From assembly GCA_963575745.1 (NCBI GenBank), contig CAUYUJ010000667.1:46845-110844 (forward strand): 64,000 bases of DNA. Direction: 5' to 3'. Positions within the stretch are counted from its first letter, which is position 1; the number at the start of each line of letters is the position of its first letter. Below are positions 1-64,000 of this stretch, one piece after another. This DNA is from Prorocentrum cordatum. Lineage: Eukaryota; Sar; Dinophyceae; Prorocentrales; Prorocentraceae. Both the position numbers and the translations under genes were made by a program. Below the pieces are notes generated by a model. That model was not told the origin of the DNA. It did no database searches and was given only the letters and a program-made list of their open reading frames with translations.

Positions 1-1
1 C

Positions 2-1321
2 GTGGCATCCGCTGGCGGCCAGCGCAATCCCAGTGTCTTCCGGCAGATGAGTTCCGAGGGGATCTTGAAGCAGTCCACGGACATCGGCAAAAAGTTCACG
101 AGCGCCCAGATGCAGTTCATCCGCCGCGCACTTGACCGGGAAGACGGCGCTGCTCTGTGCGAAGCCTACCCTGGCACTGGCAAATCAGCGACGGCGGCAG
201 GCATCATTGCTAACGCGGCGAGCCATTGCTCTGGCAATGCCAAGTGCGTGGCCCTCGCCCAGCAGCGTGCCATGCGCGACGAGCTGCTGTCCAACATCCG
301 ATCCGCGCTAGACGACCCGCTGGCCGCCGCCGGCGTCGGCCGACCTGCGGGCGAAGCTCCGTCAGACGACGACGGTTATCTGGATGCGCAACTGCTATCG
401 GCAGTGAGCGGGCGATTCACAGACCTGCAGATGCGCATCGAGGAACTGCGCAACGACCTGGCCGCCGTTCGCTGCAATCTGGACGAGGGCGCGCTCGAGC
501 GGAGAGAGTGGTTGGAGAAGACGGAGCTGATGCGGCACCTGTGCTTCGAGTACGACGCCCTCCAGGAGGAAGCCGCGGAGAAGCTGTTCCACGACGTGCG
601 CGTCTTCGCCATGACCACCGACGCTTTCAACAACGTCCAGAGCGGCCGCAGCTGGTTGTCCAGGATCTTCAAGCGGTTCGAGATTGCATTCGTCATCATC
701 GACGAGGTGCACCAGGCTAATTTCGGCGAAGTGTACGCCGCGTTGCAGTCAGCGCCGAGCGCGGTCGTGTACTTGGACTCCGCCCAGGAGATCCGCCACC
801 GACCTGCGACGGAGTTCCTGCGGGAGCCGAGGCCCGACAGAGCAGGTAATTACTGCGAGTGGCAGATGGCCTGCCACGGGAAGTCCCGCGTGCGTGCTTG
901 GGACCATGTTCCCGCAGACAGCGTCTTGTCCTTGCCAGTCGCGCATCGGTTCGGCCCTGCGCCTGCCAAACTCCTCAGGGCAATCTCAGCTGTCTACGGT
1001 CGGCCTGGCCGGGAAATCAAGTGCGCGATCGAATGCGCCCGAGAGAGCGGGGACTCGTCCGTGGACTTGTCGATTGCCCCGTGCACTGCGATGCGCTTCG
1101 TGTTCTACAGGGGCGCACGATGGATTCCATCGCTATCCCGCGGCGTACTCGCCGACGACGCAGAGGAGGTGGGCCAGGTTGATCGCGCAGCTCCGGGCTC
1201 GTCTGCCGCGGGGGCAACGAGGTCACGAACGTCGACGTTGCGCGCCGGAGCTTCCGACGTCATTTTCGCCCAGATGCTGTTCGAGGGCTTGTTCTTCCTG
1301 CGCGTGCTGGCGAGAGGTTGA
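2..1321 (+). CDS. SF1 helicase G1, C-terminal half (cut by window start)
   Basis: This is the C-terminal 439 residues of the helicase that is complete at 28774-31401, starting at its residue 437. It keeps the Walker A loop PGTGKS, the Walker B motif VIIDEVHQ, the motif III-like LDSAQE and the motif IV-like AHRFG. Several residues differ from the other two copies (EGILK here, EEILK there), which places it in the older part of the array. The visible part has no frameshift. Helicase function is inferred from motifs; motifs V and VI of SF1 are not recognisable in the last 120 residues. Confidence 0.8.
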   Translation: MASAGGQRNPSVFRQMSSEGILKQSTDIGKKFTSAQMQFIRRALDREDGAALCEAYPGTGKSATAAGIIANAASHCSGNAKCVALAQQRAMRDELLSNIRSALDDPLAAAGVGRPAGEAPSDDDGYLDAQLLSAVSGRFTDLQMRIEELRNDLAAVRCNLDEGALERREWLEKTELMRHLCFEYDALQEEAAEKLFHDVRVFAMTTDAFNNVQSGRSWLSRIFKRFEIAFVIIDEVHQANFGEVYAALQSAPSAVVYLDSAQEIRHRPATEFLREPRPDRAGNYCEWQMACHGKSRVRAWDHVPADSVLSLPVAHRFGPAPAKLLRAISAVYGRPGREIKCAIECARESGDSSVDLSIAPCTAMRFVFYRGARWIPSLSRGVLADDAEEVGQVDRAAPGSSAAGATRSRTSTLRAGASDVIFAQMLFEGLFFLRVLARG

Positions 1322-1407
1322 GGGGGTGCCGAAGCTTTCGCGCGCTCAGACCCCTCCCCTCCGTCCCGTTCTCCCATCCTGCAACGACGCATAGAACTCC
1401 ACCGCGC

Positions 1408-1451
1408 ATTTTTCCCCTGGAGCTGCGTTCGCGCCGCTCGGGGGAGAAAAT
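1408..1451 (+). other. 3' hairpin downstream of G1 (copy A)
   Basis: An arm ATTTTTCCCC (1408-1417) can pair with GGGGAGAAAA at 1441-1450, and an inner stem GAGC/GCTC plus GCG/CGC closes a TTCG loop at 1428-1431. It lies about 90 bases after the G1 stop and before G2. Related hairpins lie at 19470-19510 after G11 and 21927-21972 between G10 and G12. A role in mRNA 3'-end formation or stability is inference only. Confidence 0.5.
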
Positions 1452-1559
1452 CTGCGTCGCCGAGAGCGGGGAGAAGGGGGTCTGTCGAAGCTGCGCCCGT
1501 TGTCGAATGCTTTGGGACCACTGTCAGGCGAGGTGAGCAAGCGCGTTGGCGGGCCGCGC

Positions 1560-3180
1560 ATGTCGCTGGAGTCGACCACGAAGGCGGTTTTGACCATGAT
1601 CCTTGCGAACGACGTGGGCGTCAATTTCGCCACGTTGGTGCGAGGTGCTCTGGAGGACGAGGAAGTGCGGGCGGCGTTCGGTCTACCGGACTTCGTGGCT
1701 GATGCCCCCAAGCTCTGGCGCGTGATGACGCCCGAGGCCGCCATGGGCTCCGACGGCCTCCTCGCGCAGACCACGCTGTTTCCCAGGGACCTCTCCGCGC
1801 GTGACCTGCAGGGCCACGCGAAGGGGCCCAACCGACGCAACGTGGCCTTCTCCAGGTGCATTCTTTTCGCTTCGTCGCACGAGTGCGAGGAGTGCTTCGA
1901 CGACCGCGACGCGGCCCCGCACTGGCGGAGGCACCAGGCTTACACCTCGGATGCAGGCGGCGACTTGGACATCGAAAAGATCGACTGCCGCGGGCCCGGC
2001 GCGGAGAAGCCTGCGCGGCCGGAGTGGTTCACGTCGCCCGGCGGCGCTGCGGGGGCAAGTCAGATGTTCCGCGCCGTCACGACCTTCCTGTCCCCCATCC
2101 CGCGCGTGGTCGCGAACCTCCGCAATCGGGCGGCACGCGCGCAGGTGCGCCCGCTGACGGCGCAACCCATATCCATTGCGCAGGCGGTCGGAGACGCCTG
2201 CGAGTGGATGATGGACAGAGGAGCCCTGCCGACGGCCGCTCGTGAGCAAACTTCGCAGGCGATGCCTCTCCAGACTTCCTCGTGGGTGAGCCAGCCCGAC
2301 ATGTACGGTCTCGCGTCGGACCCGACCGCGCTGCACGCAGTTCGAAGCCAACTACTCAAGCACTTGGGGGTCGTGGTTCAGAACGGCCGAGCTGCGATTA
2401 CGGCCATGTACTTGGACGCCGCTCGAGCGCGGGACGACGAAGCGGCTCCTCGCAGTGCGACAGTGGAGCGCGCGATGGCCGCAGGGCGGGTGATTGCGTT
2501 GCATGCGGTCCAGCTCTTCCCCGACGCTTTCGCGGCAGAGTTTCCCTTGCGGGCGACGCTCGTGCCCAGGAAGAGGCTGCGCCTGGGCGGCGCTGTGCTG
2601 CGAGAGAGCTGGGAGGCTCGCGCTGCTTTGGCATTGGCGTTGGAGCGCCCTGGTGGTGGCGACCCGAGGATGCTCATGTACCAGTTCCTGGGGGATAACA
2701 AAAAGGGCAACCGGGCATCGGCGGACCCGCCCAACACGTTCCCCTTGCACTTCCGCGACATGCCGATCAACGTAGCTCAGGCTCTGGCTGCGACATTACT
2801 TTTTTTCACTGGCGCAGAGATCTCGGGGGAGATGGTGGTCGTTCGCCCGCGAGCCGCGAGCACCGACGCCTGAGCACCGTAAGGAGGCCGCGGACGTGAG
2901 TCGGGATATCATATACGCAGTGAATTCAATGTCTGGAATTCTTCGCAGGAGGCACGGGCCCCCGGCCGACGTGCATTTGCCGCGCGCACCCAACTCAGCT
3001 GGCGCCGATGCCGCGCGAAAGTGCGTGGAGGAGGCGTTCAATTGCATCCTCTGCTCGAACACAGGCGTGCTGGAATATTTTTCGAGCCTGGGCGGCAAGA
3101 TCCGGGAATTTTGTATGCTCTGCGAGACGTGCAACCTGTGCAGTGGCAGCGGCTGCTGGCCCGACGATGCGACGCCGTGA
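1560..3180 (+). pseudogene. G2, RING-like protein, frame-broken copy
   Basis: This is the copy A version of the intact 543-residue gene at 31640-33271. Two lesions are visible. A 7-base tandem duplication (CCGCGAG, about 2848-2861) shifts the frame and gives a stop at 2873. In the restored frame the codon for the seventh conserved cysteine is TGA instead of TGC (3178-3180), so the final CPAC pair would be lost as well. The remaining coding stretch is otherwise close to copies B and C. Copy A can therefore make only a protein without the cysteine-rich end. The start was set at the first in-frame ATG, in the context of residues MSLEST. Confidence 0.8.
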
Positions 3181-4572
3181 CCTGCGTGCGCAGTCTAGAG
3201 GTTGCCCGAGTCTGCCGATGCCCTCGCTTCTCCGTCGTTTCCGAACCTTGACCCCAGCTCCGCCCTCCCCGCTCGTGAAATGCGCGGGGGCGCAGGGGCG
3301 CCTTGTACAGGGTGTTGCTCGTTTATAGATACCCCTGTATATAGCATGCGCTGTCCGGAACTTGCCTTGCATGCGGCTACCTACTGAGTGATGATAAACG
3401 ACCCCATTGCATAGGGCCACATCTGCTGCGTCATAAGCCATACGACCACATCACAGGCATGCCAGATATCCAGGTTTATCTAGCAACAACTTTTCCCAAA
3501 CACAGAATACGCACGACAATTGTGCCAGATAACACATATGCGAAATAACAGATTTGCCAAATGGCAGATTTGCCAGATAACGGATAGCAGGTTTGCACGT
3601 TTGCAAGATGATAGACTTGCCCGACGACGGCACTGCCAGACTGGCCCGTCGGGAACGCAGACGCGCACGCTGAAAAGTATCACGCTGCGCGTGGTACTTT
3701 TCTTTGGAGGTTGTAGAACGGCATGTATGCGCATCATCCCCCGCCCTCCACCTCCTTGATCTCCTGGCCCCTGATCTCGGCGCGCGCATCTCGTGGAACG
3801 TCATCTACAGGAGACATCACACACAAAGAATGTCTTAGACAAGGGCGATTATATACAGGAACTTTGCCGCCTTCGACGGCCGACTCGCCGCGTCGCCCCG
3901 GGCGACGCCTTCTCCGGGTTATTGGTCCGCTAAAGGGTTTGCTCGGTAACGGTGATAGGTTGCCGCGATGCCATCTGCAGTCAGTCGTCATTCATTGCGT
4001 TCGTCGGTTCCGGATGCCGCTGCGATCTCAGCATCAGTCGGTTGCAGCTCGCCGCGCCCCGCCGCCGCCCGCCGCTCCGCCCCCCGCGACATGGCGGCGC
4101 CCACCCCGCTCTTTCTGGAAGCGGAGACTCGTTCGCCAGTGACGCGGATTGCAAACTATCGCAGGGGGGCAAGGTTTTAGAAAATGCTTTCGGATCCCGG
4201 ATCCCCAAGCCTCCGCGGGTTTCGACACTCCCTCGTTCCGTGGGTTTCCGGGGCTTCTGGCCTGGTCCGAGCAGGCAACTAACGGCGGAACTTGCGGTCG
4301 TATCGACAAGCCTCGCCAGGAATAATCAACGCATTGTTTTCGAAGGTTTCGAGACTTATAGGGTCAACGCCATTCTAGTAATGAAGAACCATATGATTCG
4401 GACGCGGGCATGCCTAAAATCAGTCACCTCTCTATCAAAATTTAAGAATGCGCTTTCTGACAAGTGCCCGAATTCATCACGGACGTGAAATACCCTTGTT
4501 GTGTCTGAATATCCCTGGCGAGGCTTGTAGCAGGGTGGGGAGGTGGGGGGCTTCGCGCTCAGGCGAAATTCA
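3181..4572. other. Intergenic stretch, copy A, no gene seen
   Basis: No convincing coding region. At 3268-3293 a CCCCGC/GCGGGG stem follows G2. Between about 3460 and 3612 a loose repeat of TGCCAGATA and TTTGCCAAAT words occurs. The rest is mixed-composition DNA that includes the foldback listed at 4306-4528. A 178-codon open frame at 3952-4488 has no recognisable domain and was not accepted. Confidence 0.6.
4306..4528. repeat. Foldback with 15-bp perfect inverted ends
   Basis: The 15-base word ACAAGCCTCGCCAGG (4306-4320) recurs as its exact reverse complement at 4514-4528, enclosing 193 bases. The same pair is present in copies B (34378-34600) and C (54830-55052). No target-site duplication is obvious at the edges, so a MITE origin is possible but unproven. 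Confidence 0.6.
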
Positions 4573-4794
4573 ATGGGCGTATCGAGTGGCTTGATTCGCG
4601 GCGACGATTTCTTTTCGAACGACGATTGCGATCCGCGGAGCTTAGTATCCCCCGATCAGGTTTCGTGGCTCGAGGCGGACCGGGAGGGCGGTTGGCGCTG
4701 CAAGTTGTGCAACGCCAACAAGCGCCCGTACGTGCAGGACCCGCGACACCGCGGTTGCGGCTGTTGGGCATCCGCCGCGGGCACAACTTGTTAA
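4573..4794 (+). CDS. Small zinc-ribbon-like ORF, open in copy A
   Basis: A 73-residue ORF from an ATG (MGVSSG) to TGA. It has an acidic stretch (FFSNDDCDP), then WRCKLCNANKR with a CxxC pair, and a later CGC, suggesting a small zinc-binding fold. In copies B and C the lysine codon just after the CxxC is a TAG stop, so only copy A is open. It could be one exon of a longer gene. No shared leader hairpin precedes it. Function unknown. Confidence 0.4.
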   Translation: MGVSSGLIRGDDFFSNDDCDPRSLVSPDQVSWLEADREGGWRCKLCNANKRPYVQDPRHRGCGCWASAAGTTC

Positions 4795-5138
4795 AAAATG
4801 TCAAGGGACAAGCCGATGGACTCCATTTAGTCTGATCTCCGATTGTGAGGAGCGGCCCTGGAGCCCAGAAAACTCCGCGGGGCGAGCCGATGAGGATCGG
4901 AAAATAGAGGAGGGGCTTCTGGCTTCGGTAGGGCGGCCCCGAAACTTTCAATGAGCATTGAAGATTCCGTCTAGGACAAGGTGAACGACGACCACATCCT
5001 CGGGGATCGCCACTCGTGGCACGGTGATCCCAGGAGCCAGGGAACGACAAGAGCGCATCATGTAAACCCTCTCTTGCATCCTCAAGGGGGGCCAGGGAAC
5101 GACAAGAGCGCATCATGTAAACCCATCCCAGGAGCCAG

Positions 5139-5194
<56 letters not shown>

Positions 5195-5366
5195 CACCCT
5201 CAAGGGGATTGGGGTTTCGCGTGGGAACCGCCAAGTAAGCCTCGTGGAAAACGGATCAATCAAAACTCACGCAGGGAGCATGGCATTGAGAATACATGCC
5301 CCCCCCTCTGCATTAAAAAACACAATTTACATGGACATCGTGGTTTTTGCTGTCCTGAGTCATCAG
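4795..5366. other. Intergenic stretch, copy A, with direct repeat and CT tract
   Basis: No gene is seen. The segment GCCAGGGAACGACAAG plus the following bases, about 34 in all, occurs twice (5036-5069 and 5091-5124) as a direct repeat. A pure CT dinucleotide tract of about 50 bases lies at 5142-5192. It is 16 bases shorter in copies B and C. Confidence 0.7.
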
Positions 5367-5766
5367 GAACGGCTTCTGCGTCCCGTGGGTCCACAATCCG
5401 GATCACTTCTCCGAGCGGGTCAGAGGCGCAGCGGCGCCGCCCCCCGAGCCGCGCGCCTTGCCCTTCCCGTGGGGCGCCTGGGGCGCGGCGGCGCCCCCGG
5501 CGGCGCCGCTCAGGGCCCCGCCAGAGGCTGCGCCGCCGGCGCTCGCGTGGGCAGCCCCCGATGCCGCGGAGGACGTCGGCGACGAGCTGAACACGCCCGG
5601 CGCCGCCGCGAGCGGCGGCGCCGGCAGCGGCAGCGTGGGGGCGGGCGGTGGCAGCGAGGCGAGCGGCCTGCAGTCCAGGGTAGAGGCCCTGGAAGCCGAA
5701 GTCCGCGACCTGAGGCGCGAGTTGGCCGACGTGCGCGCTCTCTTCGCGGCGGCGCAGCTGTCGTAG
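5367..5766 (+). CDS. Exon-like ORF, Pro/Ala-rich with C-terminal coiled coil
   Basis: The frame opens after a TGA and a possible AG acceptor (TCATCAG, ending 5366) and runs to TAG at 5764-5766. It reads through FCVPWVHNPDHFSER, a long Pro/Ala/Gly-rich segment, then a heptad-patterned end (LQSRVEALEAEVRDL and on) typical of a short coiled coil. There is no ATG in the frame, so it is best read as a terminal exon whose upstream part is not identified. The ORF is intact in all three copies (35423-35822, 55875-56274). It could be a structural or oligomerising protein; function unknown. Confidence 0.45.
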
Positions 5767-7002
5767 GCGCGCGGCTCCGTCGAGCGCCCTGGGGCGGAGA
5801 GCCTCGCTTGGCCGCGCCCCGCCGGCCGCCAGCCCTATTGTGGCGCTATCGGCCACGCGTCTGGGACACCAACTCGCGCAGCTCGCGCAACTCACGCGCA
5901 GCGTCCGCAGCCCTTTTTAGAACCCCATAGGCGACCGCGCTTTGCGGAGGAGTTCGTCTTCTTCCGCATCGCATTCGGCGCATTCATGTTTCTGCCAGCG
6001 GAAGTACACTTGAAAACGAGTCCGCGCTCGCCATGGGGAACCGCCTCGCGCCGCGAAGTGCGCTGGCCAGCGAGGGCGCGGATGCTTTTTTTCTCGACTT
6101 TGGAGGGGGGGCCCGCGTAACAAGTTCCATTTGGTGCCAGCGGGACAGAAACAACATGTGTGTTCGAGCTCTTCGATTTCCAGCACCACGGCGAAGTCAA
6201 GTAGACCGCGTCGGGTGCTCCCGTAGAGCATCATGAGAACCTCGATGAGGCCACGAGGCGCAATGTCGCGTCGGCGAGCTCGGGCCCTAGAGGGCCCCAA
6301 TAGGGCCCGCATTAGTGGTGGGAAACGCGGCGGCGCTTTCCCTGAATAGCTTGGGATTCCTGGAGCTTTCCTGGAACTTTCCTTGGAACCCTCTGGAGGT
6401 CCTCTTGGAACCATATTCGGGGCCTCTTGGGGCCTGTGAAAAGCTTCTTGCATTCCCTTTTGGAGCCCCCTAGTGGCTCTCTCGGAACCGAAAAGAGTTC
6501 CAAGATACCCCCGGAGAGCTTTCGCAGGCCCCAAGAGATGCCAAGAGAGCCCCAGGATGCCCGAATCATTCTGGGAAGGCGGGGCCGGGCTTTCCCAGAA
6601 TAATATTGGCTCTTTTGAAGCCCGCCCGAGGCTCTCCGCCGACCCTCTTGGGGCCCCTTTGGGCGGGTTGTCCTGAGGCCGCATCGAAGGCACCTTTGGA
6701 CATCGCGCGGCTTTCTCGGGCCGTCGTGGGCCTATGTTGGAGGCGCCTGGGGCCGTCTTGAGCCGACGGAAGCTCGAAAATACAAAAATGCAAACATATT
6801 AAAAAGTCACATGAAAACAAATAATTATTGCCTCCTCGGGTTTGTGTTGTCCCTGGGCTGTTCAGTGTTCCTGAGGGACCGTCTTGGGTGTCACTTGGGC
6901 TCTCTTGAGGTTTTTGGTCCTGCTGGAGCCCTGTCCAATAATTCCAAAGAGCCCCACCTGGAACTTCAAAAGCTAGTCCGGGGGCTCTGACAGGCCTCCG
7001 CG
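5767..7002. repeat. Degenerate short-repeat region, copy A
   Basis: Non-coding and made largely of a degenerate word close to CTCTTGGAGCC or TTGGGGCC on both strands. It holds two hairpins of the GGGAAAGC family, at 6320-6342 and 6568-6601. The second has 13-bp arms ATTCTGGGAAGGC and its complement with one wobble. No gene is seen. Confidence 0.6.
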
Positions 7003-7210
7003 CACACCTATCGCAAACGCTGCTTTGCGATAGGTGTGCCCGGGGGGCATCCCGTGGCATTTTAGAGCTCCATTGGGGCCCTGCGAGAGCCTCCTGAGGG
7101 CTCTCCGGCGGTTGTCTTGGGCCCCAGAAGAGCCTTTTAAACCCAACCGGGGGGGGGGTGACGGGCCCCCGCGCGCACCTATCGCAAACGCTGTTTTGCG
7201 ATAGGTGTGC
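7003..7210. repeat. Two ACCTATCGCAAA hairpins, copy A
   Basis: Hairpins at 7003-7038 and 7173-7210 have arms CACACCTATCGCAAA and TTTGCGATAGGTGTG around a six-base loop (CGCTGC or CGCTGT). They are separated by about 135 bases of a shared flank, so the repeating module is roughly 170 bp. The same hairpin recurs at 8467, 10514, 13177 and, in reverse orientation, at 27503 and 27668. Confidence 0.85.
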
Positions 7211-7363
7211 CCGGGGGGCACTCCGTGGCCGCCGCGGGGCCGTCTTGGGGCGTTCTGAGGTCCTCTTAAGCCCTTTGGATCCTTCCAGGGGCCTATCCTA
7301 TGCCATGCTGTGCCGTGCCCCATGGGTCCCAGAACGCCCCCGTCTTTGCCAAACTGTGGACGA

Positions 7364-7364
<1 letters not shown>

Positions 7365-7424
<60 letters not shown>
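7365..7424. repeat. GAC trinucleotide tract, copy A
   Basis: About 20 uninterrupted GAC units. Shorter versions lie at 37419-37463 and 57871-57915. Open frames here (poly-Asp, poly-Thr, poly-Val) are by-products of the repeat. Confidence 0.95.
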
Positions 7425-7426
<2 letters not shown>

Positions 7427-7549
7427 CGATGAGCACGGGTCGTGGGCGAGCGTTGGCGGGTTGCGGGTCGCTGGTCGGAATGGCGCCATCGCCGTCGCGC
7501 TGGCCGCAGGGGTCGTTTGAACCTCCCTCCCCTCCCACCTCTCCCTCGC

Positions 7550-8431
7550 ATGTAGATGTAGATGTAGATGTAGATGTAGATGTAGATGTAGATGTAGATG
7601 TAGATGTAGATGTAGAGGTAGAGGTAGAGGTAGAGGTAGAGGTAGAGGTAGAGGTAGAGGTAGAGGTAGAGGTAGAGGTAGAGGTAGAGGTAGAGGTAGA
7701 GGTAGATGTAGATGTAGATGTAGATGTAGATGTAGATGTAGATATGTAGATGTAGATGTAGATGTAGACGTAGATGTAGATGTAGATGTAGATGTAGATG
7801 TAGATGTAGATGTATATGTAGATGTAGATGTAGATGTAGATGTAGCTGTAGCTGTAGCTGTAGCTGTAGCTGTAGCTGTAGCTGTAGCTGTAGATGTAGA
7901 TGTAGATGTAGATGTAGATGTAGATGTAGATGTAGATGTAGATGTAGATGTAGATGTAGATGTAGATGTAGATGTAGATGTAGTAGATGTAGATGTAGAT
8001 GTAGATGTAGATGTAGATGTAGATGTAGATGTAGAGATGTAGATGTAGATGTAGATGTAGATGTAGATGTAGATGTAGATGTAGATGTAGATGTAGATGT
8101 AGATGTAGATGTAGATGTAGATGTAGATGTAGATGTAGATGTAGATGTAGATGTAGCTGTAGCTGTAGCTGTAGCTGTAGCTGTAGATGTAGATGTAGAT
8201 GTAGATGTAGATGTAGATGTAGATGTAGATGTAGCTGTAGCTGTAGCTGTAGCTGTAACTGTAGCTGTAGCTGTAGCTGTAGCTGTAGCTGTAGCTGTAG
8301 CTGTAGCTGTAGATGTAGATGTAGATGTATGTAGATGTAGATGTAGATGTAGATGTAGATGTAGATGTAGATGTAGATGTAGATGTAGATGTAGATGTAG
8401 ATGTAGATGTATATGTAGATGTAGATGTAGA
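7550..8431. repeat. GATGTA-type hexanucleotide tract, copy A
   Basis: About 880 bases of GATGTA units with blocks of GAGGTA and GCTGTA variants and a few phase slips. The tract is shorter and differently arranged in copies B (37589-38321) and C (58041-58701). In those copies its right end is the left breakpoint of the 9.4-kb deletion. Confidence 0.95.
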
Positions 8432-8466
8432 CCTATCTGGCCCGAGGGGGGTTATCTGGCCCCCGC

Positions 8467-8504
8467 GCACACCTATCGCAAACGCTGTTTTGCGATAGGT
8501 GTGC
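8467..8504. repeat. ACCTATCGCAAA hairpin
   Basis: Perfect 16-bp arms (GCACACCTATCGCAAA and its complement) flank the loop CGCTGT. This is the first element of the segment that is missing from copies B and C. Confidence 0.85.
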
Positions 8505-9447
8505 CTGGTGGGTATTCCGGGGCCGTCGCGGGGCCGTCTTGAGCCGGTCTGAGGTCCTCTTGGGCGCTCTGGGATCCCTCCGGACGCCCCTTAGGGCCAG
8601 CGTCAGGCCATTTGGGGTTCGTCCTGGGCTTCCTAGGAGCCCTCTTGAGCTGTTTTGGGCCGTCTCGAAGGCTTCTTGGGTTATCTTGAAGCTTTCTTGG
8701 GCCGTTGTGGGCCGTCTTGAGCCGACGGAAGCTCGAAAAGACAACAATAAAAAACGCCATTCAAAACATAGAAATCACTGCTTCTGGTCTCTTTGAGTTT
8801 TGCTGGAGGCTCCCTTGGAGCCCTGTTGGGCGGTGTTGAAGCCTCCTGGGCGGTCCTGAGGCCATCCTGGGCTATCATGGAGCCATCTTGGGTCGTTTTG
8901 GAGGCATCTTGAGCCGTCTTGGCGCCTTTGACAGCCTCCCAGGTCCGTCTTGGAAGCCATCTTGGGCATGTTGGACTCGAGATCTGTGGTGCTCTGAGGC
9001 TGTTGCGGTGATCACCAGCCTTGTAGCGCCCACGGGCCCTTCGGTAAGCTGAAAGGCATCCCATAGGGACCCACCTTTATTTTCACACTCTCCATATTTT
9101 GTCTCAAGCCGCATTCCACTTGGTGCGTGTCCACTTGGCACGCGTGCCGCTTGGTGCACCTTCCGGTTGTCTCTGTTCCACCCGCCTGGCGCCCGTCGCG
9201 TCCATAGTGGCAAAGTTGACGTGGGCCGAGCGTTCGCTCACCTTGAAACGCAAGGTCGGCGTCGTCAAGCAAGGCCCCGTCCCGAGACAGCTCAACCAGG
9301 TGGACAGGAACGCATGGAATCAAAACTCCACGCAAACCAGAGATATGTTGGTGGCGTGATGTTGGGTTCTGTTGCTATGGTTTACCAGAAACCGAACTAT
9401 AGACATAAGCCGCCCCCAATTGTTGGTTTGTTTTTGTTTTTCTTAAG
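8505..9447. repeat. Degenerate short repeats and possible intron, copy A only
   Basis: Non-coding CTTGGGCCGTC-like degenerate repeats run to about 9000. A stretch with repeated CACTTGGTGC words follows at about 9117-9160. The end, about 9420-9447, is a strong pyrimidine-rich tract finishing in TTAAG, which looks like a splice acceptor for the next ORF. Confidence 0.5.
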
Positions 9448-10132
9448 GACTCGGTATGGCCACCTCCAGCTGGCCATCGAGAGCTCCGCTGACGATGCGC
9501 GTGCTTTCCTGGCTGCGCGGTTCGCGGACGAGCCGCAGGTCGGACCGCAGCAACTCGCGGCCCAGCTGGTCTACAGGCACCGGTTGGAGACCTTGTGCGC
9601 CGTGCCTGCCCATGTGAACCACTTCAAGCTGTTGCCGCACACAGACGTCAAGCAGCCAAGTGCGCAGCTGCTGGTGCGGAACCTGCAATCGCACCCGGTG
9701 CTCAAGCAGTCGCTGGCCACCACGACCGTGGTGATGCCCGCGGACCCGTTTTTCACCGCCTTGCAGACGGCGGGCGCCCAGATCGTGAACCGTGGGTTTC
9801 AGGACGCGGAGATGGCAGGCATTGTGCTTCTGATAATGATTCAGATGTTCTCCCGCCACGTCCCTTTCGTCAGGTACGCGTCTGGGATGCTCGCGCAGAA
9901 TCTGATCACGTGCGGGAGCATCATAGAAGCCCTTCTGTTAGCAGTTCCCAACGACAAGAGCTTGGTGACGGCCGGTGCCACGACCCAGGGGGGTCCGAAA
10001 ACTCGTTCGCTCACGTGCGACCTCTCCACGTTCACTGTGGGGAAAACGGTGTCGGGGACAGCAATCGCGCGATGCCGTCCAGCTTCGGTCAGAGACCTCC
10101 TCGGGGCTCCTTGGCGGCTCTTGGGATCTTAA
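9448..10132 (+). CDS. Orphan exon-like ORF 1 (copy A only)
   Basis: An open frame runs from a pyrimidine-rich AG acceptor to a stop at 10132. About the first 175 residues look like real protein, with C/G-ending codons and hydrophobic patterning (RYGHLQLAIESS, then RHRLETLCAVPAHVN, then AGIVLLIMIQMFSRH). The last ~50 residues drift in character, so a donor site is probably near 9970-10010. No domain was recognised and the frame has no sensible start. It is absent from copies B and C because of the 9.4-kb deletion. It may belong to one gene with the exon-like ORFs at 10867 and 11437. Confidence 0.4.
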
Positions 10133-10866
10133 GAAAGCATTCAGAAGCCGGCCGGGGGGCGCCCTCAGGCTCTCGCGCGCACTTATCGCAAACGCTGCTC
10201 TGCGATAGGTGTACACAGGTGGCGTCCCGCGGCTTTCTCGGGCTCTCCCGAGGTCCTGCTGGGGCCTCCACGGAATTGTCTGGAGGTTATTCTGGGGTCA
10301 GACGGGCATTCAAAAACGAATTGGCGGGGGCCTGGCCCCGCGCGCTCTCATCGCAAGCGATGCTTTGCGACAGGTTCGCCCGGGCAGCGTCCCATGGCTT
10401 TCCGGAGCTGTCCTGAGGTCCTGTCGTAGTTTTCCTCGGAGCTCCGCGGCGGTTGTTTTGGAAGTCCCAGAAGGCATTCTGTAGGCAGCCGGGGTGTCTT
10501 AACAGGCCCCCGCGCACACTTATCGCAAACGCTGTTTTGCGATAGGTGTGCCCCTGGGACATCCTGGGGCGTTCGCTTGCCTCCTCGGGGTCTCTGGCGG
10601 CCTCCTCAAGGCTCAGAAGGCGATTCAAAAGCTAGTCGGGTGACAGCGCCAAGCCCCCGCGCGCTGATCGCGAAGGTTGTTTTGCGTCAGGCGCGCTCTG
10701 CGGTCTCTTGATGCGTTCCGGAGCCTCTCCTGGGGCCCCCTCAGCGCCCTGTGGAGGCTTCCTGTGGAGCCCTGGCCAAGCCAGGTGGTCTCGACCGCCG
10801 AAAATAGTTTTCAGCCGGGCCTGCGGCGGCTTGGCCGCGGCACTGGCTTTCTTCATCCCTGCGTAG
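10133..10866. repeat. Diverged hairpin-module cluster, copy A only
   Basis: Four modules of the ACCTATCGCAAA family lie here in different states of decay. The one at 10514-10551 is nearly perfect, 10177-10214 has a few mismatches, and 10341-10380 and 10658-10692 are eroded. The spacing, about 150-170 bases, matches the 7003-7210 pair. No gene is seen. Confidence 0.6.
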
Positions 10867-11040
10867 GTGTGCAGGCTCGCCCACCATATCATGCGGTGGC
10901 CGCAGCTGCAGAGGGACAACGCCGGGCGGATTCAGCTGCACGCCGACCGAGTGTCCGAGCTTCTCGGCCCGCTCTTGTCCGCCCACGCCGTGCCGGACAC
11001 GGGGCACCTCAGCGCGTGCAGCGGGGTCGTCGGGGGTTAA
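10867..11040 (+). CDS. Orphan exon-like ORF 2 (copy A only)
   Basis: A short frame bounded by stops at 10864 and 11038. It reads LAHHIMRWPQLQRDN, then HADRVSELLGPLLSAH and VPDTGHLSACSG, a plausible protein segment with good third-base GC bias. The only ATG is at 10891. AG acceptors are available at its left edge. It is probably a terminal exon of an unidentified gene. No domain recognised. Confidence 0.3.
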   Translation: MCRLAHHIMRWPQLQRDNAGRIQLHADRVSELLGPLLSAHAVPDTGHLSACSGVVGG

Positions 11041-11436
11041 TGGAGCCTCGACCAGCCAAGTCATTTCGCGATTCATTTTGGCGGACTTTCACCCGCCGTT
11101 TTGGATTCTGGGTAGCCCATGCGATCTTCATGCATTTACGAAGTTTCGCGCTGCTCCTGCTCCTCCAGGGAGGCCCCATCAGGAATTTTCTCGGTCGCGG
11201 GCTCGGGGGGGGACCCTCGCCAGCCGCGGTGTGGCGGGGCTTCTTTGGAGTGGCGGGGGGGCGCCTTGCTGCGTGAAAATGCGTTTCCAATGTGCCGCTC
11301 GCTCTGGCGGGGCTTCCGTGGAGGGGCGGCAGGGGCGCCAAACTCTAATGAACGATATGGCGTTCGAATGCCTTCTCGTTCTGGTGGGGCTTCCCTGGAT
11401 AGTACGATAGGGGTGCGAAACATCGTAGATACATAA
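11041..11436. other. Non-coding stretch with GGCGGGGCTTC repeats
   Basis: A loose repeat of about 90-110 bases containing TGGCGGGGCTTC and GGGGCGCC words occurs about three times (roughly 11175-11415). No gene is seen. Confidence 0.45.
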
Positions 11437-11880
11437 GATTGCATCATCCATAGAGGGTGCTTGGCTGGGGAAGTCTCTACCCACCCTGAGGTCGTCGCGG
11501 TCGATGGCGAAGCCATCTTGATAACGTCATCCGCGTCATCAGTGAAGGCTAACTTGCATTTCAAGTGCTTCGCCGATGAAGCTCCGAATTTCTGGCAGGT
11601 CGTCAGCCAGGAGTGGGCCGACGTGATGAGATCTATGCGGCGGGCAGGGTTGACCCCGGCCCAGGTTGCAGATTGTGAGATGATCGAAGGTGCCCTCACA
11701 GCGGCGGCCGCTTACAGCACGAGCTGCAAGACCATGCAGCGAATGGCCGCCGTGCTGGTCAAGAGCCAGCTGCGCAAGCTGCTGCACGTGCGCGGCCCCA
11801 GGGCCCCGCAGCCTCTCGCGGATGCTCTTCAGGCAGTGGAGCAGATCCAGCTTACCGCGTGGCAATGGCCGTCCACATAG
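11437..11880 (+). CDS. Orphan exon-like ORF 3 (copy A only)
   Basis: Open from 11437 to TAG at 11880. The text reads as protein: ANLHFKCFADEAPNFWQVV, EWADVMRSMRRAGLTPAQV, a predicted helical Ala-rich stretch, then VKSQLRKLLHVRGPRAPQP. There is no ATG before residue ~65 of the open stretch, so it is probably an internal or terminal exon. No domain was recognised. It lies in the segment missing from copies B and C. Confidence 0.4.
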   Translation, partial: DCIIHRGCLAGEVSTHPEVVAVDGEAILITSSASSVKANLHFKCFADEAPNFWQVVSQEWADVMRSMRRAGLTPAQVADCEMIEGALTAAAAYSTSCKTMQRMAAVLVKSQLRKLLHVRGPRAPQPLADALQAVEQIQLTAWQWPST

Positions 11881-13562
11881 GTCCTTGTTGTCATGCAGAA
11901 CTAGCAGTTCTGTCGTGCGTTCCGGCCCTGCCTCTCCGACGACGAAGCCCTGGCAGTGCTAGGGCGCGGACCCCGCCCGCGCTACGGCCCGCGCGCATCA
12001 AACATAGTAGAAGGAGGAGATGCATGAGGAGGAATCGGAGGAGGAGAAGGAGGAGGAGGAGCATGAGGGAAAAGGAGATGAATGAGACGGGCGCGGAGAG
12101 ATGAGGAGCATGATGTTCATGCTGAGGGTGATGGCGATGCTGAGACTGACGTTGCTGATGATGATGCGTACGATGATAGTCGCGATGACGATGATAATGT
12201 TGATGATGATGATTAAGATGGTAACTGTTATAATGATGCTGATGCTGATGCTGATGGCGATCAGGGTCTCGAATTCCTCTTGGGCTCCCTTTGGAACCTT
12301 CTTGAGCGTCTTGGAGCTATCTAGGGGGGCCCTCTCGAGCCCTGAGAGGGCCCTAAGAGTTTCCCCGCGGGGCTTTGGCAGGCCCCAAGAGGCCCCAAGG
12401 GAACTACAGGATGACTCCAAGAGGGCTCCAATAGAATCCCAGGAAGTCCGAAGTATTCGGGGGAAGCATTGCCGCGCTTTCCCAGAATAGTTTCGGCTCT
12501 CGTGGAGCCCTCTTGGGGCTTTCCTCGGGCCTTCTTGAGGCTCTTTTGGAGCCCCCTTGGGGCTGTCTCTGGCCTTAAGGAGATTCCAAGAGGGCTCTCG
12601 GAAAATTTCCGCAGGCTTCAAGAGGCATCAAGAGGGCTCCAAGAGAACCCAAAGAGCGTTCCAAGGGGACCCCAGGTGCTTCAGCCTCAGGAAACCTGAA
12701 ATTATTCAGGGGAAGCACCGCCGCGCTTTCCCGGAATAGTTTGGGCCCTCTTGGTGCGTTCTTGGGGATCTCTTGAAGCCTCTGTGGGACCCTCTTGTTG
12801 TTCTCTTGGAGCCTTCTTGGGTTCCTCTTGAAGCCCCTAAAGCCCCCTCGAAACCTTTGGAGAGGTTCCGACGGAAGAGCTTCACAGTCATGGACCTCAT
12901 CTGGTCAGTTTTTGGGTTCTTCAGTGCTCCTGAGGGACAGTTTTGGGATGCCCTTGGGACCTTCTTGAGCCCGGGGTCCTGCTGGGGCCTTCTCTGGGTT
13001 GCCCGATGGCTCCCAAGAGGTTGACAAGGGCACTGCAAAACGAGCCAGGGAGCATCCCGTGGCGTTCTAAAGCTCATGAGGCCTTGCTAGAGCGTCCTTT
13101 TGACCTCTCCGGCGGCTGTCTTCGGCCCCAGAATAGTCCTTAAGAACCAACAGGAGAGGGCTTGAGAGACCTCCGCGCGCACCTATCGCAAACGCTGCTT
13201 TGCGATAGGTGTGCCCGATAGGCATCCCGTAGCCGTCTTGAGCTCCTCCGAGGTTCCGCGGGAACCTCCGCCAGGCTTTCCGATTGCCCCTCAAGGTTCC
13301 AACGGGCATCCAGAGACCGACCCGAGGTTCCTGCTAAGCAACCGACCGCTGATCGCAGACCCACCAGAGTATCCCAAATTACCCAAACATTGATCGGCCT
13401 CCCGGGACCTTCCAGGGCCACTGGGGCCTCTCGCTGCCTTCTGGAACCCACTCGGGGCTTCTTAGGATATCCACGGAGTTCCCGGGGATTCCTGGGGCAT
13501 CCTGGCATGCCGGAGCTTCCTGGGCCCCTCTGGAAGCCGCAGCCCCTTCCAAAAACAAATTT
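11881..13562. repeat. Repeat-rich intergenic stretch, copy A only
   Basis: 12000-12260 is a GGA- and GAT-rich microsatellite-like tract. 12270-13080 is built of the CTCTTGGAGCC-type degenerate repeat with two GGGAAAGC-family hairpins at 12455-12488 and 12704-12737. An ACCTATCGCAAA hairpin with 16-bp arms and one wobble lies at 13177-13214. No gene is seen. Confidence 0.6.
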
Positions 13563-13759
13563 GTCTCGCCGTTGCGATTTGTCGATTGCCGTTCGCTTCG
13601 CCGGCTCGGGGCTCTAGCAAACGTGGCTTGGCATTGCCGGCCTGTTTTCACTTCCCCGCTCTTTCCCTGATCGTGGATCAGCATTGCTGTCCTGTGATCT
13701 CCCTGTTGCATTTCGCTGTCGTGTCTGCCGACGAACAGGGCGCTGCTGGCACCCAGCCC
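13563..13759 (+). promoter_or_regulatory. G9 leader with two covarying hairpins
   Basis: Hairpin 1 (13623-13644) has 5' arm GGCTTGGC, loop ATT and 3' arm GCCGGCC, with one T.G wobble. Hairpin 2 (13673-13694) has GGATCAGC, ATT, GCTGTCC. The leader is closely similar to those of G10 and G12, including the GGCTC..-13 nt-hairpin spacing and the 26-nt gap to the start position. Where G12 has its ATG, G9 has GTG (13721), followed by codons resembling the others' first residues. The next in-frame ATG is at 13760. Confidence 0.7.
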
Positions 13760-16700
13760 ATGAGCCAATATTCGGCTAATTTGGGTGATGCCATACAGCA
13801 GGCGACGGTGCCGCCTTCGCCAATCCAGCGCGGCGGATCGCCTGAAGATCCTGGCGAAGATATGTGCACGCGCGTGATCACCATTTCAACGAACCCTCCC
13901 GCTGCCCTGCCGCACGTTCCAGCCGATACCGTAGGGGTGGTACCTGCCGACACGCTGTGTCTGTATCACTGTTGCAATGCTGCCGCAGATTTGTATTCGT
14001 GGATGCGCGGCAGACGGGCGTCTGATTACGCAGAAGATCGGCGCAGAGCTTGCGCGGGCGAGGCGAACGCCAAGCAGCTCCGGGATCGCGTCGCGCAGAT
14101 GGCGCGCGACGCAGGAGATGAAGCCACTGCTAGCAGACTGCTGAAGACCGGGCGAGAAGCGTACCCGGGCTTCGACGACATGAATTATTTCTGCGAGGTC
14201 TTGGGCGGGCAGATCGTTGTCGAGCACTACGAGGACACGAAGAACTCTGTTCAGAGCGTTTACGGCGACGGCCCGTTGGTAGCGCTTTTTCGGCTGCACA
14301 AGCAGTCCGGTGACGGTGGGCACGTGGTCGATCATTGGTCTTGCTTGCAGAGTTGGATTCCGCGAGCCCCAGGAGTCGCCGCGCACGAGAGCGAGCTCGA
14401 GGATGCGCCCGCCGATCCGGTCGCCGACAACAGCTCCATGCAGCGACGATTGAAGCTTCCAGGCGCTGCTACATGCAATGCGGAATTCGACGAATTCCTT
14501 ATGGACGTAGACAGCGAGCGGAGCTGGCTGGAAGGTTTAGAGGCAGACCCTGACCCGCCTGCTCAGAGCATACTCGTGCAGACGGAGGCGGTGAAGGCAT
14601 TCATAGAGAAGCATCGCGCATCATGGGATCCGTACCTGAACCGGATTGCCCTCGGAGCGCTGGCCATGTATCGATGTCGACTATCCGATATCTACGTCCG
14701 AGAGTACGTCATGATGATGCACATCATACTTGGCGGTGACTACCTCGTCGCCCATGACGGGGTCATGTATTTTTGGAATGGGAATACGAGGTTCTTCGAG
14801 AAGTACGAGGGTCTCATGCCAGAGATTGTCTGTGCTGCTCTGAAAGAGTACCTCTTGACTTTGGAAGGGCTTTTCCGGTCTTTCACAGGCGAGGTTCGGC
14901 GGGGCGACGAGACCGCGATGCTCGCCATCGAGGGGTCGTTGGAGAAGAGTGGGCCGGATGCTCGGAAGGCGTTCGCCGCGTGGCGCGACAACGCCATCTT
15001 CAACAAAGGAGGCAAAGGCGGTGGCAAGGGCCAGGGCGGCGGCATGGGAGGCGCGGGAGACTCTGCAGTTGAACTCGAAGCTCTCACGCAGATGGAGCCC
15101 CACGAACTGGATGGCGATGTGCCTGCGCCTGCGCCGGCGGACGAAGGCGTCGCGCGCGGCGCGCCGTGGTACATAACGATCGCAGTGAGCGTTGCTCGAG
15201 TTGGACGAAGCTTACAGATACAGATGATTCAGAACAAGTTGCCGTCGTTTTACTGCGAGTGGTGCGAGACTCCGCGCCCCTCGCGCAGGGGCGTCGCCCA
15301 CCCCGACATCGCGTTCGTCTACGACCAGGGCGGAACCCCGATCCAGCAGATCGCGACGGAGAGTGAACGCAAGAGCATATACATCGGCATACCGCACAAA
15401 ATCAAAGCTTACTTGGGCGACCCAGTGTTGAAGGCGGCCGCGACGAGAGTGGACCAGTTCTACAGGCAGACATTCTGGGCAAATGCCGCCGCGCACAAAG
15501 TGTGCATGGCCGCCCTCGCTCTGGCGAAGAGAGGGTTGAACGTCGACCAGCTGTTCTTCTTCTGGGGGGCCGGCGGCGCGTCGGGCTCTCCCTGACGACG
15601 GCCCACCTCGACGCCATGCTCGGGCACTCCAACCACAAGTATTTTGACCCGCAGGTGTTCTATCTGGACGAGGAGATGCGGAAGACGGTGGAGTCGCTCA
15701 AAGGCACGATCGTGCTCACGGCGCAGGAGAAGCCAGAAGGCTTGAGGAAGAGCTTCCGGGAGGACTTGTTCAAGAAGCTGGCGTCTGCCGACGGCATATT
15801 TGGTCGACTCCCGTATCAGATTTTGACAAAAGTTATTTACTTGGTCGGGTGGAAACGCATGGAGCTGAACAAGCTCATCACCTTCGACGGAGTCTCTGAG
15901 GGTGCATTCCACGCCATCTACCGGAGGTCTCTTCTGATCAAGGTTTGGGCTCGGTTCGTTGATGCGGAGTACATCAGGCGCGTCCTGCCGGACGCAGAGA
16001 AGTACGGCATCTTCCCGCGGGCGCCGGATTTGAAGCCGTTCATGCAGTCGGGGCCCGCCATCGCCGCTGGTCTGCAACGACAGCTGGGCTTCGAACGGAA
16101 ACATGGCGAAGCGGCATCGAGGTCGTTGATAGATGACTACTGCCTGCGCGGAGGGGATAACGGGATCACGGAGAAATACATGCGACAGGCGTGTCTTCTC
16201 CCGGAACCGAGCCAGCCGAAGCCTAGCGGCCAGAGCAGCGCGGCTGCCCCGCCGCCCGGCGTCGACTTCGACATCGGAGCGGGCGGCTCGCAGGATGCGG
16301 TGGCGCCCATGGATTCCTTGCGCCGCCACCTACTCCAGCAGATGCTCGACCGGAGGTTCGACGCCCTGACATTCTCGTATTACAAGCAGCTCCATACAGT
16401 GCAGATCCAAGGCTTGCCTGAAAAGAAAGCAACAGCGTGGCAAGCGATGGCCTCCGCCGGATGGTCAAAAGCTGGGTCGCAAGGCAAGGCGAAGGAGAGA
16501 CTCCTGCCGAAAGTGTCCTTCGCTCGCAAGTTCATCGACATCGTGCCGACGCCAGACTTGGAGGAGCCGACCGTGCTCCCAGAACAGTGGGACCGCGCGG
16601 CGCTGCTGCGTTGGCGAACGGCCACGCCTGCCGCAAGCGCAACGCCGAGACCATGGTGGCGGTGCTAGGGTCCGTGGCAAAGCCGCGCGGGCGGAAAAGC

Positions 16701-18155
16701 CGCGCAGGTTCCGTCGAGGCGGGCGGCGACGCTCATCTGCGCGAGGTCGGCATGTCCGTCCAGGCGGCGGAGGCAACTCTGGAAGCGATGCTGGAGAGCG
16801 CGCGCGAGAGGCCGACGGTGACCACCGCCGATCAACCAGGCGGGGTGAAGAAGAGGAGGCTCCCTCCGAAGAGGGCCGTGAGCGGCGGCAGCGACTTGGC
16901 GGAGCGCAGGATCCCTTACAAATACAAGCGCACTGCGGCCCGTCGCTTCGCGGATGTCCCGGCAGCGCAGGGCTGCCCGGCCCGCGTGCTACATCCGATG
17001 TTGCAGGGCACTGTAGATCTCGACATCCACAGCGCGGTTCTGACAATCGCCTGGCAACTCGTGGAGAAGATGGACATGGCGGAGAAGAATCTGTTCAGAG
17101 AGGAGTTGGAATTGTTGAAGCAGCTGGCCGAGGACAGAGACGAGGTAATGCAGAAGGAGTTGGCGAGCATGGGGCACCAGGCGGCCAAGCGCTTCGTGCT
17201 CGAGACCATCGGCGGGTCCGGCGCTTTCGACGTCGACGCCGAGCCCTTCGCCAAAAAGTTGCAGCGCGTCAGCCGCGTGCTGCGTTGGGTGGCGTGCTCT
17301 GCGTTGCCCGATGTATACGAAGACTTTTCCAGCGACGCCGAGCTTCGCGACGACAAGAAAAAAGAGAAATGGCCGGAGGGGCAGACGTTCTCCACTTTCT
17401 ACCAGCGCGCAGAGGATTACATTCTCCGCCAGTGGCAGACGTGGGTGCTCATGCAGCCGGTGATGCATTTATCGCTGCACTTCGACGGCGTGAGGATCAA
17501 CAGGGACGCGGTGTTCGCCAGGCATACCACGGTGGCGGACTACGCCGCTGGAGCCAGTGCCTACATCGCGCAGGAAACAGGCTTCGTCGTAAAGATCAAA
17601 GAGAAGACCCATCCGACGGTCGAAGAGGCGCTGATAAGCTGCACGGCGTGGCGGCCCCTGGAGGCGGCCGCAGCGCCTGGCGACTTGCAGAAGCCTGGCA
17701 ATGGTATCCTGTTGGCGCTGTGGCGGTGCGGCGACGCCAGGGTGTCCGCGTCCGTTCTCTCTCTCGCAGGCGCCTCGTCAGTAGAGAACAATGCCGCCAG
17801 CGTCGAGAAAGGGGGAACTTACGGGGAGTGTTGCCTGAGTCACAAGGTTTCGGTGGCGCCCCATTTAGGTTTCGATGCGCGCGAGGACGGGCATTATCTG
17901 CTCCACTTGGATGGAGACGGATCGCCGTCTTGCGCACTCCTGCACGTGGCGACCGCGCTCGACAAGGTGTCGGTTTATTTTAAAGATCATGCTGGAGAGG
18001 TGGGTTTGTCAGATGTCCATGACGCCGTCCTCGCGGGGCGAGACTCGAGGCTAGCAGTCACGTTTCGCATTGATTTGTGCCCGGCGGCGCAGGGGGCCGC
18101 CGAAGGCGGCGACGACTCCAGCCCCTTGGCAGGGCTCTCGGGCTTGATGGCGTGA
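13760..18155 (+). pseudogene. G9: OTU-like / D5-like helicase / polymerase-palm-like replication protein, two frameshifts
   Basis: The gene reads in three consecutive frames: 13760-15595, then about 15580-16668, then about 16620-18155. The N-terminal part has an OTU-like cysteine peptidase signature (D64, C67 in DTLCLYH; H188 or H192 in HVVDHW). A D5-like region follows (HDGVMYFWN, then QLFFFWGAGG). The first frameshift, best explained by two extra bases near 15576-15581, splits the Walker A loop; the next frame continues VGLSLTTAHL with leucine where lysine is expected, then a Walker B-like VFYLDEEMR. The second shift lies near 16612-16640 (LLRW, then CRKRNAETM). The last part has palm-like motifs DLDIHSAV, LETIGGSGAF and SLHFDGVRI, reminiscent of family A polymerases. 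The domain calls are by motif only. The breaks could be decay, short introns or sequencing errors. Only the last ~97 codons survive in copies B and C. Confidence 0.6.
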
Positions 18156-18595
18156 GGCGCCGCCGAGCGGGCTGAGCTGTCAGTTAGTAGCAGCGACTGC
18201 GGGAGGCAGAAAACAGGTCAGTCCTCAATGTATCTCGATTGCTCGCGTGGATTCCCATGTGCTTGACCAGATGAAAAGTTATTCTCTCCGAGTCAAGTTT
18301 GGGGCATAGATTTAAATATAATATAAACAGATATATTATGGTCGCAGCGTGAGCCAGGGCCCCCAACTAGTCTGTTAGTTAGCCCGCGTGGATGAGCGAG
18401 CGCTGGTCGCAGGGACACTCAGGACACAGAGCCACTGCGGGAACGGATGGGGATCGGCGCATTCAGTTTCACAGCGCCAGCTATTCATTGGCAGTTCAGT
18501 CGCGTACTCTTCCGTTCGCACCCCGATCTTTGCAGAGGTATCTGCGCGCCTTCTGAGACGCCACTCGCCGCGTCGGCTCAAGGCATATCTTGTAC
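18156..18595. other. Intergenic stretch before G11, copy A
   Basis: No gene. It holds an AT-rich island at about 18295-18345 and, at 18575-18582, GGCTCAAG, which matches the last eight bases of the dinoflagellate spliced leader and lies 13 nt before the first G11 hairpin. The 22 bases ending there match that leader at about 14 positions. Confidence 0.5.
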
Positions 18596-18706
18596 GTGGG
18601 TCGGCTTTGCCGCCCTGTGCTCTCCTCGCTTTGCATTTGCCCGTATTTCTCTGTGGGTCGGCCTTGCCGCCCTGGCACCTCATCGCCTCGCCGCGCGCTA
18701 CCTGGC
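18596..18706 (+). promoter_or_regulatory. G11 leader with two hairpins (copy A)
   Basis: Hairpins at 18596-18617 (GGGTCGGC, loop TTT, GCCGCCC) and 18653-18674 (loop CTT). These are the class with a G-C pair at stem position 5-18, shared only with G13. The ATG at 18707 is 32 nt after the second hairpin. Confidence 0.75.
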
Positions 18707-19453
18707 ATGTGCGATGCTCTCGCGGTTGTCGAAGACGCCGACCCGCGCGGATGGCGAATCCGATGTGTTTCCGGGGTCAAGCGGTCCATCGAGTATGTGT
18801 CAATCCAGCTCCTGAGCAGCACTGGCGAGCTGGTAGATGACGAGAGGCCCGCGACACCAGACCCCTACCTGCCTGACGTCAGCAAGCGGCAGTGGGAGGC
18901 CAAAGTTGTGGCCTGGCGCAGGGAGATGTCACAACTGCTTGACGCAGTGCCAATTGGTGCGACGGAATTGGCAGCGGCCGAAGAGCTCGGCGTCTGGGTA
19001 GAGCCCTCGCCGCCCGCCGTGCGCGGCTGTCGAGCTCTCCTGCAAGATGGAAACTGCATGCTGCTTGCATACAGCATCCTGACGCAAGACTTCTGCGGAC
19101 CGACCGACTATTGTGCGCGATTTCCCGTTCGTCGAGGCGCGGAGCGCCGCTGCGCCGACGTCGCCGACCACTTCGGCTTCTCTCTGGCCGTCGCGCGCCA
19201 GCAGGCTTCGCGGCAGGGTGCATGCCCACTCGTGCCCGGAAAGTATTTCTGTCATATGCGGAGGCATTGCTGCGCTGCGGCAGTCCTTTCAGGGGCAGAT
19301 TCGGTTGTCGTGTGGAGAGGTTTCAGCAGGCACGTTCTGCCGACGGCACAGTGGGTGCGCCGCGTCGAGGAAGTCGAGGGCGCGCTGTTGCACATAACTT
19401 ACAGCGGTGAGGGCGCACTCGGCGTCGATTTAACAGCTGGGCGGAAATCCTGA
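18707..19453 (+). CDS. G11: OTU-like or papain-like cysteine peptidase candidate (copy A)
   Basis: A 248-residue protein. The clearest signal is DGNC at residues 114-117 (LLQDGNCMLLAYS), which resembles the catalytic cysteine loop of OTU-family deubiquitinases (D-G-x-C). A histidine in ALLHITYSG near the C-terminus could be the partner. The middle is Cys/Arg-rich (HMRRHCCAAAVL). The N-terminal 100 residues are unassigned. The start is the first ATG after the hairpin leader. The protein differs from copies B and C at a few residues (CMLL versus CILL). The peptidase call is tentative, and activity cannot be judged from sequence alone. Confidence 0.5.
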   Translation: MCDALAVVEDADPRGWRIRCVSGVKRSIEYVSIQLLSSTGELVDDERPATPDPYLPDVSKRQWEAKVVAWRREMSQLLDAVPIGATELAAAEELGVWVEPSPPAVRGCRALLQDGNCMLLAYSILTQDFCGPTDYCARFPVRRGAERRCADVADHFGFSLAVARQQASRQGACPLVPGKYFCHMRRHCCAAAVLSGADSVVVWRGFSRHVLPTAQWVRRVEEVEGALLHITYSGEGALGVDLTAGRKS

Positions 19454-19698
19454 AGACCGCGGCCGGCAGTTTTCCCCCGAGATGCGCTCGCGCCGCCCCG
19501 GGTGATAAATGCATCACATCCAGAGAGGGATAATGTTGACAAGGAGTAAAGCGAATAGGGTTACATAATGATATCGCGAGATAGAATACGATATCAAATA
19601 TATTCTCTCGTAATTACCTGAACATCGGGGCCACCTTCCACTCGCCGTCGCGATTCGTCGATTGCCGCTCGCTTCATCGGCTCAGGATTCTAGCAAAC
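19454..19698. other. G11-G10 intergenic stretch, copy A
   Basis: No gene. At 19470-19510 a degenerate version of the TTTTTCCCC hairpin (GCG-CTCG-CGC core) lies 16 bases after the G11 stop. An AT-rich patch with GATATC words follows (19565-19605). The conserved G10 leader block begins at about 19648. Confidence 0.5.
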
Positions 19699-19795
19699 GT
19701 GGCTCGGCATTGCCGGCCTGTTTTGATTTCTCCGCTTTTTCCCTGATTGTGGATCAGCATTGCTGTCCTGTAACCCTTCTGTCGCATTTCGTGTC
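19699..19795 (+). promoter_or_regulatory. G10 leader with two hairpins (copy A)
   Basis: Hairpin 1 at 19699-19720 (GGCTCGGC, ATT, GCCGGCC) and hairpin 2 at 19749-19770 (GGATCAGC, ATT, GCTGTCC). The block from about 19648 onward is nearly the same as before G9 and G12. GGCTCAG ends 13 nt before hairpin 1. The ATG is 25 nt after hairpin 2. Confidence 0.8.
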
Positions 19796-21607
19796 ATGGC
19801 CGCCGACGACCAGCGCGTTTCTGCCACCCATGCGTGCCTCAGCTTGGCTCTGAACGCATTGGGAGCACACGTGCCGACCAGCGTGCGAGGCCCATTCCGC
19901 GCGCTCGAGCATGGGAACCAATGGCTGTCACATCTCGGCTTCGCCCTGATCCGGCAGCCGCGGGGTCCGACTGGTCCAGGGCGTTACGTCAAGTGGGAGC
20001 CGCCGCGGCGCGAAGCTGGATTGGCCGCGAGCGTGGGCCACTTCGCGGCCGTCATCCTGCGGCCCGGCAGCGCCACTGTGATAGACCGCCGAGCAGGTCT
20101 GCCAGCGGTTCGCGAGTGGTTGGCGTGGGGCGACATTCCGGACGTCGAGGAGCACAAGTGGTTCTTGTTGGTGGAGCTCGGCGCGCGGAGGCCGGGGCCC
20201 GAGGGCGGCCGCCCTCTTCCATGGGGCGCGACTTCTGGAATTATCGAAGCTCATAGGCTGGACGCACTCATCCGTCGGCGCGCGGCTCGCGAACGAGCGA
20301 CCCCCTATGGGCTGGCGTCATCGTCGGGCTCGCTCGCGCCGCTGGAGGCTGCCCGGGTATCAGCGAACCGAGAGGAGGCAATGCGGCGCAGAGCTTCGCG
20401 TCTGTTCTGCCCGTTGCCGCCGGTGGGGTGGCCCGGCACTCAGGTGCCCCAAGTCCCGTGCGATTTCTCCCTCGAGCTGCCGCGTCTTCCGAAGATCCGC
20501 TTGCTCGAGCGACTCAACGCTCACCCTCGGGACTCCCAGTTGCACTTCGTCGAAGAGTCGCACGCCTATTACATTAGCGGCGCGCGAACGCATGGGTCGG
20601 TCACGGGATTGATACATGAGTACTGCAGTGTTTTCGACGCTGGCGCTGTGATTGGGAAGATGCGGAGCGGGCGGAACTGGCCGCGACCTGATTATTTGCG
20701 CCACCCTCGCCCGGAAGACGTGGTCGCGGAGCTGCGGGCCACGGTGGAGGCTGCTCGCTTGCACGAGTTACTTGTTTCGCACGGGGCTTGCGACGCCGAG
20801 ATCTGCGCCGAGATGAAGGCAACTGCGAGAGCGGCCCCCCACTTGGCAAACCATCTGGAAAGTCTATCTCTCTCGGATCACGAGATCGTGGAGAAATGGC
20901 GCCTGAACAAAGAAGAGGCGGCTAGGCGGGGCACCTGGATGCACTGGACGTTCGAGGCCCACCTCAACCGCGTTCCGGTGCCCCGCGATGCCGTCGAGTT
21001 CCAGTTGTTATTGAAATTCTTGGGCGCGCTGAAAGGTCTGGTGGCTTTCCGCGCCGAGTGGGCCATCTTCGCCGAGCACGAGGGGCTCGCTGGGTCAATC
21101 GACTTCGTGGCTCGAGACTCTGCGGGCAGCCTGTACATATACGATTGGAAGCGGGCGAATAATTTACGTTCGAAGTTCACGAACCCATGGGGGAATATGA
21201 AGTTTCCATTAAGCCGATTGTCAGACTGCCAGGGAAATCATTACCGGGTGCAGCTTAACATCTACAGGTGGATGTTGGAACATTACTACGGCGCCCGCGT
21301 GGCCGCGATGTATGTGGTCTGCCTTCATCCGGACACCGGCGACCAGCCATTTGTGGACGACGTGCCGGTGATCCCAGAGATCGAGGAGCTCATGGCCATT
21401 CAACGCACGAGGTCCCGAGAGTTGCGGGCAATGGCGTCGGAATACACCCGGGAGATAGACCCTCTGGGCGGCTGGCCGCGGCCAGTCGTGGCGGCGCGCA
21501 TGCCTTATTGCCTGAGCACCGCGGCCAATTTCGATCGCGCCTTTCGCCAGATGTCAGTGGACGTCGCGCACTGGCGTTGCCGTTGCGACTGTGCGCCGTT
21601 CTCTTGA
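19796..21607 (+). CDS. G10: cysteine-peptidase-like domain fused to PD-(D/E)XK nuclease (copy A)
   Basis: A 603-residue protein starting MAADDQR. Residues 1-130 contain C14 in HACLSLALNAL, H82 in GHFAAV and D97 in VIDRR, an order and spacing like papain-fold or Josephin-type peptidases. Residues ~260-510 carry a PD-(D/E)XK nuclease signature: HAYYISG and SVTGLIHEY, GTWMH at 379-383, E421, D436 in SIDFVA, the DWK triad at 450-452, and Q486 in QLNIYRW. This layout matches Cas4/RecB-like and viral exonuclease-like families. It probably processes DNA ends during replication or recombination of the element. The start is the first ATG after the leader, in good context. The nuclease call is firm; the peptidase call is tentative. 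Confidence 0.75.
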   Translation: MAADDQRVSATHACLSLALNALGAHVPTSVRGPFRALEHGNQWLSHLGFALIRQPRGPTGPGRYVKWEPPRREAGLAASVGHFAAVILRPGSATVIDRRAGLPAVREWLAWGDIPDVEEHKWFLLVELGARRPGPEGGRPLPWGATSGIIEAHRLDALIRRRAARERATPYGLASSSGSLAPLEAARVSANREEAMRRRASRLFCPLPPVGWPGTQVPQVPCDFSLELPRLPKIRLLERLNAHPRDSQLHFVEESHAYYISGARTHGSVTGLIHEYCSVFDAGAVIGKMRSGRNWPRPDYLRHPRPEDVVAELRATVEAARLHELLVSHGACDAEICAEMKATARAAPHLANHLESLSLSDHEIVEKWRLNKEEAARRGTWMHWTFEAHLNRVPVPRDAVEFQLLLKFLGALKGLVAFRAEWAIFAEHEGLAGSIDFVARDSAGSLYIYDWKRANNLRSKFTNPWGNMKFPLSRLSDCQGNHYRVQLNIYRWMLEHYYGARVAAMYVVCLHPDTGDQPFVDDVPVIPEIEELMAIQRTRSRELRAMASEYTREIDPLGGWPRPVVAARMPYCLSTAANFDRAFRQMSVDVAHWRCRCDCAPFS

Positions 21608-22013
21608 GGTGCCGTTGCCATTGCCGAATGCCAACTGGCAGCGGATGAAAATGGCGCGCGTGGGCTCTGCGGGAGCCACGCTGACAGCCGCGTGCTCTCA
21701 ACTTCCGCAGAAGTAGCGATGCCCTCGCATGAAGGAGTGCGTGGATGCGACGCTTGCGTAGCCAAAAAAAGAAATTGTTATGTGTATCAACAACAGCCGA
21801 AGCGGAGAGGGACACCCAGAGATATCATATATCCCATGCCATCATTGCAAAGAGTAAATGCCGACGCAAGTTGCGCTACCCAACAGGCGACGCGCGCAAA
21901 GTCCGCTCGGGAGTAGCATGGAATATGATTTTTCCCCAGCTCGCGTTTCGGCGATGCGCGGGGGGAAAAATCAGCACGGCCGTTCGCTTCATCGGCTCAG
22001 GATTTTAGCAAAC
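21608..22013. other. G10-G12 intergenic stretch with strong hairpin, copy A
   Basis: No gene. A perfect 11-bp hairpin (GATTTTTCCCC at 21927-21937 and its complement at 21962-21972) lies 320 bases after the G10 stop. The G12 leader block begins about 21980 with GGCTCAG 13 nt before its first hairpin. Confidence 0.65.
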
Positions 22014-22111
22014 GTGGCTCGGCATTGTCGGCCTGCTTTGACTTCCCCGCTCTTTCCCTGATTGTGGATCAGCATTGCTGTCCTGTGATCTCTCTGACGT
22101 GCCTCGGCGCC
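22014..22111 (+). promoter_or_regulatory. G12 leader with two hairpins (copy A)
   Basis: Hairpin 1 at 22014-22035 (GGCTCGGC, ATT, GTCGGCC; one G.T wobble) and hairpin 2 at 22064-22085 (GGATCAGC, ATT, GCTGTCC). Spacing is 50 nt start to start, as in G9 and G10. The ATG follows 26 nt after hairpin 2. Confidence 0.8.
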
Positions 22112-22951
22112 ATGGCCACCGACGACCAGCGCGCTGCCAGTTCTCCATTTCTGAGCTCGCAGTCCCCTGAGGTGGGCGTCCCGACGCCTGGCGGGAGGGC
22201 TCGCCAGCGGCGCGCGTACTCTGGCGCCCGCTCGCTGACGCCGGCGCGCAGGAAGCTTCGACTGTCCTCGCGGGCTGCGCGCGCGGCTGCAGCGCGAACA
22301 CCTTCATCGTCTCCGGAAAGAGACGACGCCGCTGACATCGAGACTTTCGCGCTGATGGTATCGAAGATCTCAAATGAAGCATTCGATTCTATTATGGCAT
22401 GCTTCCCTTCCTTGCGGAGACGGGCATTAGCGCGTGTTTTCGCATTGGATCAACATATTCGCCAAGACAAAACGTTCATCCTCGTGAAACCTTTCAGTTC
22501 GAGCGGGCCCAGGGCCTCGCGTGGCCCGCACGGTGCCGGACTGCCCGGAGTCCTCGCTGTTGTGCCTTGCTGGTTTCAGCCTGCCAACGCAGAACTTGCC
22601 TCGGTGACAGCCCCCAGCCCTGTTCACGATCGCTGTTTCCTTTGCGGGATGGACGACGGCGACGTCGACGGCATCGGCCACTATCTGGAAGGGTGCGTGG
22701 CCACGGTGAGATCATTTCCTTTCCCCGAATTGATGCATTTGCGCGCAGCGACCTCCGCGTGGGCCATGTTGGCGCAGCGATTGAAACATCGCGGCGACGT
22801 CTTCGCATGCGCGCGGTGCAGCGGAGTCTGCGTCGCCTGGGAAGACACCCTGAACATAGATTTCACCGCCGATATGCTCAGACTGCACCGGCGACACGCG
22901 GCTGAAGAGCAAGCAGGGACGTCGGCCGACTCGCGCCCGCGACTGGACTAG
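22112..22951 (+). CDS. G12: zinc-finger protein (copy A)
   Basis: A 279-residue protein. The N-terminus MATDDQRA resembles the first residues of G10, as if leader and start were copied together. The next ~70 residues are Ser/Arg/Ala-rich and probably disordered. Then come C175-x2-C178-x11-H190-x4-C195 (CFLCGMDD and GHYLEGC), a C2HC pattern like the zinc-binding tails of reverse-transcriptase-related proteins, and a second CxxC (ACARCSG) near the end. No reverse transcriptase core is present. It could bind nucleic acid. The start is the first ATG after the hairpin leader. Confidence 0.6.
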   Translation: MATDDQRAASSPFLSSQSPEVGVPTPGGRARQRRAYSGARSLTPARRKLRLSSRAARAAAARTPSSSPERDDAADIETFALMVSKISNEAFDSIMACFPSLRRRALARVFALDQHIRQDKTFILVKPFSSSGPRASRGPHGAGLPGVLAVVPCWFQPANAELASVTAPSPVHDRCFLCGMDDGDVDGIGHYLEGCVATVRSFPFPELMHLRAATSAWAMLAQRLKHRGDVFACARCSGVCVAWEDTLNIDFTADMLRLHRRHAAEEQAGTSADSRPRLD

Positions 22952-23217
22952 GGGGGATGCGGCGGCGCTGACGCCATTGCGCGGCCCTCAGTCGAGAGCG
23001 GGCCGTGACTTCCGATCGAACCTTTGCGTAGACAAAATCGCGACTTCTCAATCATCTCAATATTTTCTCCTCGCCTTCACACGTGCCCAACGTGGCGCGG
23101 GGCCTTCATGTCGCTTGATATCCCCCATTGCCTAGCTCTTACATATTCGACGGCAGCGCCGCTGATGGATCGTTGCCTATCTCTTCATCACCCTACGGCT
23201 CAAGACATGCATTCCCC
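22952..23217. other. G12-G13 intergenic stretch, copy A
   Basis: No gene. It holds GGCTCAAG at 23197-23204, 13 nt before the first G13 hairpin, as in the G11 leader. No terminator-like hairpin is seen. Confidence 0.5.
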
Positions 23218-23320
23218 GTGGGTCGGCTCTGCCGCCCTGTGTTTTCTCTGCAATCTCACCCGTGGGTCGGCCTTGCCGCCCTGTTTTGTTTTCTCCTACC
23301 ACCTTTCTGCGCTATCTCAC
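23218..23320 (+). promoter_or_regulatory. G13 leader with two hairpins (copy A)
   Basis: Hairpins at 23218-23239 (GGGTCGGC, loop TCT, GCCGCCC) and 23262-23283 (loop CTT), the same class as in the G11 leader. The ATG is 37 nt after the second. Confidence 0.75.
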
Positions 23321-25567
23321 ATGCGCGGCGCGCCCGCTCGCCAGGAGCAGGACGGTGCCAGGCTCGCGCCGGCGCCGGCTCGGAGACGAATCAGAAGCAA
23401 GAGCACGGCGGACGACGTCGGCGAGGGCTGGGTTTGCCTCGCGGCCGAGCAGCGCCAGCCCCACGAGCTCGCGGACGTGGGCTCGGCGGATGCACCTGAA
23501 TCCCCGAGCGGCGACGAGGGCGAAACAGCAGTGCGCGCAGAGTTGTTCGAGCGCCTGGAAAAGGAAGTCAAGAGTTACGCTGCGGGGGTGACGCTCCTGC
23601 GCCCCAAGCGGGACAGCGAGGGCGTCAAACTGAAATTTGCTTGCGGCCTATGCCCGTTCCGATCGTTCACGACGCAGGCGCTCTTGGCCTCGCACGTCTC
23701 CAAGTATCACCTCAGAAAGACGCGCTTCGTGGCCTCGGGCACGAAGCAGTTCAATGCCGTGTGCGCGTTGTTCGACAACGACCGGCTCCTGCGAGCTCCA
23801 ACAGGGAACCTGCTGAAGCGATCTGCGACGATCCTGCGGGAGACAGTATCTCCTGCTGTTCATCGCGGACAGAACGCCATTGACAAGGACATCGTCCTGG
23901 TCCTCGACGACGACGGGCCGTCGTATCAAAACAAGGCAGCAGTCGGGCAAAATCTCGCGTGCAGACGAGTGGGGTACACATAATATACCCGTGGCTTCGC
24001 CGATATCCTGTTGCAGGAGTCCTTGCGCCATCATGGGCGCGTTCGCCCGACGATGCTGCGGACGTGCGCTCGCGTCGTGGAGCAGGGCTCCGAGCTGAGC
24101 AGCATGTTGCCGACGCGCGTTGATCACTGGCTGAAGCTTATGGAAGACGCGTTCAACAGCGCGCACGTAGAGAGGCGCAGCACTGCGTTGATGGAAGAAT
24201 GCCACCGGCATGAGGAATTCCTCCACGTCTCCATGGACGCCACTATCCGCATTCTGCGCAGGGTCAAGGGCCAGGCGGATTATCGGTCCGCACAAGCAGT
24301 GCGCGACGCTGCACCCGTGCCGGACGTGGACGCCAAGCGCCGCGTCCTGACTCTCGCGGGCAGGACGGGCGCGGCGCTCGGTGTTTTCCTGACGAAGGAC
24401 GAAGGCGCTGATGAAATAGCTGAGGCCATTGCAGCTCGTTGGTCGGCGGCGTGCAGATTGCAGACGGCGTCCGTCGCCAGTGACCAGCCGAGCAGCGCGC
24501 TATTCCGCGCCTTGCGAGGTTCATGTTTTCCTGGACTATCAGTCTTGAGTCTCGACCCAGTTCATCTGCCCATCACGTACGAGGAGACGCACTGGAGAAA
24601 AAAGACGGTGGGATCGCGACTATTGCGGATTCTAATGGCCAAGTTTACGAAGGTGGATTGCACGCTACCCGCGCAATACTGGGGGGCGCCGTTCGACGGG
24701 ACGAACGCCCCAGCTCTGCGGCCAATAGAAGAGCGCGCGCGAGCACAGATACTCGATCATTCATTCGCGAAGTCGCGAGCTCAACATGTGATCGACCACG
24801 TGAACGCCGAGCTGCCATGGAAAACAACGCATGAGTTCATCGAGTCTATCGCCGCGCTGAGCGCGTTGGTTCCAGAAGAGCTTGCTCGCCGCACCCACGT
24901 GAACAACGTTCAACTCAAGAGGTTGCTTTACAATGCGACCGCCCCTGCTCGCATGCAATGGTTCTTCAATAATCAGCGATTCAGGCATTCCTTGCCGGCG
25001 GCGCGCTTGGCTCTGTTGGGGTCTGGCACGTCCGTCAACGAATCCTTCAACCACGAGATCAACACGTGGTTTCGCAACCAGGGGGACATCTACGCTTCGA
25101 CGGCGGAGCTTCAACTTAGGATTGGGTTTCTGGGGAAGCTGCAAGCCCACAGTTGCGCGCTGTATTCCCCGACGCTGCGGCAGCTGCGACAGGCCAACGT
25201 GCTATCGCGAAGCATTATGGCCTGGGCTTTTCCCCGAGATGACTGGAAGAGTTACTGCGCGCTCCAGGCGCAGTGCGGCACCGACGTCCTGGCGCCTGCA
25301 CGACTTCCGCTCCGCGAAGCCCGACAAAGAGTCGCGCGGCTGATTGCCGAGCGCGCTGCGTGCGTTCGGGGGAAGCCAGCGGCGCGCGAGGCCGCGCCTG
25401 CCGGGCGGCGCGGTGCTCAGAAGAAGCCCGCTGCAAGGGCGCTCTTGGACAGTCTGCGCGATCGTAGAGAGCCTAGGATCAAGAGAACAGCTTTCACTTT
25501 GAAGCGCAAGCCTGCGTCGCGCGGGGCCCCTGGCCAGGCTCCCGCCGCGCGCGCTTGCCAGCGGTGA
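23321..25567 (+). CDS. G13: C2H2 finger plus DDE-type transposase-like protein, interrupted by an in-frame TAA (copy A)
   Basis: The first part (to TAA at 23981-23983) holds a C2H2 finger: C108-x2-C111-x13-H125-x4-H130. The same frame continues after the stop to 25567. That part has candidate catalytic acids D (24236, VSMDATIRI), D (24554, SLDPVHLP) and E (25040, NESFNHEINTWF), and a basic Lys/Arg-rich tail. A 48-base, phase-0 GT-AG segment (23969-24016) would remove the stop and give 732 residues. Otherwise the stop is a nonsense mutation. It is shared with copy B, so it predates the duplication. A zinc-finger DNA-binding transposase is the best reading. The exact superfamily is not resolved. 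Confidence 0.55.
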
Positions 25568-26218
25568 CTTGGCAATCTGTGTTGAGGACACTGCTATATA
25601 GAAAAGTTGGACATCTTGCATGTAATATATATATATATATTTGATAAAACATGCATATGTGCGTACATCGGGGATAGTTTGCTGGCGTATGTCCGCAGAG
25701 GCGCTTGTGCGGACATATCCGGCGTACCTACGATTACCACAGCGATGACGACGACGAGTATGATGGTGGTAATGGCGATGCTGCTGATGATGCTGATGGT
25801 GATGTGGAGGAGGAGGAGGTGACGCGGAGGAAGAGGGATATAATGAGGAGGACGAGGAGCAGCATGAGGAGGATGAGCGAACGACCACCGCGGCGGACAG
25901 CGTCCGGGCCTATCTAAAACCGGGTGGGCGAGGCCGTGGCCTCGAACATCTGGCGCGTCTGGGCAACGTGAAATGCATGAGGAGGACGAGGAGCATGCGG
26001 ATGCTGAAACGATGATGCTGATAATGATGAGCAGGGGGGGAGGAAGGCGGAGGAGGAGGAGGAGGAGGAATGGGAGGGGGAGAAGGAGGAGGAGAAGGAG
26101 GATGAGGAGGAAGATATGAAGAGTGAGTGGGAGAACGCGAGTAGAGAGGGAACGCACATTATACCACAATGATCCCCTCACATGATTGGAGATCTTTCCA
26201 GTACAATATGTTGAATTA
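25568..26218. repeat. AT dinucleotide and purine-rich tracts, copy A
   Basis: A short AT run lies near 25625-25640, eight bases longer than in copy B. Then come GAT- and GGA-rich microsatellite-like tracts (about 25745-26150). Minus-strand Ser/Leu-rich frames here are by-products. No gene is seen. Confidence 0.7.
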
Positions 26219-27262
26219 TTTTAATTATTTATGTTGATTCAATTAATCTGCAGATATTAATTAAATTAATTGAATTAATTGAATTAATTTACTTAATTTC
26301 ATTAATTAAATTAATTTTCTGGGCTCCTCCTGGGGAGCCTCAGGCGAGAGCTGAGAGCAGCAGAATTAATGTAATTAATTTAATTAATACACGTATATAA
26401 ATTAAGTTAACTAAATTAATTCTGTTGCTCTGAGCGCTCGCCGGAGCCTGCAGGGGAACCCAGGAAATTAATTAAATTAATTAAATTAATTAAACTAATT
26501 GAATTAATTGAATTAATTTAATAATTTAATTAATTTAATTAATTTAATTAATTTCCTGGGCTCCGCTGGGGATGCCTCAGGCGAGCGCTGAGAGCAGCAG
26601 AATTAATTTAATTAATTTAATTAATCTACGTAGATTAATTAAATTAATTAAACGAATTAAATTAATTCGGCTGCTCTGAGCGCTCGCCGGAGCCTGCAGG
26701 AGAACCCAGTAAATTAATTAAATGAATTGAATTCATTGAATAAATTGAATTAATTGAATAAATTGAATTAATTTAATAATTTAATTAATTTAATTAATTT
26801 AATTAATTCAATTAATTTCCTGGGCTCCTCTGGGGATGCCTGAGGCGAGCGCTGAGAGCAGCAGGATTAATTTAATTAATTTAATTAATCTACGTAATTT
26901 AATTAATATAATTAATTTCCTGGGCTCCTCTGGGGACGCCTGAGGCGAGCGCTGAGAGCAGCGGAATTAATTGAATTAATTTAATTAATCTACGTAGATT
27001 AATTAAATTAATTAAACTAATTAAATTAATTCGGCTGCTCCGAGCGCTCGCCGGAGCCTGCAGGGGAACCCAGTAAATTAATTAAATTAATTAATTACTT
27101 TAAATTTCCTGGGCTCCCCTGGGGAGGCCTCAGGCGAGCGCTGAGAGCAGCGGAATTAATTTAATTAATTTAATTAATCTACGTAGATTAATCAAATTAA
27201 TTAAACTAATTAAATTAATTCAGCTGCTCTGAGCGCTCGACGGAAGCCTCCCCGGAGGAGAC
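26219..27262. repeat. Alternating AT-palindrome / GC-module array, copy A
   Basis: Tracts of AATTAATTTAATTAA separate about nine GC-rich modules of ~50 bases. Forward modules (CCTGGGCTCC to CGAGCGCTGAGAGCAGC) lie near 26316, 26551, 26816, 26917 and 27106. Inverted modules (GCTGCTCTGAGCGCTCG on) lie near 26421, 26665, 27027 and 27218. Four AT tracts are centred on TACGTA (26627, 26891, 26991, 27180), three of them as long near-perfect palindromes. Neighbouring forward and inverted modules can form large cruciforms. Copy B has the same array. Confidence 0.85.
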
Positions 27263-27302
27263 AAGGGCGTTCGCCAGACTTCAGAGTGCGACTTAATCTG
27301 CG

Positions 27303-27475
27303 CTGTATGTTCTACCCAGAGGCCCCCTGGCGTCCGCCAAAGAGGGCGTGCTGGGTACAACATAACTGGCGGTATATGTTGCACCCAGCGGCCCCCTGGC
27401 GTCGGCCAGAGGGCGTGTTGGGTACAACGTAACTGGCGGGTTATGTTGTACCCAGAGGCCCCTTGGCGGTCGCCA
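27303..27475. repeat. Short tandem repeat with palindromic units, copy A
   Basis: About 2.5 units of ~60-67 bases, each with TATGTTNTACCCAG and its complement CTGGGTACAACATA flanking GGCCCCCTGGCG. The units are therefore both tandem and internally inverted. Confidence 0.7.
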
Positions 27476-27502
27476 GACGGCCACTGGATGCTCACCAGGC
27501 AA

Positions 27503-27705
27503 ACCTATCGCAAAGCAGCGTTTGCGATAGGTGCGCGCGGAGGCCCGTCAACCCCTCCAGCTGGGTTTTAAAAACCCGTCTGGGGCACAATACAGCCGCC
27601 GGAGAGCCCCAAGGAGGCTCTAGCAGGGCTCCAGTGGAGCTCTGGAATGCCACGGGATGCCCCCCGGGCACACCTATCGCAAAGCAGCGTTTGCGATAGG
27701 TGTGC
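27503..27705. repeat. Two ACCTATCGCAAA hairpins in reverse orientation, copy A
   Basis: Hairpins at 27503-27532 and 27668-27705 have the loop GCAGCG, the reverse complement of CGCTGC. The family is thus inserted in both orientations, about 165 bases apart as in the forward pair. Confidence 0.85.
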
Positions 27706-28619
27706 GCGGGGCCCTGTCAAAGCCCCCCAATTAATTTGTGAATGCCCTTATGGAGCTCTTGGGAGCCACTGGACAGCCCAGAGAAGGCTCCAGCAAGACC
27801 AGGAAGCTCAAGAAAGCCCAAAGGAGCCCAAGACGGCCCTTCAGGAACACTGAACAGCCCAACAACTTACCAGATGAGGTCTATGTGATCACTCTGTTTC
27901 CAAAAGTGAAAACGAAAGGCGTCACAGGTGACAGCATTCCTCTTCGTCGTCGTCGTCGCCGTCGTCGTCGTCCTCCTCCTCGTCCTGTTCTCCCTAGTCA
28001 TCGTCACCTTCATCCTCGTCCTCCACATGATCACCATACCCTGGCTTTCGGAGCTCTCTTGAAGTCATCTTGGGGTTCTCTTGTGGCCTTTTAGGCTTGC
28101 GAAGGCCCTCTGGGGGTTCGCCTGGAAGCCCCCCAAAGACCGAGAGAGCCACCAGAGGGGCTGCAGGGGTATCAACAACATTTTTTCGCAAGCCGCAAGA
28201 GGCCTCAAAATTGCTCCACGAGAGCCCCAAGAGAGCTCTAAGGAAGAGTTCGAAAAAGCTCTAGATAGCCAAAGCTATTGTTTGAAAGCGCTGCCGCGTT
28301 CCGCCCCAAATAGCTCGGACCCTCATGATGCCCTCTTGGGATTGAGCTCGACGCCGCAGCATTGCGCGTCGAGACTTATCGCGGCTCTCTTGACGCTCTA
28401 CGGGAGAACCCCACGAAACCCTAATTAACTCACAGTGGCGCTGCAGATAGCGCGTTAGTCATATAGCACATTCGCGACATCATAACCCGAGCCGATGATC
28501 GTATTCTTTAATATCGGTGATTATAGCGCACGTCCTAGCAGCTAATCGTCCCTATCGCCTCTGTTATCGGCGCGGTCCGAATTGCAGCTGTATCTCCCTC
28601 GAGATATTGTCTCTTTGGC
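27706..28619. other. Intergenic stretch before G1, copy A
   Basis: No gene. It holds degenerate CAAGAGGCC-type repeats, a TCG/TCC trinucleotide-rich patch (about 27940-28025), and a decayed GGGAAAGC-type hairpin near 28285. The last 150 bases are mixed composition. Confidence 0.5.
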
Positions 28620-28773
28620 GTGGCTCGGTTTTGCCGGCCTGTCATTCTACTTCTTGCGCGGCTCGGCATTTCCGGCCTATCAATATACCCCTTACGTGGC
28701 TCGGCATTGCCGGCCTGCTTTTGCATTATCCCGTTTCTGTTCGTGGCTCGGCATTGCCGGCCTGGTCTCCGCC
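28620..28773 (+). promoter_or_regulatory. G1 leader with four hairpins (copy A/B border)
   Basis: Hairpins at 28620-28641 (T.G wobble at the loop end), 28658-28679 (one mismatch), 28696-28717 and 28743-28764, all of the GGCTCGGC / GCCGGCC class. Start-to-start spacings are 38, 38 and 47 bases, so translated copies fall in different frames. The ATG is only 9 nt after the last hairpin. Confidence 0.8.
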
Positions 28774-31401
28774 ATGTCGCCTCAGATCGTCATCTTCTAC
28801 AACGTAGTCATGCCGGATCGGCCACGCCTGCGACGCGGCGCAGTGGATCTACCCGACATCGGTGTCAAGAATGAAGATTGGGGGTCCGAATTGCGCGGCA
28901 ACGCTTCTTTCACAGACGCCTGGGAGTTCGGCGTGCCCTTGGAGGCAGGCTTCAAGATCGGCGATAGGGTCTCCCAGGTTCTCTCCTTGACAGTGGCAGC
29001 CAGCAACCGCGAGACCATCCGCCCGCGGGCCGACGGTCGCCCCCGCGTTATCCGCGGCCGCAGTGGCGCCCTGAAGAGTGCGAGGAGTTTCTGCGTCTCC
29101 TGCGCTTGCGCGGTCGACGCGGACCGCGCCGCCGACGCCAGGGCCGCTCTGCAAGACTTTACCTCTGGTCAGCGATCGAGCCTGTTTGCTTTGCTCCGCG
29201 GCCCAGCGAGCATGGGCATCCGACTTGCGCTGGGAAGCATTCTGGACTCCATGGAGGAGCAGCTCCTCGATTGGAAACCTCGGATCAAAAACAACAAGGA
29301 TGCGCTGAACAAGGAGCTGGATCGTTGGACTGGTCTCGGGCGCGTCCTCCAGCGAGCGGCCTACGGCGCTCCCGTGCAGCTGGGGTGGTCGGACTTGGAG
29401 GAGTTTGTGGTGTCTCGGGATCCTTGCCGCTTCGGCCCAGGCGTCGGGCTGGGCCGAATGCTCGGCGAGCAATGCAGCTGCGGAGTGTTATCTTTCCGCA
29501 GCAATGCGCAGAAACACTATGGCGACGTCGTCCCGGAGAGCATGTGGGCCCCTTACGTCGTACATCAGCTGAAGAACAATTGCATCCACGCGTTTCTGGC
29601 TGGCGAAATTACCTATTCTGGCACCGGCAACGTCCTCGTGCCAGCCTGCGCGAACGACGTTGACTGCAGCCTCGACGTCTGGGACACGTTGATCCTGGAC
29701 CACCCCGTTGTGGACCCGGACCACGTTCGCGATCACGTGGCGCTCGTCGTGGCGGAAGAGCAGATGCGGGCGGTCGCGGCCGCTGCGGCGGAGAAGCAGA
29801 CGGGGGCAGGCGCAGATGTATTCCCCGCGCTCGCGAACGGTGAGAAAGGGTCTCTCTTCGTCGAGGCCGTGGAGCGCGGTGAGCTCCACCTGTGCCTTGC
29901 GACCGCGGGCACTGACGAGGAGCCGCTCCTGCGACTGCAGCGCGGGACGTCAGTCCGCGGTCGGGTATTCGTTTGCATCGGTGAATATGTTGGCGCCGAG
30001 GCAAATGCTATCGCGGCCTTGAAGCGCAGCCTCCGCACTGATCCGTCGCCGTGCTGCCGGTCGCTGCTGCCGGAGCACGGCGTGGCATCCGCTGGCGGCC
30101 AGCGCAATCCCAGTGTCTTCCGGCAGATGAGTTCCGAGGAGATCTTGAAGCAGTCCACGGACATCGGCAAAAAGTTCACGAACGCCCAGATGCAGTTCAT
30201 CCGCCGCGCACTTGACCGGGAAGACGGCGCTGCTCTGTGCGAAGCCTACCCTGGCACTGGCAAATCAGCGACGGCGGCAGGCATCATTGCTAACGCGGCG
30301 AGCCATTGCTCTGGCAATGCCAAGTGCGTGGCCCTCGCCCAGCAGCGTGCCATGCGCGACGAGCTGCTGTCCAACATCCGATCCGCGCTAGACGACCCGC
30401 TGGCCGCCGCCGGCGTCGGCCGACCTGCGGACGAAGCTCCGTCAGACGACGACGGTTATCTGGATTCGCAACTGCTATCGGCAGTGAGCGGGCGATTCAC
30501 AGACCTGCAGATGCGCATCGAGGAACTGCGCAACGACCTGGCCGCCGTTCGCTGCAATCCGGACGAGGGCGCGCTCGAGCGGAGAGAGTGGTTGGAGAAG
30601 ACGGAGCTGATGCGGCACCTGTGCTTCGAGTACGACGCCCTCCAGGAGGAAGCCGCGGAGAAGCAGTTCCACGACGTGCGCGTCTTCGCCATGACCATCG
30701 ACGCTTTCAACAACGCCCAGAGCGGCCGCAGCTGGTTGTCCAGGATCTTCAAGCGGTTCGAGATTGCATTCGTCATCATCGACGAGGTGCACCAGGCTAA
30801 TTTCGGCGAAGTGTACGCCGCGTTGCAGTCAGCGCCGAGCGCGGTCGTGTACTTGGACTCCGCCCAGGAGATCCGCCACCGACCTGCGACGGAGTTCCTG
30901 CGGGAGCCGAGGCCCGACAGAGCAGGTAATTACTACGAGTGGCAGATGGCCTGCCACGGGAAGTCCCGCGTGCGTGCTTGGGGCCATGTTCCCGCAGACA
31001 GCGTCTTGTCCTTGCCAGTCGCACATCGGTTCGGCCCTGCGCCTGCCAAACTCCTCAGGGCAATCTCAGCTGTCTACGGTCGGCCTGGCCGGGAAATCAA
31101 GTGCGCGATCGAATGCGCCCGAGAGAGCGGGGACTCGTCCGTGGACTTGTCGATTGCCCCGTACACTGCGATGCGCTTCGTGTTCTACAGGGGCGCGCGA
31201 TGGATTCCATCGCTATCCCGCGGCGTACTCGCCGACGACGCAGAGGAGGTGGGCCAGGTTGATCGCGCAGCTCCGGGCTCGTCTGCCGCGGGGGCAACGA
31301 GGTCACGAACGTCGACGTTGCGCGCCGGAGCTTCCGACGTCATTTTCGCCCAGATGCTGTTCGAGGGCTTGTTCTTCCTGCGCGTGCTGGCGAGAGGTTG
31401 A
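28774..31401 (+). CDS. G1: SF1 (Pif1/UPF1-like) helicase, complete
   Basis: An 875-residue protein (MSPQIVIF start, first ATG after the hairpin leader). The N-terminal ~430 residues have no recognised domain. The helicase core begins with a Q-motif-like FTNAQMQF (468 on), Walker A PGTGKS (493-498), Walker B IIDEVHQ (D670, E671), motif III-like LDSAQE (694-699) and motif IV-like AHRFG (750-754). Motifs V and VI were not found. The last ~90 residues are Ala/Ser-rich, and other frames there also look protein-like, so the end may be frame-shifted or spliced. The gene spans the arbitrary A/B border. It is identical in copy B (49226-51853). It is probably an element-encoded replication or repair helicase. 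Confidence 0.75.
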   Translation: MSPQIVIFYNVVMPDRPRLRRGAVDLPDIGVKNEDWGSELRGNASFTDAWEFGVPLEAGFKIGDRVSQVLSLTVAASNRETIRPRADGRPRVIRGRSGALKSARSFCVSCACAVDADRAADARAALQDFTSGQRSSLFALLRGPASMGIRLALGSILDSMEEQLLDWKPRIKNNKDALNKELDRWTGLGRVLQRAAYGAPVQLGWSDLEEFVVSRDPCRFGPGVGLGRMLGEQCSCGVLSFRSNAQKHYGDVVPESMWAPYVVHQLKNNCIHAFLAGEITYSGTGNVLVPACANDVDCSLDVWDTLILDHPVVDPDHVRDHVALVVAEEQMRAVAAAAAEKQTGAGADVFPALANGEKGSLFVEAVERGELHLCLATAGTDEEPLLRLQRGTSVRGRVFVCIGEYVGAEANAIAALKRSLRTDPSPCCRSLLPEHGVASAGGQRNPSVFRQMSSEEILKQSTDIGKKFTNAQMQFIRRALDREDGAALCEAYPGTGKSATAAGIIANAASHCSGNAKCVALAQQRAMRDELLSNIRSALDDPLAAAGVGRPADEAPSDDDGYLDSQLLSAVSGRFTDLQMRIEELRNDLAAVRCNPDEGALERREWLEKTELMRHLCFEYDALQEEAAEKQFHDVRVFAMTIDAFNNAQSGRSWLSRIFKRFEIAFVIIDEVHQANFGEVYAALQSAPSAVVYLDSAQEIRHRPATEFLREPRPDRAGNYYEWQMACHGKSRVRAWGHVPADSVLSLPVAHRFGPAPAKLLRAISAVYGRPGREIKCAIECARESGDSSVDLSIAPYTAMRFVFYRGARWIPSLSRGVLADDAEEVGQVDRAAPGSSAAGATRSRTSTLRAGASDVIFAQMLFEGLFFLRVLARG

Positions 31402-31487
31402 GGGGGTGCCGAAGCTTTCGCGCGCTCAGACCCCTCCCCTCCATCCCGTTCTCCCATCCTACAACGACGCATAGAACTCCACCGCGC

Positions 31488-31531
31488 ATTTTTCCCCTGG
31501 AGCTGCGTTCGCGCCGCTCGGGGGAGAAAAT
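31488..31531 (+). other. 3' hairpin downstream of G1 (copy B)
   Basis: The TTTTTCCCC / GGGGAGAAAA hairpin with TTCG loop, unchanged from copy A. Confidence 0.5.
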
Positions 31532-31639
31532 CTGCGTCGCCGAGAGCGGGGAGAAGGGGGTCTGTCGAAGCTGCGCCCGTTGTCGAATGCTTTGGGACCA
31601 CTGTCAGGCGAGGTGAGCAAGCGCGTTGGCGGGCCGCGC

Positions 31640-33271
31640 ATGTCGCTGGAGTCGACCACGAAGGCGGTTTTGACCATGATCCTTGCGAACGACGTGGGCG
31701 TCAATTTCGCCACGTTGGTGCGAGGTGCTCTGGAGGACGAGGAAGTGCGGGCGGCGTTCGGTCCACCGGACTTCGTGGCTGATGCCCCCAAGCTCTGGCG
31801 CGTGATGACGCCCGAGGCTGCCATGGGCTCCGACGGCCTCCTCGCGCAGACCACGCTGTTTCCCGGGGACCTCTCCGCGCATGACCTGCAGGGCCACGCG
31901 AAGGAGCCCAACCGACACAACGTGGCCTTCTCCAGGTGCATTCTTTTCGCTTCGTCGCACGAGTGCGAGGAGTGCTTCGACGACCGCGACGCGGCTCCGC
32001 ACTGGCGGAGGCATCAGGCTTACACCTCGGATGCAGGCGGCGACTTGGACATCGAAAAGATCGACTGCCGCGGGCCCGGCGCGGAGAAGCCTGCGCGGCC
32101 GGAGTGGTTCACGTCGCCCGGCGGCGCTGCGGGGGCAAGTCAGATGTTCCGCGCCGTCGCGACCTTCCTGTCCCCCATCCCGCGCGTGGTCGCGAAGCTC
32201 CGCAATCGGGCGGCACGCGCGCAGGTGCGCCCGCTGACGGCGCAACCCATATCCATTGCGCATGCGGTCGGAGACGCCTGCGAGTGGATGATGGACAGAG
32301 GAGCCCTGCCGACGGCCGCTCGTGAGCAAACTTCGCAGGCGATGCCTCTCCAGACTTCCTCGTGGGTGAGCCAGCCCGACATGTACGGTCTCGCGTCGGA
32401 CCCGACCGCGCTGCGCGCAGTTCGAAGCCAACTACTCAAGCACTTGGGGGTCGTGGTTCAGAACGGCCGAGCTGCGATTACGGCCATGTACTTGGACGCC
32501 ACTCGAGCGCGGGACGACGAAGCGGCTCCTCGCAGTGCGACAGTGGAGCGCGCGATGGCCGCAGGGCGGGTGATTGCGTTGCATGCGGTCCAGCTCTTCC
32601 CCGACGCTTTCGCGGCAGAGTTTCCCTTGCGGGCGACGCCCATGCCCAGGAAGAGGCTGCGCCTGGGCGGCGCTGTGCTGCGAGAGAGCTGGGAGGCTCG
32701 CGCTGCTTTGGCATTGGCGTTGGAGCGCCCTGGTGGTGGCGACCCGAGGATGCTCATGTACCAGTTCTTGGGGGATAACAAAAAGGGCAACCGGGCATCG
32801 GCGGACCCGCCCAGCACGTTCCCCTTGCACTTCCGCGACATGCCGATCAACGTAGCTCAGGCTCTGGCTGCGACATTACTTTTTTTCACTGGCGCAGAGA
32901 TCTCGGGGAAGATGGTGGTCGTTCGCCCGCGAGCACCGACGCCTGAGCACCGTAAGGGGGCCGCGGACGTGAGTCGGGATATCATATGCGCAGTGAATTC
33001 AATGTCTGGAATTCTTCGCAGGAGGCACGGGCCCCCGGCCGACGTGCATTTGCCGCGCGCACCCAACTCAGCTGGCGCCGATGCCGCGCGAAAGTGCGTG
33101 GAGGAGGCGTTCAATTGCATCCTCTGCTCGAACACAGGCGTGCTGGAATATTTTTCGAGCCAGGGCGGCAAGATCCGGGAATTTTGTATGCTCTGCGAGA
33201 CGTGCAACCTGCGCAGTGGCAGCGGCTGCTGGCCCGACGATGCGACGCCGTGCCCTGCGTGCGCAGTCTAG
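31640..33271 (+). CDS. G2: protein with eight-cysteine RING-like C-terminus, intact (copy B)
   Basis: A 543-residue protein. The N-terminal ~480 residues are unassigned (predicted helical parts such as FATLVRGALEDEEVR; CEECFD near residue 110). The C-terminus has exactly eight spaced cysteines: C493, C496, C516, C519, C522, C530, C538 and C541 (CILC, CMLCETC, C, CPAC). This fits a cross-brace two-zinc RING-like or treble-clef fold with all-cysteine ligands. RING domains often act as ubiquitin ligases, an inference here. The gene follows G1 by 238 bases and has no hairpin leader of its own, so it might be co-transcribed with G1. The start is the first in-frame ATG. Identical in copy C. Confidence 0.65.
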   Translation: MSLESTTKAVLTMILANDVGVNFATLVRGALEDEEVRAAFGPPDFVADAPKLWRVMTPEAAMGSDGLLAQTTLFPGDLSAHDLQGHAKEPNRHNVAFSRCILFASSHECEECFDDRDAAPHWRRHQAYTSDAGGDLDIEKIDCRGPGAEKPARPEWFTSPGGAAGASQMFRAVATFLSPIPRVVAKLRNRAARAQVRPLTAQPISIAHAVGDACEWMMDRGALPTAAREQTSQAMPLQTSSWVSQPDMYGLASDPTALRAVRSQLLKHLGVVVQNGRAAITAMYLDATRARDDEAAPRSATVERAMAAGRVIALHAVQLFPDAFAAEFPLRATPMPRKRLRLGGAVLRESWEARAALALALERPGGGDPRMLMYQFLGDNKKGNRASADPPSTFPLHFRDMPINVAQALAATLLFFTGAEISGKMVVVRPRAPTPEHRKGAADVSRDIICAVNSMSGILRRRHGPPADVHLPRAPNSAGADAARKCVEEAFNCILCSNTGVLEYFSSQGGKIREFCMLCETCNLRSGSGCWPDDATPCPACAV

Positions 33272-34644
33272 AGGTTGCCCGAGTCTGCCGATGCCCTCGC
33301 TTCTCCGTCGTTTCCGAACCTTGACCCCAGCTCCGCCCTCCCCGCTCGTGAAATGCGCGGGGGCGCAGGGGCGCCTTGTACAGGGTGTTGCTCGTTTATA
33401 GATGCCCCTGTATATAGCATGCACTGTCCGGAACTTGCCTTGCATGCGGCTACCTACTGAGTGATGATAAACGACCCCATTGCATAGGGCCACATCTGCT
33501 GCGTCATAAGCCATACTACCACATCACAGGTATGCCAGATATCCAGGTTTACCTAGCAACAACTTTTCCCAAACACAGAATACGCACGACAATTGTGCCA
33601 GATAACACTTATGCGAAATAACAGATTTGCCAAATGGCAGATTTGCCAGATAACGGATAGCAGGTTTGCACGTTTGCAAGATGATAGACTTGCCCGACGA
33701 CGGCACTGCCAGACTGGCCCGTCGGGAACGCAGACGCGCACGCTGAAAAGTATCACGCTGCGCGTGGTACTTTTTCTCTCGAGGTTGTAGAACGGCATGT
33801 ATGCGCATCATCCCCCGCCCTCCACCTCCTTGATCTCCTGGCCCCTGATCTCGGCGCGCGCATCTCGTGGAACGTCATCTACAGGAGACATCACACACAA
33901 AGAATGTCTTAGACAAGGGCGATTCTACAAGAACTTTGCCGCCTTCGACGGCCGACTCGCCGCGTCGCCCCGGGCGACGCCTTCTCCGGGTTATTGGTCC
34001 GCTAAAGGGTTTGCTCGGTAACGGTGATAGGTTGCCGCGATGCCATCTGCAGTCAGTCGTCATTCATTGCATTCGTCGGTTCCGGATGCCGCTGCGATCT
34101 CAGCATCAGTCGGTTGCAGCTCGCCGCGCCCCGCCGCCGCCCGCCGCTCCGCCCCCCGCGACATGGCGGCGCCCACCCCGCTCTTTCTGGAAGCGGAGAC
34201 TCGTTCGCCAGTGACGCGGATTGCAAACTATCGCAGGGGGGCAAGGTTTTAGAAAATGCTTTCGGATCCCGGATCCCCAAGCCTCCGCGGGTTTCGACAC
34301 TCACTCGTTCCGTGGGTCTCCGGGGCTTCTGGCCTGGTCAGAGCAGGCAACTAACGGCGGAACTTGCGGTCGTATCGACAAGCCTCGCCAGGAATAATCA
34401 ACGCATTGTTTTCGAAGATTTCGAGACTTATAGGGTCAACGCCATTCTAGTAATGAAGAACCATATGATTCGGACGCGGGCATGCTTAAAATCAGTCACC
34501 TCTCTATCAAAATTTAAGAATGCGCTTTCTGACAAGTGCCCGAATTCATCACGGACGTGAAATACCCTTGTTGTGTCTGAATATCCCTGGCGAGGCTTGT
34601 AGCAGGGTGGGGAGGTGGGGGGCTTCGCGCTCAGGCGAAATTCA
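33272..34644. other. Intergenic stretch, copy B
   Basis: No gene. Same content as 3181-4572, including the TGCCAGATA word cluster and the foldback with 15-bp arms at 34378-34392 and 34586-34600. Confidence 0.6.
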
Positions 34645-34866
34645 ATGGGCGTATCGAGTGGCTTGATTCGCGGCGACGATTTCTTTTCGAACGACGATTG
34701 CGATCCGCGGAGCTTAGTATCCTCCGATCAGGTTTCGTGGCTCGAGGCGGACCCGGAGGGCGATTGGCGCTGCAAGTTGTGCTACGCCAACTAGCGCCCG
34801 TACGTGCAGGACCCGCGACACCGCGGTTGCGGCTGTTGGGCATCCGCCGCGGGCACAACTTGCTAA
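34645..34866 (+). pseudogene. Zinc-ribbon ORF, stopped (copy B)
   Basis: The homologue of the 73-residue ORF at 4573-4794. Here the codon after CKLCYAN is TAG (34792-34794), truncating it right behind the CxxC pair. Copy C has the same lesion. Confidence 0.5.
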
Positions 34867-35210
34867 AAAATGTCAAGGGACAAGCCGGTGGACTCCATTT
34901 AGTCTGATCTCCGATTGTGAGGAGCGGCCCTGGAGCCCAGAAAACTCCGCGGGGCGAGCCGATGAGGATCGGAAAATAGAGGAGGGGCTTCTGGCTTCGG
35001 TAGGGCGGCCCCGAAACTTTCAATGAGCATTGAAGATTCCGTCTAGGACAAGGTGAACGACGACCACATCCTCGGGGATCGCCACTCGTGGTACGGTGAT
35101 CCCAGGAGCCAGGGGACGACAAGAGCGCATCATGTAAACCCTCTCTTGCATCCTCAAGGGGGGCCAGGGAACGACAAGAGCGCATCATGTAAACCCATCC
35201 CAGGAGCCAG

Positions 35211-35248
<38 letters not shown>

Positions 35249-35422
35249 CACCCTCAAGGGGATTGGGGTTTCGCGTGGGAACCGCCAAGTAAGCCTCGTG
35301 GAAAACGGATCAATCAAAACTCACGCAGGGAGCATGGGATTGAGAATACATGCCCCCCCCCCTCTGCATTAAAAAACACAATTTACATGGACATCGTGGT
35401 TTTTGCTGTCCTGAGTCATCAG
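34867..35422. other. Intergenic stretch with direct repeat and CT tract, copy B
   Basis: No gene. It has the 34-base direct repeat as in copy A and a CT tract of about 34 bases (35213-35246). Confidence 0.6.
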
Positions 35423-35822
35423 GAACGGCTTCTGCGTCCCGTGGGTCCACAATCCGGATCACTTCTCCGAGCGGGTCAGAGGCGCAGCGGCGCCGCCCCC
35501 CGAGCCGCGCGCCTTGCCCTTCCCGTGGGGCGCCTGGGGCGCGGCGGCGCCTCCGGCGGCGCCGCTCAGGGCCCCGCCAGAGGCTGCGCCGCCGGCGCTC
35601 GCGTGGACAGCCCCCGATGCCGCGGAGGACGTCGGCGACGAGCTGAACACGCCCGGCGCCGCCGCGAGCGGCGGCGCCGGCAGCGGCAGCGTGGGGGCGG
35701 GCGGTGGCAGCGAGGCGAGCGGCCTGCAGTCCAGGGTAGAGGCCCTGGAAGCCGAAGTCCGCGACCTGAGGCGCGAGTTGGCCGACGTGCGCGCTCTCTT
35801 CGCGGCGGCGCAGCTGTCGTAG
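35423..35822 (+). CDS. Exon-like ORF, Pro/Ala-rich with coiled coil (copy B)
   Basis: Same as 5367-5766 with two replacements (A to S, A to T) in the Pro/Ala-rich part. The coiled-coil end is unchanged. The open frame survives although neighbouring sequence has drifted, weak support for coding. No ATG in frame. Confidence 0.45.
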
Positions 35823-37056
35823 GCGCGCGGCTCCGTCGAGCGCCCTGGGGCGGAGAGCCTCGCTTGGCCGCGCCCCGCCGGCCACCAGCCCTATTGTGGC
35901 GCTATCGGCCACGCGTCTGGGACACCAACTCGCGCAGCTCGCGCAACTCACGCGCAGCGTCCGCAGCCCTTTTTAGAACCCCATAGGCGACCGCGCTTTG
36001 CGGAGGAGTTCGTCTTCTTCCGCATCGCATTCGGCGCATTCATTTTTCTGCCAGCGGAAGCACACTTGAAAGCGAGTCCGCGCTCGCCATGGGGAACCGC
36101 CTCGCGCCGCGAAGTGCGCTGGCCAGCGAGGGCGCGGATGTTTTTTTTCTCGACTTGGAGGGGGGGCCCGCGTAACAAGTTCCATTTGGTGCCAGCGGGA
36201 CAAAAACAACATGTGTGTTCGAGCTCTTCGATTTCCAGCACCACGGCGAAGTCAAGTAGACCGCGTCGGGTGCTCCCGTAGAGCATCATGAGAACCTCGA
36301 TGAGGCCACGAGGCGCAATGTCGCGTCGGCGAGCTCGGGCCCTAGAGGGCCCCAATAGGGCCCGCATTAGTGGTGGGAAACGCGGCGGCGCTTTCCCTGA
36401 ATAGCTTGGGATTCCTGGAGCTTTCCTGGAACTTTCCTTGGAACCCTCTTGAGGTCCTCTTGGAACCATATTCGGGGCCTCTTGGGGCCTGTGAAAAGCT
36501 TCTTGCATTCCCTTTTGGAGCCCCCTAGTGGCTCTCTCGGAACCGAAAAGAGTTCCAAGATACCCCCGGAGAGCTTTCGCAGGCCCCAAGAGATGCCAAG
36601 AGAACCCCAGGATGCCCGAATCATTCTGGGAAAGCGGGGCCGGGCTTTCCCAGAATAATATTGGCTCTTTTGAAGCCCGCCCGAGGCTCTCCGCCGACCC
36701 TCTTGGGGCCCCTTTGGGCGGGTTGTCCTGAGGCCGCATCGAAGGCACCTTTGGACATCGCGCGGCTTTCTCGGGCCGTCGTGGGCCTATGTTGGAGGCG
36801 CCTGGGGCCGTCTTGAGCCGACGGAAGCTCGAAAATACAAAAATGCAAACATATTAAAAAGTCACATGAAAACAAATAATTATTGCCTCCTCGGGTTTGT
36901 GTTGTCCCTGGGCTGTTCAGTGTTCCTGAGGGGCCGTCTTGGGTGTCACTTGGGCTCTCTTGAGGTTTTTGGTCCTGCTGGAGCCCTGTCCAGTAATTCC
37001 AAAGAGCTCCACCTGGAACTGCAAAAACTAGTCGGGGGGCTCTGACAGGCCTCCGC
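35823..37056. repeat. Degenerate short-repeat region, copy B
   Basis: As 5767-7002. Here the GGGAAAGC-family hairpin at 36623-36656 is perfect (13-bp arms ATTCTGGGAAAGC and complement). Confidence 0.6.
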
Positions 37057-37264
37057 GCACACCTATCGCAAACGCTGCTTTGCGATAGGTCTGCCCGGGG
37101 GGCATCCCGTGGCATTTTAGAGCTCCATTGGGGCCCTGCGAGAGCCTCCTGAGGGCTCTCCGGCGGCTGTCTTGGGCCCCAGAAGAGCCTTTTAAACCCA
37201 ACCGGGGGGGGGTGACGGGCCCCCGCGCGCACCTATCGCAAACGCTGTTTTGCGATAGGTGTGC
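37057..37264. repeat. Two ACCTATCGCAAA hairpins, copy B
   Basis: Hairpins at 37057-37094 (one arm mutated, GTCTG for GTGTG) and 37227-37264. Confidence 0.85.
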
Positions 37265-37417
37265 CCGGGGGGCACTCCGTGGCCGCCGCGGGGCCGTCTT
37301 GGGGCGTTCTGAGGTCCTCTTAAGCCCTTTGGATCCTTCCAGGGGCCTATCCTATGCCATGCTGTGCCGTGCCCCATGGGTCCCAGAACGCCCCCGTCTT
37401 TGCCAAACTGTGGACGA

Positions 37418-37418
<1 letters not shown>

Positions 37419-37463
<45 letters not shown>
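37419..37463. repeat. GAC trinucleotide tract, copy B
   Basis: About 15 GAC units, shorter than in copy A. Confidence 0.95.
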
Positions 37464-37465
<2 letters not shown>

Positions 37466-37588
37466 CGATGAGCACGGGTCGTGGGCGAGCGTTGGCGGGT
37501 TGCGGGTCGCTGGTCGGAATGGCGCCATCGCCGTCGCGCTGGCCGCAGGGGTCGTTTGAACCTCCCTCCCCTCCCACCTCTCCCTCGC

Positions 37589-38321
37589 ATGTAGATGTAG
37601 ATGTAGATGTAGATGTAGATGTAGATGTAGATGTATATGTAGATGTAGATGTAGATGTAGATGTAGATGTAGATGTAGATAAAGATGTAGATGTAGATAA
37701 AGATGTAGATGTAGATGTAGATGTAGATGTAGATGTAGATGTAGATGTAGATGTAGATGTAGATGTAGATGTAGATGTAGATGTAGATGTAGATGTAGAT
37801 GTAGATGTAGATGTAGATGTAGATTGTAGATGTAGATGTAGATGTAGATGTAGATGTAGATGTAGATGTAGATGTAGATGTAGATGTAGATGTAGATGTA
37901 GATGTAGATGTAGATGTAGATGTAGATGTAGATGTAGATGTAGATGTAGATGTAGATGTAGATGTAGCAGATGCAGATGCAGATGTAGATGTAGATGTAG
38001 ATGTAGATGTAGATGTAGATGTAGATGTAGATGTAGATGTAGTTGTAGATGTAGATGTAGCTGTAGATGTATATATGTATATATGTATATATGTACATGT
38101 AGATGTATATATAGATGTAGATGTAGATGTAGATGTAGATGTAGATGTAGATGTAGATGTAGATGTATATGTAGATGTAGATGGAGATGGAGATGGAGAT
38201 GGAGATGGAGATGGAGATGGCGATGGAGATGTAGCTGTAGCTGTAGCTGTAGCTGTAGCTGTAGATGTAGATGTAGATGTAGATGTAGATGTAGATGTAG
38301 ATGTAGATGTAGATGTAGATG
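37589..38321. repeat. GATGTA-type hexanucleotide tract, copy B
   Basis: About 730 bases of GATGTA with variant blocks (GATGGA near 38180-38225, GCTGTA near 38230-38262, ATATGT near 38070-38110). It ends directly against the G9 remnant, so this end is the deletion join. Confidence 0.95.
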
Positions 38322-38614
38322 ATTTAGGTTTCGATGCGCGCGAGGACGGGCATTATCTGCTCCACTTGGATGGGGACGGATCGCCGTCTTGCGCACTCCT
38401 GCACGTGGCGACCGCGCTCGACAAGGTGTCGGTTTATTTTACAGATCATGCTGGAGAGGTGGGTTTGTGAGATGTCCATGACGCCGTCCTCGCGGGGCGA
38501 GACTCGAGGCTAGCAGTCACGTTTCGCATTGATTTGTGCCCGGCGGCGCAGGGGGCCGCCGAAGGCGGCGACGACTCCAGCCCCTTGGCAGGGCTCTCGG
38601 GCTTGATGGCGTGA
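38322..38614 (+). pseudogene. G9 remnant, last ~97 codons (copy B)
   Basis: Starts at ATTTAGGTTTCG, matching copy A from 17863. Everything upstream of this in G9 is gone. The remnant also has TGA where copy A has TCA (GEVGL then stop at 38468-38470). It is certainly not functional as a polymerase. Confidence 0.85.
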
Positions 38615-39055
38615 GGCGCCGCCGAGCGGGCTGAGCTGTCAGTTAGTAGCAGCGACTGCGGGAGACAGAAAACAGGTCAGTCCTCAATGTATCTCGATTG
38701 CTCGCGTGGATTCCCATGTGCTTGACCAGATGAAAAGTTATTCTCTCCGAATCAAGTTTTGGGGCATATATTTAAATATAAGATAAACAGATATATTATG
38801 GTCGCAGCGTGAGCCAGGGCCCCCAACTAGTCTGTTAGTTAGCCCGCGTGGATGAGCGAGCGCTGGTCGCAGGGACACTCAGGACACAGAGCCACTGCGG
38901 GAACGGATGGGGATCGGCGCATTCAGTTTCACAGCGCCAGCTATTCATTGGCAGTTCAGTCGCGTACTCTTCCGTTCGCACCCCGATCTTTGCAGAGGTA
39001 TCTGCGCGCTTTCTGAGACGCCACTCGCCGCGTCGGCTCAAGGCATATCTTGTAC
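38615..39055. other. Intergenic stretch before G11, copy B
   Basis: No gene. Same AT-rich island and GGCTCAAG as in copy A, with the latter again 13 nt before the first hairpin. Confidence 0.5.
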
Positions 39056-39166
39056 GTGGGTCGGCTTTGCCGCCCTGTGCTCTCCTCGCTTTGCATTTAC
39101 CCGTATTTCTCTGTGGGTCGGCCTTGCCGCCCTGGCACCTCATCGCCTCGCGGCGCGCTACCTGGC
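39056..39166 (+). promoter_or_regulatory. G11 leader with two hairpins (copy B)
   Basis: Hairpins at 39056-39077 and 39113-39134, unchanged from copy A. Confidence 0.75.
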
Positions 39167-39913
39167 ATGTGCGATGCTCTCGCGGTTGTCGAAGACGCCG
39201 ACCCGCGCGGAAGGCGAATCCGATGTGTTTCCGGGGTCAAGCGGTCCATCGAGTATGTGTCAATCCAGCTCCTGAGCAGCACTGGCGAGCTGGTAGATGA
39301 CGAGAGGCCCGCGACACCAGACCCCTACCTGCCTGACGTCAGCAAGCGGCAGTGGGAGGCCAAAGTTGTGGCCTGGCGCAGGGAGATGTCACAACTGCTT
39401 GACGCAGTGCCAATTGGTGCGACGGAGTTGGCAGCGGCCGAAGAGCTCGGCGTCTGGGTAGAGCCCTCGCCGCCCGCCGTGCGCGGCTGTCGAGCTCTCC
39501 TGCAAGATGGAAACTGCATACTGCTTGCATACAGCATCCTGACGCAAGACTTCTGCGGATCGACCGACTATTGTGCGCGATTTCCCGTTCGTCGAGGCGC
39601 GGAGCGCCGCTACGCCGACGTCGCCGACCACTTCGGCTTCTCTCTGGCCGTCGCGCGCCAGCAGGCTTCGCGGCAGGGTGCATGCCCACTCGTGCCCGGG
39701 AAGTATTTCTGTCATATGCGGAGGCATTGCTGCGCTGCGGCAGTCCTTTCAGGGGCAGATTCGGTTGTCGTGTGGAGAGGTTTCAGCAGGCACGTTCTGC
39801 CGACGGCACAGCGGGTGCGCCGCGTCGAGGAAGTCGAGGGCGCGCTGTTGCACATAACTTACAGCGGTGAGGGCGCACTCGGCGTCGATTTAACAGCTGG
39901 GCGGAAATCCTGA
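39167..39913 (+). CDS. G11: OTU-like cysteine peptidase candidate (copy B)
   Basis: 248 residues, open throughout. DGNC is conserved, followed by ILLAYS rather than MLLAYS. Other replacements relative to copy A include W to R early, P to S after DFCG, and C to Y in ERRYAD. Identical to copy C. Conservation of DGNC across diverged copies is compatible with function. Confidence 0.5.
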   Translation: MCDALAVVEDADPRGRRIRCVSGVKRSIEYVSIQLLSSTGELVDDERPATPDPYLPDVSKRQWEAKVVAWRREMSQLLDAVPIGATELAAAEELGVWVEPSPPAVRGCRALLQDGNCILLAYSILTQDFCGSTDYCARFPVRRGAERRYADVADHFGFSLAVARQQASRQGACPLVPGKYFCHMRRHCCAAAVLSGADSVVVWRGFSRHVLPTAQRVRRVEEVEGALLHITYSGEGALGVDLTAGRKS

Positions 39914-40158
39914 AGACCGCGGCCGGCAGTTTTCCCCCGAGATGCGCTCGCGCCGCCCCGGGTGATAAATGCATCACATCCAGAGAGGGATAGTGTTGAC
40001 AAGGAGTAAAGCGAATAGGGTTACATAATGATATCACGAGATAGAATACGATATCAAATATATTCTCTCGTAATTACCTGAACATCGAGGCCACCTTCCA
40101 CTCGCCGTCGCGATTCGTCGATTGCCGCTCGCTTCATCGGCTCAGGATTCTAGCAAAC
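39914..40158. other. G11-G10 intergenic stretch, copy B, holding the duplication join
   Basis: No gene. Diagnostic bases switch here from copy C-like (TAGTGTTGAC near 39992; ATCACGAG near 40035; ATCGAGG near 40088) to copy A-like (GGCCACC near 40093), so the join of the recent duplication or crossover lies in about 40040-40095. A degenerate TTTTCCCCC hairpin lies at 39930-39970. Confidence 0.7.
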
Positions 40159-40255
40159 GTGGCTCGGCATTGCCGGCCTGTTTTGATTTCTCCGCTTTTT
40201 CCCTGATTGTGGATCAGCATTGCTGTCCTGTAACCCTTCTGTCGCATTTCGTGTC
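40159..40255 (+). promoter_or_regulatory. G10 leader with two hairpins (copy B)
   Basis: Hairpins at 40159-40180 and 40209-40230, unchanged from copy A. Confidence 0.8.
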
Positions 40256-42067
40256 ATGGCCGCCGACGACCAGCGCGTTTCTGCCACCCATGCGTGCCTC
40301 AGCTTGGCTCTGAACGCATTGGGAGCACACGTGCCGACCAGCGTGCGAGGCCCATTCCGCGCGCTCGAGCATGGGAACCAATGGCTGTCACATCTCGGCT
40401 TCGCCCTGATCCGGCAGCCGCGGGGTCCGACTGGTCCAGGGCGTTACGTCAAGTGGGAGCCGCCGCGGCGCGAAGCTGGATTGGCCGCGAGCGTGGGCCA
40501 CTTCGCGGCCGTCATCCTGCGGCCCGGCAGCGCCACTGTGATAGACCGCCGAGCAGGTCTGCCAGCGGTTCGCGAGTGGTTGGCGTGGGGCGACATTCCG
40601 GACGTCGAGGAGCACAAGTGGTTCTTGTTGGTGGAGCTCGGCGCGCGGAGGCCGGGGCCCGAGGGCGGCCGCCCTCTTCCATGGGGCGCGACTTCTGGAA
40701 TTATCGAAGCTCATAGGCTGGACGCACTCATCCGTCGGCGCGCGGCTCGCGAACGAGCGACCCCCTATGGGCTGGCGTCATCGTCGGGCTCGCTCGCGCC
40801 GCTGGAGGCTGCCCGGGTATCAGCGAACCGAGAGGAGGCAATGCGGCGCAGAGCTTCGCGTCTGTTCTGCCCGTTGCCGCCGGTGGGGTGGCCCGGCACT
40901 CAGGTGCCCCAAGTCCCGTGCGATTTCTCCCTCGAGCTGCCGCGTCTTCCGAAGATCCGCTTGCTCGAGCGACTCAACGCTCACCCTCGGGACTCCCAGT
41001 TGCACTTCGTCGAAGAGTCGCACGCCTATTACATTAGCGGCGCGCGAACGCATGGGTCGGTCACGGGATTGATACATGAGTACTGCAGTGTTTTCGACGC
41101 TGGCGCTGTGATTGGGAAGATGCGGAGCGGGCGGAACTGGCCGCGACCTGATTATTTGCGCCACCCTCGCCCGGAAGACGTGGTCGCGGAGCTGCGGGCC
41201 ACGGCGGAGGCTGCTCGCTTGCACGAGTTACTTGTTTCGCACGGGGCTTGCGACGCCGAGATCTGCGCCGAGATGAAGGCAACTGCGAGAGCGGCCCCCC
41301 ACTTGGCAAACCATCTGGAAAGTCTATCTCTCTCGGATCACGAGATCGTGGAGAAATGGCGCCTGAACAAAGAAGAGGCGGCTAGGCGGGGCACCTGGAT
41401 GCACTGGACGTTCGAGGCCCACCTCAACCGCGTTCCGGTGCCCCGCGATGCCGTCGAGTTCCAGTTGTTCTTGAAATTCTTGGGCGCGCTGAAAGGTCTG
41501 GTGGCTTTCCGCGCCGAGTGGGCCATCTTCGCCGAGCACGAGGGGCTCGCTGGGTCAATCGACTTCGTGGCTCGAGACTCTGCGGGCAGCCTGTACATAT
41601 ACGATTGGAAGCGGGCGAATAATTTACGTTCGAAGTTCACGAACCCATGGGGGAATATGAAGTTTCCATTAAGCCGATTGTCAGACTGCCAGGGAAATCA
41701 TTACCGGGTGCAGCTTAACATCTACAGGTGGATGTTGGAACATTACTACGGCGCCCGCGTGGCCGCGATGTATGTGGTCTGCCTTCATCCGGACACCGGC
41801 GACCAGCCATTTGTGGACGACGTGCCGGTGATCCCAGAGATCGAGGAGCTCATGGCCATTCAACGCACGAGGTCCCGAGAGTTGCGGGCAATGGCGTCGG
41901 AATACACCCGGGAGATAGACCCTCTGGGCGGCTGGCCGCGGCCAGTCGTGGCGGCGCGCATGCCTTATTGCCTGAGCACCGCGGCCAATTTCGATCGCGC
42001 CTTTCGCCAGATGTCAGTGGACGTCGCGCACTGGCGTTGCCGTTGCGACTGTGCGCCGTTCTCTTGA
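40256..42067 (+). CDS. G10: cysteine-peptidase-like plus PD-(D/E)XK nuclease (copy B)
   Basis: 603 residues, differing from copy A only at two visible sites (ATVEA to ATAEA; LLLKF to LFLKF). All candidate catalytic residues (C14, H82, D97; E421, D436, D450, K452, Q486) are kept. It is probably functional if transcribed. Confidence 0.75.
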   Translation: MAADDQRVSATHACLSLALNALGAHVPTSVRGPFRALEHGNQWLSHLGFALIRQPRGPTGPGRYVKWEPPRREAGLAASVGHFAAVILRPGSATVIDRRAGLPAVREWLAWGDIPDVEEHKWFLLVELGARRPGPEGGRPLPWGATSGIIEAHRLDALIRRRAARERATPYGLASSSGSLAPLEAARVSANREEAMRRRASRLFCPLPPVGWPGTQVPQVPCDFSLELPRLPKIRLLERLNAHPRDSQLHFVEESHAYYISGARTHGSVTGLIHEYCSVFDAGAVIGKMRSGRNWPRPDYLRHPRPEDVVAELRATAEAARLHELLVSHGACDAEICAEMKATARAAPHLANHLESLSLSDHEIVEKWRLNKEEAARRGTWMHWTFEAHLNRVPVPRDAVEFQLFLKFLGALKGLVAFRAEWAIFAEHEGLAGSIDFVARDSAGSLYIYDWKRANNLRSKFTNPWGNMKFPLSRLSDCQGNHYRVQLNIYRWMLEHYYGARVAAMYVVCLHPDTGDQPFVDDVPVIPEIEELMAIQRTRSRELRAMASEYTREIDPLGGWPRPVVAARMPYCLSTAANFDRAFRQMSVDVAHWRCRCDCAPFS

Positions 42068-42473
42068 GGTGCCGTTGCCATTGCCGAATGCCAACTGGCA
42101 GCGGATGAAAATGGCGCGCGTGGGCTCTGCGGGAGCCACGCTGACAGCCGCGTGCTCTCAACTTCCGCAGAAGTAGCGATGCCCTCGCATGAAGGAGTGC
42201 GTGGATGCGACGCTTGCGTAGCCAAAAAAAGAAATTGTTATGTGTATCAACAACAGCCGAAGCGGAGAGGGACACCCAGAGATATCATATATCCCATGCC
42301 ATCATTGCAAAGAGTAAATGCCGACGCAAGTTGCGCTACCCAACAGGCGACGCGCGCAAAGTCCGCTCGGGAGTAGCATGGAATATGATTTTTCCCCAGC
42401 TCGCGTTTCGGCGATGCGCGGGGGGAAAAATCAGCACGGCCGTTCGCTTCATCGGCTCAGGATTTTAGCAAAC
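42068..42473. other. G10-G12 intergenic stretch, copy B
   Basis: No gene. The perfect 11-bp GATTTTTCCCC hairpin is at 42387-42397 and 42422-42432. Confidence 0.65.
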
Positions 42474-42571
42474 GTGGCTCGGCATTGTCGGCCTGCTTTG
42501 ACTTCCCCGCTCTTTCCCTGATTGTGGATCAGCATTGCTGTCCTGTGATCTCTCTGACGTGCCTCGGCGCC
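42474..42571 (+). promoter_or_regulatory. G12 leader with two hairpins (copy B)
   Basis: Hairpins at 42474-42495 and 42524-42545, unchanged from copy A. Confidence 0.8.
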
Positions 42572-43411
42572 ATGGCCACCGACGACCAGCGCGCTGCCAG
42601 TTCTCCATTTCTGAGCTCGCAGTCCCCTGAGGTGGGCGTCCCGACGCCTGGCGGGAGGGCTCGCCAGCGGCGCGCGTACTCTGGCGCCCGCTCGCTGACG
42701 CCGGCGCGCAGGAAGCTTCGACTGTCCTCGCGGGCTGCGCGCGCGGCTGCAGCGCGAACACCTTCATCGTCTCCGGAAAGAGACGACGCCGCTGACATCG
42801 AGACTTTCGCGCTGATGGTATCGAAGATCTCAAATGAAGCATTCGATTCTATTATGGCATGCTTCCCTTCCTTGCGGAGACGGGCATTAGCGCGTGTTTT
42901 CGCATTGGATCAACATATTCGCCAAGACAAAACGTTCATCCTCGTGAAACCTTTCAGTTCGAGCGGGCCCAGGGCCTCGCGTGGCCCGCACGGTGCCGGA
43001 CTGCCCGGAGTCCTCGCTGTTGTGCCTTGCTGGTTTCAGCCTGCCAACGCAGAACTTGCCTCGGTGACAGCCCCCAGCCCTGTTCACGATCGCTGTTTCC
43101 TTTGCGGGATGGACGACGGCGACGTCGACGGCATCGGCCACTATCTGGAAGGGTGCGTGGCCACGGTGAGATCATTTCCTTTCCCCGAATTGATGCATTT
43201 GCGCGCAGCGACCTCCGCGTGGGCCATGTTGGCGCAGCGATTGAAACATCGCGGCGACGTCTTCGCATGCGCGCGGTGCAGCGGAGTCTGCGTCGCCTGG
43301 GAAGACACCCTGAACATAGATTTCACCGCCGATATGCTCAGACTGCACCGGCGACACGCGGCTGAAGAGCAAGCAGGGACGTCGGCCGACTCGCGCCCGC
43401 GACTGGACTAG
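42572..43411 (+). CDS. G12: zinc-finger protein (copy B)
   Basis: 279 residues, identical in protein sequence to copy A. It carries the same C2HC finger and second CxxC. It sits between G10 and G13 in the same orientation, each with its own hairpin leader. Confidence 0.6.
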   Translation: MATDDQRAASSPFLSSQSPEVGVPTPGGRARQRRAYSGARSLTPARRKLRLSSRAARAAAARTPSSSPERDDAADIETFALMVSKISNEAFDSIMACFPSLRRRALARVFALDQHIRQDKTFILVKPFSSSGPRASRGPHGAGLPGVLAVVPCWFQPANAELASVTAPSPVHDRCFLCGMDDGDVDGIGHYLEGCVATVRSFPFPELMHLRAATSAWAMLAQRLKHRGDVFACARCSGVCVAWEDTLNIDFTADMLRLHRRHAAEEQAGTSADSRPRLD

Positions 43412-43677
43412 GGGGGATGCGGCGGCGCTGACGCCATTGCGCGGCCCTCAGTCGAGAGCGGGCCGTGACTTCCGATCGAACCTTTGCGTAGACAAAATCG
43501 CGACTTCTCAATCATCTCAATATTTTCTCCTCGCCTTCACACGTGCCCAACGTGGCGCGGGGCCTTCATGTCGCTTGATATCCCCCATTGCCTAGCTCTT
43601 ACATATTCGACGGCAGCGCCGCTGATGGATCGTTGCCTATCTCTTCATCACCCTACGGCTCAAGACATGCATTCCCC
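43412..43677. other. G12-G13 intergenic stretch, copy B
   Basis: No gene. GGCTCAAG lies 13 nt before the first G13 hairpin. Confidence 0.5.
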
Positions 43678-43780
43678 GTGGGTCGGCTCTGCCGCCCTGT
43701 GTTTTCTCTGCAATCTCACCCGTGGGTCGGCCTTGCCGCCCTGTTTTGTTTTCTCCTACCACCTTTCTGCGCTATCTCAC
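43678..43780 (+). promoter_or_regulatory. G13 leader with two hairpins (copy B)
   Basis: Hairpins at 43678-43699 and 43722-43743, unchanged from copy A. Confidence 0.75.
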
Positions 43781-46027
43781 ATGCGCGGCGCGCCCGCTCG
43801 CCAGGAGCAGGACGGTGCCAGGCTCGCGCCGGCGCCGGCTCGGAGACGAATCAGAAGCAAGAGCACGGCGGACGACGTCGGCGAGGGCTGGGTTTGCCTC
43901 GCGGCCGAGCAGCGCCAGCCCCACGAGCTCGCGGACGTGGGCTCGGCGGATGCACCTGAATCCCCGAGCGGCGACGAGGGCGAAACAGCAGTGCGCGCAG
44001 AGTTGTTCGAGCGCCTGGAAAAGGAAGTCAAGAGTTACGCTGCGGGGGTGACGCTCCTGCGCCCCAAGCGGGACAGCGAGGGCGTCAAACTGAAATTTGC
44101 TTGCGGCCTATGCCCGTTCCGATCGTTCACGACGCAGGCGCTCTTGGCCTCGCACGTCTCCAAGTATCACCTCAGAAAGACGCGCTTCGTGGCCTCGGGC
44201 ACGAAGCAGTTCAATGCCGTGTGCGCGTTGTTCGACAACGACCGGCTCCTGCGAGCTCCAACAGGGAACCTGCTGAAGCGATCTGCGACGATCCTGCGGG
44301 AGACAGTATCTCCTGCTGTTCATCGCGGACAGAACGCCATTGACAAGGACATCGTCCTGGTCCTCGACGACGACGGGCCGTCGTATCAAAACAAGGCAGC
44401 AGTCGGGCAAAATCTCGCGTGCAGACGAGTGGGGTACACATAATATACCCGTGGCTTCGCCGATATCCTGTTGCAGGAGTCCTTGCGCCATCATGGGCGC
44501 GTTCGCCCGACGATGCTGCGGACGTGCGCTCGCGTCGTGGAGCAGGGCTCCGAGCTGAGCAGCATGTTGCCGACGCGCGTTGATCACTGGCTGAAGCTTA
44601 TGGAAGACGCGTTCAACAGCGCGCACGTAGAGAGGCGCAGCACTGCGTTGATGGAAGAATGCCACCGGCATGAGGAATTCCTCCACGTCTCCATGGACGC
44701 CACTATCCGCATTCTGCGCAGGGTCAAGGGCCAGGCGGATTATCGGTCCGCACAAGCAGTGCGCGACGCTGCACCCGTGCCGGACGTGGACGCCAAGCGC
44801 CGCGTCCTGACTCTCGCGGGCAGGACGGGCGCGGCGCTCGGTGTTTTCCTGACGAAGGACGAAGGCGCTGATGAAATAGCTGAGGCCATTGCAGCTCGTT
44901 GGTCGGCGGCGTGCAGATTGCAGACGGCGTCCGTCGCCAGTGACCAGCCGAGCAGCGCGCTATTCCGCGCCTTGCGAGGTTCATGTTTTCCTGGACTATC
45001 AGTCTTGAGTCTCGACCCAGTTCATCTGCCCATCACGTACGAGGAGACGCACTGGAGAAAAAAGACGGTGGGATCGCGACTATTGCGGATTCTAATGGCC
45101 AAGTTTACGAAGGTGGATTGCACGCTACCCGCGCAATACTGGGGGGCGCCGTTCGACGGGACGAACGCCCCAGCTCTGCGGCCAATAGAAGAGCGCGCGC
45201 GAGCACAGATACTCGATCATTCATTCGCGAAGTCGCGAGCTCAACATGTGATCGACCACGTGAACGCCGAGCTGCCATGGAAAACAACGCATGAGTTCAT
45301 CGAGTCTATCGCCGCGCTGAGCGCGTTGGTTCCAGAAGAGCTTGCTCGCCGCACCCACGTGAACAACGTTCAACTCAAGAGGTTGCTTTACAATGCGACC
45401 GCCCCTGCTCGCATGCAATGGTTCTTCAATAATCAGCGATTCAGGCATTCCTTGCCGGCGGCGCGCTTGGCTCTGTTGGGGTCTGGCACGTCCGTCAACG
45501 AATCCTTCAACCACGAGATCAACACGTGGTTTCGCAACCAGGGGGACATCTACGCTTCGACGGCGGAGCTTCAACTTAGGATTGGGTTTCTGGGGAAGCT
45601 GCAAGCCCACAGTTGCGCGCTGTATTCCCCGACGCTGCGGCAGCTGCGACAGGCCAACGTGCTATCGCGAAGCATTATGGCCTGGGCTTTTCCCCGAGAT
45701 GACTGGAAGAGTTACTGCGCGCTCCAGGCGCAGTGCGGCACCGACGTCCTGGCGCCTGCACGACTTCCGCTCCGCGAAGCCCGACAAAGAGTCGCGCGGC
45801 TGATTGCCGAGCGCGCTGCGTGCGTTCGGGGGAAGCCAGCGGCGCGCGAGGCCGCGCCTGCCGGGCGGCGCGGTGCTCAGAAGAAGCCCGCTGCAAGGGC
45901 GCTCTTGGACAGTCTGCGCGATCGTAGAGAGCCTAGGATCAAGAGAACAGCTTTCACTTTGAAGCGCAAGCCTGCGTCGCGCGGGGCCCCTGGCCAGGCT
46001 CCCGCCGCGCGCACTTGCCAGCGGTGA
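43781..46027 (+). CDS. G13: C2H2 plus DDE-type transposase-like protein with in-frame TAA (copy B)
   Basis: Same organisation as 23321-25567. The in-frame TAA is at 44441-44443 and the 48-base GT-AG candidate at 44429-44476. The protein differs from copy A by one replacement near the C-terminus (ARACQR to ARTCQR). The finger and the three candidate acids are conserved. Confidence 0.55.
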
Positions 46028-46670
46028 CTTGGCAATCTGTGTTGAGGACACTGCTATATAGAAAAGTTGGACATCTTGCATGTAATATATATTTGATAAA
46101 ACATGCATATGTGCGTACATCGGGGATAGTTTGCTGGCGTATGTCCGCAGAGGCGCTTGTGCGGACATATCCGGCGTACCTACGATTACCACAGCGATGA
46201 CGACGACGAGTATGATGGTGGTAATGGCGATGCTGCTGATGATGCTGATGGTGATGTGGAGGAGGAGGAGGTGACGCGGAGGAAGAGGGATATAATGAGG
46301 AGGACGAGGAGCAGCATGAGGAGGATGAGCGAACGACCACCGCGGCGGACAGCGTCCGGGCCTATCTAAAACCGGGTGGGCGAGGCCGTGGCCTCGAACA
46401 TCTGGCGCGTCTGGGCAACGTGAAATGCATGAGGAGGACGAGGAGCATGCGGATGCTGAAACGATGATGCTGATAATGATGAGCAGGGGGGGAGGAAGGC
46501 GGAGGAGGAGGAGGAGGAGGAATGGGAGGGGGAGAAGGAGGAGGAGAAGGAGGATGAGGAGGAAGATATGAAGAGTGAGTGGGAGAACGCGAGTAGAGAG
46601 GGAACGCACATTATACCACAATGATCCCCTCACATGATTGGAGATCTTTCCAGTACAATATGTTGAATTA
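46028..46670. repeat. Purine-rich tracts, copy B
   Basis: As 25568-26218, with the AT run eight bases shorter. No gene is seen. Confidence 0.7.
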
Positions 46671-47714
46671 TTTTAATTATTTATGTTGATTCAATTAATC
46701 TGCAGATATTAATTAAATTAATTGAATTAATTGAATTAATTTACTTAATTTCATTAATTAAATTAATTTTCTGGGCTCCTCCTGGGGAGCCTCAGGCGAG
46801 AGCTGAGAGCAGCAGAATTAATGTAATTAATTTAATTAATACACGTATATAAATTAAGTTAACTAAATTAATTCTGTTGCTCTGAGCGCTCGCCGGAGCC
46901 TGCAGGGGAACCCAGGAAATTAATTAAATTAATTAAATTAATTAAACTAATTGAATTAATTGAATTAATTTAATAATTTAATTAATTTAATTAATTTAAT
47001 TAATTTCCTGGGCTCCGCTGGGGATGCCTCAGGCGAGCGCTGAGAGCAGCAGAATTAATTTAATTAATTTAATTAATCTACGTAGATTAATTAAATTAAT
47101 TAAACGAATTAAATTAATTCGGCTGCTCTGAGCGCTCGCCGGAGCCTGCAGGAGAACCCAGTAAATTAATTAAATGAATTGAATTCATTGAATAAATTGA
47201 ATTAATTGAATAAATTGAATTAATTTAATAATTTAATTAATTTAATTAATTTAATTAATTCAATTAATTTCCTGGGCTCCTCTGGGGATGCCTGAGGCGA
47301 GCGCTGAGAGCAGCAGGATTAATTTAATTAATTTAATTAATCTACGTAATTTAATTAATATAATTAATTTCCTGGGCTCCTCTGGGGACGCCTGAGGCGA
47401 GCGCTGAGAGCAGCGGAATTAATTGAATTAATTTAATTAATCTACGTAGATTAATTAAATTAATTAAACTAATTAAATTAATTCGGCTGCTCCGAGCGCT
47501 CGCCGGAGCCTGCAGGGGAACCCAGTAAATTAATTAAATTAATTAATTACTTTAAATTTCCTGGGCTCCCCTGGGGAGGCCTCAGGCGAGCGCTGAGAGC
47601 AGCGGAATTAATTTAATTAATTTAATTAATCTACGTAGATTAATCAAATTAATTAAACTAATTAAATTAATTCAGCTGCTCTGAGCGCTCGACGGAAGCC
47701 TCCCCGGAGGAGAC
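46671..47714. repeat. Alternating AT-palindrome / GC-module array, copy B
   Basis: Same arrangement of forward and inverted GC modules and TACGTA-centred AT palindromes as 26219-27262. Confidence 0.85.
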
Positions 47715-47754
47715 AAGGGCGTTCGCCAGACTTCAGAGTGCGACTTAATCTGCG

Positions 47755-47927
47755 CTGTATGTTCTACCCAGAGGCCCCCTGGCGTCCGCCAAAGAGGGCG
47801 TGCTGGGTACAACATAACTGGCGGTATATGTTGCACCCAGCGGCCCCCTGGCGTCGGCCAGAGGGCGTGTTGGGTACAACGTAACTGGCGGGTTATGTTG
47901 TACCCAGAGGCCCCTTGGCGGTCGCCA
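47755..47927. repeat. Short tandem repeat with palindromic units, copy B
   Basis: Same as 27303-27475. Confidence 0.7.
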
Positions 47928-47954
47928 GACGGCCACTGGATGCTCACCAGGCAA

Positions 47955-48157
47955 ACCTATCGCAAAGCAGCGTTTGCGATAGGTGCGCGCGGAGGCCCGT
48001 CAACCCCTCCAGCTGGGTTTTAAAAACCCGTCTGGGGCACAATACAGCCGCCGGAGAGCCCCAAGGAGGCTCTAGCAGGGCTCCAGTGGAGCTCTGGAAT
48101 GCCACGGGATGCCCCCCGGGCACACCTATCGCAAAGCAGCGTTTGCGATAGGTGTGC
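47955..48157. repeat. Two reverse-oriented ACCTATCGCAAA hairpins, copy B
   Basis: Hairpins at 47955-47984 and 48120-48157. Confidence 0.85.
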
Positions 48158-49071
48158 GCGGGGCCCTGTCAAAGCCCCCCAATTAATTTGTGAATGCCCT
48201 TATGGAGCTCTTGGGAGCCACTGGACAGCCCAGAGAAGGCTCCAGCAAGACCAGGAAGCTCAAGAAAGCCCAAAGGAGCCCAAGACGGCCCTTCAGGAAC
48301 ACTGAACAGCCCAACAACTTACCAGATGAGGTCTATGTGATCACTCTGTTTCCAAAAGTGAAAACGAAAGGCGTCACAGGTGACAGCATTCCTCTTCGTC
48401 GTCGTCGTCGCCGTCGTCGTCGTCCTCCTCCTCGTCCTGTTCTCCCTAGTCATCGTCACCTTCATCCTCGTCCTCCACATGATCACCATACCCTGGCTTT
48501 CGGAGCTCTCTTGAAGTCATCTTGGGGTTCTCTTGTGGCCTTTTAGGCTTGCGAAGGCCCTCTGGGGGTTCGCCTGGAAGCCCCCCAAAGACCGAGAGAG
48601 CCACCAGAGGGGCTGCAGGGGTATCAACAACATTTTTTCGCAAGCCGCAAGAGGCCTCAAAATTGCTCCACGAGAGCCCCAAGAGAGCTCTAAGGAAGAG
48701 TTCGAAAAAGCTCTAGATAGCCAAAGCTATTGTTTGAAAGCGCTGCCGCGTTCCGCCCCAAATAGCTCGGACCCTCATGATGCCCTCTTGGGATTGAGCT
48801 CGACGCCGCAGCATTGCGCGTCGAGACTTATCGCGGCTCTCTTGACGCTCTACGGGAGAACCCCACGAAACCCTAATTAACTCACAGTGGCGCTGCAGAT
48901 AGCGCGTTAGTCATATAGCACATTCGCGACATCATAACCCGAGCCGATGATCGTATTCTTTAATATCGGTGATTATAGCGCACGTCCTAGCAGCTAATCG
49001 TCCCTATCGCCTCTGTTATCGGCGCGGTCCGAATTGCAGCTGTATCTCCCTCGAGATATTGTCTCTTTGGC
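48158..49071. other. Intergenic stretch before G1, copy B
   Basis: No gene. Same degenerate repeats and TCG/TCC patch as 27706-28619. Confidence 0.5.
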
Positions 49072-49225
49072 GTGGCTCGGTTTTGCCGGCCTGTCATTCT
49101 ACTTCTTGCGCGGCTCGGCATTTCCGGCCTATCAATATACCCCTTACGTGGCTCGGCATTGCCGGCCTGCTTTTGCATTATCCCGTTTCTGTTCGTGGCT
49201 CGGCATTGCCGGCCTGGTCTCCGCC
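49072..49225 (+). promoter_or_regulatory. G1 leader with four hairpins (copy B/C border)
   Basis: Hairpins at 49072-49093, 49110-49131, 49148-49169 and 49195-49216, unchanged from 28620-28773. Confidence 0.8.
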
Positions 49226-51853
49226 ATGTCGCCTCAGATCGTCATCTTCTACAACGTAGTCATGCCGGATCGGCCACGCCTGCGACGCGGCGCAGTGGAT
49301 CTACCCGACATCGGTGTCAAGAATGAAGATTGGGGGTCCGAATTGCGCGGCAACGCTTCTTTCACAGACGCCTGGGAGTTCGGCGTGCCCTTGGAGGCAG
49401 GCTTCAAGATCGGCGATAGGGTCTCCCAGGTTCTCTCCTTGACAGTGGCAGCCAGCAACCGCGAGACCATCCGCCCGCGGGCCGACGGTCGCCCCCGCGT
49501 TATCCGCGGCCGCAGTGGCGCCCTGAAGAGTGCGAGGAGTTTCTGCGTCTCCTGCGCTTGCGCGGTCGACGCGGACCGCGCCGCCGACGCCAGGGCCGCT
49601 CTGCAAGACTTTACCTCTGGTCAGCGATCGAGCCTGTTTGCTTTGCTCCGCGGCCCAGCGAGCATGGGCATCCGACTTGCGCTGGGAAGCATTCTGGACT
49701 CCATGGAGGAGCAGCTCCTCGATTGGAAACCTCGGATCAAAAACAACAAGGATGCGCTGAACAAGGAGCTGGATCGTTGGACTGGTCTCGGGCGCGTCCT
49801 CCAGCGAGCGGCCTACGGCGCTCCCGTGCAGCTGGGGTGGTCGGACTTGGAGGAGTTTGTGGTGTCTCGGGATCCTTGCCGCTTCGGCCCAGGCGTCGGG
49901 CTGGGCCGAATGCTCGGCGAGCAATGCAGCTGCGGAGTGTTATCTTTCCGCAGCAATGCGCAGAAACACTATGGCGACGTCGTCCCGGAGAGCATGTGGG
50001 CCCCTTACGTCGTACATCAGCTGAAGAACAATTGCATCCACGCGTTTCTGGCTGGCGAAATTACCTATTCTGGCACCGGCAACGTCCTCGTGCCAGCCTG
50101 CGCGAACGACGTTGACTGCAGCCTCGACGTCTGGGACACGTTGATCCTGGACCACCCCGTTGTGGACCCGGACCACGTTCGCGATCACGTGGCGCTCGTC
50201 GTGGCGGAAGAGCAGATGCGGGCGGTCGCGGCCGCTGCGGCGGAGAAGCAGACGGGGGCAGGCGCAGATGTATTCCCCGCGCTCGCGAACGGTGAGAAAG
50301 GGTCTCTCTTCGTCGAGGCCGTGGAGCGCGGTGAGCTCCACCTGTGCCTTGCGACCGCGGGCACTGACGAGGAGCCGCTCCTGCGACTGCAGCGCGGGAC
50401 GTCAGTCCGCGGTCGGGTATTCGTTTGCATCGGTGAATATGTTGGCGCCGAGGCAAATGCTATCGCGGCCTTGAAGCGCAGCCTCCGCACTGATCCGTCG
50501 CCGTGCTGCCGGTCGCTGCTGCCGGAGCACGGCGTGGCATCCGCTGGCGGCCAGCGCAATCCCAGTGTCTTCCGGCAGATGAGTTCCGAGGAGATCTTGA
50601 AGCAGTCCACGGACATCGGCAAAAAGTTCACGAACGCCCAGATGCAGTTCATCCGCCGCGCACTTGACCGGGAAGACGGCGCTGCTCTGTGCGAAGCCTA
50701 CCCTGGCACTGGCAAATCAGCGACGGCGGCAGGCATCATTGCTAACGCGGCGAGCCATTGCTCTGGCAATGCCAAGTGCGTGGCCCTCGCCCAGCAGCGT
50801 GCCATGCGCGACGAGCTGCTGTCCAACATCCGATCCGCGCTAGACGACCCGCTGGCCGCCGCCGGCGTCGGCCGACCTGCGGACGAAGCTCCGTCAGACG
50901 ACGACGGTTATCTGGATTCGCAACTGCTATCGGCAGTGAGCGGGCGATTCACAGACCTGCAGATGCGCATCGAGGAACTGCGCAACGACCTGGCCGCCGT
51001 TCGCTGCAATCCGGACGAGGGCGCGCTCGAGCGGAGAGAGTGGTTGGAGAAGACGGAGCTGATGCGGCACCTGTGCTTCGAGTACGACGCCCTCCAGGAG
51101 GAAGCCGCGGAGAAGCAGTTCCACGACGTGCGCGTCTTCGCCATGACCATCGACGCTTTCAACAACGCCCAGAGCGGCCGCAGCTGGTTGTCCAGGATCT
51201 TCAAGCGGTTCGAGATTGCATTCGTCATCATCGACGAGGTGCACCAGGCTAATTTCGGCGAAGTGTACGCCGCGTTGCAGTCAGCGCCGAGCGCGGTCGT
51301 GTACTTGGACTCCGCCCAGGAGATCCGCCACCGACCTGCGACGGAGTTCCTGCGGGAGCCGAGGCCCGACAGAGCAGGTAATTACTACGAGTGGCAGATG
51401 GCCTGCCACGGGAAGTCCCGCGTGCGTGCTTGGGGCCATGTTCCCGCAGACAGCGTCTTGTCCTTGCCAGTCGCACATCGGTTCGGCCCTGCGCCTGCCA
51501 AACTCCTCAGGGCAATCTCAGCTGTCTACGGTCGGCCTGGCCGGGAAATCAAGTGCGCGATCGAATGCGCCCGAGAGAGCGGGGACTCGTCCGTGGACTT
51601 GTCGATTGCCCCGTACACTGCGATGCGCTTCGTGTTCTACAGGGGCGCGCGATGGATTCCATCGCTATCCCGCGGCGTACTCGCCGACGACGCAGAGGAG
51701 GTGGGCCAGGTTGATCGCGCAGCTCCGGGCTCGTCTGCCGCGGGGGCAACGAGGTCACGAACGTCGACGTTGCGCGCCGGAGCTTCCGACGTCATTTTCG
51801 CCCAGATGCTGTTCGAGGGCTTGTTCTTCCTGCGCGTGCTGGCGAGAGGTTGA
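49226..51853 (+). CDS. G1: SF1 helicase, complete (second copy)
   Basis: 875 residues, identical to the protein at 28774-31401. All helicase motifs listed there are present. Identity over the full length, despite drift between older copies, shows that this gene lies inside the recently duplicated interval. Confidence 0.75.
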   Translation: MSPQIVIFYNVVMPDRPRLRRGAVDLPDIGVKNEDWGSELRGNASFTDAWEFGVPLEAGFKIGDRVSQVLSLTVAASNRETIRPRADGRPRVIRGRSGALKSARSFCVSCACAVDADRAADARAALQDFTSGQRSSLFALLRGPASMGIRLALGSILDSMEEQLLDWKPRIKNNKDALNKELDRWTGLGRVLQRAAYGAPVQLGWSDLEEFVVSRDPCRFGPGVGLGRMLGEQCSCGVLSFRSNAQKHYGDVVPESMWAPYVVHQLKNNCIHAFLAGEITYSGTGNVLVPACANDVDCSLDVWDTLILDHPVVDPDHVRDHVALVVAEEQMRAVAAAAAEKQTGAGADVFPALANGEKGSLFVEAVERGELHLCLATAGTDEEPLLRLQRGTSVRGRVFVCIGEYVGAEANAIAALKRSLRTDPSPCCRSLLPEHGVASAGGQRNPSVFRQMSSEEILKQSTDIGKKFTNAQMQFIRRALDREDGAALCEAYPGTGKSATAAGIIANAASHCSGNAKCVALAQQRAMRDELLSNIRSALDDPLAAAGVGRPADEAPSDDDGYLDSQLLSAVSGRFTDLQMRIEELRNDLAAVRCNPDEGALERREWLEKTELMRHLCFEYDALQEEAAEKQFHDVRVFAMTIDAFNNAQSGRSWLSRIFKRFEIAFVIIDEVHQANFGEVYAALQSAPSAVVYLDSAQEIRHRPATEFLREPRPDRAGNYYEWQMACHGKSRVRAWGHVPADSVLSLPVAHRFGPAPAKLLRAISAVYGRPGREIKCAIECARESGDSSVDLSIAPYTAMRFVFYRGARWIPSLSRGVLADDAEEVGQVDRAAPGSSAAGATRSRTSTLRAGASDVIFAQMLFEGLFFLRVLARG

Positions 51854-51939
51854 GGGGGTGCCGAAGCTTTCGCGCGCTCAGACCCCTCCCCTCCATCCCG
51901 TTCTCCCATCCTACAACGACGCATAGAACTCCACCGCGC

Positions 51940-51983
51940 ATTTTTCCCCTGGAGCTGCGTTCGCGCCGCTCGGGGGAGAAAAT
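51940..51983 (+). other. 3' hairpin downstream of G1 (copy C)
   Basis: Same TTTTTCCCC hairpin with TTCG loop. Confidence 0.5.
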
Positions 51984-52091
51984 CTGCGTCGCCGAGAGCG
52001 GGGAGAAGGGGGTCTGTCGAAGCTGCGCCCGTTGTCGAATGCTTTGGGACCACTGTCAGGCGAGGTGAGCAAGCGCGTTGGCGGGCCGCGC

Positions 52092-53723
52092 ATGTCGCTG
52101 GAGTCGACCACGAAGGCGGTTTTGACCATGATCCTTGCGAACGACGTGGGCGTCAATTTCGCCACGTTGGTGCGAGGTGCTCTGGAGGACGAGGAAGTGC
52201 GGGCGGCGTTCGGTCCACCGGACTTCGTGGCTGATGCCCCCAAGCTCTGGCGCGTGATGACGCCCGAGGCTGCCATGGGCTCCGACGGCCTCCTCGCGCA
52301 GACCACGCTGTTTCCCGGGGACCTCTCCGCGCATGACCTGCAGGGCCACGCGAAGGAGCCCAACCGACACAACGTGGCCTTCTCCAGGTGCATTCTTTTC
52401 GCTTCGTCGCACGAGTGCGAGGAGTGCTTCGACGACCGCGACGCGGCTCCGCACTGGCGGAGGCATCAGGCTTACACCTCGGATGCAGGCGGCGACTTGG
52501 ACATCGAAAAGATCGACTGCCGCGGGCCCGGCGCGGAGAAGCCTGCGCGGCCGGAGTGGTTCACGTCGCCCGGCGGCGCTGCGGGGGCAAGTCAGATGTT
52601 CCGCGCCGTCGCGACCTTCCTGTCCCCCATCCCGCGCGTGGTCGCGAAGCTCCGCAATCGGGCGGCACGCGCGCAGGTGCGCCCGCTGACGGCGCAACCC
52701 ATATCCATTGCGCATGCGGTCGGAGACGCCTGCGAGTGGATGATGGACAGAGGAGCCCTGCCGACGGCCGCTCGTGAGCAAACTTCGCAGGCGATGCCTC
52801 TCCAGACTTCCTCGTGGGTGAGCCAGCCCGACATGTACGGTCTCGCGTCGGACCCGACCGCGCTGCGCGCAGTTCGAAGCCAACTACTCAAGCACTTGGG
52901 GGTCGTGGTTCAGAACGGCCGAGCTGCGATTACGGCCATGTACTTGGACGCCACTCGAGCGCGGGACGACGAAGCGGCTCCTCGCAGTGCGACAGTGGAG
53001 CGCGCGATGGCCGCAGGGCGGGTGATTGCGTTGCATGCGGTCCAGCTCTTCCCCGACGCTTTCGCGGCAGAGTTTCCCTTGCGGGCGACGCCCATGCCCA
53101 GGAAGAGGCTGCGCCTGGGCGGCGCTGTGCTGCGAGAGAGCTGGGAGGCTCGCGCTGCTTTGGCATTGGCGTTGGAGCGCCCTGGTGGTGGCGACCCGAG
53201 GATGCTCATGTACCAGTTCTTGGGGGATAACAAAAAGGGCAACCGGGCATCGGCGGACCCGCCCAGCACGTTCCCCTTGCACTTCCGCGACATGCCGATC
53301 AACGTAGCTCAGGCTCTGGCTGCGACATTACTTTTTTTCACTGGCGCAGAGATCTCGGGGAAGATGGTGGTCGTTCGCCCGCGAGCACCGACGCCTGAGC
53401 ACCGTAAGGGGGCCGCGGACGTGAGTCGGGATATCATATGCGCAGTGAATTCAATGTCTGGAATTCTTCGCAGGAGGCACGGGCCCCCGGCCGACGTGCA
53501 TTTGCCGCGCGCACCCAACTCAGCTGGCGCCGATGCCGCGCGAAAGTGCGTGGAGGAGGCGTTCAATTGCATCCTCTGCTCGAACACAGGCGTGCTGGAA
53601 TATTTTTCGAGCCAGGGCGGCAAGATCCGGGAATTTTGTATGCTCTGCGAGACGTGCAACCTGCGCAGTGGCAGCGGCTGCTGGCCCGACGATGCGACGC
53701 CGTGCCCTGCGTGCGCAGTCTAG
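52092..53723 (+). CDS. G2: RING-like protein, intact (copy C)
   Basis: 543 residues, identical to copy B, with all eight C-terminal cysteines. The intact state in B and C against two lesions in A suggests that A decayed. Confidence 0.65.
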   Translation: MSLESTTKAVLTMILANDVGVNFATLVRGALEDEEVRAAFGPPDFVADAPKLWRVMTPEAAMGSDGLLAQTTLFPGDLSAHDLQGHAKEPNRHNVAFSRCILFASSHECEECFDDRDAAPHWRRHQAYTSDAGGDLDIEKIDCRGPGAEKPARPEWFTSPGGAAGASQMFRAVATFLSPIPRVVAKLRNRAARAQVRPLTAQPISIAHAVGDACEWMMDRGALPTAAREQTSQAMPLQTSSWVSQPDMYGLASDPTALRAVRSQLLKHLGVVVQNGRAAITAMYLDATRARDDEAAPRSATVERAMAAGRVIALHAVQLFPDAFAAEFPLRATPMPRKRLRLGGAVLRESWEARAALALALERPGGGDPRMLMYQFLGDNKKGNRASADPPSTFPLHFRDMPINVAQALAATLLFFTGAEISGKMVVVRPRAPTPEHRKGAADVSRDIICAVNSMSGILRRRHGPPADVHLPRAPNSAGADAARKCVEEAFNCILCSNTGVLEYFSSQGGKIREFCMLCETCNLRSGSGCWPDDATPCPACAV

Positions 53724-55096
53724 AGGTTGCCCGAGTCTGCCGATGCCCTCGCTTCTCCGTCGTTTCCGAACCTTGACCCCAGCTCCGCCCTCCCCGCTCG
53801 TGAAATGCGCGGGGGCGCAGGGGCGCCTTGTACAGGGTGTTGCTCGTTTATAGATGCCCCTGTATATAGCATGCACTGTCCGGAACTTGCCTTGCATGCG
53901 GCTACCTACTGAGTGATGATAAACGACCCCATTGCATAGGGCCACATCTGCTGCGTCATAAGCCATACTACCACATCACAGGTATGCCAGATATCCAGGT
54001 TTACCTAGCAACAACTTTTCCCAAACACAGAATACGCACGACAATTGTGCCAGATAACACTTATGCGAAATAACAGATTTGCCAAATGGCAGATTTGCCA
54101 GATAACGGATAGCAGGTTTGCACGTTTGCAAGATGATAGACTTGCCCGACGACGGCACTGCCAGACTGGCCCGTCGGGAACGCAGACGCGCACGCTGAAA
54201 AGTATCACGCTGCGCGTGGTACTTTTTCTCTCGAGGTTGTAGAACGGCATGTATGCGCATCATCCCCCGCCCTCCACCTCCTTGATCTCCTGGCCCCTGA
54301 TCTCGGCGCGCGCATCTCGTGGAACGTCATCTACAGGAGACATCACACACAAAGAATGTCTTAGACAAGGGCGATTCTACAAGAACTTTGCCGCCTTCGA
54401 CGGCCGACTCGCCGCGTCGCCCCGGGCGACGCCTTCTCCGGGTTATTGGTCCGCTAAAGGGTTTGCTCGGTAACGGTGATAGGTTGCCGCGATGCCATCT
54501 GCAGTCAGTCGTCATTCATTGCATTCGTCGGTTCCGGATGCCGCTGCGATCTCAGCATCAGTCGGTTGCAGCTCGCCGCGCCCCGCCGCCGCCCGCCGCT
54601 CCGCCCCCCGCGACATGGCGGCGCCCACCCCGCTCTTTCTGGAAGCGGAGACTCGTTCGCCAGTGACGCGGATTGCAAACTATCGCAGGGGGGCAAGGTT
54701 TTAGAAAATGCTTTCGGATCCCGGATCCCCAAGCCTCCGCGGGTTTCGACACTCACTCGTTCCGTGGGTCTCCGGGGCTTCTGGCCTGGTCAGAGCAGGC
54801 AACTAACGGCGGAACTTGCGGTCGTATCGACAAGCCTCGCCAGGAATAATCAACGCATTGTTTTCGAAGATTTCGAGACTTATAGGGTCAACGCCATTCT
54901 AGTAATGAAGAACCATATGATTCGGACGCGGGCATGCTTAAAATCAGTCACCTCTCTATCAAAATTTAAGAATGCGCTTTCTGACAAGTGCCCGAATTCA
55001 TCACGGACGTGAAATACCCTTGTTGTGTCTGAATATCCCTGGCGAGGCTTGTAGCAGGGTGGGGAGGTGGGGGGCTTCGCGCTCAGGCGAAATTCA
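53724..55096. other. Intergenic stretch, copy C
   Basis: No gene. The foldback arms are at 54830-54844 and 55038-55052. Confidence 0.6.
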
Positions 55097-55318
55097 ATGG
55101 GCGTATCGAGTGGCTTGATTCGCGGCGACGATTTCTTTTCGAACGACGATTGCGATCCGCGGAGCTTAGTATCCTCCGATCAGGTTTCGTGGCTCGAGGC
55201 GGACCCGGAGGGCGATTGGCGCTGCAAGTTGTGCTACGCCAACTAGCGCCCGTACGTGCAGGACCCGCGACACCGCGGTTGCGGCTGTTGGGCATCCGCC
55301 GCGGGCACAACTTGCTAA
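55097..55318 (+). pseudogene. Zinc-ribbon ORF, stopped (copy C)
   Basis: Same TAG lesion as copy B (stop at 55244-55246). Confidence 0.5.
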
Positions 55319-55662
55319 AAAATGTCAAGGGACAAGCCGGTGGACTCCATTTAGTCTGATCTCCGATTGTGAGGAGCGGCCCTGGAGCCCAGAAAACTCC
55401 GCGGGGCGAGCCGATGAGGATCGGAAAATAGAGGAGGGGCTTCTGGCTTCGGTAGGGCGGCCCCGAAACTTTCAATGAGCATTGAAGATTCCGTCTAGGA
55501 CAAGGTGAACGACGACCACATCCTCGGGGATCGCCACTCGTGGTACGGTGATCCCAGGAGCCAGGGGACGACAAGAGCGCATCATGTAAACCCTCTCTTG
55601 CATCCTCAAGGGGGGCCAGGGAACGACAAGAGCGCATCATGTAAACCCATCCCAGGAGCCAG

Positions 55663-55700
<38 letters not shown>

Positions 55701-55874
55701 CACCCTCAAGGGGATTGGGGTTTCGCGTGGGAACCGCCAAGTAAGCCTCGTGGAAAACGGATCAATCAAAACTCACGCAGGGAGCATGGGATTGAGAATA
55801 CATGCCCCCCCCCCTCTGCATTAAAAAACACAATTTACATGGACATCGTGGTTTTTGCTGTCCTGAGTCATCAG
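55319..55874. other. Intergenic stretch with direct repeat and CT tract, copy C
   Basis: No gene. CT tract at 55665-55698. Confidence 0.6.
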
Positions 55875-56274
55875 GAACGGCTTCTGCGTCCCGTGGGTCC
55901 ACAATCCGGATCACTTCTCCGAGCGGGTCAGAGGCGCAGCGGCGCCGCCCCCCGAGCCGCGCGCCTTGCCCTTCCCGTGGGGCGCCTGGGGCGCGGCGGC
56001 GCCTCCGGCGGCGCCGCTCAGGGCCCCGCCAGAGGCTGCGCCGCCGGCGCTCGCGTGGACAGCCCCCGATGCCGCGGAGGACGTCGGCGACGAGCTGAAC
56101 ACGCCCGGCGCCGCCGCGAGCGGCGGCGCCGGCAGCGGCAGCGTGGGGGCGGGCGGTGGCAGCGAGGCGAGCGGCCTGCAGTCCAGGGTAGAGGCCCTGG
56201 AAGCCGAAGTCCGCGACCTGAGGCGCGAGTTGGCCGACGTGCGCGCTCTCTTCGCGGCGGCGCAGCTGTCGTAG
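55875..56274 (+). CDS. Exon-like ORF, Pro/Ala-rich with coiled coil (copy C)
   Basis: Same as copy B; open to TAG with the heptad-patterned end intact. Confidence 0.45.
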
Positions 56275-57508
56275 GCGCGCGGCTCCGTCGAGCGCCCTGG
56301 GGCGGAGAGCCTCGCTTGGCCGCGCCCCGCCGGCCACCAGCCCTATTGTGGCGCTATCGGCCACGCGTCTGGGACACCAACTCGCGCAGCTCGCGCAACT
56401 CACGCGCAGCGTCCGCAGCCCTTTTTAGAACCCCATAGGCGACCGCGCTTTGCGGAGGAGTTCGTCTTCTTCCGCATCGCATTCGGCGCATTCATTTTTC
56501 TGCCAGCGGAAGCACACTTGAAAGCGAGTCCGCGCTCGCCATGGGGAACCGCCTCGCGCCGCGAAGTGCGCTGGCCAGCGAGGGCGCGGATGTTTTTTTT
56601 CTCGACTTGGAGGGGGGGCCCGCGTAACAAGTTCCATTTGGTGCCAGCGGGACAAAAACAACATGTGTGTTCGAGCTCTTCGATTTCCAGCACCACGGCG
56701 AAGTCAAGTAGACCGCGTCGGGTGCTCCCGTAGAGCATCATGAGAACCTCGATGAGGCCACGAGGCGCAATGTCGCGTCGGCGAGCTCGGGCCCTAGAGG
56801 GCCCCAATAGGGCCCGCATTAGTGGTGGGAAACGCGGCGGCGCTTTCCCTGAATAGCTTGGGATTCCTGGAGCTTTCCTGGAACTTTCCTTGGAACCCTC
56901 TTGAGGTCCTCTTGGAACCATATTCGGGGCCTCTTGGGGCCTGTGAAAAGCTTCTTGCATTCCCTTTTGGAGCCCCCTAGTGGCTCTCTCGGAACCGAAA
57001 AGAGTTCCAAGATACCCCCGGAGAGCTTTCGCAGGCCCCAAGAGATGCCAAGAGAACCCCAGGATGCCCGAATCATTCTGGGAAAGCGGGGCCGGGCTTT
57101 CCCAGAATAATATTGGCTCTTTTGAAGCCCGCCCGAGGCTCTCCGCCGACCCTCTTGGGGCCCCTTTGGGCGGGTTGTCCTGAGGCCGCATCGAAGGCAC
57201 CTTTGGACATCGCGCGGCTTTCTCGGGCCGTCGTGGGCCTATGTTGGAGGCGCCTGGGGCCGTCTTGAGCCGACGGAAGCTCGAAAATACAAAAATGCAA
57301 ACATATTAAAAAGTCACATGAAAACAAATAATTATTGCCTCCTCGGGTTTGTGTTGTCCCTGGGCTGTTCAGTGTTCCTGAGGGGCCGTCTTGGGTGTCA
57401 CTTGGGCTCTCTTGAGGTTTTTGGTCCTGCTGGAGCCCTGTCCAGTAATTCCAAAGAGCTCCACCTGGAACTGCAAAAACTAGTCGGGGGGCTCTGACAG
57501 GCCTCCGC
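56275..57508. repeat. Degenerate short-repeat region, copy C
   Basis: Same as 35823-37056, with the perfect GGGAAAGC-family hairpin at 57075-57108. No gene is seen. Confidence 0.6.
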
Positions 57509-57716
57509 GCACACCTATCGCAAACGCTGCTTTGCGATAGGTCTGCCCGGGGGGCATCCCGTGGCATTTTAGAGCTCCATTGGGGCCCTGCGAGAGCCTC
57601 CTGAGGGCTCTCCGGCGGCTGTCTTGGGCCCCAGAAGAGCCTTTTAAACCCAACCGGGGGGGGGTGACGGGCCCCCGCGCGCACCTATCGCAAACGCTGT
57701 TTTGCGATAGGTGTGC
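57509..57716. repeat. Two ACCTATCGCAAA hairpins, copy C
   Basis: Hairpins at 57509-57546 and 57679-57716, same state as copy B. Confidence 0.85.
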
Positions 57717-57869
57717 CCGGGGGGCACTCCGTGGCCGCCGCGGGGCCGTCTTGGGGCGTTCTGAGGTCCTCTTAAGCCCTTTGGATCCTTCCAGGGGCCT
57801 ATCCTATGCCATGCTGTGCCGTGCCCCATGGGTCCCAGAACGCCCCCGTCTTTGCCAAACTGTGGACGA

Positions 57870-57870
<1 letters not shown>

Positions 57871-57915
<45 letters not shown>
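57871..57915. repeat. GAC trinucleotide tract, copy C
   Basis: About 15 GAC units, same length as copy B. Confidence 0.95.
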
Positions 57916-57917
<2 letters not shown>

Positions 57918-58040
57918 CGATGAGCACGGGTCGTGGGCGAGCGTTGGCGGGTTGCGGGTCGCTGGTCGGAATGGCGCCATCGCCGTCGCGCTGGCCGCAG
58001 GGGTCGTTTGAACCTCCCTCCCCTCCCACCTCTCCCTCGC

Positions 58041-58701
58041 ATGTAGATGTAGATGTAGATGTAGATGTAGATGTAGATGTAGATGTAGATGTAGATGTAG
58101 ATGTAGATGTAGATGTAGATGTAGATGTAGATGTAGATGATAGATGTAGATGTAGATGTAGATGTAGATGTAGATGTAGATGTAGATGTAGATGTAGATG
58201 TAGATGTAGATGTAGATGTAGATGTAGATGTAGATGTAGATGTAGATGTAGATGTAGATGTAGATGTAGATGTAGATGTAGATGTAGATGTAGATGTAGA
58301 TGTAGATGTAGATGTAGATGTAGATGTAGATGATGTAGATGTAGATGTAGATGTAGATGCAGATGTAGATGTAGATGTAGATGTAGATGTAGATGTAGAT
58401 GTAGATGTAGATGTAGATGTAGTTGTAGATGTAGATGTAGCTGTAGATGTATATATGTATATATGTATATATGTACATGTAGATGTATATATAGATGTAG
58501 ATGTAGATGTAGATGTAGATGTAGATGTAGATGTAGATGTAGATGTATATGTAGATGTAGATGGAGATGGAGATGGAGATGGAGATGGAGATGGAGATGG
58601 CGATGGAGATGTAGCTGTAGCTGTAGCTGTAGCTGTAGCTGTAGATGTAGATGTAGATGTAGATGTAGATGTAGATGTAGATGTAGATGTAGATGTAGAT
58701 G
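58041..58701. repeat. GATGTA-type hexanucleotide tract, copy C
   Basis: About 660 bases, 72 shorter than copy B and with different phase slips (58138, 58332). It shows that this tract changes faster than the surrounding sequence. Same right-hand deletion join. Confidence 0.95.
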
Positions 58702-58994
58702 ATTTAGGTTTCGATGCGCGCGAGGACGGGCATTATCTGCTCCACTTGGATGGGGACGGATCGCCGTCTTGCGCACTCCTGCACGTGGCGACCGCGCTCG
58801 ACAAGGTGTCGGTTTATTTTACAGATCATGCTGGAGAGGTGGGTTTGTGAGATGTCCATGACGCCGTCCTCGCGGGGCGAGACTCGAGGCTAGCAGTCAC
58901 GTTTCGCATTGATTTGTGCCCGGCGGCGCAGGGGGCCGCCGAAGGCGGCGACGACTCCAGCCCCTTGGCAGGGCTCTCGGGCTTGATGGCGTGA
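58702..58994 (+). pseudogene. G9 remnant (copy C)
   Basis: Same join, same surviving end and same TGA as copy B. Confidence 0.85.
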
Positions 58995-59435
58995 GGCGCC
59001 GCCGAGCGGGCTGAGCTGTCAGTTAGTAGCAGCGACTGCGGGAGACAGAAAACAGGTCAGTCCTCAATGTATCTCGATTGCTCGCGTGGATTCCCATGTG
59101 CTTGACCAGATGAAAAGTTATTCTCTCCGAATCAAGTTTTGGGGCATATATTTAAATATAAGATAAACAGATATATTATGGTCGCAGCGTGAGCCAGGGC
59201 CCCCAACTAGTCTGTTAGTTAGCCCGCGTGGATGAGCGAGCGCTGGTCGCAGGGACACTCAGGACACAGAGCCACTGCGGGAACGGATGGGGATCGGCGC
59301 ATTCAGTTTCACAGCGCCAGCTATTCATTGGCAGTTCAGTCGCGTACTCTTCCGTTCGCACCCCGATCTTTGCAGAGGTATCTGCGCGCTTTCTGAGACG
59401 CCACTCGCCGCGTCGGCTCAAGGCATATCTTGTAC
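58995..59435. other. Intergenic stretch before G11, copy C
   Basis: No gene. Same AT-rich island and GGCTCAAG as copy B. Confidence 0.5.
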
Positions 59436-59546
59436 GTGGGTCGGCTTTGCCGCCCTGTGCTCTCCTCGCTTTGCATTTACCCGTATTTCTCTGTGGGTCG
59501 GCCTTGCCGCCCTGGCACCTCATCGCCTCGCGGCGCGCTACCTGGC
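59436..59546 (+). promoter_or_regulatory. G11 leader with two hairpins (copy C)
   Basis: Hairpins at 59436-59457 and 59493-59514. Confidence 0.75.
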
Positions 59547-60293
59547 ATGTGCGATGCTCTCGCGGTTGTCGAAGACGCCGACCCGCGCGGAAGGCGAATC
59601 CGATGTGTTTCCGGGGTCAAGCGGTCCATCGAGTATGTGTCAATCCAGCTCCTGAGCAGCACTGGCGAGCTGGTAGATGACGAGAGGCCCGCGACACCAG
59701 ACCCCTACCTGCCTGACGTCAGCAAGCGGCAGTGGGAGGCCAAAGTTGTGGCCTGGCGCAGGGAGATGTCACAACTGCTTGACGCAGTGCCAATTGGTGC
59801 GACGGAGTTGGCAGCGGCCGAAGAGCTCGGCGTCTGGGTAGAGCCCTCGCCGCCCGCCGTGCGCGGCTGTCGAGCTCTCCTGCAAGATGGAAACTGCATA
59901 CTGCTTGCATACAGCATCCTGACGCAAGACTTCTGCGGATCGACCGACTATTGTGCGCGATTTCCCGTTCGTCGAGGCGCGGAGCGCCGCTACGCCGACG
60001 TCGCCGACCACTTCGGCTTCTCTCTGGCCGTCGCGCGCCAGCAGGCTTCGCGGCAGGGTGCATGCCCACTCGTGCCCGGGAAGTATTTCTGTCATATGCG
60101 GAGGCATTGCTGCGCTGCGGCAGTCCTTTCAGGGGCAGATTCGGTTGTCGTGTGGAGAGGTTTCAGCAGGCACGTTCTGCCGACGGCACAGCGGGTGCGC
60201 CGCGTCGAGGAAGTCGAGGGCGCGCTGTTGCACATAACTTACAGCGGTGAGGGCGCACTCGGCGTCGATTTAACAGCTGGGCGGAAATCCTGA
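59547..60293 (+). CDS. G11: OTU-like cysteine peptidase candidate (copy C)
   Basis: 248 residues, identical in protein sequence to copy B, with DGNC conserved at 114-117. Confidence 0.5.
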   Translation: MCDALAVVEDADPRGRRIRCVSGVKRSIEYVSIQLLSSTGELVDDERPATPDPYLPDVSKRQWEAKVVAWRREMSQLLDAVPIGATELAAAEELGVWVEPSPPAVRGCRALLQDGNCILLAYSILTQDFCGSTDYCARFPVRRGAERRYADVADHFGFSLAVARQQASRQGACPLVPGKYFCHMRRHCCAAAVLSGADSVVVWRGFSRHVLPTAQRVRRVEEVEGALLHITYSGEGALGVDLTAGRKS

Positions 60294-60538
60294 AGACCGC
60301 GGCCGGCAGTTTTCCCCCGAGATGCGCTCGCGCCGCCCCGGGTGATAAATGCATCACATCCAGAGAGGGATAGTGTTGACAAGGAGTAAAGCGAATAGGG
60401 TTACATAATGATATCACGAGATAGAATACGATGTCAAATATATTCTCTCGTAATTACCTGAACATCGAGGCCGCCTTCCACTCGCCGTCGCGATTCGTCG
60501 ATTGCCGCTCGCTTCATCGGCTCAGGATTCTAGCAAAC
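60294..60538. other. G11-G10 intergenic stretch, copy C
   Basis: No gene. From about 60433 (ATGTCAAAT for ATATCAAAT) copy C begins to differ from copy B. Confidence 0.6.
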
Positions 60539-60635
60539 GTGGCTCGGCATTGCCGGCCTGTTTTGATTTCTCCGCTTTTTCCTTGATTGTGGATCAGCAT
60601 TGCTGTCCTGTAACCCTTCTGTCGCATTTCGTGTC
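60539..60635 (+). promoter_or_regulatory. G10 leader with two hairpins (copy C)
   Basis: Hairpins at 60539-60560 and 60589-60610. The stems are unchanged although neighbouring bases differ from copy B (CCTTGATTG for CCCTGATTG just before hairpin 2). Confidence 0.8.
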
Positions 60636-62447
60636 ATGGCCGCCGACGACCAGCGCGTTTCTGCCACCCATGCGTGCCTCAGCTTGGCTCTGAACGCGTT
60701 GGGGGCACACGTGCCGACCAGCGTGCGAGGCCCATTCCGCGCGCTCGAGCATGGGAACCAATGGCTGTCACATCTCGGCTTCGCCCTGATCCGGCAGCCG
60801 CGGGGTCCGACTGGTCCAGGGCGTTACGTCAAGTGGGAGCCGCCGCGGCGCGAAGCTGGATTGGCCGCGAGCGTGGGCCACTTCGCGGCCGTCATCCTGC
60901 GGCCCGGCAGCGCCACTGTGATAGACCGCCGAGCAGGTCTGCCAGCGGTTCGCGAGTGGTTGGCGCGGGGCGACATTCCGGACGTCGAGGAGCACAAGTG
61001 GTTCTTGTTGGTGGAGCTCGGCGCGCGGAGGCCGGGGCCCGAGGGCGGCCGCCCTCTTCCATGGGGCGCGACTTCTGGAATTATCGAAGCTCATAGGCTG
61101 GACGCACTCATCCGTCGGCGCGCGGCTCGCGAACGAGCGACCCCCTATGGGCTGGCGTCGTCGTCGGGCTCGCTCGCGCCGCTGGAGGCTGCCCGGGTAT
61201 CAGCGAACCGAGAGGAGGCAATGCGGCGCAGAGCTTCGCGTCTGTTCTGCCCGTTGCCGCCGGTGGGGTGGCCCGGCACTCAGGTGCCCCAAGTCCCGTG
61301 CGATTTCTCCCTCGAGCTGCCGCGTCTTCCGAAGATCCGCTTGCTCGAGCGACTCAACGCTCACCCTCGGGACTCCCAGTTGCACTTCGTCGAAGAGTCG
61401 CACGCCTATTACATTAGCGGCGCGCGAACGCATGGGTCGGTCACGGGATTGATACATGAGTACTGCAGTGTTTTCGACGCTGGCGCTGTGATTGGGAAGA
61501 TGCGGAGCGGGCGGAAGTGGCCGCGACCTGATTATTTGCGCCACCCTCGCCCGGAAGACGTGGTCGCGGAGCTGCGGGCCACGGCGGGGGCTGCTCGCTT
61601 GCACGAGTTACTTGTGTCGCACGGGGCTTGCGACGCCGAGATCTGCGCCGAGATGAAGGCAGCTGCGAGAGCGGCCCCCCGCTTGGCAAACCATCTGGAA
61701 AGTCTATCTCTCTCGGATCACGAGATCGTGGAGAAATGGCGCCTGAACAAAGAAGAGGCGGCTAGGCGGGGCACCTGGATGCACTGGACGTTCGAGGCCC
61801 ACCTCAACCGCGTTCCGGTGCCCCGCGATGCCGTCGAGTTCCAGTTGTTATTGAAATTCTTGGGCGCGCTGAAAGGTCTGGTGGCTTTCCGCGCCGAGTG
61901 GGCCATCTTCGCCGAGCACGAGGGGCTCGCTGGGTCAATCGACTTCGTGGCTCGAGACTCTGCGGGCAGCCTGTACATATACGATTGGAAGCGGGCGAAT
62001 AATTTACGTTCGAAGTTCACGAACCCATGGGGGAATATGAAGTTTCCATTAAGCCGATTGTCAGACTGCCAGGGAAATCATTACCGGGTGCAGCTTAACA
62101 TCTACAGGTGGATGTTGGAACATTACTACGGCGCCCGCGTGGCCGCGATGTATGTGGTCTGCCTTCATCCGGACAACGGCGACCAGCCATTTGTGGACGA
62201 CGTGCCGGTGATCCCAGAGATCGAGGAGCTCATGGCCATTCAACGCACGAGGTCCCGAGAGTTGCGGGCAATGGCGTCGGAAGACACCCGTGAGATAGAC
62301 CCTCTGGGCGGCTGGCCGCGGCCAGTCGTGGCGGCGCGCATGCCTTATTGCCTGAGCACCGCGGCCAATTTCGATCGCGCCTTTCGCCAGATGTCAGTGG
62401 ACGTCGCGCACTGGCGTTGCCGTTGCGACTGTGCGCCGTTCTCTTGA
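60636..62447 (+). CDS. G10: cysteine-peptidase-like plus PD-(D/E)XK nuclease (copy C)
   Basis: 603 residues with about nine replacements relative to copy B (W to R in WLARGD, N to K in SGRKW, E to G in TAGAA, T to A and H to R near KAAARAAPR, F to L in LLLKF, T to N in PDNGD, Y to D in SEDTR). None hits C14, H82, D97 or the nuclease motif residues. The drift avoids the catalytic core, consistent with constraint. Confidence 0.75.
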   Translation: MAADDQRVSATHACLSLALNALGAHVPTSVRGPFRALEHGNQWLSHLGFALIRQPRGPTGPGRYVKWEPPRREAGLAASVGHFAAVILRPGSATVIDRRAGLPAVREWLARGDIPDVEEHKWFLLVELGARRPGPEGGRPLPWGATSGIIEAHRLDALIRRRAARERATPYGLASSSGSLAPLEAARVSANREEAMRRRASRLFCPLPPVGWPGTQVPQVPCDFSLELPRLPKIRLLERLNAHPRDSQLHFVEESHAYYISGARTHGSVTGLIHEYCSVFDAGAVIGKMRSGRKWPRPDYLRHPRPEDVVAELRATAGAARLHELLVSHGACDAEICAEMKAAARAAPRLANHLESLSLSDHEIVEKWRLNKEEAARRGTWMHWTFEAHLNRVPVPRDAVEFQLLLKFLGALKGLVAFRAEWAIFAEHEGLAGSIDFVARDSAGSLYIYDWKRANNLRSKFTNPWGNMKFPLSRLSDCQGNHYRVQLNIYRWMLEHYYGARVAAMYVVCLHPDNGDQPFVDDVPVIPEIEELMAIQRTRSRELRAMASEDTREIDPLGGWPRPVVAARMPYCLSTAANFDRAFRQMSVDVAHWRCRCDCAPFS

Positions 62448-62853
62448 GGTGCCGTTGCCATTGCCGAATGCCAACTGGCAGCGGATGAAAATGGCGCGCG
62501 TGGGCTCTGCGGGAGCCGCGCTGACAGCCGCGTGCTCTCAACTTCCGCAGAAGTAGCGATGCCCTCGCATGAAGGAGTGCGTGGATGCGACGCTTGCGTA
62601 GCCAAAAAAAGAAATTGTTATGTGTATCAACAACAGCCGAAGCGGAGAGGGACACCCAGAGATATCATATATCCCATGCCATCATTGCAAAGAGTAAATG
62701 CCGACGCAAGTTGCGCTACCCAACAGGCGACGCGCGCAAAGTCCGCTCGGGAGTAGCATGGAATATGATTTTTCCCCAGCTCGCGTTTCGGCGATGCGCG
62801 GGGGGAAAAATCAGCACGGCCGTTCGCTTCATCGGCTCAGGATTTTAGCAAAC
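62448..62853. other. G10-G12 intergenic stretch, copy C
   Basis: No gene. The 11-bp GATTTTTCCCC hairpin is at 62767-62777 and 62802-62812. Confidence 0.65.
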
Positions 62854-62951
62854 GTGGCTCGGCATTGTCGGCCTGCTTTGACTTCCCCGCTCTTTCCCTG
62901 ATTGTGGATCAGCATTGCTGTCCTGTGATCTCTCTGACGTGCCTCGGCGCC
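62854..62951 (+). promoter_or_regulatory. G12 leader with two hairpins (copy C)
   Basis: Hairpins at 62854-62875 and 62904-62925, unchanged. Confidence 0.8.
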
Positions 62952-63791
62952 ATGGCCACCGACGACCAGCGCGCTGCCAGTTCTCCATTTCTGAGCTCGC
63001 AGTCCCCTGAGGTGGGCGTCCCGACGCCTGGCGGGAGGGCTCGCCAGCGGCGCGCGTGCTCTGGCGCCCGCTCGCTGACGCCGGCGCGCAGGAAGCTTCG
63101 ACTGTCCTCGCGGGCTGCGCGCGCGGCTGCAGCGCGAACACCTTCATCGTCTCCGGAAAGAGACGACGCCGCTGACATCGAGACTTTCGCGCTGATGGTA
63201 TCGAAGATCTCAAATGAAGCATTCGATTCTATTATGGCGTGCTTCCCTTCCTTGCGGAGACGGGCATTAGCGCGTGTTTTCGCACTGGATCAACAGATTC
63301 GCCAAGACAAAACGTTCATCCTCGTGAAACCTTTCAGTTCGAGCGGGCCCAGGGCCTCGCGTGGCCCGCACGGTGCCGGACTGCCCGGAGTCCTCGCTGT
63401 TGTGCCTTGCTGGTTGCAGCCTGCCAACGCAGAACTTGCCTCGGTGACAGCCCCCAGCCCTGTTCACGATCGCTGTTTCCTTTGCGGGATGGACGACGGC
63501 GACGTCGACGGCATCGGCCACTATCTGGAAGGGTGCGTGGCCACGGTGAGATCATTTCCTTTCCCCGAATTGATGCATTTGCGCGCAACGACCTCCGCGT
63601 GGGCCATGTTGGCGCAGCGATTGAAACCTCACGGCGACGTCTTCGCATGCGCGCGGTGCAGCGGAGTCTGCGTCGCCTGGGAAGACACCCTGAACATAGA
63701 TTTCACCGCCGATATGCTCAGACTGCACCGGCGACACGCGGCTGAAGAGCAAGCAGGGACGTCGGCCGACTCGCGCCCGCGACTGGACTAG
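62952..63791 (+). CDS. G12: zinc-finger protein (copy C)
   Basis: 279 residues with a few replacements relative to copy B (RAYSG to RACSG, DQHIR to DQQIR, CWFQP to CWLQP, RAATS to RATTS, KHRGD to KPHGD). The C2HC finger and second CxxC are unchanged. Confidence 0.6.
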   Translation: MATDDQRAASSPFLSSQSPEVGVPTPGGRARQRRACSGARSLTPARRKLRLSSRAARAAAARTPSSSPERDDAADIETFALMVSKISNEAFDSIMACFPSLRRRALARVFALDQQIRQDKTFILVKPFSSSGPRASRGPHGAGLPGVLAVVPCWLQPANAELASVTAPSPVHDRCFLCGMDDGDVDGIGHYLEGCVATVRSFPFPELMHLRATTSAWAMLAQRLKPHGDVFACARCSGVCVAWEDTLNIDFTADMLRLHRRHAAEEQAGTSADSRPRLD

Positions 63792-64000
63792 GGGGGGTGC
63801 GGCGGCGCTGACGCCATTGCGCGGCCCTCAGTCGAGAGCGGGCCGTGACTTCCGATCGAACCTTTGCGTAGACAAAGTCGCGACTTCTCAATCATCTCAA
63901 TATTTTCTCCTCGCCTTCACACGTGCCCAACGTGGCGCGGGGCCTTCATGTCGCTCGATATCCCCCATTGCCTAGCTCTTACATATTCGACGGCAGCGCC
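63792..64000. other. Intergenic stretch to window end, copy C
   Basis: No gene. Corresponds to 43412-43620; the G13 leader and gene would follow just outside the window. Confidence 0.6.

Follow-up and report, generated by a model that had tools for sequence, protein, structure and literature searches.

The window, a stretch of 64,000 nucleotides of the Prorocentrum cordatum genome, contains units of a multi-gene element arranged head to tail, and all genes of the element lie on one strand. The genes are as follows.

13700 to 18155, plus strand: G9, a large protein with a helicase-like centre recognized by eye; no Pfam match.
18707 to 19453, plus strand: G11, predicted SLBP-type RNA-binding domain at about residues 16-76, followed by an OTU-like part that resembles a cysteine protease by eye.
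19796 to 21607, plus strand: G10, PD-(D/E)XK nuclease.
22112 to 22951, plus strand: G12, no Pfam match.
23321 to 25567, plus strand: G13, a C2H2 zinc finger match that is weak (0.029, below the cut-off) and a DDE-transposase-like part recognized by eye.
28774 to 33271, plus strand: G1 including its broken-off rest G2 (31640-33271), helicase (ResIII, 3.3e-06 in the window copy).

G9 is present in the first unit only and absent from the other two units of the window. The region concerned is 8282-17863, and the junction adjoins simple-repeat arrays. The window copies of G9, G13 and G1/G2 are broken, and other copies of the element carry open frames: G9, frame-broken here, is open in C4565 and C5572; G13, interrupted here by an in-frame stop, is open in C4947; and G1 with G2 forms one open frame in C4565, a divergent copy in which the helicase match is absent. 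G2 was accordingly rejected as a separate gene and treated as the frame-broken rest of G1. Protein identity among element copies in the fetched stretches is mostly 70-100%; it drops to 60% over the final part of G9, and the G1/G2 copies of C182 and C4565 reach only 37-40%. Relatives of G9 with 35-53% identity are found in other dinoflagellates (Effrenium voratum) and in metagenome sources, and a Skav-numbered protein related to G9 presumably belongs to Symbiodinium kawagutii. Many of these relatives also include G10- and G13-like parts as fusions, as far as domains can be read by eye. The helicase-like centre of G9 (L089 2834-7336; P0013, P0014, P0018, P0020) contains, as judged by eye, a Walker-A-like GGVG(L/Q)S that lacks the usual lysine, together with the motifs DLDI..N and LHFDG, which resemble those of transposon-viral polymerases.

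Each of the six genes is preceded by copies of a 22-nucleotide hairpin with the consensus GTGG-N-T-CRGC-NNN-GCYG-N-CCTG, of which positions 1-2 and 21-22 are mostly unpaired. A complete set comprises fourteen hairpins, four for G1 and two each for G9, G10, G11, G12 and G13.

13623 to 13644, plus strand: G9 leader, hairpin 1, pattern match.
13673 to 13694, plus strand: G9 leader, hairpin 2, pattern match.
18596 to 18617, plus strand: G11 leader, hairpin 1, pattern match; in place in 20 of 20 further copies.
18653 to 18674, plus strand: G11 leader, hairpin 2, pattern match; in place in 20 of 20 further copies.
19699 to 19720, plus strand: G10 leader, hairpin 1, pattern match.
19749 to 19770, plus strand: G10 leader, hairpin 2, pattern match.
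22014 to 22035, plus strand: G12 leader, hairpin 1, pattern match.
22064 to 22085, plus strand: G12 leader, hairpin 2, pattern match.
23218 to 23239, plus strand: G13 leader, hairpin 1, pattern match.
23262 to 23283, plus strand: G13 leader, hairpin 2, pattern match.
28620 to 28641, plus strand: G1 leader, hairpin 1, pattern match, 35.6 bits.
28658 to 28679, plus strand: G1 leader, hairpin 2, one mismatch, six of seven pairs, 28.5 bits.
28696 to 28717, plus strand: G1 leader, hairpin 3, pattern match, 38.1 bits.
28743 to 28764, plus strand: G1 leader, hairpin 4, 9 nucleotides 5' of the start codon.
39056 to 49216, plus strand: twelve hairpins of the second unit, starting at 39056, 39113, 40159, 40209, 42474, 42524, 43678, 43722, 49072, 49110, 49148 and 49195.
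59436 to 62925, plus strand: six hairpins of the third unit, starting at 59436, 59493, 60539, 60589, 62854 and 62904.

Pattern matching placed the hairpins where the initial annotation of this DNA had put them, fourteen per complete set, and agreed with its account of seven pairs and a bulged T, of C-G, G-C or A-T at pair 5-18 and G-C or A-T at pair 8-16, and of a sole mismatch in the hairpin at 28658-28679. The annotation had also assigned the four G1 copies to different reading frames; three frames are indeed used, but the first and last hairpins share one. With up to three mismatches allowed, there are 39 pattern matches in the window, against a mean of 1.39 and a maximum of 5 in 100 shuffles. 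Hairpins account for 32 of the 39 (14 in the complete set, 12 in the second unit and 6 in the third), every one on the plus strand and 5' of one of the six element genes; the other seven are weaker and lie elsewhere. Matches at 2282 and 2373 (with the copies of both) and at 16231 were dismissed as chance, having weak letters and mid-gene or antisense positions. Throughout the 4.13-Gb assembly, the exact pattern occurs 285 times (173 + 112), and the reversed pattern 6 times. A scan by letters and pairs of the window and 20 other genomic stretches gave 123 matches, 118 of them in sense leaders. A script placed 102 of them in the sense leaders of G1 and G10-G13. The remaining 21, sorted by hand, comprise ten in G9 leaders, four in a truncated G1 copy (C803), two in C2646, where a G1-type leader is joined to G13, and five antisense, all of these at one place within G9 coding sequence. 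In the joined copy (L085, C2646:65463-65526) a G1-type two-hairpin leader precedes a long open frame made up of the remainder of G13, apparently a deletion derivative. Hairpins lie 9 to 133 nucleotides before the start codon; for each gene the distances are almost constant, most G11 copies having 32 and 89, and they shift in steps not divisible by three. No Rfam family matched anywhere in the window at the gathering score, and a search of 27500-29000 at E up to 5 gave nothing at the hairpins. A pattern scan of IMG/VR returned 68 stretches with one scattered match each, taken as chance.

Among 29 distinct hairpin sequences the loop has three nucleotides, the bulge is U in 28, and G4 is retained in 27. 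Covariation was evaluated over the 203 pair cells of these sequences with 500 shuffles. Paired cells make up 98.5% (88.1% in shuffles), double-change cells number 22 (8.2 in shuffles), and the covariation score is 0.379 (0.173 in shuffles); none of the 500 shuffles was as high in any of the three, and sliding the structure along the hairpins left only 25-60% of cells paired. The double changes are confined to two of the seven pairs, 5-18 (CG 14, GC 9, AU 6) and 8-16 (GC 19, AU 7, GU 3), and two of the five covariation measures are not above shuffles (double-change pairs, 2 versus 2.0; further pair types, 8 versus 8.6). Because the shuffle control ignores relatedness, the better evidence is that states differ between leaders and that hairpins contrast with spacers. 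Folded as single RNAs, three of four hairpin types adopt the consensus structure; the fourth, an unusual copy from C182, folds with a shifted bulge.

In the leader alignments, differences were counted in 164 of 3300 comparisons at paired columns, 157 of 1900 in loop, bulge and flank, and 2787 of 12660 in spacers, a per-site divergence of spacers 4.4 times that of the paired columns of the same leaders; in the G10 leaders alone (four copies), non-paired hairpin columns diverge more (12 of 96) than spacers (23 of 654). Hairpin-less G10 leaders (C524, C957, C4565), leaders with less than 55 nucleotides before the first hairpin, and identical duplicates had been dropped. Exact hairpin matches had served to recruit these stretches, a bias towards hairpins, and for this reason a second search used G11 coding DNA alone, removing the bias for G11 only. 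Of 52 candidates 40 were scored, giving 31 close copies, one partial and eight distant; leaders from 20 of the 31 close copies all contain both hairpins, and 38 of these 40 hairpins have all seven pairs. The initial annotation had proposed selection on nucleic-acid structure and had named an excess of compensatory changes in genome copies as its check; the 22 double-change cells against 8.2, unmatched in any shuffle, and the more divergent spacers support the proposal. The hairpins could instead be functionless, alike merely as parts of recently copied leaders, and the leaders of G9, G10 and G12 are clearly copies of one cassette; against this stand the spacer divergence and the fact that the leaders of G11, G13 and G1 share little beyond the hairpins, so that an absence of function, already disfavoured, is very improbable. 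At the level of sequence, the hairpin structure, its covariation and constraint, and its sense-only placement before start codons are established.

Five of the six window leaders have, 12-13 nucleotides 5' of the first hairpin, a motif resembling the end of the dinoflagellate spliced leader.

13603 to 13610, plus strand: GGCTCGGG in the G9 leader, at the equivalent place, a variant of GGCTCAAG.
18575 to 18582, plus strand: GGCTCAAG before G11, identical to the last 8 nucleotides of the dinoflagellate spliced leader, 13 nucleotides 5' of hairpin 1.
19679 to 19686, plus strand: GGCTCAGG in the G10 leader, at the equivalent place; also in the G12 leader at 21994-22001.
23197 to 23204, plus strand: GGCTCAAG before G13, 13 nucleotides 5' of hairpin 1.

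In the window the motif is exact in G11 and G13 and one or two letters off in G9, G10 and G12; among more distant copies of G9 and G12 some have it exactly, as do 14 of 20 further G11 leaders. At that place it is missing from the G1 leaders and from the G9 leader of C4565; the G1 leader of the C182/C4565 type has GGCTCAA 26 nucleotides before. The G12 leader of C182 matches the spliced leader over nearly its full length (background fraction 0.0015), and most single matches are modest (about 0.02-0.3). Several homologous blocks (G9, G11, G13) extend from just 5' of the motif to at most 12 nucleotides past the stop codon. The G13 leader has an upstream ATG at 23207, between the motif and hairpin 1; the G1, G10, G11 and G12 leaders of the window have none. 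The motif is probably a trans-splice acceptor or a spliced-leader relict, and either, being 5' of the hairpins, would put the hairpins within the mature 5' leader.

The suggestion in the initial annotation of an RNA element or a protein-binding site that coordinates the genes of the element is supported by these results, and sense-only placement, a one-sided bulge and a spliced-leader-like motif just 5' favour RNA over DNA. A signal acting as DNA (a promoter, a transposase site, or a hairpin extruded from single-stranded DNA) might be expected of an element of replicative appearance, whose genes include a helicase, a nuclease and a transposase-like one, some of them recognized by eye. We nevertheless find such a signal improbable, as the hairpins stand in a single orientation directly before start codons, the bulged T breaks the dyad symmetry, covariation keeps pairing and not a fixed base sequence, and the element encodes an SLBP-type protein.

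The arrangement of G11 and G10 differs among copies. In C4565 they form a single open frame, within which G10 lacks hairpins of its own. This arrangement recurs in C957 and C524, again without G10 hairpins; the G11-G10 joint of C957 is open with a frame break near the G11 start, and in C524 the break is near the G11 end. In copies of the window type, G11 and G10 are separate, and the G10 leader, with hairpins, matches the G9 and G12 leaders. As G10 has hairpins only where it is separate, the hairpin leader behaves as a module that accompanies each separate gene, and the split of G11 from G10 is probably the derived state.

This fusion, together with the motif, bears on the idea that the hairpins serve trans-splicing or processing, marking or exposing a spliced-leader acceptor for each gene of a polycistronic transcript. 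The position of the motif in the window leaders of G9-G13, the limits of the homologous blocks, the location of all genes on one strand and the single G11-G10 frame would all fit. An acceptor 5' of the hairpins, however, leaves them in the mature mRNA, and the G1 leaders do without the motif at that place; we regard a processing role as unlikely. No more likely is its variant in which cutting is done by the G11-G10 fusion, with an SLBP-type domain and a PD-(D/E)XK nuclease in one frame: the G10 nuclease matches phage exonuclease families, and families of that kind act on DNA.

To judge by its sequence, the product of G11 contains a divergent domain of the SLBP (histone hairpin-binding) type, which is a new finding. 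Of ten element frames scanned with PF15247 (gathering score 27 bits), only G11 matched, at 2.2e-4 and under the cut-off; when the aligned members were compared with PF15247, 12 of 12 matched at E up to 1, the best at 9.7e-07. The G11 copies of the window score 21.6 and 24.8 bits, below the cut-off of 27. Four members were scanned singly: L125, 51% identical to G11, reaches 29.2 bits, above 27, covering positions 5-64 of 70, and L123, L089 and P0001 fall below it at 19.2-22.9 bits. A custom profile built from five SLBP-type proteins (one human, one fly and three of P. cordatum) gave 26.9-30.6 bits on G11 copies (best of 1000 shuffles, 5.6) and 16.7-25.4 bits on eight distant relatives (best of 800 shuffles, 6.6). 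Compared profile to profile with those five sequences, G11 matched over 61 columns (93.9%, E 1.6e-07), and with human SLBP alone the match was weak (probability 1.7%, E 0.029). SLBP-like stretches in the relatives P0018, P0020 and P0022 scored 14.0, 15.2 and 7.7 bits, where the best of 1000 shuffles reached 6.6; they were set aside, being absent from the Pfam matches.

G11 retains the TPD, S-K-R-x-W and W-R signature of SLBP, much of which is invariant across relatives about 50% identical: T50-P51-D52 is the same in all 12 members, and R61 in 11 of 12. In human SLBP, a passage of PMC10388802 has Arg181 contacting a stem guanine. R61 of G11 matches this guanine-reading Arg. G4 of the element hairpin is presumably to be placed opposite G7 of the histone stem-loop. 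The N-terminal Y-G-K-N-T motif is absent from G11, which has I-E-Y-V-S, and host SLBP-type proteins likewise deviate from it. The SLBP RNA-binding domain is a three-helix fold. AlphaFold models were too poor to use for full-length G11 (mean pLDDT 32.9) and poor for the domain (mean pLDDT 57.6; long helices 13-38 and 60-80). Foldseek with the poor domain model returned no SLBP (best E 6.7), and PDB sequence searches with G11 likewise returned none. No such hairpin was found in the 2.2 kb fetched for the eight distant G11 relatives, a span outside which gene starts may fall. The G11 protein was also used to scan IMG/VR, where five stretches matched a pattern and none was a relative. In a more distant P. 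cordatum family, L121-L128, the SLBP core lies in a longer protein, apparently with introns as judged by eye, and L099 and L100 (C13309, C15736) represent a host gene that combines an N-terminal part resembling RNA 2'-phosphotransferase by eye with an SLBP-type domain.

A whole-genome PF15247 search did not have G11 among the four places it listed; these are other SLBP-type places, all above the cut-off, the best at 55.4 bits. A host protein, such as the host SLBP at C1670, could therefore be the reader of the hairpins as RNA leader elements, G11 having some other task; we consider this rather unlikely, and with it the corollary that the element would exploit S-phase control or some other host programme. 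The element hairpin and the histone stem-loop presumably share a GG..CC stem base, which would suit such a reader, but a search of the host with RF00032 found none (75 of 552003 candidates scored), and the element has an SLBP-type gene of its own, with the signature largely invariant among relatives that are only about 50% identical. A likely binder, which the initial annotation had not named, is G11 itself.

The explanation we prefer, and hold to be somewhat probable, is that the hairpins are 5'-leader RNA hairpins of the element mRNAs and that the SLBP-like G11 of the element binds them, forming a post-transcriptional regulon. Element transcripts would be trans-spliced just 5' of the hairpins, and the mature mRNA would consist, in order, of the spliced leader, about 12 nucleotides, the hairpins and the start codon. 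G11, going by its homology, would bind the hairpins and jointly control the translation or stability of the element mRNAs, including its own. With hairpins near the cap, translational control by the bound protein is the likeliest outcome, and repression and activation are alike possible: iron-responsive elements repress, and SLBP on histone mRNA activates translation. That the hairpins are part of the mRNA, that G11 binds them and that control is coordinated are all inferred. The wider proposal, on which our judgement is evenly divided, is that a eukaryotic DNA mobile element captured an SLBP-type domain and placed two to four matching bulged hairpins before each of its genes as a regulon of its own, and that a new gene arising by a split (G11-G10) receives the hairpin leader as a module.

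If this is correct, the element carries both its own trans factor and the cis code, an SLBP-type domain is used outside histone mRNA, and a eukaryotic DNA element brings its own RNA control code. Regulation in dinoflagellates is thought to be largely post-transcriptional, and few RNA signals are known. A hairpin that covaries strongly, keeps a set position and has a named candidate binder makes the proposal directly testable in vitro. Among the titles and abstract openings of the literature searched, neither such a hairpin-bearing element nor an SLBP-type domain that acts on other than histone mRNA was found.

Several known systems share parts of this arrangement. Dinoflagellate spliced-leader retrogenes have spliced-leader-like sequence in the DNA 5' of the start codon (passages of PMC6050394 and PMC12014239), their mark being a relict CCATTTTGGCTCAAG before the start codon (PMC12014239). 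The element leaders are like the retrogenes, as these passages present them, in having DNA-encoded spliced-leader-like sequence, although most match only the last 8 nucleotides or fewer; the hairpins do not figure in the passages that describe the retrogenes (PMC6050394, PMC12014239). The histone mRNA 3' stem-loop with SLBP (RF00032, PF15247) likewise pairs a short hairpin with an SLBP-type domain, but the element hairpin is located 5' of the start codon in two to four copies (in the window), has a bulged U, seven pairs and a 3-nucleotide loop, serves the genes of a mobile element and does not match the Rfam model RF00032. The histone stem-loop differs in its loop and belongs to the 3' UTR; its stem presumably has the same GG..CC base, with G second, as G4 is in the element hairpin. 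The iron-responsive element with IRP would be similar in that a set of mRNAs shares a 5'-leader hairpin close to the cap, in which a single-base bulge is conserved. It has a bulged C and a CAGUGN loop, whereas the element hairpin has a U bulge, a 3-nucleotide loop, tandem copies, a candidate binder of another family and no Rfam match. The operator hairpin and coat protein of RNA phages offer a further parallel, in which a mobile genome controls its own genes through a protein of its own that attaches to a bulged hairpin close to a start codon; here, in contrast, it is a DNA element in a nuclear genome that has the hairpin, at six genes, and the candidate binder is an SLBP-type protein.
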